Position numbers and translations under genes: made by a program. 29,207 bases of DNA, taken from positions 1 through 29,207 of the IMG/VR virus record IMGVR_UViG_3300035670_000995. One strand, given 5' to 3'. Shown in pieces: positions 1 to 29,207 of this stretch. This DNA is from a virus. The notes beneath the pieces are model-generated. The model was not told the DNA's origin. It did no database searches and saw only the letters and a program-made list of their open reading frames with translations. The stretch's first letter is position 1. Every line of letters begins with the position of its first letter.

Positions 1-11
1 GTGTCGGGCCA
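1..11. repeat. left copy of 11-bp terminal direct repeat
   Basis: The first 11 bases (gtgtcgggcca) are identical to the last 11 bases of the window. This is what a circular assembly with a short overlap, or a filled-in cohesive end of a cos phage, would give. The repeat lies just upstream (in the sense of transcription) of the small terminase gene on the circular map, which is where lambda-type cos sites lie. An 11-base match could also be a trimming artefact. Confidence 0.6.
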
Positions 12-66
12 CGCGTCAGGCAGGGGGGGGTCAAAGAGATTCCTTTAAGCGTTTTTAGGGCTGTTT
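12..66. other. non-coding left end
   Basis: This short stretch lies between the terminal repeat and the stop codon at 67. It contains a run of eight G at 23-30 and an A/T-rich part at 31-66. If the ends are joined it forms, with 29145-29207, the intergenic region in front of the packaging operon and may hold the late promoter. I see no convincing -35/-10 pair. Confidence 0.5.
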
Positions 67-597
67 TCATCGGGTCTGCGTGAGGCCCGGGTGGGGGGCT
101 CTCATCTTATGCTTGTCGCGTCTGGAATTAACGTGCGGGAAAAGTCCGCACGCGTCGCCGTTCACCGTCGCCCTGATCTGCCTCGCCCGCTTCTGCGTCC
201 AGATGTGCGAGCGCCCGTACATCTTCGCGATGGTGCGAGAGTCCAGGCATCCGGGCAGACTGAGCGCCCAGCGGATGAGCTCGACGTGACGACGGAAGGA
301 GAAGTTGTCGGAGCAGGCCAGCGCATCCATGAAGGCCTTGAGCATCACGCCGACATGATCGCGGGAGATGAACGCGTCGACCTCGATGCGTGCGCTGTCG
401 CCGTCCTTGGTCGCCCATGACGGATGATTGGGGTCGATGTCGAACACATGGCGTGACTGGACCATCTCGCGGTAAGGCAGCACGCCTTGCTCACGCATCT
501 TGTCCTGGACCTTCTTGGGCTGGGAGAAGAACCAAGCATCGAACGACTTGGCTTCCTTGGGCGGAGCCGTGAGGTCGTTGATGCTGGCCTTGGTCAC
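67..597 (-). CDS. putative helix-turn-helix DNA-binding protein
   Basis: I do not recognise the family. The 176-aa product (GTG start at 597) is mixed in composition, with a basic C-terminal third. The segment SRTIAKMYGRSHIWTQKRAR looks like a helix-turn-helix in a site-specific DNA-binding protein, and it is followed by a Lys/Arg-rich tail. No catalytic motif is visible. The open frame continues to a TTG at 639, only 4 bases after the preceding stop; that start would add 14 Pro/Leu-rich residues. On the circular map this is the last gene before the small terminase gene, so a role in switching on late transcription is possible but is inference from position. Confidence 0.65.
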   Translation of the reverse strand: MTKASINDLTAPPKEAKSFDAWFFSQPKKVQDKMREQGVLPYREMVQSRHVFDIDPNHPSWATKDGDSARIEVDAFISRDHVGVMLKAFMDALACSDNFSFRRHVELIRWALSLPGCLDSRTIAKMYGRSHIWTQKRARQIRATVNGDACGLFPHVNSRRDKHKMRAPHPGLTQTR

Positions 598-643
598 GTG
601 ATGCAGGGTTAAGACTCTTGACGGCGGGGCAAGTGGCAAACGG

Positions 644-1006
644 CTATGCCTTGGTCAGATTGTTCCAAAGCCCTGTCTCTTCATCGTATCGTATCTTGCC
701 ATACAGCCGCATCTTCTCGATGAGGGAGCGAGGGTTGACTTCGCGTCCGCCTGCCATGCGCAGCTCGAACTCCCTGATGAGGTCCTGCTTGGTCATGCGC
801 AAGGGCATCGTCTCGAGCCATCCTACCAGGGTCTCCCGGCGTTCGGCGTAGACCTTGGCGGTAGCCTTGCCTCCGCCCTCTGATCGCTTGAGCATCCCTT
901 CGCGGTTGGTTTCCCAGCGGGCCTTGAGTTTCTGCTTCTCGCGGATGATGTGCTGACGACGGGCGTCGGTGAACTTGCCTCGTCTTCTCCGGGTATGGTG
1001 AGCCAT
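644..1006 (-). CDS. small basic DNA-binding-like phage protein
   Basis: The 120-aa product begins MAHHTRRRRGKF, is strongly basic over the first 45 residues, and ends in a predicted helical/winged segment (LIEKMRLYGKIRYDEETGLW). The basic N-terminus and the C-terminal pattern suggest nucleic-acid binding; I cannot name a family. An alternative ATG at 1069 would add 21 residues (MPLRRLRSLGP...). I prefer 1006 because the added residues look like translated leader, but neither start has a Shine-Dalgarno sequence. The gene lies between the hairpin-rich region at 1070-1217 and the HTH-like gene ending at 67, and all are read in the same direction as the helicase gene. Confidence 0.65.
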   Translation of the reverse strand: MAHHTRRRRGKFTDARRQHIIREKQKLKARWETNREGMLKRSEGGGKATAKVYAERRETLVGWLETMPLRMTKQDLIREFELRMAGGREVNPRSLIEKMRLYGKIRYDEETGLWNNLTKA

Positions 1007-1081
1007 GGGGGTCAGATTGCCTTCGGTGAAAACCGCAGGGCCGAGCGAGCGTAAGCGACGCAAAGGCATCTGCGTGTATCT

Positions 1082-1104
1082 TGTAGGGGTATTAAACCCC
1101 TACA
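1082..1104. repeat. perfect 9-bp inverted repeat (hairpin)
   Basis: The arms tgtaggggt (1082-1090) and acccctaca (1096-1104) are exact reverse complements around a 5-base loop. Without a following U-tract in either direction, an operator or RNA structural element is likelier than a terminator. Confidence 0.6.
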
Positions 1105-1116
1105 GATACTTATGCT

Positions 1117-1140
1117 GTCTTGCAGGTTGTCTTGCAGGTT
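1117..1140. repeat. 12-bp tandem direct repeat
   Basis: Two adjacent exact copies of gtcttgcaggtt lie at 1117-1128 and 1129-1140, followed by a partial third copy (gtct). Short iterated sites of this kind can be protein-binding iterons; a replication-slippage duplication is the alternative. Confidence 0.6.
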
Positions 1141-1217
1141 GTCTGGTAAGAGATTTATCATTCGCGGATTGGGTGGGCTGGAATGGGCTAGAAGGGGTGG
1201 GGTGGCTGTCCTACCCC

Positions 1218-2528
1218 TCAAAAGGAGTTAGAACGCCTTGGCGACCCCTTGGCGGGGCTGGAAACGCTATCCCCTTGGGCGACCTCGGTGGCACTTTCGG
1301 AGGGGGGCTGGCTGTATTCCCAGCGGATGACCCCCTTCTCGGAGGCATGGCGGATGTAAATCTCGCCCTTGAACTGGTTCGCGTGGTCCTTGAGGCCGGC
1401 ACGGCCACGGCGCTTGGTCAGGCCGAACTTGTAGATCGGTTCCTCGCCCTGGCAGCGGAAGAGGACGGCGACCTCGCGGAACCAGTTGGTGAACTCGGAC
1501 GAGCCGAGGCCAGCGTAGGCTAAGTCGGCGACAGTGTGGCCTTCCTTGTCGGAGGCGGCCTTGGGCTTGCCGGTGTGGTGCATGGCGACGAGGACGGCGC
1601 CCGTTTCGAGGAGGATGGGGGCGAGGTCGTGGCGCAGGAACTTGGAGGCCTGCTCCTGATCGGAGACGTCGATGCCGGCGAAGGAGAGGAGCGGGTCGAC
1701 GAAGACGATGTCGGCCTGCTGGTCGATGACGAGCTGACGGAGGGCGGCGGTGAAGGTCGTCCCGGTGCTGACGGTGTCGCGGAAGATGGCGAGGTGCTCG
1801 CGGAGGGTGGCACGCTCGTCGCTGTCGAGGTAGGCTCCGGCGATGACGTCCTGAAGGGCTTCGGAGATGTCGCCCGCGTCGTTCTCAGCCTGGAGCACGA
1901 CGGCGCGCAGGGGCTTGGCGGGCTTGATGCCGAAGAAGTCCCTGCCAAGGCACCAGTGGACGGCGGCCTGCATCATCAGGGAGGACTTGCCCGTTCCCGA
2001 CTGCCCGACGATGAGCATCGAGCCGCCCTTGCAGAGCCAGCGGTGAGAGCCGAGGATGCAAGTCGGGTCTTCCTTGCGCTCGAAGGATAGCAGGGCGTCG
2101 AAGTCCATGCGCTGCGGACCGGCGACCTTGCGGCGACCCTTGCGGGCTTCGGCGAGGGTGGCATAGTGGTCGAGCAGGGTGTCGGGGTCGGTGGCCTGCT
2201 TGGCCGCGTCGAGGGCACGGCGGAGGATGGCGGCGTCCGCGATCAGGTCGGCGTGCTCGGGGCGGTAGACGGATTGGCCGACATCGCTGACCAAGAGCGA
2301 TACGGTGGCCTCGGTGACAGGGGAGCCCATCTCGCGGAGGCGTTGGCTGACCGTCAGCTCGTCGGCGGGGATGCCGTCGGCGCCGAGGGACAGCATCGCG
2401 GAGACGATGTCCTGATGGGCAGGCTCGAAGAAGTCTGAGGGCTGGAGGTCGCCCGGTAGTGGGAAGGCTTCGCGTAGGAGGACGCCGAGGAGGTGGCGTT
2501 CCGCCGTCACGTTGTTCGGAGGAGTCAT
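1218..2528 (-). CDS. DnaB/RepA-type replicative helicase ATPase
   Basis: This is probably the phage replicative helicase, which would unwind DNA at the fork and recruit host polymerase and primase. The 436-aa product begins with a DnaB N-terminal-like helical domain (residues about 8-100, with AERHLLGVLL). A RecA-fold ATPase domain follows, with Walker A GQSGTGKSS (175-183), Walker B DIVFVDPL (273-280) and a sensor-like AMHHTGK (315-321), as in RepA-like (AAA_25) helicases. The C-terminal 40 residues are Ser/Pro-rich and probably disordered. It heads the last part of the early block. No primase or polymerase gene is visible in the window, which fits use of the host replisome. The ATG at 2528 has no SD sequence. 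Confidence in the ATPase class is high; the precise helicase family is less sure. Confidence 0.9.
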   Translation of the reverse strand: MTPPNNVTAERHLLGVLLREAFPLPGDLQPSDFFEPAHQDIVSAMLSLGADGIPADELTVSQRLREMGSPVTEATVSLLVSDVGQSVYRPEHADLIADAAILRRALDAAKQATDPDTLLDHYATLAEARKGRRKVAGPQRMDFDALLSFERKEDPTCILGSHRWLCKGGSMLIVGQSGTGKSSLMMQAAVHWCLGRDFFGIKPAKPLRAVVLQAENDAGDISEALQDVIAGAYLDSDERATLREHLAIFRDTVSTGTTFTAALRQLVIDQQADIVFVDPLLSFAGIDVSDQEQASKFLRHDLAPILLETGAVLVAMHHTGKPKAASDKEGHTVADLAYAGLGSSEFTNWFREVAVLFRCQGEEPIYKFGLTKRRGRAGLKDHANQFKGEIYIRHASEKGVIRWEYSQPPSESATEVAQGDSVSSPAKGSPRRSNSF

Positions 2529-2568
2529 GGAAGAAGGGGTTGTGGGATGGGGGCGTGGGTGCCCAAGG

Positions 2569-2859
2569 TCAAGGTGCTTTGCTTCTGAGGGGCGGACCGA
2601 AGTGGGCCATCAGGCGGAGGCGGGTCTTCGTGACGACGCGGAAATCACGGCGGACGAGTTTGCCGATCTTGATGGCGCGCTGGATGTACTTGTCGGCGTG
2701 GGCGGAGTTGCCGATGCGCCAATGCTTGGCCCACTGCTCGCGGGTGCGGTAGCCAGGAGGAGGGGTCTGGGCGGACTTGTTGATGTCGGCGAGGACGGCC
2801 CGGAGGATCGGGTCATCGACTGTCCGCTTGTAGAGGAGTTTGGTGCCTTTCCTGCTCAT
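2569..2859 (-). CDS. small HTH-like phage protein
   Basis: The 96-aa product starts MSRKGTKLLYKR and has a basic, helical core (YRTREQWAKHWRIG followed by HADKYIQRAIKIGKLVRRDF). This resembles a winged-helix or helix-turn-helix domain, so DNA binding is plausible; I do not recognise a named family. The start at 2859 overlaps the stop of the metallophosphoesterase gene by 4 bases (ATGA), so translational coupling is likely. The reading frame is open further upstream, but that sequence is a shadow of the neighbouring gene. Lying next to the helicase gene, it might be a loader or origin-binding accessory protein, which is inference only. Confidence 0.7.
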   Translation of the reverse strand: MSRKGTKLLYKRTVDDPILRAVLADINKSAQTPPPGYRTREQWAKHWRIGNSAHADKYIQRAIKIGKLVRRDFRVVTKTRLRLMAHFGPPLRSKAP

Positions 2860-3620
2860 CGGGATTTGGGGGTGAATACCTTGAGGTCGGTCGTCCAGAC
2901 CCATCGGCTGCCGACGCGGTGGACGAGCCAGACCTTCCAGTCCTTGCCATCGACCCATCCGGCCGCGAAGCCTGAGCCCCAGCGGGAGGTGGCGAGGCGA
3001 TGGGAGGCGTAGGCCATGGCTTCCTTCTGGCAGAGACAGCCGGCGGAGAAAGCGGCGCCGCCTTCGGCCTTCGTCAGGTTGACCTGGGCGAGCGTATGCG
3101 TGTGCCCGTGGATCAGAGCGCCGCCGCGGTCTGCGTAGTGGCGGCCTTGCTCGGGCGTGGCGTTCAGACCGTGGGCGTAGCCGTGGATGAAGGCGACCGG
3201 GCCGAGACGATAGACCCCTTTCTCGGCGTGGTAGTCTAGGATGGTCTTCGCTCCGCAGCTCTTCGCGGCGGTCTTGATGCGTGCGTAGAGGTCGGCGCAG
3301 TAGTCACGGACAAGGGCGGATCCGGAGGAATGCTGGAGGGCCAGCGCCCGGTGTTCGTGATTGCCCATCAGGTAGACAGTGGGCTTCGTGCGTTCCAGGA
3401 ACTCCTCCCCGGCCTCGACATCGGCGATCAGTGACTCAGCCCCTTCGGCGTCGTTACCGACCCCACGGCGCAGGGAACGGAAGTCAAAGCAGTCGCCGAG
3501 GTGGACGCGGACGGTCGGCTTGTAGTCCTTGATAAACTCGCACAGGGCCTCGACGGCGTTCTCGTCGGCCATGTCGCCGTGGTTATCCCCGAAGGCGACG
3601 AAGCGGGTGGGTGCGCTCAT
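2856..3620 (-). CDS. calcineurin-like metallophosphoesterase
   Basis: The 254-aa protein has the ordered metal-binding motifs of calcineurin-like phosphoesterases: GDNHG (11-15), GDCFD (42-46), GNHE (86-89), an H-rich FIHGYAH (145-150) and HGHTH (171-175). These residues coordinate two metal ions and cleave phosphomonoester or phosphodiester bonds. The substrate cannot be read from the sequence. Phage members of this superfamily act on nucleic acids, nucleotides or protein phosphates. It is coupled by 4-base overlaps to genes on both sides inside the replication/recombination block, which favours a nucleic-acid or nucleotide substrate. All core motifs are intact, so an active enzyme is expected. 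Confidence 0.9.
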   Translation of the reverse strand: MSAPTRFVAFGDNHGDMADENAVEALCEFIKDYKPTVRVHLGDCFDFRSLRRGVGNDAEGAESLIADVEAGEEFLERTKPTVYLMGNHEHRALALQHSSGSALVRDYCADLYARIKTAAKSCGAKTILDYHAEKGVYRLGPVAFIHGYAHGLNATPEQGRHYADRGGALIHGHTHTLAQVNLTKAEGGAAFSAGCLCQKEAMAYASHRLATSRWGSGFAAGWVDGKDWKVWLVHRVGSRWVWTTDLKVFTPKSR

Positions 3621-3931
3621 TTGGGTTCGAGGTGAGGGATGGGCTTGCCGGAGTCGTAGGCCGCGAGCATCTCGTCGCGGTGACGGCGGGCGGTCTCTAG
3701 GTCCTTGCCCAGGTTGTGGACTATCTCGGTCTTACGCCGACGGATGCGCAGCCACCAGCAGGCGCCGAGCTTCTGGAGGTGGTGGTTCGGGTTCTCGGTC
3801 TTGATGTAGGCGGGCTTGTAGTTGCGCCCGGTGCGGGTGTACTTCGGGCAGGCGAGCAGGAAGGCCACGCGCTCAGGGGTCAGGCCGACGTTGGCCGCCC
3901 AGCGTAAGGTCTCGGCGTTCAGAGTCTCCAT
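3617..3931 (-). CDS. small AP2/integrase-arm-like DNA-binding protein
   Basis: The 104-aa product starts at the ATG at 3931 (METLNAETLR). Residues 53-90 (KLGACWWLRIRRRKTEIV, then a helix rich in Arg, Asp and Glu) have the layout of AP2-like or integrase arm-binding domains: three short strands followed by a helix. The N-terminal 30 residues look like a small helix-turn-helix. No recombinase catalytic domain is attached, so it is probably an accessory DNA-binding protein rather than an integrase. It overlaps the dNMP kinase gene by 13 bases and the phosphoesterase gene by 4. The family assignment is by eye only. Confidence 0.6.
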   Translation of the reverse strand: METLNAETLRWAANVGLTPERVAFLLACPKYTRTGRNYKPAYIKTENPNHHLQKLGACWWLRIRRRKTEIVHNLGKDLETARRHRDEMLAAYDSGKPIPHLEPK

Positions 3932-4512
3932 GACTTGGCTAGGTTGCGACCTTCGGTCATGATCTGGTTGCGGGCGTTCGGCTTGAAGATGTACTCCTGG
4001 TCGAACAGGTGGGACGCGCGGATTTCGGCGATGGAGTCCAGTTCCTCGTCGTTGGCGGGGCCGACGCCGGCGGTGGCGACGTAGATGGTGCGCACCCTCC
4101 AGCCTTTCTCCCAGAGGATGTCCTGGCAGACGCGCAGCTCGTTGACGTAGCGCCAGTCGGAGCAGACGACAGTCTCGGGGCTGGGCTGGTCGGCGTGCTT
4201 CATCACCGGGCACCAGTTGGCGAAGTGGCGGGCGAAGACGTCGCGGTCGAGGCGCCGTGCGAACTTGCCCGCGTGGACGAGGAAGTCGCGGTTATCGACC
4301 TTGAAGTCCTCCTTGAAGAAGTCCCCGTCGAGCCCGAGGTAGTCCATGTAATGGTTCGCGGCCTCCTTGAGCGCGTCGGCGAAGTTGATGTGCTCGGCGG
4401 GGCGGGTCGCCCACTCGAGTATGCCCGAGGCAAGAGTATCCTTGCCAGCGCGAGCATACCCACACACGAGCACAAGCGTGGGAGGAGCCATCGGCGTGGG
4501 AGCGTCGGTCAC
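3919..4512 (-). CDS. deoxynucleoside monophosphate kinase
   Basis: The 197-aa protein carries a P-loop GYARAGKDT (18-26) in the form typical of phage T4 gp1-like deoxynucleotide kinases, with FADALKEA after the first helix and a SDWRYVNEL segment that fits the substrate/lid region. Such enzymes phosphorylate dNMPs to dNDPs using ATP, raising the nucleotide supply for phage DNA synthesis in the cytoplasm. The N-terminal 10 residues are Pro/Ala-rich and may be a short extension. The gene lies 4 bases downstream of the SSB-like gene in the replication block. It is the only nucleotide-metabolism enzyme I see. Confidence 0.85.
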   Translation of the reverse strand: MTDAPTPMAPPTLVLVCGYARAGKDTLASGILEWATRPAEHINFADALKEAANHYMDYLGLDGDFFKEDFKVDNRDFLVHAGKFARRLDRDVFARHFANWCPVMKHADQPSPETVVCSDWRYVNELRVCQDILWEKGWRVRTIYVATAGVGPANDEELDSIAEIRASHLFDQEYIFKPNARNQIMTEGRNLAKSWRL

Positions 4513-4516
4513 TTGA

Positions 4517-4954
4517 TTAGAACGGAGGGTTCTCGGGCGGGGCTTCCTGCACGACGGGCTTCTGGGAGCCCTTGGGGAAGGTCAGCTTGTACTTGAACTG
4601 GGGCTTGCCGTTCCATTCGCCGTTCGGGATGGCCTCGACGCCGAGCAGGCACGTCTTTCCGCAGGCGGGCTCGATGTATTGCATGAACTCGGCGGGGGTC
4701 GCGTCCAGACGGATCTCCTCGGTGAACTTGCCGGCGAACTTGCCGACGAGCATGGCGAGGGGCTTGCCGTACTTGGAGCCGTAGGACTTGCTCAGGCAGT
4801 TGCCCTGGTCGTCGAGGAAGAAGAGGCGGCAAGAGGTCGTGCCGTCTTCGTTGTGCTTCAGCTTCTCGAACTTCGGCTTGATGAGCTTGAGTTTGTAGGT
4901 GCCGGAGACTTCGATGGACTTGAGGGGCGGGCGGTCGTTGTTGTCGGTGTGCAT
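4517..4954 (-). CDS. probable single-stranded DNA-binding protein (OB-fold-like)
   Basis: The 145-aa product has a beta-rich core (SGTYKLKLIKPKFEKLKH, then TTSCRLFFLDDQG) and a Pro-rich, flexible acidic tail ending in ENPPF. That tail resembles the SSB C-terminal tip (acidic residues then PF), which binds recombination and replication partners. It sits 2 bases downstream of the RecE-like exonuclease gene and upstream of the nucleotide kinase gene, and an annealase is encoded nearby, which is where an SSB is expected. There is no strong primary-sequence match to canonical SSB motifs that I can claim, so the call rests on tail, size and context. Confidence 0.6.
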   Translation of the reverse strand: MHTDNNDRPPLKSIEVSGTYKLKLIKPKFEKLKHNEDGTTSCRLFFLDDQGNCLSKSYGSKYGKPLAMLVGKFAGKFTEEIRLDATPAEFMQYIEPACGKTCLLGVEAIPNGEWNGKPQFKYKLTFPKGSQKPVVQEAPPENPPF

Positions 4955-4956
4955 AA

Positions 4957-5763
4957 TTAGGCGAAGTTGATGTTGGTGGCGGCGGTCGGCTTGGCGGCGA
5001 TGTCGATGGTCTGGATCTGCTGCGGATAGGCAGGCCAGTTGCCGGAGGCCGTGCAGTCCTTGTAGAGGGCGAGCGCCTTCTCGAAGTCGAACGCGGCGCC
5101 GGTCATCAGTTCGGGCCCGAGCTCATAGACGGCGTGGGCGTAGGGCGGCTCCTTCTCGACGGCGATGAAGCGGAAGCCGAGCACGCGGCACTTGAAGGCG
5201 GCCTCGACGGCGTGGCGGTAGAAGTATGCCTGAAGCGCGTACTTGTATTTGCGGACGGCCTGAAGGAAGCCGTGGTGGCTGGCGTCCTCGCACGTCTTAA
5301 GGTCATAGATGTAGCCGTCGTCGGAGATGCCGTCGATGGCGCACTTGACCAGCGTGTCACCAAGGAAGGTCGTGAACATGACCTCGGTCTTCGAGAGGAC
5401 GATGCCGTTGGCCTTCATGCAGGCCATGGCGGAGTTAGCAACCGCGTCGACCAGAGCACCCTCCTCGGCGGTCAGGATGGCCTTGCCTTCGTTGGCGGAG
5501 GCGAACTCAGCCCAAGCGGCCTTGCCTTCCTTCGTGCGCTTGTCGACCTCCGGGGCGATGGCGTGGGTGGCGTTGTACGCGTCGAGGCCTTCGAGGGCGA
5601 GTTTGTGGACGGCGGTGCCGACGCGGAGGGCTTTCGAGTCCTCCTGCGTGCGGGCGAGGTAGGCCTGATAGTGGGCCGGGGACTTGAGCAGTTCCTTGGC
5701 GCCGGATTGGTTCAGCGCTTGGATGCCGTCGTAGATGACGCGTTCGGTGATGAGGTCGGGCAT
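4957..5763 (-). CDS. RecE-like PD-(D/E)XK exonuclease
   Basis: This is probably a 5'-3' double-strand exonuclease that produces 3' tails for the ERF annealase. The 268-aa protein has the motif order of the RecE/YqaJ/RecB nuclease group: RVGTAVHKL with a conserved His (47-55), E127 in KTEVMF, D144 in AIDG, the YDLKT signature with D154 and K156, and a later Gln/Tyr motif YALQAYFYRH (175-184). All catalytic positions are present. The length matches the RecE C-terminal nuclease domain rather than full-length RecE. It is followed within 2 bases by the SSB-like gene, and ERF is encoded about 1 kb upstream, forming a two-component recombination system. Confidence 0.88.
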   Translation of the reverse strand: MPDLITERVIYDGIQALNQSGAKELLKSPAHYQAYLARTQEDSKALRVGTAVHKLALEGLDAYNATHAIAPEVDKRTKEGKAAWAEFASANEGKAILTAEEGALVDAVANSAMACMKANGIVLSKTEVMFTTFLGDTLVKCAIDGISDDGYIYDLKTCEDASHHGFLQAVRKYKYALQAYFYRHAVEAAFKCRVLGFRFIAVEKEPPYAHAVYELGPELMTGAAFDFEKALALYKDCTASGNWPAYPQQIQTIDIAAKPTAATNINFA

Positions 5764-5801
5764 GGTGATCGGGTGTTGGTGTTCTGGGTTGGTGGGAAAG
5801 G

Positions 5802-6155
5802 TCAGAGGGAGTCGTCCTCGGGGGCGGACTCCTCGACGCTGGCGGAGATGCGGCGCACGTCCTCAAGGGCGGACTCGGCGGCGTTCTCCATGGCCTCGAG
5901 GGTATTCCGCAGGACGCGCAGCTGAACGACGAGCACGTGGACGCGGTCGTGGAGGGGCTTGACCTGAGCGGCCTCGTCGGCGGTATGCACGTTGTCCGTG
6001 AACACGCTGAGTTCGGCGATGGCCGCGGAGGAAAGGTCGGAGACGACGGCAAGGTCTTCGACGTGCATCTCGCACCGGGAGGCGAGGGACTTGACGATGG
6101 CGAGGTCGCTGGTGATCCGTTCGACCAGGCGTTGGATGTTGTCGCGGTTGGTCAT
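5802..6155 (-). CDS. helical acidic protein of unknown function
   Basis: I do not recognise this 117-aa protein. It is almost entirely helical, with heptad-like leucine/valine spacing between about residues 5 and 100 (for example LHDRVHVLVVQLRVLRNTLE), and it ends in an acidic tail (EESAPEDDSL). A coiled-coil dimer is likely. It overlaps the next gene by 4 bases and lies between the ERF and exonuclease genes, so it may be an accessory recombination factor, though nothing in the sequence proves that. Confidence 0.65.
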   Translation of the reverse strand: MTNRDNIQRLVERITSDLAIVKSLASRCEMHVEDLAVVSDLSSAAIAELSVFTDNVHTADEAAQVKPLHDRVHVLVVQLRVLRNTLEAMENAAESALEDVRRISASVEESAPEDDSL

Positions 6156-6400
6156 TGGCGGACGGGCGTGAAGGTAAGTTCCTTTATCTCGCCGTTAGGG
6201 GCAAGCGTGAAGTAGCGGACTTGGGAACGGATGAGGGATGGGTAGGTCTTGCGCTTCCAGGCGTTCAGGTCGGTCAGGAAGTCGGCGTGCTTGCGTGCCG
6301 TCATCTCGACGTAGGGGTAGCCGTCCAGGAGGAGCAGCAGGGCGTACTGATTGCGGATGGTGGCCGCGATGCGTTCGATGCCCTTGGGGGTCGTGGTCAT
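6152..6400 (-). CDS. small phage protein of unknown function
   Basis: The 82-aa product starts at the ATG at 6400 (MTTTPKGIER), overlapping the preceding stop by 4 bases. The N-terminal half is helical with a hydrophobic stretch (NQYALLLLLDGYPYVE) and the C-terminal half is basic and beta-like. The hydrophobic run is too short and interrupted for a clear membrane span. No family is recognised. Confidence 0.65.
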   Translation of the reverse strand: MTTTPKGIERIAATIRNQYALLLLLDGYPYVEMTARKHADFLTDLNAWKRKTYPSLIRSQVRYFTLAPNGEIKELTFTPVRQ

Positions 6401-6561
6401 TTGTTGGCGTAGGGAGAAGGCAGGCGGATGCCCATGCGCTTGGCGGCGTAGTAGACGGAGTAACGTGAGATGCCCGTCTGCTTCACGATCTGCGGGGCGG
6501 GGAGGGTCGAGAGGGCGGCGACGGCCTCCTTCACCGAGCCCCACTTGCGGCGGGGGCTCAC
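6397..6561 (-). CDS. small helix-turn-helix protein
   Basis: The 54-aa product (GTG start at 6561, overlapping the preceding TGA by 4 bases like its neighbours) carries a compact helix-turn-helix: SVKEAVAALSTLPAPQIVKQ followed by TGISRYSVYYAAKRMGIRL. This looks like the Tyr/Arg recognition helix found in short phage regulators. An ATG at 6588 in the same frame would give 63 residues but a 31-base overlap with the preceding gene. It is probably a DNA-binding regulator. Confidence 0.6.
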   Translation of the reverse strand: MSPRRKWGSVKEAVAALSTLPAPQIVKQTGISRYSVYYAAKRMGIRLPSPYANK

Positions 6562-6812
6562 AGTTGCCCGGTCTTGGCGCGGTTCCATTTGGCGATGGTG
6601 GCGATGACGACGGCCTTGGCGATGGCGTCGAGCTGATTGGACTGGGCCACGTCGTCGAGGACGCGGGCGAGCTCGTTGCCGGCGTAGCGCATCTCGGCGA
6701 TGGTCTTGGCTTGGTTCTCGGCGCGGGCTTCGGCAGCCGACGCGAGGTTCTGGTTGTGGAGGTGACGCATCGCGGCGTTCACCGGGTCGAAGGGGTCGAA
6801 GTTGTCGCTCAT
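6558..6812 (-). CDS. small helical protein of unknown function
   Basis: The 84-aa product is predicted all-helical, with Ala/Asn-rich segments (NLASAAEARAENQAKTIAEM) and a weakly amphipathic second half. It overlaps the ERF gene stop by 4 bases, so it is translated together with ERF. No family or catalytic motif is recognised. Confidence 0.65.
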   Translation of the reverse strand: MSDNFDPFDPVNAAMRHLHNQNLASAAEARAENQAKTIAEMRYAGNELARVLDDVAQSNQLDAIAKAVVIATIAKWNRAKTGQL

Positions 6813-7270
6813 TTGGTCAGGGGGCGAGGGGTGGGGGAGAAGGCAGGGGAGGACTGGGAAACGGCCGCAGAACGGAAGCCAGAGGCCTGCGCGCCGTCAT
6901 CGTCGAGGTCGACCGAGATGCCGCACGCGGTCTGGATAGACTGGCGGCGGATGTAGGTGATGGCCCCACCGATCTGCTGGGCGGTCAGACCCTCGGCCTT
7001 GACGAGCAGGGTGCCGAAGTCGAAGCGCTCGCCGGAGGAGTGCAGGAACGCGGTCGACACGCCGACCTTACCCTCCTGGCTGACGAGCGTCTGGATCAGG
7101 GCGAGGTCGTGGTCGAGCAGGACGGGCTTGATGGCGTCGAGCAGCGCGTCGAGGGAGACGTACTTGGCCTTGAAGGCAGGGTTGATCTTGTTGGCCTTCA
7201 CGTTGTCCAGGGCGGCGAGGGCTTGGACGAGCGCGGAGGTGGCGGTGGTGGGGGTGGGCTGTTTGCTCAT
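6809..7270 (-). CDS. erf: ERF-family single-strand annealing protein
   Basis: The 153-aa protein matches the ERF superfamily pattern. It has an N-terminal helix, then NPAFKAKYVSLDALLDAIKP, LALIQTLVS, and the GGAITYIRRQSIQTACGISV block followed by DLDDDG. ERF proteins bind single strands exposed by an exonuclease and anneal them, for recombination and for circularising phage genomes. P22 Erf is about 200 residues; this one is shorter because its C-terminal part is only a Ser/Pro-rich tail. With the RecE-like exonuclease and the SSB-like protein it forms a complete annealing module. Confidence 0.92.
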   Translation of the reverse strand: MSKQPTPTTATSALVQALAALDNVKANKINPAFKAKYVSLDALLDAIKPVLLDHDLALIQTLVSQEGKVGVSTAFLHSSGERFDFGTLLVKAEGLTAQQIGGAITYIRRQSIQTACGISVDLDDDGAQASGFRSAAVSQSSPAFSPTPRPLTK

Positions 7271-7278
7271 GGTGGGAA

Positions 7279-7506
7279 TTATTTGGTGGGCTCGGTGGCG
7301 GCCTTGGTTACTTCGCCGGCCTTGATGGTGGCCTCGATGTCGGCGAGGGACATCCGGGTGTAGCCGGGGACAAAGAGGTTGTAGTAGGTCACGCCATTGC
7401 GGACGGTCGGGGTCAGCAGACGTGCGACCTTCTGATCGGGTAAAACAATGTATGACGAGTCCGCGATGACGCGGTAGTCGGGAGAGGGTTTGTTATCTTT
7501 CTTCAT
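7279..7506 (-). CDS. small phage protein of unknown function
   Basis: The 75-aa product starts MKKDNKPSPDYR and contains a compact beta-rich middle (SSYIVLPDQKVARLLTPT, then YYNLFVPG) and a short C-terminal helix. It has no signal peptide or membrane span. The layout suggests a small protein-interaction or DNA-binding domain, but I cannot name it. It lies 8 bases upstream of the ERF gene. Confidence 0.65.
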   Translation of the reverse strand: MKKDNKPSPDYRVIADSSYIVLPDQKVARLLTPTVRNGVTYYNLFVPGYTRMSLADIEATIKAGEVTKAATEPTK

Positions 7507-7521
7507 TGGGGAAATGGTTGT

Positions 7522-7989
7522 TTAGTTGATCACGCCACGCTTGGCGCTATCGTAAATCAGCAATGCGTCTGAGTTCCACAGGGTAACCTGAATGGTGTTT
7601 CCATACAGTTCCATGGCCCGGGCCTTCAGCTTGTTCTTCCATTGGGTGGTGGTCAGGTCGCCCTTCGTGCCGCACGTGTGGGTCTTCTGCCAGACGGCGG
7701 GACGGATGCGGTGTATCTTCCAGCCCATGGCGACCGCGGCGCCGTAAAGGACGCCCGTGTTCCACATCAGTTTGCCGATGGCGGAGCCGGGGATGTTCTT
7801 GCCGGCGAAGAGGGGCGGCTCTTCGAGGTAGAGGCTTACGTCCTTGGCCTTGCAGCTGAGATCGGCGAGCAGTTGGCAGACCTCGACATCCGACCCGGGC
7901 ATCTTAGCGGTCTCAACGGGGTCGCCGTCGAACGACCAGACGATGCCTCCGTTTACTCCAGGGTCGATTGCTACGATGAGGTGGGCCAC
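7522..7989 (-). CDS. RuvC-like Holliday junction resolvase
   Basis: This 155-aa protein has the RNase H-like fold signature of RuvC-type resolvases. The motifs are AIDPGVNGG with the first Asp at residue 9, YLEEPPL with E56/E57, and a C-terminal WNSDALLIYDSAKR with D141 and D147 completing the acidic metal site. It probably cuts branched DNA to resolve recombination or replication intermediates before packaging. The start is a GTG at 7989, 11 bases after the preceding stop; upstream codons in the same frame read into the endolysin gene and are shadow. It lies directly upstream of the ERF/RecE module. Confidence 0.85.
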   Translation of the reverse strand: MAHLIVAIDPGVNGGIVWSFDGDPVETAKMPGSDVEVCQLLADLSCKAKDVSLYLEEPPLFAGKNIPGSAIGKLMWNTGVLYGAAVAMGWKIHRIRPAVWQKTHTCGTKGDLTTTQWKNKLKARAMELYGNTIQVTLWNSDALLIYDSAKRGVIN

Positions 7990-8000
7990 GGCAAGACCCT

Positions 8001-8447
8001 TTATCGAGGCTGACGCTGGGACAAGCGGAAAAGGTTGGCGACCCGTAGTGCGTAATCGTTGGGGGCGAAGCGCCGGGAGACGGCACCTGACCAGCCCACG
8101 TTCCAGACCAGGGCGAGTTGTTCTGGGGTCGGGTCGGGCTTGCCGATGCGGGCGAAGTTGTCGCGGATGGTGCGGAGGTGGGCGGCCGCGATCATGTCCT
8201 GGGCGGTCGGGTTGCGCCACTTCGACCACTGATAGTGATAATGGCCTTCCCTCTTGAGGCGCTCGTTTGCATCGTCCCACGCTTGGCGTCCAACCTGATA
8301 CATGCCACGTTCGCCGGCCTTGCCGACGGCCTTGCGGTTCTGGCCTGACTCGACGACGGCGATGCACTCAAGCAGGGTGGCCTCAGCTGCGGCCGCGGCG
8401 TTGAAGCCGAGGAGCAGCAGGGCGACGATGGAGAAGGGGCGGGTCAC
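8001..8447 (-). CDS. secreted lysozyme/transglycosylase-like endolysin
   Basis: The 148-aa protein has a typical Sec signal peptide (MTRPFSIVALLLLGFNAAAA, cleavage likely near residue 21) followed by a lysozyme-like domain. The catalytic glutamate is probably E33 in CIAVVESGQNR, with GERGMYQV a few residues on, as in goose-type/SLT transglycosylases. It would cleave peptidoglycan glycan strands in the periplasm. A secreted endolysin would use the holin only for timing or membrane depolarisation. It could instead be a signal-anchor-release enzyme. Unusually it lies in the early/middle block, about 3 kb from the holin. Confidence 0.8.
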   Translation of the reverse strand: MTRPFSIVALLLLGFNAAAAAEATLLECIAVVESGQNRKAVGKAGERGMYQVGRQAWDDANERLKREGHYHYQWSKWRNPTAQDMIAAAHLRTIRDNFARIGKPDPTPEQLALVWNVGWSGAVSRRFAPNDYALRVANLFRLSQRQPR

Positions 8448-8746
8448 GGCTGCTTGCCCTCCTTGGCGGCGAGCCAGCGTTCAATCAAAGGATGATGCAT
8501 CTGTGACCAAAGCATTGTTCTTTGCGTATGGTTAAAATTAACTTGTTCCAAATAAATGCGAAATTCATCTACTATCGCATCCCCTGCCTTGGTCAGCCGC
8601 TCGACCTCGGCCTTGAGGCGGGCGTAGTCCTCGTAGGATACGAACAGGCCGTCAGGTTCGGTGTGATACTTGATGGCCGCCGTCTTCTCTCCATCGATGT
8701 GGTGAACGATGGTGGCGGAGAAGTTAAATCGCTTCGGTTCGCTCAT
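8444..8746 (-). CDS. small phage protein with coiled-coil segment
   Basis: The 100-aa product starts MSEPKRFNFSATIV and holds a central helix (YEDYARLKAEVERLTKAGDA) with heptad spacing. This pattern recurs in small accessory proteins of many phages. The open frame extends upstream, but those residues are shadow of the neighbouring gene; the ATG at 8746 overlaps its stop by 4 bases. The part encoded at about 8500-8580 is noticeably A/T-rich. The function is unknown. Confidence 0.7.
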   Translation of the reverse strand: MSEPKRFNFSATIVHHIDGEKTAAIKYHTEPDGLFVSYEDYARLKAEVERLTKAGDAIVDEFRIYLEQVNFNHTQRTMLWSQMHHPLIERWLAAKEGKQP

Positions 8747-9033
8747 ACGCGTCGAGGGGTCTGGGAGCCGGAGATCACGAAGCCGTCCGACAGTTGGTAG
8801 GAGTAGGTGATGCCCACCCAGCCGCCGGCCGCCACGAAGACGTCCAGGCTGATGCTCGACGCCCCGTCTTCGGACAGGGCTTCGTGGTAATGCCGGAGTA
8901 GTTTCGTCATGCGTTGGGACTTGATGGCGGCCTTGGCCGACACGATGTCCCCGCACATGATGCGCTCGTTGATTTCGTAGAGCTCGGAGAGGAGGGCGGC
9001 CATCCCGTCGAGGTGCTGGAAGGAGCCGCTCAT
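8743..9033 (-). CDS. phage protein of unknown function
   Basis: The 96-aa product has a helical N-terminal half (LLSELYEINERIMCGDIVSA, then KLLRHYHEAL) and a beta-rich C-terminal half (SSISLDVFVAAGGWVGITYS). It has no signal or membrane span. It overlaps both neighbours by 4 bases and so is co-translated. No family is recognised. Confidence 0.65.
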   Translation of the reverse strand: MSGSFQHLDGMAALLSELYEINERIMCGDIVSAKAAIKSQRMTKLLRHYHEALSEDGASSISLDVFVAAGGWVGITYSYQLSDGFVISGSQTPRRV

Positions 9034-9401
9034 TTGGTTTCCTCCTGGCTGTTGAGGTGCTGGCAGAAGATGATCGCGGCCTCGGGGTCGGAGAAGGACG
9101 TGAAGGCCTTGTTCGGGCCGTCGTAGTGCAGCATCTCGCCAATCATCAGGTTGTTGCCGTGCTTGATGAATCCGCTTTCGGCATAGGCATTGTCCTTAAA
9201 CAGATACCTCCGCTCGGGGCCGGGAAGGCCGGAGATGAAGATGGACCAGCGGGGACGCTTCTGCGTCTTGCCGCGGATCACGTCGTCCTGGCGGTCGCAC
9301 AGGGCGCGCAGCGCGTTGCAGTTGCGGTGCAACTGGCGGGCCATGCTCCAGGGGTAGAGCCACCAGAAGCGGGGGAGGGAGTCGGGTCGGATGATGGTCA
9401 T
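9030..9401 (-). CDS. phage protein of unknown function
   Basis: The 123-aa product begins MTIIRPDSLPRFWWLYPW and is rich in aromatic and basic residues in its first half, ending in a helix (DPEAAIIFCQHLNSQ). An aromatic cluster near the N-terminus (RFWWLYPWSMARQL) could be a membrane-interfacial helix, but it is not a full span. It starts within the stop of the 48-aa membrane peptide gene (ATGA). The function is unknown. Confidence 0.65.
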   Translation of the reverse strand: MTIIRPDSLPRFWWLYPWSMARQLHRNCNALRALCDRQDDVIRGKTQKRPRWSIFISGLPGPERRYLFKDNAYAESGFIKHGNNLMIGEMLHYDGPNKAFTSFSDPEAAIIFCQHLNSQEETK

Positions 9402-9544
9402 TTGGCGAAAATATCAGAGATGTCTTTACCGATTTGATAAGTGTAATAGCAGTTAACCAAGTAGCAGGCGATTAATACGGCACACCAAAAAGCCAGTTTA
9501 ACGATTAACCAAGAAACACTTGGACGTTGATATTTGTTGTTCAT
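9398..9544 (-). CDS. small single-span membrane protein
   Basis: The 48-aa product begins MNNKYQRPSVSW and has one hydrophobic segment (WLIVKLAFWCAVLIACYLVN, residues about 12-31) with a basic N-terminal flank, so the N-terminus is probably cytoplasmic. The coding sequence is clearly more A/T-rich than its neighbours. The ATG is at 9544 and the stop overlaps the next start by 4 bases, which supports translation. The function is unknown; a small inner-membrane modifier such as a superinfection-exclusion or lysis regulator is possible. Confidence 0.6.
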   Translation of the reverse strand: MNNKYQRPSVSWLIVKLAFWCAVLIACYLVNCYYTYQIGKDISDIFAK

Positions 9545-9569
9545 GGGTTTGTAGGGTCGGTGGGAAGGG

Positions 9570-10691
9570 TCAGGCATTGTGGGAAAGGGTTGAGTCTACG
9601 ACGGCGATGCGTTCGCCGATCCAGCGCATGACCGGCACGGCCATGGAGTTTCCGCAGGCCTTATAGCGTGGGCCGTCTGGACATTCAGTCTCGGGCTTGC
9701 CTTTCCAGCTGATGCGCGACCAGTTGTCTGGGAAGCCTTGCAAGCGTTCGCACTCGATCGGCGTCAGGCGGCGTACGGCCATGGGCTGCACGGCAAGTGT
9801 TTCGCTGCCACCGCCGAGGTCGCCGCCATTCGCGCAAATGGTTCCGACGCCGTGAGCATACTGTCCGAAAGACGACGCCGTGAACGGGACGATTGGCAGG
9901 CCGCGCCCAGTCCCGTCCTCGCTGCCGTGGTAAGACTTCGTGAGACAATGCGTTGTGTCGCCAGTGGCGCAGACGGGCTGGAGCACCGCAGGGAAGCGGT
10001 TCTTCTCCGGCATGGTCTGGCCTTTCGCCAGCACCGCGTCGAGCGTCTGGCTCACTTGTCCTCCGTCCCACCAGCAGCCTGCCGTAGGGCCTGCTCCAGC
10101 ATTGGCGGAAGGGCCTTTCCTCTTTTTGTTGCCCGTCTCAAGATACCCGCGCAAGCCTTCGCGGAGAGATAGAACCTCTGCGGCAGCTCGCCAGTCTCCA
10201 AGACACGCGACAACGAAGACTCGACGACGGCGCTGGGGGACTCCGAAGTATTGAGCGTCCAGCACTCGGTAGGCGAACCCATACCCGAGTTCGACCAACG
10301 CCCCAAGGAAGGAACCAAAGTCCCGTCCTCCTCCCGATGACAGCACGCCAGGGACATTCTCCCAGACGATCCAGCGGGGCTTGAGTTTGTCAGCCAAGCC
10401 AAGAAAGGTGAGAGCGAGGTTGCCCCTGGGGTCGGCAAGTCCTTTGCGGAGTCCGGCGACGGAGAAGGACTGGCAAGGTGTGCCTCCGACCAGAAGGTCG
10501 ACTGCTCCGGGTTCGATTGGCCAGGATTGGTATACGGTGAGTGAGCCATAGTTAGGGATGTTAGGGAAGCGGTGTTGGAGGATAGCACAGGGGAAGGGTT
10601 CGATTTCGGAGAAGCCGACGGGAGTCCAGCCAAGCGGATGCCAAGCAACGGACGCGGCTTCCATGCCGGAGCAGACGGAGAGATAACGCAT
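9570..10691 (-). CDS. C5-cytosine DNA methyltransferase
   Basis: The 373-aa enzyme transfers a methyl group from SAM to C5 of cytosine in a specific DNA site. The motif order is classical. Motif I is LSVCSGMEAAS (4-14), motif IV has the catalytic Cys in GGTPCQSF (C73), motif VI is ENV (111-113), and motif VIII is QRRRR (153-157). A target-recognition region covers about 180-300. Motifs IX/X are RRLTPIECERLQGFPDNW (307-324) and YKACGNSMAVPV (343-354). No restriction endonuclease gene is next to it, so it is a solitary methyltransferase that could protect phage DNA from host restriction. The start at 10691 overlaps the stop of the HTH gene by one base (TAATG). Confidence 0.95.
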   Translation of the reverse strand: MRYLSVCSGMEAASVAWHPLGWTPVGFSEIEPFPCAILQHRFPNIPNYGSLTVYQSWPIEPGAVDLLVGGTPCQSFSVAGLRKGLADPRGNLALTFLGLADKLKPRWIVWENVPGVLSSGGGRDFGSFLGALVELGYGFAYRVLDAQYFGVPQRRRRVFVVACLGDWRAAAEVLSLREGLRGYLETGNKKRKGPSANAGAGPTAGCWWDGGQVSQTLDAVLAKGQTMPEKNRFPAVLQPVCATGDTTHCLTKSYHGSEDGTGRGLPIVPFTASSFGQYAHGVGTICANGGDLGGGSETLAVQPMAVRRLTPIECERLQGFPDNWSRISWKGKPETECPDGPRYKACGNSMAVPVMRWIGERIAVVDSTLSHNA

Positions 10692-10957
10692 TACTTCTGG
10701 CGGCGGTAAGGGCCGCGCTTCTTGACGTTGACCCACTGGGTGTTCGTGATGTCGAGCCACTGACGGAGGGTGCAGACGCTGGTGTCGAGGGCGGCGGCGG
10801 CATCGGCCTGAGTCTTGCCGGCGGCGTTGAGCGCGGCGATCTGCGGGAGGATGGCCTGCAGGCGACGGGCGGCGTATTCGGCCATCGGTCGCTTGAGGGG
10901 GATGGGTCGGCCGCAGAAGGTGAGCGACTCGACGAACGGGTGGTTGGCGTTGGGCAT
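10691..10957 (-). CDS. HTH protein coupled to the methyltransferase
   Basis: The 88-aa product has a clear helix-turn-helix: LPQIAALNAAGKTQADAAAA followed by LDTSVCTLRQWLDITN, with a basic C-terminal tail (KKRGPYRRQK). It is translationally coupled to the methyltransferase gene through a TAATG overlap. It could be a transcriptional regulator of this operon or a helper of DNA recognition. It is not a standard restriction-modification C-protein by sequence, so the pairing is inferred from position. Confidence 0.75.
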   Translation of the reverse strand: MPNANHPFVESLTFCGRPIPLKRPMAEYAARRLQAILPQIAALNAAGKTQADAAAALDTSVCTLRQWLDITNTQWVNVKKRGPYRRQK

Positions 10958-10970
10958 GGTGGGTGGGAAA

Positions 10971-11111
10971 TTAGCGGGCGCGGCGGACGGCCTTGGCGGC
11001 CTTCATGGGCTCGGGGCCGTTGATGAGGCGGTAGAGTTCCGGGCCGCAGAAGGTGACGACGGCGAGCCAGGAGATCAGGGCGATGGCGAACACGGATGCG
11101 AGGGCTTTCAT
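10971..11111 (-). CDS. small membrane peptide at the head of the early block
   Basis: The 46-aa product begins MKALASVFAIALISWLAVVT, a single hydrophobic segment over residues about 3-21, followed by a basic C-terminal tail ending KAAKAVRRAR. It could be a signal-anchored inner-membrane peptide. It is the first gene after the hairpin-rich gap at 11112-11327 and lies 13 bases upstream of the HTH gene. The start at 11111 has no SD sequence. No family is recognised; because it would be expressed first, it may act on the host early. Confidence 0.6.
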   Translation of the reverse strand: MKALASVFAIALISWLAVVTFCGPELYRLINGPEPMKAAKAVRRAR

Positions 11112-11327
11112 GTTGGTGGTGCGTCAATGACCTTGGCGGACTGTTTCGAATTCGTCAAGCACCTTTCCAAACAAAGCCTGTGACCCCACTCAAGGGGTCA
11201 GGGCGCTGCATATGATACGCCCTCAGGTCATCGAGGCCCGCCATATTAAACGTACCCCTCTCCGACTGAGTTCAGTCTGCCCCTAGGGTCGCCTACGTCA
11301 AGGGGCAATAGACCCCTCTGGCTTGCC
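11112..11327. promoter_or_regulatory. hairpin-rich intergenic region between late and early blocks
   Basis: This is the longest non-coding stretch of the linear window (216 bases). I see several exact inverted repeats: tgacccc/ggggtca (11181-11187 with 11194-11200), agggcg/cgccct (11200-11205 with 11218-11223), gcccct/aggggc (11279-11284 with 11301-11306) and agggg/cccct (11301-11305 with 11313-11317). The last two compete for the same bases. The region must end late transcription and start early transcription. No good T-run follows the hairpins, and candidate promoters such as a TTTAAT box on the minus strand near 11245 are weak. Confidence 0.5.
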
Positions 11328-11657
11328 CTAGGAGGCGTTTTGACGGCGGGAACGGAGGAAGACCGCCACCCCCACCCCAAAGCACCCCACGGCCAAGGCC
11401 CACCCTAGGTCGCGGACGGACTTCAGGGCGAGGGTCGCCGTGCTCATGTTGCGCTCAAGGTCGGCCGAGTCCGACTTCAGCCCGCCGTCCGTCACGATCA
11501 TCACCAGGGCGTCGGTGGACTGCAACTGGTCGAGGACGTAGCCGGCGATGTAGGCCGAAGAGAAAGACGAGACTCCCGCGAAGGCCGTGATGAGGGCCAC
11601 GGCCAGCAGGAGGTTATCGCTTCCGCTTCGAGGCTGGCTTGGCTTTTGCTTTCCCAT
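11328..11657 (-). CDS. two-span membrane protein, possible holin/antiholin partner
   Basis: The 109-aa protein has a hydrophobic segment at about residues 16-42 and a second at about 84-101, followed by a basic tail (RSRRQNAS). The loop between them carries an amphipathic, acidic stretch (DGGLKSDSADLERNMSTATL). It overlaps the holin gene by 44 bases and ends the late operon. Its size and topology fit an accessory holin or antiholin that tunes lysis timing, but sequence identity to a known family is not evident. An envelope protein unrelated to lysis is the alternative. Confidence 0.65.
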   Translation of the reverse strand: MGKQKPSQPRSGSDNLLLAVALITAFAGVSSFSSAYIAGYVLDQLQSTDALVMIVTDGGLKSDSADLERNMSTATLALKSVRDLGWALAVGCFGVGVAVFLRSRRQNAS

Positions 11658-11997
11658 TGGGTTTGGCGGCCTTAGCCGTAACCGCGGCGACTTCCTTCTC
11701 CCCGCGGGCCTTGATGTATCGCATCAGGTAGTCGAGGCATTCGGGGGCCGCGTAGCCGGCCGCGCCGACGACGGCCATCCGCAGGCCCGGGCTGGAGATG
11801 TGTTCCTGGATGCCGTAGCCGACCATCGCGGCGGTGATCGCGGCGGCGAGGACACGGCGCACGACCCAGCCGAATGAGACGGGCTCCGTCGAGAGCAGCA
11901 GGCGGGCGGTCATCGCAAGGCCTCCGAGGACTGAGGCGACGACGCCGTCCTTCAGTTCCTTCGGGATGGACTCGGGGTCGATGGGGGAGGCGCTCAC
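11614..11997 (-). CDS. LydA-like holin
   Basis: The 127-aa protein has three hydrophobic helices (about residues 17-36, 43-63 and 71-88). The last ends in GLRMAVVGAAGYAAPECLDY, which fits phage holins of the LydA/holin_3_3 type, and the C-terminus is Lys/Ala-rich and basic. Holins gather in the inner membrane and form lesions that trigger lysis at a set time. The gene overlaps the HExxH gene by 4 bases and lies in a cluster with a spanin-like lipoprotein, which supports the role. The endolysin itself is encoded elsewhere. Confidence 0.75.
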   Translation of the reverse strand: MSASPIDPESIPKELKDGVVASVLGGLAMTARLLLSTEPVSFGWVVRRVLAAAITAAMVGYGIQEHISSPGLRMAVVGAAGYAAPECLDYLMRYIKARGEKEVAAVTAKAAKPNGKAKAKPASKRKR

Positions 11998-12275
11998 GAG
12001 ATGCGGGGCGGCTTGGCGTTAGGGGAAAGCAGGACGCGTCGGTAGTTCTGAGCCCAGAGAAGGTTGGCGAGGTCTTTGCCGAGGCGGTCGATTTCGGCCT
12101 CTGTCTTTTCCGGGAAGGTCAGGTGTCCTTGCTCGTGGCAGAGGACTTCGAGCTGACGCTTCGCCCCGAGGCGCGGGTCGATTTCGATGAGGTTCTCGCC
12201 GATGGTGGCCTGACCCCACGCGCGCTCCTTGCCGAGTTTGCGCCAGATGACCTTGGCGGGCTTACGCTTGCTCAT
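11994..12275 (-). CDS. small HExxH zincin-like protein
   Basis: The 93-aa product carries a metallopeptidase motif HEQGH in LEVLCHEQGHLTFPE (about residues 43-57), after a strand IDPRL and before a helix ending LLWAQNYRRV. This layout (ID-R, HExxH, helix, LW-YR) is common in small phage zincin-like proteins, many of which have no proven function. A third zinc ligand may be the Glu in KTEAEID. The ATG at 12275 overlaps the spanin-like gene by 14 bases. It could be a maturation or anti-host protease. It is not a typical endolysin because it lacks a cell-wall-binding domain or a signal peptide. Confidence 0.75.
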   Translation of the reverse strand: MSKRKPAKVIWRKLGKERAWGQATIGENLIEIDPRLGAKRQLEVLCHEQGHLTFPEKTEAEIDRLGKDLANLLWAQNYRRVLLSPNAKPPRIS

Positions 12276-13005
12276 CGTCGGAGGGGGATGGCTTGGCGTT
12301 GACGCGGTCGCGGATGTAATCCCACGCCAGCCAGATAAGCAGGGCGGCACCGCACCCTAGGGTGATGGTCACGATCAGGTCAAAGTGGGGAGACTCGACG
12401 ACGAACGGGAACGCCCCCATGGCGGCGCCGCAGGCCAGAAGCGGCAGGCCAAGGCGGGGACCGGCTAAAGCCGTGGTGACGGCGCCGAGCACTGCGAGCC
12501 CTACGCCTGCCAGACTCCAGATGTTCCGGCTCGCCTCCTTGCGGACGGCTTCGACCTCCTTCTGGAGTTCCACGATCCGGGCGTCCTTCAGCTGCGAGAC
12601 GCGGAGGGCTTCGGCCTGCTGGGCTTCGAGCTTCTCCCAGGCCTTGTTGACGGCGGTGGCGAGTTTGCGTCCGAACTCCATCTGCTTGGCGTAGTCGATG
12701 GGGTCGGCCTTGGCGGCACGGGCCACGGCGAAGGCGACGTCGGCCTCGGGGGGTTGGGGGAGGTAGGACTGGGCTAGGCGGGACTCGGCGACCACGACCT
12801 TGGGCTTGTCGGCGTTGCGCTCGATGGCCACGAGGGCCGAGGCGACGCGGTGGTCGGTCTTGTCGAGGTCTTTGCCTAGGGACTGGACGACGTCGGGCTT
12901 CGTCGGGGCGTCCGGCTGCTTAGGCAGGGGCTCGTCCGTCTTGTCCTTGCGGAACAGACTGCACCCGGTCAGGGCCAGCACGGCGATGACCAGGAGCAGG
13001 CGCAC
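12262..13005 (-). CDS. lipoprotein with coiled coil and three C-terminal TM segments (u-spanin-like)
   Basis: The 247-aa protein starts with a lipoprotein signal (MRLLLVIAVLALTGC, lipobox LTGC with Cys15), so it should be lipidated and probably sorted to the outer membrane. A long periplasmic helical part follows (about 40-160), with a coiled coil at 120-158 (KLEAQQAEALRVSQLKDARI). Three hydrophobic segments come at about 162-182, 184-203 and 208-230, then a charged tail. An N-terminal lipid anchor plus a C-terminal inner-membrane anchor is the architecture of unimolecular spanins, which fuse the outer and inner membranes at the end of lysis. Known u-spanins have one C-terminal TM segment; three is unusual. 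Confidence 0.7.
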   Translation of the reverse strand: MRLLLVIAVLALTGCSLFRKDKTDEPLPKQPDAPTKPDVVQSLGKDLDKTDHRVASALVAIERNADKPKVVVAESRLAQSYLPQPPEADVAFAVARAAKADPIDYAKQMEFGRKLATAVNKAWEKLEAQQAEALRVSQLKDARIVELQKEVEAVRKEASRNIWSLAGVGLAVLGAVTTALAGPRLGLPLLACGAAMGAFPFVVESPHFDLIVTITLGCGAALLIWLAWDYIRDRVNAKPSPSDDEQA

Positions 13006-13008
13006 GGC

Positions 13009-13140
13009 TTACTTGCCCTTGAGGGCGTCGAGGATGGACTTGCCCTTCTGCTCGAGGTCAGCGGCCTTGGCGGCGTGCTTGCGGAAGACGAGGGCACCGG
13101 CGATGAAGCCGACGAGGAGGGCGATGAGGTGGGTGATCAT
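13009..13140 (-). CDS. 43-aa single-span membrane protein
   Basis: The product begins MITHLIALLVGFIAGALVF (one membrane helix, residues about 2-19), followed by a basic/helical cytoplasmic tail (RKHAAKAADLEQKGKSILDA) ending in LKGK. It is supported by a 4-base ATGA overlap with the preceding gene and a 3-base gap to the lipoprotein gene. Such short single-span proteins in lysis cassettes can be holin-like or can help the spanin. It is too short for most gene finders, but the frame, the TM segment and the coupling are convincing. Confidence 0.75.
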   Translation of the reverse strand: MITHLIALLVGFIAGALVFRKHAAKAADLEQKGKSILDALKGK

Positions 13141-13349
13141 GGTAGACGAGGTTGAGAGGGGTCGAAGATTTCGACACGGATAAGGGGCCCGAGGTCGGCA
13201 GGCGTCTGCGGAGACTCGAACTGCACGATGACGCTTGCGCCGTCAGACTCCGCAGGCTCGCCGTTCCACTGAGGGAAGACGGCCTTGAGGAAGGCGTATG
13301 GGTCGGCGAGGGATACGCCGAGCATAGATACTTTGTAATGGATGCTCAT
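13137..13349 (-). CDS. small protein following the tail fibre gene
   Basis: The 70-aa product starts at the ATG at 13349 (MSIHYKVSMLGVSLADPY), overlapping the fibre stop by 4 bases. The longer open frame to 13415 lies inside the fibre gene and is rejected. The protein looks like a small alpha/beta domain with an acidic, Pro-rich C-terminal half (FESPQTPADLGPLIRVEIFD). Its coupling to the fibre gene suggests a fibre-assembly chaperone or a minor tail protein. No family is recognised. Confidence 0.65.
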   Translation of the reverse strand: MSIHYKVSMLGVSLADPYAFLKAVFPQWNGEPAESDGASVIVQFESPQTPADLGPLIRVEIFDPSQPRLP

Positions 13350-16300
13350 GGACGGATATAGACCCAGCCTCCTGCTGAGTGAATTGAATGGGTTGCTCCG
13401 CTTCCCGAGGGGCATTCAACCTGCTCGCGGTAGGCAGAGTAACCGGCAGTATTACTTCCTGTCGGACCAGACGAAGTGGTGGCGGCCTGGGTTCCGTTGA
13501 TGTAGAGGGTGACGTTGCCCGTGCCGTCCGAGTAAATCGTCCAGTTGACGGCCTCGGCAAGGGCAGGCGCTGTGCTCGATGAAACGGCGGTTTGAGAGGT
13601 TCCGTTGTGCACGATGAGCTCGATGACGTTGGAGGTGCCTCCGACCTTCTTGATGCCGATGCCCTTCTGAGTCATAGCCCCAACCGTGTTTGTGGTATAA
13701 CCTCCTAGGGTGACATAGATGCAGGTGTTTGCATTCCCAGCGTAACCTGTGATTCCGAAAGTAGTAGTTCCAGACATCACGATCTTGTTGCTGAAGTTAA
13801 TTTGCCCGAAGTTGGCAGTGCTCCAGGAAGGCATCGCATTAGCGGCTCCGGCAAGTCCTAGGCTGAAAGATGCACGGCCAACGGCAGTGCTATTAAGATA
13901 GGCTTCGCGTGCTCCGTGAACTGTTCCAGTATTCGCAGTGACCGCACCAGACCCAAAGACGGCAGTTGCATTGGCAGCGGTAAGCGAACGCAGATAAGGC
14001 GAAGCGGTCGTGACAGGAATCTGCGAGACAGGCACCACCCGACCCGTGTCGGTTCCCGTGATGATTTCTGCCAGAGTCGCCAGTTCGACCTTGCCGGCGG
14101 TGGTCGTCGAGGCGGCAGGGACAAGCGCGTCGGACTCAGACTTCGAGTAGACGTCGAGGTTCGTCCTGGCGCTCGATGCCGAAGCGAGGTCGCTTAGGTT
14201 GTTGGCGGTCTTTGCGAAGGCCGTGTCGGCGTAGGTCGCCGCCGTGCCAAGGCCGGAGATGTCAGAGGTCGAGAGCGTGACCGCACCCGTGCGGCCCGCC
14301 ACCGAAGTCACCGGGGCCGTGGTCAGGTAGCCAGCAGGGTTGGAGCTGAGAGGGTAGTAGAGACCATTGGCAACGGACGTGGTCGAGTAGTCGGAGGCCG
14401 AAGCCGTGGCCATCGTGCCTAGGCCGAGGTTCGTGCGGGCCGTGGAGACCGAAGCCAGTCCGCTCAGATTGTCGGCCTTGAGCAGGAAGCCAGACGGGCC
14501 AGGGTAGGCGACAGTCTGCGTGCTCGCGTCAGGGAAGCGAAGTTCGGTCGGCGTGATGCGGAACTTGATGGCGCCGCTCGATACGAAGGTGATGTCGTTT
14601 CCGGGCAGGAGACGGATGTAGTTGTTCGCATCCTCCTCGACCTGGACTTGGGCGGAGTTAGTTCCGCTCGGGCCGACGGTCAGGACGCCGTCGACGCTGG
14701 GCTCGAGGATCGTGGCGTAGGTCGTGCTGGCCGCGCTGGTCGTCAAGTACGACGACATTCCCGAGATGGTCTGGTAGGTGCTCGCGGCTGTCGTGCTGAG
14801 GAGGTACGGAGAGAGCGCAGCCGAAGTGATATATCCCTGCGACGTGACCCACGACTCCGTAGCATAGCCCGTAAGGCTCGAGCTCGTCAGGAAGCCCGAG
14901 GGGTTGCCAGTCAGGGGATAGAAGCCCGCCGTCACCCACGACTCGGTAGCATAGCCGGAGAGGCTGGCCGAGGTCAGGTAGCCTTGCGAGGTCACCCAGG
15001 ACTCAGTCGCGTAGCCCGTCAGCGCCGACGAGGTGATGTAGCCCGAGGGGTTAGTCAGCGGGTAGTAGGTCGAGGCCGCAGCCGAAGTCGTCAGGTAGGA
15101 CGACATCCCCGCGATCGTCTGATAGGTCGAGGCCGCCGTCGAGCTGAGGAGGTACGGGCTCAGGGCCGAGGAGGTGATGTAGCCCTGGGAGGTGACCCAC
15201 GACTCCGTCGCGTAGCCCGAGAGGGCGGACGAGGTGATGTAGCCGGCGGGGTTCGTCGTGCTGTACTTGCCGTCGAGCGCGGACTGGAGGTCGGTCTGCG
15301 AGGAGAGGGTTCCCGTGATGGTTCCCCACGCGGTCGCACCAGCAGGGCCGGGGTAGGCGGTCGTCTGGACCGTGGCGTCGGGGAAGGTGATGCCGACGGA
15401 CGGCTGGATCGTAAAGGAGCCGGAGGTCGCGTGCGTCAGCGAAAGGGAGGTCGGGCCAAGGTTCGCGACATTGGATCCAGAACCCTGCACGGTCACGCCC
15501 GCAAAGGTCGGGGTGTCGAGGGAGCCAAGGCCGAGGTTGGTACGCGAGGTGCTCAGGGAGGCGAGCCCGTCAAGGTTGCCTGCCTTCGTCAGGTAGGCCG
15601 TCATGCCCGAGACGGACTGCTTCGCGTCCAAGGCGGACTGGAGGTCGGTCTGGTCGGACAACGTGCCGGTGATGCCACCCCAAGCCACGCCCGAGGTGTC
15701 CGTGCCGTTAATCCACAGGCCTTGCGCCGCGTCGTACTTGAGCACCTGTCCGTTTGCGGGGTCGTCAAGGAGCACGTCGTGCAGCTCGCCCAGCTCGTAG
15801 CCGTTCTGAATGCGGACTTCGATTTCGCCCTGGTTCGCATGGACGCGGACGACGTTGCCGAGGAAGACCGCGTGGGCGGGCGTGGCGGGAGGGGTCGGGC
15901 TGACGATCTGGCCGGCGGTGGTCGAAAGCCAGAGGTTAGCGCCGGCCGTAAAGGCGGTCGTGTCCAGCCCCTTGAGGAGGCCCATCGTGACGGCCTGCCC
16001 GTTCTGGTTCGTAGGGATGTCCTGGGCGAGGATGGCGAAGGTCTTCGAGGACGAGGACTCGCTGGAGGCGCTTGCCTTGGTCACGAGGGGCTTGTTGCCC
16101 GCTCCGCCGGAGATGTAGACCACCGTACCCTTGGTCAGGGTCGCCCCGGTCTCGTTGCGGACGGTGGCCTGCACGGTCGCCGCGTAGTTGTCGAACCAGG
16201 CGGTGTCGTAAGAGGTGTCCGAGGCCTTGAGCAGCACCTGACCCTCGAGGCCTCCAGAAGGCACGCCGACGCCGGGCTCGCCCTGAGGGCCAGCGGGGCC

Positions 16301-16474
16301 GGCAGGGCCGGTCGCACCCGCAGGGCCTTGGGGCCCGGGGACGCCCACGGAGCCCGTCAAGGTGCCCGTGATGATGCCCGAGATGGTGCCCGTGACCGTG
16401 GACTGGTCGGCCGCAAACGTGCCGGTGATAGTCCCGAAGGTCGAGGCCGTCGAAGTGATCGTCGCGTCAGGCAT
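13346..16474 (-). CDS. repetitive tail fibre with collagen-like segment
   Basis: The 1042-aa protein is the probable receptor-binding fibre. It begins with a beta-rich attachment region. Residues 44-70 then form a collagen-like Gly-X-Y run (GVPGPQGPAGATGPAGPAGP and on), a common trimer-forming spacer. The long shaft is built of repeats: four copies of YATESWVT, two of SPYLLS followed by TAASTYQTI, two of ITGTLS-QTDLQSALD and three of NLS-LAS-S-ARTNL. The C-terminal 180 residues are a beta-rich, Gly/Thr/Ser-rich domain that may fold like a lectin or jelly roll and bind the host. Its coding region (about 13350-14000) is less GC-rich than the shaft, which fits exchange of receptor tips. The small gene at 13137 is coupled to it. 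Confidence 0.92.
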   Translation of the reverse strand: MPDATITSTASTFGTITGTFAADQSTVTGTISGIITGTLTGSVGVPGPQGPAGATGPAGPAGPQGEPGVGVPSGGLEGQVLLKASDTSYDTAWFDNYAATVQATVRNETGATLTKGTVVYISGGAGNKPLVTKASASSESSSSKTFAILAQDIPTNQNGQAVTMGLLKGLDTTAFTAGANLWLSTTAGQIVSPTPPATPAHAVFLGNVVRVHANQGEIEVRIQNGYELGELHDVLLDDPANGQVLKYDAAQGLWINGTDTSGVAWGGITGTLSDQTDLQSALDAKQSVSGMTAYLTKAGNLDGLASLSTSRTNLGLGSLDTPTFAGVTVQGSGSNVANLGPTSLSLTHATSGSFTIQPSVGITFPDATVQTTAYPGPAGATAWGTITGTLSSQTDLQSALDGKYSTTNPAGYITSSALSGYATESWVTSQGYITSSALSPYLLSSTAASTYQTIAGMSSYLTTSAAASTYYPLTNPSGYITSSALTGYATESWVTSQGYLTSASLSGYATESWVTAGFYPLTGNPSGFLTSSSLTGYATESWVTSQGYITSAALSPYLLSTTAASTYQTISGMSSYLTTSAASTTYATILEPSVDGVLTVGPSGTNSAQVQVEEDANNYIRLLPGNDITFVSSGAIKFRITPTELRFPDASTQTVAYPGPSGFLLKADNLSGLASVSTARTNLGLGTMATASASDYSTTSVANGLYYPLSSNPAGYLTTAPVTSVAGRTGAVTLSTSDISGLGTAATYADTAFAKTANNLSDLASASSARTNLDVYSKSESDALVPAASTTTAGKVELATLAEIITGTDTGRVVPVSQIPVTTASPYLRSLTAANATAVFGSGAVTANTGTVHGAREAYLNSTAVGRASFSLGLAGAANAMPSWSTANFGQINFSNKIVMSGTTTFGITGYAGNANTCIYVTLGGYTTNTVGAMTQKGIGIKKVGGTSNVIELIVHNGTSQTAVSSSTAPALAEAVNWTIYSDGTGNVTLYINGTQAATTSSGPTGSNTAGYSAYREQVECPSGSGATHSIHSAGGWVYIRP

Positions 16475-16483
16475 GGTCGGCGC

Positions 16484-16804
16484 TTAGACGGTGACGCTGT
16501 CGATGACGTTGACGCGGAAAATTTCGGTGCGGGAGATGCTCGAGGCGCTGAAGGCGAACTTGATGTCCCAGCGAGCCGTCCCGATGGCCCAGTTGCTGGT
16601 GTCGCCCGAGTAGACAACTGTGAAGGACAGTCCGTCCACCGCCTTGGTCACCGTCATGTCGTAGACGTTCATCTGGCGGTCCTCCAGGGAGGACGTGATG
16701 GTGGTCGTCGTAAGGTCGGCAGGGCCGGTCGCCCCGGGAGTCCAGGTGAACGTGCAGGCGAAGGTGTTGCCCCTCGAAAGCGTGACGGTGTTAGAGCAGC
16801 TCAT
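16484..16804 (-). CDS. BppU-like beta-sandwich tail protein
   Basis: The 106-aa product is beta-rich (TVTLSRGNTFACTFTW, then LSFTVVYSGDTSNWAIGTARWDIKF, then EIFRVNVIDSVTV). This order of strands, with the RG-TF start, the W-GTARWDI middle and the final RV-V, resembles the BppU/Ig-like N-terminal domains found beside phage fibre genes. It would link the fibre to the tail end. It lies 9 bases before the fibre gene and is preceded by the exact 16-bp element at 16816-16831. The assignment is by eye. Confidence 0.65.
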   Translation of the reverse strand: MSCSNTVTLSRGNTFACTFTWTPGATGPADLTTTTITSSLEDRQMNVYDMTVTKAVDGLSFTVVYSGDTSNWAIGTARWDIKFAFSASSISRTEIFRVNVIDSVTV

Positions 16805-16815
16805 CGGGTCTTAAC

Positions 16816-16831
16816 CTTGCCCCGATTGGAA
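16816..16831 (-). repeat. 16-bp intergenic element, copy 2
   Basis: The sequence cttgccccgattggaa (TTCCAATCGGGGCAAG in the direction of transcription) is identical to the copy at 26710-26725. Here it lies 11 bases before the ATG at 16804 and just after the stop of the previous gene. It may be a promoter part or a translation-initiation signal. Confidence 0.7.
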
Positions 16832-16839
16832 GGGTGGGG

Positions 16840-17394
16840 TCAGAAGGCCGTGAAGGTGTCAATGGCCGTCACCGAAGTGATCGCGTTGAAGCCGATGTTC
16901 TGGCCGTACCAAGGGGGGTAGGTCGCCGGGTTGTTCTCAAAGGCGTCCGAGGTGGTCGTGAACGTCCCCGATGAGTAGGTAACGGTCAGGCCGACGAGGG
17001 AGTCGGCGATGTCCGTCTCGTCGAGGTAGTTGTTTACGCTCGTGTAGTTCGGGTTCAGCGTGTCGTTGCCCGACCAGTCGTAGGCGCCGACGCTGAAGAA
17101 GGAGTCTGACACCCCTAGCCCGTTCTGGAAGCCGACGATGGGGCCGGAGTATTCGGTGTGGGAGGCGCTGCTGCTGTCCGTCCAAGAGGAGGTGGCAGGC
17201 CATTGGGCCACGCGCACGAACAACCCCTCGTCGGCGTGGAAGCCCGAGTCGATGGTCAGGTTGTGGGGTTGCGTCTGGACCGCGGCGTCCGTCTCGAACT
17301 GGTCATACGCTCCGATCAGGGCGCAGCGCAGTTTGCCCCAGGTCGAGTAGATACCCGCCGAGGCACCCGTCGACTGGCCGATGATTTCGCCCAT
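16840..17394 (-). CDS. tail structural protein of unknown function
   Basis: The 184-aa product starts at the ATG at 17394 (MGEIIGQSTGASAGIYSTWG), overlapping the preceding stop by one base (TGATG). It is rich in Ser, Thr, Asp, Asn and aromatic residues and is probably all-beta, as expected for a distal tail or baseplate protein. The open frame upstream of 17394 is shadow of the next gene. Gene order suggests the tail tip or hub, but I see no Dit/Tal hallmark. Confidence 0.7.
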   Translation of the reverse strand: MGEIIGQSTGASAGIYSTWGKLRCALIGAYDQFETDAAVQTQPHNLTIDSGFHADEGLFVRVAQWPATSSWTDSSSASHTEYSGPIVGFQNGLGVSDSFFSVGAYDWSGNDTLNPNYTSVNNYLDETDIADSLVGLTVTYSSGTFTTTSDAFENNPATYPPWYGQNIGFNAITSVTAIDTFTAF

Positions 17395-17960
17395 CAGATG
17401 CGGGCGTAGAAGTACTTGGCCGTGATGCCGGCGAGCTTGATGCGGTCGGACCAGAGGGAGCCGGTGACGTATTGGTTCACCGAGATGCTGGGGCCCGTGC
17501 CTTCGGTGGCGATGGCCAGCAGGACATAGCCGTAGGTGTCGGTGTCGGCCAGCGCCGTGTCGGAGCAGACGATACGCGGGTACTCGTCCTCGGTGTCCGT
17601 CTGCCCGGGGTAGGCTCCGCTGGTCTGGTCGACTCCTGCACGCAGGTAGATGTAGCACTGATGGGTCGTCGCGTCGAAGGGGGTCATCACGGACACAGGC
17701 CAGTCGGGAGCGCTCCCGCTGGTGCGGTCGAGTTTGACCCAGACCGAGTCCTCGTCGATCTGCGGGACTTCGTTGTTCAGCGTGCCAGGGACGACTTGGA
17801 ACAGCCATGCCGAGCCGGCCGTGTCGTAGACGACGTTGACCACCTTGAAGGGGTGGTTGTTCGGTTGGACTGACGGCGACGGAAAAGGGTCGGACGTGTC
17901 CAGCGTGAAGCCGTGCGCCGACGAGTCGAAGGTGTAGCCGACTCCGGGTTGGATCTTCAT
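17394..17960 (-). CDS. tail structural protein of unknown function
   Basis: The 188-aa product begins MKIQPGVGYTFDSSAHGF and is beta-rich with many aromatic and acidic residues. It is coupled by one-base TGATG overlaps to genes on both sides, so three distal tail genes (18796 to 16840) are made from one message. The lack of a signal peptide and the location between tape measure and fibre support a virion role. No named family is recognised. Confidence 0.7.
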   Translation of the reverse strand: MKIQPGVGYTFDSSAHGFTLDTSDPFPSPSVQPNNHPFKVVNVVYDTAGSAWLFQVVPGTLNNEVPQIDEDSVWVKLDRTSGSAPDWPVSVMTPFDATTHQCYIYLRAGVDQTSGAYPGQTDTEDEYPRIVCSDTALADTDTYGYVLLAIATEGTGPSISVNQYVTGSLWSDRIKLAGITAKYFYARI

Positions 17961-18796
17961 CAGGCCGAGGCGTAGACGGCGGAGGGGTAGCCGTCGCGGT
18001 TGAAGCGGATTTCGTAGTTCACCTTGTAAAGGCTTCCGAAGTCCTCGGTGCTAACCTGCGCAAGGAGAAGCTGGTTCTTGCTGCTGACCGTGAAGGTCGA
18101 ACCCATGTATGAAGGCAGAAGGTTGATGCTGTTAAAAGAGCTGGTTCCAGAAGTCTTGCCTACGCGTTCAATAAGCCCGGTGACGTGAGAGGACTGAGAC
18201 GTGTAGAAAAAGCCAGAGAAAGAAGTCTGCGGGGCGAGGTAGTTGGTCTTGCCGTAGAAGTCCTTGTATTGGGCGACCTTGAAGCCCTTGAAGCTCTTGC
18301 CGGACGCCTGCTCGAACGTGGCGCCGTTGTTGCCGACGTACTCCGTCGTATTGTTAGGACCAGGGGTGGAGGCGTAGACCGGGGCTGAGATGGTGCCCGT
18401 GCCAACGCCCGCGATGGGCGAGCCGGAGAAGCCCGTGGCGAGCTCGAAGAAGTTAGGGTGGGTCGTGATGTGCTCAGATGTCAGGCCTTGCGAGCCGGAG
18501 ACTTGCGGGTTCGTCCTCAGGCCGCTGTTCACATTAAGGTCAATCCCGACGTAATCCACCGTTAGGGTGGCGATGCCGAGGGCGTCGAATGTGGCGTTGT
18601 ACTTGTGCGCGTCGCACTGTGCATACTGTGCGATAGGGCAGGCCACTCCGCGACCTCCAAGCACGTCAAAGTCGTATGACTGATCTACCTTGAAGGTAGC
18701 CGTGACGGTAAGGAGCCCGTATCCGTCAGCGGACACTTTCGCCCCTGGTTGGTTAACCGGGCTTAGGAGGGTGTTGCCTGTTTCGATGCGTGCCAT
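17960..18796 (-). CDS. distal tail protein of unknown function
   Basis: The 278-aa product follows the tape measure gene by 3 bases, the usual place for a Dit-like or hub protein. It is beta-rich and Gly/Ser/Thr-rich (GYGLLTVTATFKVD near the start, FTVSSKNQLLLAQVS near the end). There are four cysteine codons, three of them in the first 65 residues. I cannot show homology to Dit/gpM or Tal/gpJ, so it is a candidate baseplate or tip protein by position only. GC content drops a little around 18050-18200. Confidence 0.7.
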   Translation of the reverse strand: MARIETGNTLLSPVNQPGAKVSADGYGLLTVTATFKVDQSYDFDVLGGRGVACPIAQYAQCDAHKYNATFDALGIATLTVDYVGIDLNVNSGLRTNPQVSGSQGLTSEHITTHPNFFELATGFSGSPIAGVGTGTISAPVYASTPGPNNTTEYVGNNGATFEQASGKSFKGFKVAQYKDFYGKTNYLAPQTSFSGFFYTSQSSHVTGLIERVGKTSGTSSFNSINLLPSYMGSTFTVSSKNQLLLAQVSTEDFGSLYKVNYEIRFNRDGYPSAVYASA

Positions 18797-18799
18797 GGT

Positions 18800-19555
18800 T
18801 TATTTGGAAGGGGTCTTAGTGAAGTCCTGTGATCCGAATGGATTTCGGTCTACAAGGTTCTGAAGGATGAGATTTGTCTTCTTGGTTTCTTCGAGCTGAG
18901 AAGTCATGGCTTCGAGCACCGGGTTCGGTCCGACGCCGATGACGTTTCCGAACCCTTCAGGGCCTTTGAAGTCCTTTTCCTTGTCTTTGAAAATTGGGGC
19001 AAACTTCTTTCCCTCTTCTGAGGCTAGGAATGTATCTAGCATTCGCTTTTGAAAGTCCTTGTTTCTATATAGAGCCTCATAGCTTGGCTGACCCATGCCC
19101 ATTGATTGCACGAGCATTCTGTTCGTACCTTCTGAAAGAAACTGACGCTGAGCTGCCGCGCCTTGTTCAGTAAGGGAAAAGTCCCTAGCCATCTTAATCA
19201 TACCAGCCTCGACGTCTTCGGCTTCTTTCTTATTTGCGGCCTTCATCTTGAGGAAGTTCGCAAGCCTAGTCTGTTCAGTGGTAGCAAGCTTTGTCTCGCC
19301 TTGCGCGATCAGGTCAAACCCTTCCTGAGCAGACCTTTTTGCGTCTTCAATGCTTTGCGAAATCAAGGAAACCAACTGATTGACGATTACCATCGGTGCT
19401 ACGAACCCAAGGGCGATATCTTTAAATGCCGTCGAGAACTTCTTTTTGATGTCATCAACCTGTTTGACCATTCCATCAGTCGCCTTCTTGGCCTTGTCCA
19501 TGGCCTGCGGGACATCGGAGTTGGTCTTGATGTTTACTTCAAGGGATTGGGCCAT
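18800..19555 (-). CDS. short tail tape measure protein
   Basis: The 251-aa product starts at the ATG at 19555 (MAQSLEVNIKTNSDVPQAMD). It is helical and charged, with one hydrophobic region (DIALGFVAPMVIVNQLVSLI, residues about 47-66) and long amphipathic helices after it. That pattern is typical of tape measure proteins, which set tail length and are ejected with the DNA. At about 0.15 nm per residue it predicts a tail near 38 nm, very short for a siphovirus. Base composition is clearly more A/T-rich than the head genes. It overlaps the chaperone gene by 17 bases; the open frame further upstream is shadow unless frameshifting occurs. Confidence 0.7.
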   Translation of the reverse strand: MAQSLEVNIKTNSDVPQAMDKAKKATDGMVKQVDDIKKKFSTAFKDIALGFVAPMVIVNQLVSLISQSIEDAKRSAQEGFDLIAQGETKLATTEQTRLANFLKMKAANKKEAEDVEAGMIKMARDFSLTEQGAAAQRQFLSEGTNRMLVQSMGMGQPSYEALYRNKDFQKRMLDTFLASEEGKKFAPIFKDKEKDFKGPEGFGNVIGVGPNPVLEAMTSQLEETKKTNLILQNLVDRNPFGSQDFTKTPSK

Positions 19556-20132
19556 CGGTCGTAGGGGGGCTTTCCTTTGCAGATTTGGAAGCGGCCTCCT
19601 TGGCCTCCTCTTCCGCCATGAAGGCCTCCTCCTCTGGGGACATGATCGCCACGTCCGCACCCTTGCGGATGGCCAAGGCCGAGTTAAGCCAGATGGCCTG
19701 ACACTCCGGCATCTCCCACGCCCGCTGTTCAGGGATGCCAGACGCGATGAGGTTCGCCACGATGCTTAGAGGCCACGGCACGCCCTTGTCCCCTCCGCCC
19801 TTGGTCTTGGTCTGCTCCCAGAACTTCGGCCAGTCCTGGACGAGGATGTAGCCGGCGAAGGCCTCGAGCAGCTTCTCGAACTTGGCCGGGTTGCGCTCAA
19901 GGCTCAAGATGCGGAGGCGGTCCTTCCAGCCGATGTCGCCCAGGGGTTCCTCGGCGCATACTTGGCAGGCGAAGATGAGGTCGGCAGGGGTGATGCCTCG
20001 GGAGCCCGTGACCAGCGGGGAGTCAAAGGCCATCAGGCGGACGCGGTACTTCAGGCACCACGGGTAAAGCACTCGACCCAGCAGCCGAAATGGCGCCGGG
20101 TCGATGTATGCGTTCAGGAAGCGACGATCCAC
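19539..20132 (-). CDS. tail assembly chaperone (gpG-like position)
   Basis: The 197-aa product (GTG start at 20132) lies between the tube and tape measure genes, the standard slot of tail assembly chaperones. It is mostly helical and ends in an acidic, Ala/Glu-rich tail (SPEEEAFMAEEEAKEAASKS), as in many chaperones that hold the tape measure before tube assembly. Many phages make a second, longer form by a frameshift near the end. Here the last codons contain a run of six C (AGC CCC CCT) where a +1 slip would enter the tape measure frame, but this is unproven. Confidence 0.65.
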   Translation of the reverse strand: MDRRFLNAYIDPAPFRLLGRVLYPWCLKYRVRLMAFDSPLVTGSRGITPADLIFACQVCAEEPLGDIGWKDRLRILSLERNPAKFEKLLEAFAGYILVQDWPKFWEQTKTKGGGDKGVPWPLSIVANLIASGIPEQRAWEMPECQAIWLNSALAIRKGADVAIMSPEEEAFMAEEEAKEAASKSAKESPPTTDGPIP

Positions 20133-20166
20133 TCCCTTGAGACTACTCCCCTTGCGGGGGTGTCAA

Positions 20167-20544
20167 TCAGGGCGTGATGCCTTCGTAGTCGACCGCGGTG
20201 ATGGTCACGGCGGTGAAGCCCTTGTTCGAGCCCTTGTCGTCGACCTTGGTGATCGTGCCGACGAAGGACGCGGAGGCGGAGCCGGAGGGGTAGGCCGAAG
20301 CGGTGTTGACCGTGAAGGTCAGGGTGGCGCCGAGGACGGGCATGGTCGCCGTCTTGGCGATGCCTTCGATGGTGATCTCCGTCTTGCGGTCGTCGTAGCG
20401 GGCCGTCTTCGTGATGCCCGACTCGTCGGCCACGGTGGCCTCGGCGTTGAAGGAGGCCGAGAGGCTGTAGCTCTGAACGAAGAGGTTGGTGACAGTACCC
20501 GCGACTCCGTAGATGCAGGTGGTTCCGGTATCGATGGCGGCCAT
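20167..20544 (-). CDS. tail tube (major tail) protein
   Basis: The 125-aa product starts MAAIDTGTTCIYGVAGTVTN and is almost wholly beta (TEITIEGIAKTATMPVLGAT, then FTAVTITAVDYEGITP), with the small size of short tube proteins. It would stack as rings along the tape measure to form the tail tube. Gene order (terminator, tube, chaperone, tape measure) is exactly that of lambda-like tails. It is expected to be abundant. The preceding leader is A/T-rich without an SD sequence (CAATTACAAATG). Confidence 0.75.
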   Translation of the reverse strand: MAAIDTGTTCIYGVAGTVTNLFVQSYSLSASFNAEATVADESGITKTARYDDRKTEITIEGIAKTATMPVLGATLTFTVNTASAYPSGSASASFVGTITKVDDKGSNKGFTAVTITAVDYEGITP

Positions 20545-20568
20545 TTGTAATTGCGGGGGTTGGAAACC

Positions 20569-21003
20569 TTACGCGGCGGGCAGGACGACAAGGATGTCGA
20601 AGGCGAAGGATGTCGCCCAGGAGCGCTCGTCGATGCCCTCGTCCTCGGAGGTCATGGTCACGTCGTAGCAGGACGCGTCACCGCCCGAGGTGAAGGCCGA
20701 CTGGATGCTGGTCAGGTCACGCATATTGCCGGACAGGGCGGCGCAGCGGAGCCGGTGATCGGCGAGGGTCGTGTCGTCGGCGTTGGAAAAGAGGGTGATG
20801 CGGACCGAGCAGGCGTAGTTGCCCAGCCCCTCGGGGAGGTCGCCAGGAGCCCGGGCCGAGTCGCAGAGGACGACGGCTTTGGGCAAGGTCTGGGTCACGG
20901 CGCTGTCGCCCGTCAGGAACTGCACGGTGGTCAGCCCGGTCTGGGTCGAGAGGTAGGTGGCAAGCGTTGCTTCCACGATGTGGCGGATGGATTTGGTGCC
21001 CAT
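20569..21003 (-). CDS. tail terminator protein (gpU-like)
   Basis: The 144-aa product has an N-terminal helix (SIRHIVEATLATYLSTQTGL) and strands (TLPKAVVLCDSA, YACSVRITLFSNA, TSFAFDILVVLPAA) in the order of gpU-type tail terminators. These cap the finished tail tube and join it to the head. It lies between the neck protein and the tube genes, as U does in lambda. Sequence similarity is weak; position and fold pattern carry the call. Confidence 0.7.
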   Translation of the reverse strand: MGTKSIRHIVEATLATYLSTQTGLTTVQFLTGDSAVTQTLPKAVVLCDSARAPGDLPEGLGNYACSVRITLFSNADDTTLADHRLRCAALSGNMRDLTSIQSAFTSGGDASCYDVTMTSEDEGIDERSWATSFAFDILVVLPAA

Positions 21004-21009
21004 AAAGGT

Positions 21010-21954
21010 TTAGCGGATTGAGCCGTTGTTGAAATCGACGACGTCGCGCTTGAGGAACTTCTCAAGGTCGCGCTCGATGCGGGCGACCGCGTTTCCGTAG
21101 ACAAGGTTCAGCACGTTGTTCTTCGTGGCCTTGTCGTCGTTGTCGCCGATCGTGTTGCCGATGCGGATGCTTACGGCTTTCTGCGTCGTGTAGACGGACT
21201 GAATGACGTTGCCGGGGAACTTCTTGACGTAGCCCGAGACGCCCTTGCGGCCGAAGTTCTGTTCGACCCCTTTCTTCTTCGGCTTAGGAAGGGACTGCAT
21301 GGCGTTCCACCAGCCGGCCTTCAGTTTGCCCACCTCGGCCTGACGCTCCTTGATGTAGGCCTTCAGCTCCGCCTTGGAGCCGACGAGGAACTTGCCCATG
21401 TAATCGCCGCGGCCTTTCTCAATCTTGGTCTTGCCCTGGCGGGTCAGTCGCTTGAAGCGGTTATGGATAGGGCGGAGGTCGGTGACGAGCTCGTTTCCCG
21501 GGCGTCCGCTGGATTGGTTGAAGAAGTTCTGGGCCTTCTGGTAGGCGCGCAGCACGTCGGAGTCCGCCACGATCTGATTGGGGATGACCGCGTCGAAGTT
21601 GATGGAGCGTTCCTGCGCTTGCTTCTTGGCCGTCGTGAAGTCGCCGAAGTTGCGGCGCTTGGCGGCCGAGGCGAGGTTGTTGAGCATCATCGCGCCTGCG
21701 ACCTTGGCCTTGTCGTTCTGGGCGACGAAGAGCGTGTTGATGTCACGCTCGACCGCACGGCGACCGACGAGCTCGGCCTGCTTGGTTTCGCCTCCGCCGC
21801 CCCCTGCCTTGAACGGAGGGGTGAAGACGATGGCGTCGCGGCACATCAGCGCGGCCTCGCGGAGGGCGGCGTACTCGATGGTCCAGCCGACCTCCTGGGC
21901 GAGGGAGGTTAGCGCCTTGTTGAAGGTCGTGACGTTGGCGTGGACGAGGCCCAC
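21010..21954 (-). CDS. neck/tail-completion protein (gpZ position)
   Basis: The 314-aa product (GTG start at 21954, one base after the preceding stop) is basic and helix-rich, beginning VGLVHANVTTFNKALTSLAQ. It has a Gly-rich loop (PPFKAGGGGGETK) and a highly basic middle. It occupies the place of lambda Z or HK97 gp10-like proteins that finish the tail top for head joining. The longer open frame to 22116 lies inside the neighbouring gene and is rejected. Length is larger than most gp10-like proteins (120-190 aa), so an extra domain may be present. Confidence 0.65.
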   Translation of the reverse strand: MGLVHANVTTFNKALTSLAQEVGWTIEYAALREAALMCRDAIVFTPPFKAGGGGGETKQAELVGRRAVERDINTLFVAQNDKAKVAGAMMLNNLASAAKRRNFGDFTTAKKQAQERSINFDAVIPNQIVADSDVLRAYQKAQNFFNQSSGRPGNELVTDLRPIHNRFKRLTRQGKTKIEKGRGDYMGKFLVGSKAELKAYIKERQAEVGKLKAGWWNAMQSLPKPKKKGVEQNFGRKGVSGYVKKFPGNVIQSVYTTQKAVSIRIGNTIGDNDDKATKNNVLNLVYGNAVARIERDLEKFLKRDVVDFNNGSIR

Positions 21955-21955
21955 G

Positions 21956-22333
21956 TTACTGGTTGTCGTCGATGACGACGAGGGTGATCCATGCCGACCC
22001 GGGCTTGTAGGTCTGGGTCGTGATACGGACTGTCTTCCCGCCGGCCACGATTTTCTTGCCCTGGGCGAGGGAGGCGATGGGCACCCCTCCGCTAAGGGTG
22101 GCCGCCGATGCCCCAATAGACCCGTCTGGCTGGCTCCAGGAGGCCGTTACGGCAGGCAGGCGGACAGTGTACTGGGTCCGCTCACAATACCCCCCCGCTT
22201 CGAGCACGGTCGATACGGCGGGGTCCGAGATGAGGCAGGAGAAGGTGATGGCCCCCGAGTTGGCCGACCCGGCCACGCCGAAGTCCGCGATCATCTCCTT
22301 CGCGTCCGCCAGAAACTCAGAGTAGAGGCTCAT
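21956..22333 (-). CDS. head-tail connector (FII-like position)
   Basis: The 125-aa product starts at the ATG at 22333 (MSLYSEFLADAKEMIADFGV), after the major capsid terminator. An N-terminal helix is followed by beta strands (AITFSCLISDPA, KIVAGGKTVRITTQTY, SAWITLVVIDDNQ), the fold pattern of lambda FII-like connector or stopper proteins. The frame upstream of 22333 overlaps the capsid gene and is rejected. A degenerate copy of the 16-bp intergenic element (22340-22356) lies 6 bases before the start. Confidence 0.6.
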   Translation of the reverse strand: MSLYSEFLADAKEMIADFGVAGSANSGAITFSCLISDPAVSTVLEAGGYCERTQYTVRLPAVTASWSQPDGSIGASAATLSGGVPIASLAQGKKIVAGGKTVRITTQTYKPGSAWITLVVIDDNQ

Positions 22334-22339
22334 CCTATA

Positions 22340-22356
22340 CTTGCCCGCTTTGGGAA
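22340..22356 (-). repeat. degenerate copy of the intergenic element
   Basis: In the direction of transcription this reads TTCCCAAAGCGGGCAAG, close to the exact 16-bp element TTCCAATCGGGGCAAG seen at two other sites. It lies between the capsid terminator and the ATG at 22333, so it could start transcription or translation of the connector genes. Confidence 0.45.
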
Positions 22357-22363
22357 CAGGGAC

Positions 22364-22391
22364 AAAAAAAGACCCCCATCGCTGGGGGTCT
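22364..22391 (-). terminator. strong intrinsic terminator after the major capsid gene
   Basis: In the minus-strand transcript an 8-bp perfect stem (AGACCCCC/GGGGGTCT, loop of 6) is followed immediately by seven U. It begins 21 bases after the capsid stop codon and would end most transcripts there, keeping capsid mRNA abundant relative to downstream tail genes. Confidence 0.9.
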
Positions 22392-22412
22392 CGTTCGAGC
22401 CTGTGGCCGCTA

Positions 22413-23285
22413 TTAGGCAGCGGTCTTGAGGCGGTGCAGGGAGGTCGCGCGACCGACAGCGGCACCGAAGAGCAGCGTGGCGGTGACGTTGTAGTAGCCC
22501 GACTGCTCCTGGCCCATGAGGACCTGGACGCCGAGGCCGGTGTCGGCGTCGACGGCGTTGGCGACTTCGAAGCCCGGGATTTCGGACATCGGGAGGGCCG
22601 AGGCGACGGCGATGGCGTCAGCGCCGCAGGCGAAGCCAGCGAGGTTTTCGCTGTTGTTCGGCAGGCTGTTCCACTGGTAGACCGCGGCGCCAGCGAGGGT
22701 GCCGATCTGGCCGGAGGTCAGGATGCCGGCACCGAGGACGGAGTTGCCGATGATGGTGGCGTCCGAGAGGAGTCCGTTCGCGTAGGTCGGGTTCAGGATG
22801 AACGCGCGGGGCTCGGCGGCCTTGGCGGCGTCGAGCACGCCCTTGGCGGTGACGACTTCGGCGTAGGTGAGCGCGGCGCCGGTGTCGACGTTCGAGCTGT
22901 AGTTGGCGTTCGTGATGAGGGCGCCGATTTCAGCGAGGCACTTTTCGGCGAGGGCGTTGGAGGCCGTCGGGACGAAGGCGTTCGCGAGGAACTGCGCGCC
23001 GTACATCTTCACGTCCAGAGGAGCGAAGCGGGACGACACCTTGAAGTGCTTCAGGGTGACGTTGGCGGCCGTGATGGTCGCGTCGTCCTGGGTGAGGTAG
23101 CCGCCCGTCGAGAACTCGGTGGCGGTGGAGGTGCCGATCAGCGGGACCTGGACGGTCTTGCCGGCGCCGGACTCGGCAGCGGTGAAGACGGACGAGAACG
23201 CGCGGAGGGCGGGGAGCTTGCCCTTGAGGGAAGCGATGACGCTTTCAGCGAGGATGCTGGGAGCGACTGCGATGGAGTTAGCCAT
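22413..23285 (-). CDS. major capsid protein
   Basis: The 290-aa product lies after the scaffold gene and just before a strong terminator, as expected for the most abundant virion protein. It begins MANSIAVAPSILAESVIASL and contains the loop TVQVPLIGTSTATEFSTGGY, which fits the N-arm/E-loop area of HK97-fold capsids, with SSRFAPLDVKMYG and PRAFILNPTYANGLL further on. The C-terminus returns to hydrophobic strands (VTATLLFGAAVGRATSLHRL). It is Ala/Gly-rich with even, GC-rich codon use. No separate decoration protein gene follows. The leader has no SD sequence (CCTAACACATCATG). Confidence 0.85.
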   Translation of the reverse strand: MANSIAVAPSILAESVIASLKGKLPALRAFSSVFTAAESGAGKTVQVPLIGTSTATEFSTGGYLTQDDATITAANVTLKHFKVSSRFAPLDVKMYGAQFLANAFVPTASNALAEKCLAEIGALITNANYSSNVDTGAALTYAEVVTAKGVLDAAKAAEPRAFILNPTYANGLLSDATIIGNSVLGAGILTSGQIGTLAGAAVYQWNSLPNNSENLAGFACGADAIAVASALPMSEIPGFEVANAVDADTGLGVQVLMGQEQSGYYNVTATLLFGAAVGRATSLHRLKTAA

Positions 23286-23318
23286 GATGTGTTAGGATAG
23301 GGTGAGGGTTGAGGGAAA

Positions 23319-24131
23319 TTAGAGGGCCGCCTTGATGATCGCGTGGCGGTTCGCGGCGAAGTAGTCGTTACGCTCCTTTGAGCCGACCGGGAGGGACATG
23401 AAGACGGCGAGATGGTCGACGGCCTCGGCGGACGGCTTGACGTCGGCAGGGCTGATTTCGACCGGGGCGACGCCCACGGAGGCCACGATCTTCGCGGCTT
23501 CCTTGGAGGCCGAAACCTTGGAGGCTTCGTGCTCGGCGACCAGCGCCTTCAGCGACTCGGACTCCTTGACGGCGACCTCGAGGGCGGCGGTCAGTTCGGC
23601 GAGCTTCGCATCCTTGGCGGCGGCTTCGACCTTGAGGGACTCGAGTTCGGCGGTGGCGCCGACGGTCATCTTCTCGATGGTGGAACGGAGGTCGTCGCGT
23701 TCGGCGGTCAGGCCGGAAAGAGCGGCGGTGGCTTCGAGCAGCTGTTCTTCGATGGTCATCTTGAGTTTGCGGAGGTTGGAAACTTTCGCGGACTGTTCGC
23801 GGTCGAGTTGTTCGACTTTACGCTCGGCCCATTCGGCCGTCCGCATGATGTCGCCGGAGGTCGGGCCACCCCAGAGAGCCCACGCCACGGCGCCTGCTCC
23901 TGGGAAGTCCTTGCCATCGGGCTTGTTGTTCGGGGCGTCCATGTCGCCTTCGTGACGGCGGAACCACGGACCCATGCGGCGGAGCTTGTCCTCGGACACC
24001 GAGCCGGCCGCCATCTCGCGGGCTTCGCGGATGGTCTTGTCCGTCACGCCGTCGCCCGACTTGCCCTCAGCGTGCCATTCAAGGCCGCGTCGGGCTGCTT
24101 CCTGCACGTAGTCGGGGACGCTGATCGCCAT
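23319..24131 (-). CDS. capsid scaffold with fused N-terminal phage domain
   Basis: The 270-aa product has two parts. Residues about 4-100 match a domain seen beside many phage structural genes: an ARRGLEWHAEG start, IREAREMAAGSVS, a middle RRMGPWFRRHEGD and AVAWALWGGPTSG. Residues about 104-220 are a long coiled coil (KVEQLDREQSAKVSNLRKLK to KESESLKALVAEHE), as in scaffolds that guide prohead assembly and are then cut by the protease. A helical C-terminus (SKERNDYFAANRHAIIKAAL) probably binds the capsid protein. It directly follows the protease gene with a one-base TGATG overlap. Confidence 0.75.
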   Translation of the reverse strand: MAISVPDYVQEAARRGLEWHAEGKSGDGVTDKTIREAREMAAGSVSEDKLRRMGPWFRRHEGDMDAPNNKPDGKDFPGAGAVAWALWGGPTSGDIMRTAEWAERKVEQLDREQSAKVSNLRKLKMTIEEQLLEATAALSGLTAERDDLRSTIEKMTVGATAELESLKVEAAAKDAKLAELTAALEVAVKESESLKALVAEHEASKVSASKEAAKIVASVGVAPVEISPADVKPSAEAVDHLAVFMSLPVGSKERNDYFAANRHAIIKAAL

Positions 24132-24916
24132 CAGAAGGTGCGGAGCGCTTCGTTGAAGGAGTCGGCCAGACCCGTGACGAGTCCCTGGGCGGCGGCCTGC
24201 TTGCCGGAGAAGACCTGACCTTCCATGGCCTCGGCCTTCACCATCTTGCGCTTCATGTTCACGGCTTCCTTGAACTCGGCGTGCACGGTGTCGACGCCTT
24301 CCTGGAGGTTGGCCATCTGGTTCTCATCGAGGCTCGTGCCTTCGATGCCGGCGCCCTTGAACTTGCCGGACTTGATGACGACCATCTTTATACCAGCCAT
24401 CTCGGCGGCCTTGGAGTAGTCGGGGATGGCCATGTAGACGCCGATGCTTCCGACAGTAGACGAGGGAGAGGCGACGACGCGGTCCGCAGCCGAGCCGATC
24501 CAGTAGGCGGCGGAGGCCATCTCGGAGTCAGTGTAGGCCAGCGTAGGCTTGCCGTAGTTACGCACCTTGTTGGCAAGTTCCTCGACGCCCGTGACCGTGC
24601 CGCCAGGGGAGGAGATTTGCAGCGCGACTTTCTCGACGTCAGGGTTCGCGGCGAACGCATCGAGGGCGGCGGACACTTCGTCGATGTCGGCCACACCCAT
24701 CATACGCTCAAGGGGCGAGACGCCCTTGCCAATCACGCCGACGATAGGCACGATGCCGATGCCGTCGACGACGTAGGGCTTGGGGGCCACGCCGAAGAGC
24801 TGCGCAAGCATCTCGGTGAAGCCGAACTTCTCGGCGAGGACGGCGTGGTCCTTGGCCTTGGCCGGGTCGATGAGGAGGGGCTCGCGGCCCGACAGTCCGT
24901 TGGTAAGGAAACGCAT
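24131..24916 (-). CDS. S49/SppA-like prohead protease (gpC-like)
   Basis: The 261-aa enzyme is a Ser-Lys protease of family S49, as in lambda gpC, which matures the prohead by cleaving scaffold and portal. The core is visible: SSPGGTVTGVEELANKVRNY (102-121), MASAAYWIGSAADRVVASP (133-151, with the likely nucleophile S135), SSTVGSIGVY (152-161) and VIKSGKFKGAG (180-190, with the likely general base Lys). It is compact, without the scaffold extension of lambda gpC, because the scaffold is encoded by a separate downstream gene. It lies 7 bases after the portal gene. Confidence 0.9.
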   Translation of the reverse strand: MRFLTNGLSGREPLLIDPAKAKDHAVLAEKFGFTEMLAQLFGVAPKPYVVDGIGIVPIVGVIGKGVSPLERMMGVADIDEVSAALDAFAANPDVEKVALQISSPGGTVTGVEELANKVRNYGKPTLAYTDSEMASAAYWIGSAADRVVASPSSTVGSIGVYMAIPDYSKAAEMAGIKMVVIKSGKFKGAGIEGTSLDENQMANLQEGVDTVHAEFKEAVNMKRKMVKAEAMEGQVFSGKQAAAQGLVTGLADSFNEALRTF

Positions 24917-24923
24917 GGTGAAG

Positions 24924-26444
24924 TTAGGAATTGGGTTCGTCGGTGGAGTCGGGTTCTTCGAGCTCGGCGGGTTCGTCTTCGGCCATCTCCGGGCTTTCCG
25001 ACTCGACCTCGCCGACGATCGTGCCGACAGGGGTGTTGGACGGACGGAACAGAAGTTCGAACGGGATGCCGTACTCTTCGGCGAGGTTCTTGATGTGAAC
25101 CATGTCGGCTGCGCGCTTCTGCATCTCGGTGCGGAAGTCGAGGCCGCGCTGGGCGTAGAGTTCGCTCATCGAGAGCAGACCCATCTCGACGTCGGCCCGG
25201 TCGTTCGCGGCTTCACGGCCTGCGTCGACGGTGACGGACTTCGGGGTCGTCCAGGAGACTTGGTTCCACTGAGGGTCGTCAGGCAGTTCTCCGGCGGCGA
25301 TGGCCTGCCCGATGATGTAGCCCCAGGTCGGGACGCAGAACTGCTCGATCAGGATGGTCTGATACTTGGAGAAGACTCGGCCAGCCTTGGCCGTGATGAG
25401 GCGGACGGTGGCTCCGCCGAGCTTGGAGGAGTCGCCGACGAACTCGTAGGGCAGGACGCCCATGGCGATGTCGCGTTCGAGCGCCGCAAGGAAGCCGGTG
25501 AAGGTGGCGTTCGGGCGGTTGCTCTGGAAGGACGTCATGTCCTCCCCGGGCTCGAGGGCGATGAGTTTGCCGCCCATCGTCGAGGCCACGTTGGCGTAGG
25601 ACGAGCCGTTGGCCGCGCCGAGTTCGCCGGCCATGTCGGAGTCGATGGTGCCGCCAGTCTTCTTAATGATGCGGGTCACGTCGCCGTTGTCCTTCACGGC
25701 CTGCTTCTCGAGGGCGAGGATTTCCATCTCGTCCTGGATGCTGTTGATGCTGTGCTGGAGAAGGGGAACCCCACGGGCGCCGGACGCGTACTCCTGGTCG
25801 ACAACCATCATCATGGACTGAGCCAAGATCTGACGGGACGAGCCGTCTGAGCGGTAGATGTTAACGGCGATGTATTCGCCATAGGGACCGAACTGGATGC
25901 CGTCGTGCATACCCTCGGGCACCTTGCCTTCGAGAGGGTCGCCGACGCGGTGGGCTTCCATCAGCTGGAGTTTGGCCTCGCCGTTGGCGTTACGCACCTT
26001 GGCGGCGAAGGAGTCGCCGTCGCGGATCATGCCACGCAGCAGGATGGACTGAGCCTGATAGAACGAGAAGCGGTTCGTGATGTCGATGCGCTTGGCCTTC
26101 TCCGCGAAGTAGGCCTCATAGGTCTGCTGCATCTCCGGCGTCGACGCGTGGCTCTGGGGCTTGATGCCATCGCCCACCGTGTAGAGGCACATATCCGCAA
26201 GGATCTGCTTGAAGAGGCCGGAGTTGCGCTCCGCCCAGCGGCACTTGCGGACCATCGCCAGACGGTCGTAGGGCGTCAGGTCGCGGCGGAGGTCGCGAGG
26301 CTCGGCGCCGTAGGCCGCACGGCGGGCACGGGTCACGCCGATGCTCTGCCAGTCGCCGTAGGAGGCCTGCGGCTTAGGTGCGGTCGGCGTCGCCTTCTTC
26401 GGGCGGAGGCTGACGGTCGGGACGGTCTTCTTGCGGGGTGCCAT
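24924..26444 (-). CDS. portal protein (lambda GpB family)
   Basis: The 506-aa protein forms the dodecameric portal through which DNA is packaged and ejected. It has the N-terminal signature of the lambda GpB/Phage_portal_2 family: TRARRAAYGAEPRDLRRDLT, then LAMVRKCRWAERNSGLFKQI and MIRDGDSFAAKV. A wing/stem region follows with KFLxG-like turns replaced by SMMMVVDQEYASGARGVPLL and a C-terminal acidic tail (ESPEMAEDEPAELEEPDS). Length is close to lambda gpB (533 aa). It is followed by the protease gene and preceded by the gpW-like gene, the lambda order. Confidence 0.93.
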   Translation of the reverse strand: MAPRKKTVPTVSLRPKKATPTAPKPQASYGDWQSIGVTRARRAAYGAEPRDLRRDLTPYDRLAMVRKCRWAERNSGLFKQILADMCLYTVGDGIKPQSHASTPEMQQTYEAYFAEKAKRIDITNRFSFYQAQSILLRGMIRDGDSFAAKVRNANGEAKLQLMEAHRVGDPLEGKVPEGMHDGIQFGPYGEYIAVNIYRSDGSSRQILAQSMMMVVDQEYASGARGVPLLQHSINSIQDEMEILALEKQAVKDNGDVTRIIKKTGGTIDSDMAGELGAANGSSYANVASTMGGKLIALEPGEDMTSFQSNRPNATFTGFLAALERDIAMGVLPYEFVGDSSKLGGATVRLITAKAGRVFSKYQTILIEQFCVPTWGYIIGQAIAAGELPDDPQWNQVSWTTPKSVTVDAGREAANDRADVEMGLLSMSELYAQRGLDFRTEMQKRAADMVHIKNLAEEYGIPFELLFRPSNTPVGTIVGEVESESPEMAEDEPAELEEPDSTDEPNS

Positions 26445-26450
26445 GGAAAG

Positions 26451-26705
26451 TTAGTCCTGGCGGTTCTGCCAGTCGGTCGAGATGACCGTCTTGCGGGCGC
26501 CGTAGGTCGCCGGGTCGAGGCGGCTCAGGGCGAACATGGCCTCCGCCAGCATCTCCTTGGGAGGCATCGCGAACTGCTTAGACGCGGACGAGCCCGAGTC
26601 CGAATAGGACATCAGGGTCTTGCCTTCGGTGATCATGGCGACCGCCTTGGCTTTGATGTCGAGGAGTTCGCACTCCGTAAGTCCGATGAAGAGTCCAGAG
26701 GCCAT
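26451..26705 (-). CDS. gpW-like head-tail joining protein
   Basis: The 84-aa product fits lambda gpW in size, position (between the large terminase and portal genes) and sequence pattern: two helices flanking a beta hairpin, with MITEGKTLMSYSDSGSSA in the middle. gpW seals the head after packaging and allows tail attachment. The start at 26705 lies only 4 bases after the 16-bp intergenic element and about 20 bases after a terminator, so its expression is probably set separately from the terminases. Confidence 0.88.
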   Translation of the reverse strand: MASGLFIGLTECELLDIKAKAVAMITEGKTLMSYSDSGSSASKQFAMPPKEMLAEAMFALSRLDPATYGARKTVISTDWQNRQD

Positions 26706-26709
26706 TTAT

Positions 26710-26725
26710 CTTGCCCCGATTGGAA
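26710..26725 (-). repeat. 16-bp intergenic element, copy 1
   Basis: In the direction of transcription the sequence TTCCAATCGGGGCAAG lies 4 bases before the gpW start codon and just after the T-run of a terminator. It is identical to the copy at 16816-16831. A 16-base exact match between two intergenic sites is very unlikely by chance in 29 kb. Confidence 0.7.
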
Positions 26726-26794
26726 TAAAAAGGGGGTTAGCCGCCCAGCCCACGCCACAAGCTTCTTCCTCCTGCGACACTAAACGGCTAACCC
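26726..26794 (-). terminator. intrinsic terminator between large terminase and gpW genes
   Basis: In the minus-strand transcript the arms GGGTTAGCCG (26794-26785) and CGGCTAACCC (26743-26734) form a perfect 10-bp stem around a 41-base loop, followed by CCTTTTTA. The T-run is good, and the large loop may fold further. It would lower read-through from the terminase genes into the structural genes. Confidence 0.65.
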
Positions 26795-26815
26795 TTGAGG
26801 AAAGTCTGCCCACGT

Positions 26816-28603
26816 CTAGGACGGTTGCAAGTCGGTTTCGGCGGTTTCCCTACCGGCGATACCCCAGCGGACGGCGGCCAGAAGGGCGAGGATTTCGCAG
26901 TCCATGGCGTGGTTGTCCCGTTTGCCCTGCGGGAGTATCCACTGAGGTTTGCCCGTGCGTTTATCCTTTACGCGCACCTCGGCGCTCAGCTGAGATACAT
27001 ACTCCTCGGTAGCATCTACCCCATAGGTCCAGACGCGGCGAGCCCGCAGGCCGTGGAGCAGATCCTTGCCGGCAGTGGCACTATGCACGATGAGCGTCGC
27101 CCGTTGCGGGATGCCTGGGACGACGATGAACTGCTTCTCCGAGTAGAAGCGGCGGGTCGTGTTGCCGGACTTGTCCGTGACCGCGAAGTCGTCCGAGCCC
27201 GACCCCTTGGCCGTCTTCCAGTTGCGCTTGGCCGTCTCGCGGTAGACCTCCTGCGTGTTGTCGCCTGAGTCGACGAGGACAAGCGCATGGTGCACGCCGT
27301 GCTGTTTGGCGAAGGCCTCCACGTTGCCCCAAGAGTCTATGCGGGCGAAGGCCATCAGGCGGCTATGCCCGGTCTTCGCCCACCTACGGACAGTGACCCA
27401 GAAGTGACCGCGCTGGACGTCCACGCCCATCGTGCGGAAAGGGATGCTCCCCGGCACGGCGTCCTTCTGGTCGACGACGCGGGCCTTCGGCGTGATCGCG
27501 GCCTCCGCATCCCATGCGTCCGACATCTTGTAGTTGGCGGCCTCCGCAAGGCTGACCATCTCTCCGCCCTCTTCGCTCCAGGGCATGGCGAGCCGCTTCT
27601 GCTTGAAGATGCGCCTAGGCTCCTCGTCCCCATATTGGTCCGCCGACTCCTTGGCCTTGAGCATCAGCACGCCGAGCTCGCCCCAGCTCATCGATGCAAG
27701 GCTGTTCCAATGCAGGCCTATGTGCCCGGAGTTGGCCGATACCGACGTGGCGACGAACGTCCCCTTGGCGTTGGCCTCCAGACGCGTGGCGTTATTGTCG
27801 GGCAGGAGCGCACGGCAGGACGCACACTCGTACGTCGTGCCCACGCTGACCTTGTGCAGATCCCATGTACCCGTCGACTTCGCGTCCTCGGGGAACCTGA
27901 TCTGCTCCCAGACCCAAGGCTGGAGATGGTCGCACTTCGGGCAACGGAAGTTCCAGTCGCGCTGGTCCGTAGACTCGTGCAGCTGATGGAACTCGTCCCC
28001 TGCCCGTCCTCCCTGCGACATGAAGATGCGCTTGCCCATCCAGCCGAACGCCGTGACGCGCGCGCTCAGTTCGGCGAGGTGTCCAGCCGGAGCCATCCAG
28101 CACTCGTCGGCGATGGTGTAACGCAGGGACAGGCGCTGAAGGTTCGCCTCGTTCCAGATGCCTCGGCAGTAGAGGGTCATGCGGTCGAAGTCCGTCGTCG
28201 TCGAGCGGTCGAGGTCGTCGGCCGAGATGCGTGCCTTGACAGGTGGACAGTTGTTCCAGACCGGGCGGAGGTAACGCAGGGCGAAGTCCTTGGCCTCTGG
28301 GTCAGTAGCCTGGAGAACCATCGTAGGGCCGGGAGCGTTCGCCACGATGTGGCACGTCAGCAGGCGGGCGAACAGGGACTTCCCCGATTGGATGCTCGCA
28401 AGGACAGTCAGGAGTTTGGTCTCGGGGTCTGCGGCTATCCTCAAGGCCTCCGCGATCCACGGAGTTCGTTCCGAACGGAAAGGCCCGGGCATCGGCGAGT
28501 CGGGGATGGCGAGCACGTTGGACTCCAGCCATTCGACGATGTCACCCGAGTCCGACGGACGCAGCACGTCCCGACCGATGCGGAGCAGGTCAGCCTTGTT
28601 CAT
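26816..28603 (-). CDS. terL: large terminase subunit (lambda GpA family)
   Basis: The 595-aa protein is the packaging motor and nuclease. The ATPase has a GpA-type Walker A variant ASIQSGKSLF (69-78), Walker B YTIADECWM (162-170) and a coupling segment MSQGGRAGDEF. A four-cysteine zinc knuckle (CPKC at 221-224 and CASC at 260-263) separates it from the nuclease domain, whose acidic residues include D395 in MGVDVQRGHFWV and D445/D448 in LVLVDSGDNT. Lambda gpA is 641 aa. GpA-type terminases cut at cos or at specific sites, which fits the short terminal repeats of this window. Its start overlaps the small-subunit gene by 14 bases. Confidence 0.95.
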   Translation of the reverse strand: MNKADLLRIGRDVLRPSDSGDIVEWLESNVLAIPDSPMPGPFRSERTPWIAEALRIAADPETKLLTVLASIQSGKSLFARLLTCHIVANAPGPTMVLQATDPEAKDFALRYLRPVWNNCPPVKARISADDLDRSTTTDFDRMTLYCRGIWNEANLQRLSLRYTIADECWMAPAGHLAELSARVTAFGWMGKRIFMSQGGRAGDEFHQLHESTDQRDWNFRCPKCDHLQPWVWEQIRFPEDAKSTGTWDLHKVSVGTTYECASCRALLPDNNATRLEANAKGTFVATSVSANSGHIGLHWNSLASMSWGELGVLMLKAKESADQYGDEEPRRIFKQKRLAMPWSEEGGEMVSLAEAANYKMSDAWDAEAAITPKARVVDQKDAVPGSIPFRTMGVDVQRGHFWVTVRRWAKTGHSRLMAFARIDSWGNVEAFAKQHGVHHALVLVDSGDNTQEVYRETAKRNWKTAKGSGSDDFAVTDKSGNTTRRFYSEKQFIVVPGIPQRATLIVHSATAGKDLLHGLRARRVWTYGVDATEEYVSQLSAEVRVKDKRTGKPQWILPQGKRDNHAMDCEILALLAAVRWGIAGRETAETDLQPS

Positions 28604-29144
28604 CGGATGAGAGGTCGGCCTTCACGCGGCGCACCCAAGCCTCGAGCACCTTGACCGCCTTGGCCGGGTTCTCGGGGTTACATCCTTCTGCCACGTCCAG
28701 GGCGAGTTTGTCCAGGCGGTTCACGATCCGCGCCGCCATCTCCCGCATCGCTTCGCCGGCTTCCTTCGCGGAGATGTAATCCTTAGCAAGGATAAGCCGA
28801 CGCTCCTGCTCCTCCTCGAGCGCGACCAGCGTCTTCAGTGATTGGTTGTACGCGGTCTGGTACTTCCCCTGGTTGGGGTCGCCCCCTTCCATCGCGGCCT
28901 GCCAGACTCCTCGGGCACGACTTACCAGCGTGCGGTGTTCCGCGATCGTGTCGGCCAGCGTCCCGTCGTCGAGTTGCGCCGGTGCGGCCTTCGGCGCCGC
29001 GGCACGTTGCACGTTGGCCCGGGCTTCCCGCCATGCCTTCGCCGCGTCGATGCTGTCGGTCGGCATACCTTCCCTACGCAGGACGCTGATGCGTTGCGCG
29101 GTGACGCCGAGCGCCAAACCCAGTTCTGAGTTCGTCAAAGCCAT
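28590..29144 (-). CDS. terS: small terminase subunit (Nu1-like)
   Basis: The 184-aa protein begins with a helix-turn-helix (NSELGLALGVTAQRISVLRR, residues 6-25) like lambda Nu1, which recognises the packaging site. A linker follows, then a helical oligomerisation region (YNQSLKTLVALEEEQERRLI) and an acidic C-terminal part that would contact the large subunit. It lies directly before the large terminase gene, overlapping it by 14 bases. The ATG at 29144 has an A/T-rich leader (GGTTTAACAAACC) with no SD sequence. It is the first gene after the end junction on the circular map. Confidence 0.85.
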   Translation of the reverse strand: MALTNSELGLALGVTAQRISVLRREGMPTDSIDAAKAWREARANVQRAAAPKAAPAQLDDGTLADTIAEHRTLVSRARGVWQAAMEGGDPNQGKYQTAYNQSLKTLVALEEEQERRLILAKDYISAKEAGEAMREMAARIVNRLDKLALDVAEGCNPENPAKAVKVLEAWVRRVKADLSSDEQG

Positions 29145-29196
29145 GGTTTGTTAAACCGCCTCTTTTTGCCCACGGGTCTTGTAAAAAAGAGCCGTG
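29145..29196. other. non-coding leader of the packaging operon
   Basis: This leader lies in front of the small terminase gene. It contains an imperfect hairpin on either strand (arms at 29171-29180 and 29187-29196 with one mismatch) and a six-base A-run (29183-29188). On the circular map it continues into 1-66. It probably holds the late promoter, the packaging site, or both; I cannot place promoter boxes. Confidence 0.5.
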
Positions 29197-29207
29197 GTGT
29201 CGGGCCA
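29183..29207 (-). terminator. junction-spanning hairpin with T-run (only if ends are joined)
   Basis: If base 29207 is followed by base 12, the minus strand reads CGTGG-CCCGACA-CCACG, then GCTC and six T. This 5-bp stem, partly supplied by each end, followed by a T-run, resembles a weak terminator after the gene ending at 67. It is incomplete in the linear window, which supports joining of the ends. Confidence 0.4.
29197..29207. repeat. right copy of 11-bp terminal direct repeat
   Basis: These bases (gtgtcgggcca) repeat positions 1-11 exactly. See the left copy for interpretation: circular overlap, or an 11-base cohesive end of a cos phage close to the terminase genes. Confidence 0.6.

Follow-up and report, generated by a model that had tools for sequence, protein, structure and literature searches.

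The window analysed here, IMG/VR record IMGVR_UViG_3300035670_000995 at its full length of 29,207 nt, is a 29.2-kb phage record in which all called genes lie on the minus strand, the gene caller having been run on that strand only. The recognised proteins are a TerL of the GpA type, a lambda-type portal, an S49 head protease and a major head protein. For TerL the best E-value of the list was obtained with P8625, a cultured phage of Verrucomicrobia (6e-33, at 24% identity); for the portal the best annotated match was Akkermansia phage Moulinsart. A close portal was found in three public MAG contigs, each of them assigned to Verrucomicrobiota/Opitutae, and the putative hosts very probably belong there. 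The genes inspected in the window have no Shine-Dalgarno sites, in agreement with reports that Verrucomicrobia are SD-scarce (PMC10783764). Many independent contigs start at one and the same base upstream of terS (terL then starts at base 605), others stop soon after the gene at 67-597, and one record consists of about 28.2 kb followed by a repeat of its own start. From these shared start and end points the phage genome seems to have defined ends. An inverted repeat, GTATCTGTAGGGG...CCCCTACAAGATAC, is located at 1076-1109 upstream of the gene region 644-1069 and is a possible operator or terminator.

A sequence-only reading of the window had reported a 16-bp element occurring exactly in front of a gpW-like and a BppU-like gene, with a degenerate copy in front of a connector gene. 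The gene names are supported only in part. Family searches gave no match for the gpW-like protein, the sole match of the 'BppU-like' protein was PHROG 1084 (E 1.7e-5), the function of which is not known, and the connector matched the head closure protein Hc1 weakly (E 0.045). A scaffold-like gene with its start at 23759 is nested in frame within the ORF 24131-23319. This ORF is an in-frame fusion of two genes that are separated by a stop codon in many relatives; the fused form, with an internal start that keeps its element, is reminiscent of the nested protease/scaffold arrangement of lambda.

A search of the window recovered the exact 16-mer TTCCAATCGGGGCAAG at both places reported, 16831-16816 and 26725-26710 of the minus strand. 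No third site was found in the window within three mismatches, and two or more such matches occurred in 3 of 100 shuffles. Two exact copies by themselves are weak evidence, so that relatives were needed. The looser copy TTCCCAAAGCGGGCAAG in front of the connector-like gene was likewise present, at 22356-22340. Its distance to the start codon at 22333 is 6 nt and those of the exact copies are 4 nt (start at 26705) and 11 nt (start at 16804), in line with the 4-11 bases given earlier. All three copies are real but the number was an undercount, since further copies precede the starts at 23759, 20544 and 19555. With the relaxed pattern YCCAW-N5-GCAW-N4-A five matches were obtained in the window, all on the gene strand and each just before a late-gene start; the chance expectation was 0.20, and a count of five was reached in none of 100 shuffles. 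The sixth copy (19572-19590) has a spacer that is shorter by one base. Judged from these matches, the unit is a looser bipartite element of about 20 nt at six window sites and not the 16-mer, which is the best-conserved and strongest form of TTCCAW-N5-GCAW-N4-A.

All six copies are on the minus strand. The copy of the gpW-like gene occupies 26706..26725 (TTCCAATCGGGGCAAGATAA) and that of the scaffold-like gene 23762..23781 (TTCCAACCTCCGCAAACTCA), directly before the internal start that gives MTIEEQ... as N-terminus. At the connector-like gene the element spans 22336..22356 (TTCCCAAAGCGGGCAAGTATA), and in relatives it takes the form CTACCAATCCGGGCAAGTATAGG-ATG. The gene 20167-20544 is preceded by TTCCAACCCCCGCAATTACA at 20546..20565. 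The copy with the shorter spacer, TTCCAAATCTGCAAAGGAA at 19572..19590, belongs to the ATG at 19555 and sits within the 3' end of the upstream gene. The 'BppU-like' gene has TTCCAATCGGGGCAAGGTTA at 16812..16831. This last copy is directly preceded by a C tract (16832-16845; about C6-C11 in most relatives) that varies in length, possibly by slippage.

Related contigs of IMG/VR, with DNA identities reaching down to about 70%, were used to examine conservation. Of 526 distinct sequences upstream of the same seven late gene starts, 463 had the core, as against 4 of 851 at all other starts of the same loci, counts in which the sequences share descent and many of the 16804 loci had been fetched with the 16-mer itself. 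Expressed per gene, it was found in every distinct upstream sequence at 26705 (64/64), 22333 (51/51), 19555 (81/81) and 16804 (90/90), and in nearly all at 23759 (64/70) and 20544 (82/85). At the gene starting at 21003 it was found in 31 of 85, and there the element occurred only if no upstream stop codon lay 1-6 nt away (31 sequences with the element, 54 without), the upstream gene having apparently been swapped only a few times, which makes the effective sample small. A scan of IMG/VR with the exact 16-mer gave at least 118 matching stretches, and nearly all of the matches listed and read precede either one and the same tail gene, at a distance of 10-11 nt, or the gpW-like gene, at 4 nt. At the latter gene all 64 distinct upstream sequences of relatives fit CTTCCA[AT]TN4GCA[AT].., and in relatives selected by their portal TTCCA and GCA are kept around a varying middle (cggg, ctcg, ggtc, gtcc), which again argues that the 16-mer is not the unit.

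Orthologous upstream regions from ten genomes displayed the same arrangement before other late genes too. A pattern-free search for conserved pairs of 4-mers ranked CCAA...GCAA at the top, in 5 of 30 gene groups. The motif was neither frequent within genes nor missing from the same sites in relatives, two findings that the sequence-only reading had named as speaking against its proposal: each genome had 3-6 matches to TTCCA[AT]N3-7GCAA on the sense strand, almost all of them ahead of starts, and 0-1 on the antisense strand. The core was absent from the early genes of the window phage and the related contigs, among them some nine with uncoupled starts. No start-associated copies were seen among the matches inspected in putative-host and related Opitutae genomes; these matches were inside genes or in phage contigs, and use of the motif by the host was rejected. 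As far as these comparisons go, hundreds of related verrucomicrobial viruses have retained the element.

The seven sites were aligned on GCA, a trinucleotide that formed part of the search pattern used for the alignment. The first block, TTCC/A, is followed by a spacer that is rich in G+C and constant in length except at 19590, where it is one base shorter, and the 3' part consists of GCA, A or T, three free positions, a position that is mostly a pyrimidine, and then A. This final A is conserved in 98% of the sequences at a fixed distance from GCA. Start codons lie 0-17 nt downstream of this A and in no case before it; most often 1-3 nt separate the A from the ATG, and in four distinct sequences the final A is the A of the ATG itself. 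The distance from GCA to the ATG is 8-11 nt at five genes in nearly all sequences; counted from the G of GCA it is 16-25 nt at 19555 and 14-16 nt at 16804. The two conserved blocks are separated by 5 nt and lie about one helical turn from each other. Sequence comparison thus establishes the element, the set of genes, the single orientation, the fixed internal spacing, and the absence at early starts and at the host starts examined.

Two of the copies had been described as following a terminator. This is clear for the connector-like gene, where a GC-rich hairpin with a 10 bp stem and a T run (22369..22392, minus strand) forms an intrinsic terminator behind the gene of the major head protein; it is kept in relatives and lies directly upstream of the element at 22336-22356. 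On the gpW side there is no clear terminator, and the T run of the hairpin in that interval is not kept in relatives. This 61-nt hairpin (26734..26794, minus strand, between terL and the gpW-like gene) has an outer stem of 10-11 bp and an inner stem of 8 bp. In 44 of 44 distinct relatives all 10 outer positions pair, a single position showing up to 5 pair types. The eight pairs of the inner stem covary as well and include retained G-U pairs, an indication that the structure forms in RNA of the gene strand. The loop is purine-rich (AGGAAG), and no Rfam match was found for the hairpin.

The distribution suggests that the element is probably an on-switch or a translation start signal for virus-particle building. 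The proposal of an undescribed promoter or SD-independent translation signal is thereby supported, with neither alternative singled out by the sequence. The reading that we prefer, to which we give a little less than an even chance, is that of a compact late promoter from which transcripts would begin at or near the final A. The two blocks, at roughly -19 to -6, would be recognised by an initiation factor that either is the phage's own or has been modified by it, transcription would start at the conserved final A or within a few bases of it, and the late mRNAs would be leaderless or carry a leader of a few bases. Such short or absent leaders would suit a genome whose genes lack Shine-Dalgarno sites. 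One argument for a promoter is that the final A is fixed to GCA while the ATG moves 0-17 nt downstream, and the 14-25 nt between GCA and the start at 19555 and 16804 are ill-suited to a ribosome site. The copy at 22336-22356 is squeezed between the conserved terminator and the gene, in the mere 35 nt or so that separate the terminator from the ATG, which also favours a promoter, as does the precedent of P8625, in which TTGACA is found 30 nt before four starts in a leaderless geometry. Early genes start without the element, so that translation without SD sites has no general need of it. On the assumption that the upstream regions are transcribed, a predicted unpaired fraction of 0.45-0.49 was obtained for the starts at 26705, 22333 and 16804, against 0.44 for random and 0.62 for early starts; being about as structured as random sequence, these three were counted in favour of the promoter.

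Several observations count against a promoter. No -35/-10 pair and no sigma-70-like promoter was found in 16000-29207, the region of the element is GC-rich where a sigma-70 promoter would melt, and a sigma-70 or sigma-54 promoter was rejected on spacing (sigma-70 hexamers are 16-18 nt apart, the two blocks 5 nt). The proteins scanned included no recognisable polymerase or sigma factor; a search of four genomes for PF00940 (T7-type polymerase) gave no match, but neither did its control search. From the final A to the ATG there are usually 1-3 nt and not 0, and the 8-11 nt between GCA and the ATG at five genes would equally suit a translation signal. The broader proposal, a class of late promoters with contacts at about -19 to +1, without -35/-10 and served by an unrecognised phage factor or polymerase, that gives leaderless mRNAs and is widespread in verrucomicrobial phages, appears rather unlikely to us.

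The main rival is a signal in the mRNA for translation initiation or translational control, to which the ribosome or an RNA-binding protein of the phage would attach and so set the translation of late genes, in the manner of the Start-Associated Sequences (SAS) of Cluster K mycobacteriophages or a RegA-type operator. It is a serious possibility, although we hold it to be less probable than not. The element occurs on the sense strand only and always ahead of a start codon, its distance to the ATG is nearly constant at the five genes mentioned, and SAS provides a precedent (PMC3203893). The restriction of the element at 21003 to upstream sequences without a nearby stop codon also hints at translation. 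The variable distances at 19555 and 16804, the attachment of the final A to GCA rather than to the ATG, the three sites that are not open in the predicted RNA and the nine or so early genes with uncoupled starts that do without the element all weigh against this reading. It also meets the difficulty that there is no Shine-Dalgarno core: the consensus has no GGAGG that could pair with an assumed CCUCC of the 16S tail 4-12 nt before the start, and a few variants have AAAGGA. Pairing with the 16S tail is unlikely given the variable spacer and the A/T alternation, and hairpins within the motif (CCCC/GGGG, TGCC/GGCA, CGGG/CCCG) were discarded as they are lost in some relatives.

The remaining explanations fit less of the data. 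Two blocks one helical turn apart around a free spacer would also be expected of a 20-bp DNA operator, bound by a phage repressor or activator that times late genes transcribed from other promoters, and proteins that might bind it are encoded at 10691-10957 (a small HTH protein) and 67-597 (a conserved protein beside the genome end). We regard an operator as improbable, however, since no promoter is visible near the sites, the site is asymmetric, and an operator would have no requirement to sit within 17 nt of every ATG. Cleavage by an endonuclease before the conserved A, yielding near-leaderless late mRNAs, would account for the pyrimidine at that position in most sites; it is slightly more doubtful still because at two sites the preceding base is often A, a recognition block 19 nt upstream would be unusual, and there is no candidate nuclease. 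The nearly invariant copy at 16816-16831, between hypervariable tail genes, brings to mind a recombination linker, a short identical block kept as a point of module exchange. The spacer of the other copies diverges freely while both blocks stay, in a conserved gene order, which weakens this explanation, and the copies are always start-associated and in one orientation; we consider it very unlikely. That the element is a functionless chance repeat might be argued from the two exact copies, which are only weakly surprising, but this least probable of the explanations is refuted by the upstream counts and the shuffles of the window.

Two proteins are candidate regulators. The conserved 176-aa protein next to the genome end (67..597, minus strand) has a C-terminus that looks HTH-like by eye, and its gene precedes terS once the map is drawn as a circle or concatemer, a position that resembles that of late regulators in other phages; it may be a late regulator. 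No significant family or fold match was found for it, and a sigma-like fold was not retained: the model was of low confidence (pLDDT 66) and had no significant match, several of the insignificant ones being sigma factors. The second candidate is an 88-aa HTH protein (10691..10957, minus strand) that matches HTH_23 with an E of 2e-4, below the curated cut-off.

This phage group is common in IMG/VR, with hundreds of contigs, and very probably infects Verrucomicrobia, in which to our knowledge almost nothing is known of phage gene regulation. The element offers a sequence handle on late-gene switching or on translation where Shine-Dalgarno sites are missing, and it predicts exact 5' ends. It also marks true gene starts, including the nested scaffold-like start that was overlooked by ORF callers.

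Late promoters of T4 (TATAAATA) and class III promoters of T7 are placed as several promoters before structural genes. Like them, the element is a short promoter-like unit that stands, in one orientation, ahead of each of a number of structural genes. Its sequence and geometry differ, and neither a polymerase of the T7 type nor a sigma resembling T4 gp55 was recognised. Akkermansia phage Moulinsart (ON453896) has another repeated start sequence, AAAGAGACGGCGGGGAA, at 2785 and 4640 before late genes and in looser form at 468, 10607 and 15314; these late genes include the one after terL. Start-associated elements of this kind may be common in verrucomicrobial phages. No description of the element or of a matching signal was found in the literature searched. 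The closest described thing is SAS of the Cluster K mycobacteriophages, a short asymmetric repeat before a subset of starts whose function is unproven (PMC3203893). Both are asymmetric repeats that occur in one orientation a few nt before the starts of a conserved subset of genes, and both are absent from the host and from other phages. SAS (GGGATAGGAGCCC), however, contains a Shine-Dalgarno core that pairs with 16S rRNA and precedes non-structural genes, whereas TTCCAW-N5-GCAW-N4-A has no AGGAG core and precedes only late structural genes, in phages of another phylum. By its sequence, missing SD core and gene class the element is thus not a member of SAS.

In P8625 (NC_029047), a distant relative by its TerL (24% identity), TTGACA ends exactly 30 nt before the starts at 5448, 10772, 15594 and 22442, and at three of these four sites it is followed by N17 and TATTGG or TATCTG. 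That strand holds 14 TTGACA, and for 52 genes some 0.02 would be expected at any one offset. These four sites are apparent leaderless sigma-70 promoters of a cultured Opitutae phage. P8625 and the window phage thus have in common an element at a fixed distance from late start codons, which in P8625 is the sigma-70-like TTGACA-N17-TATTGG while the element of the window has no visible -35/-10.
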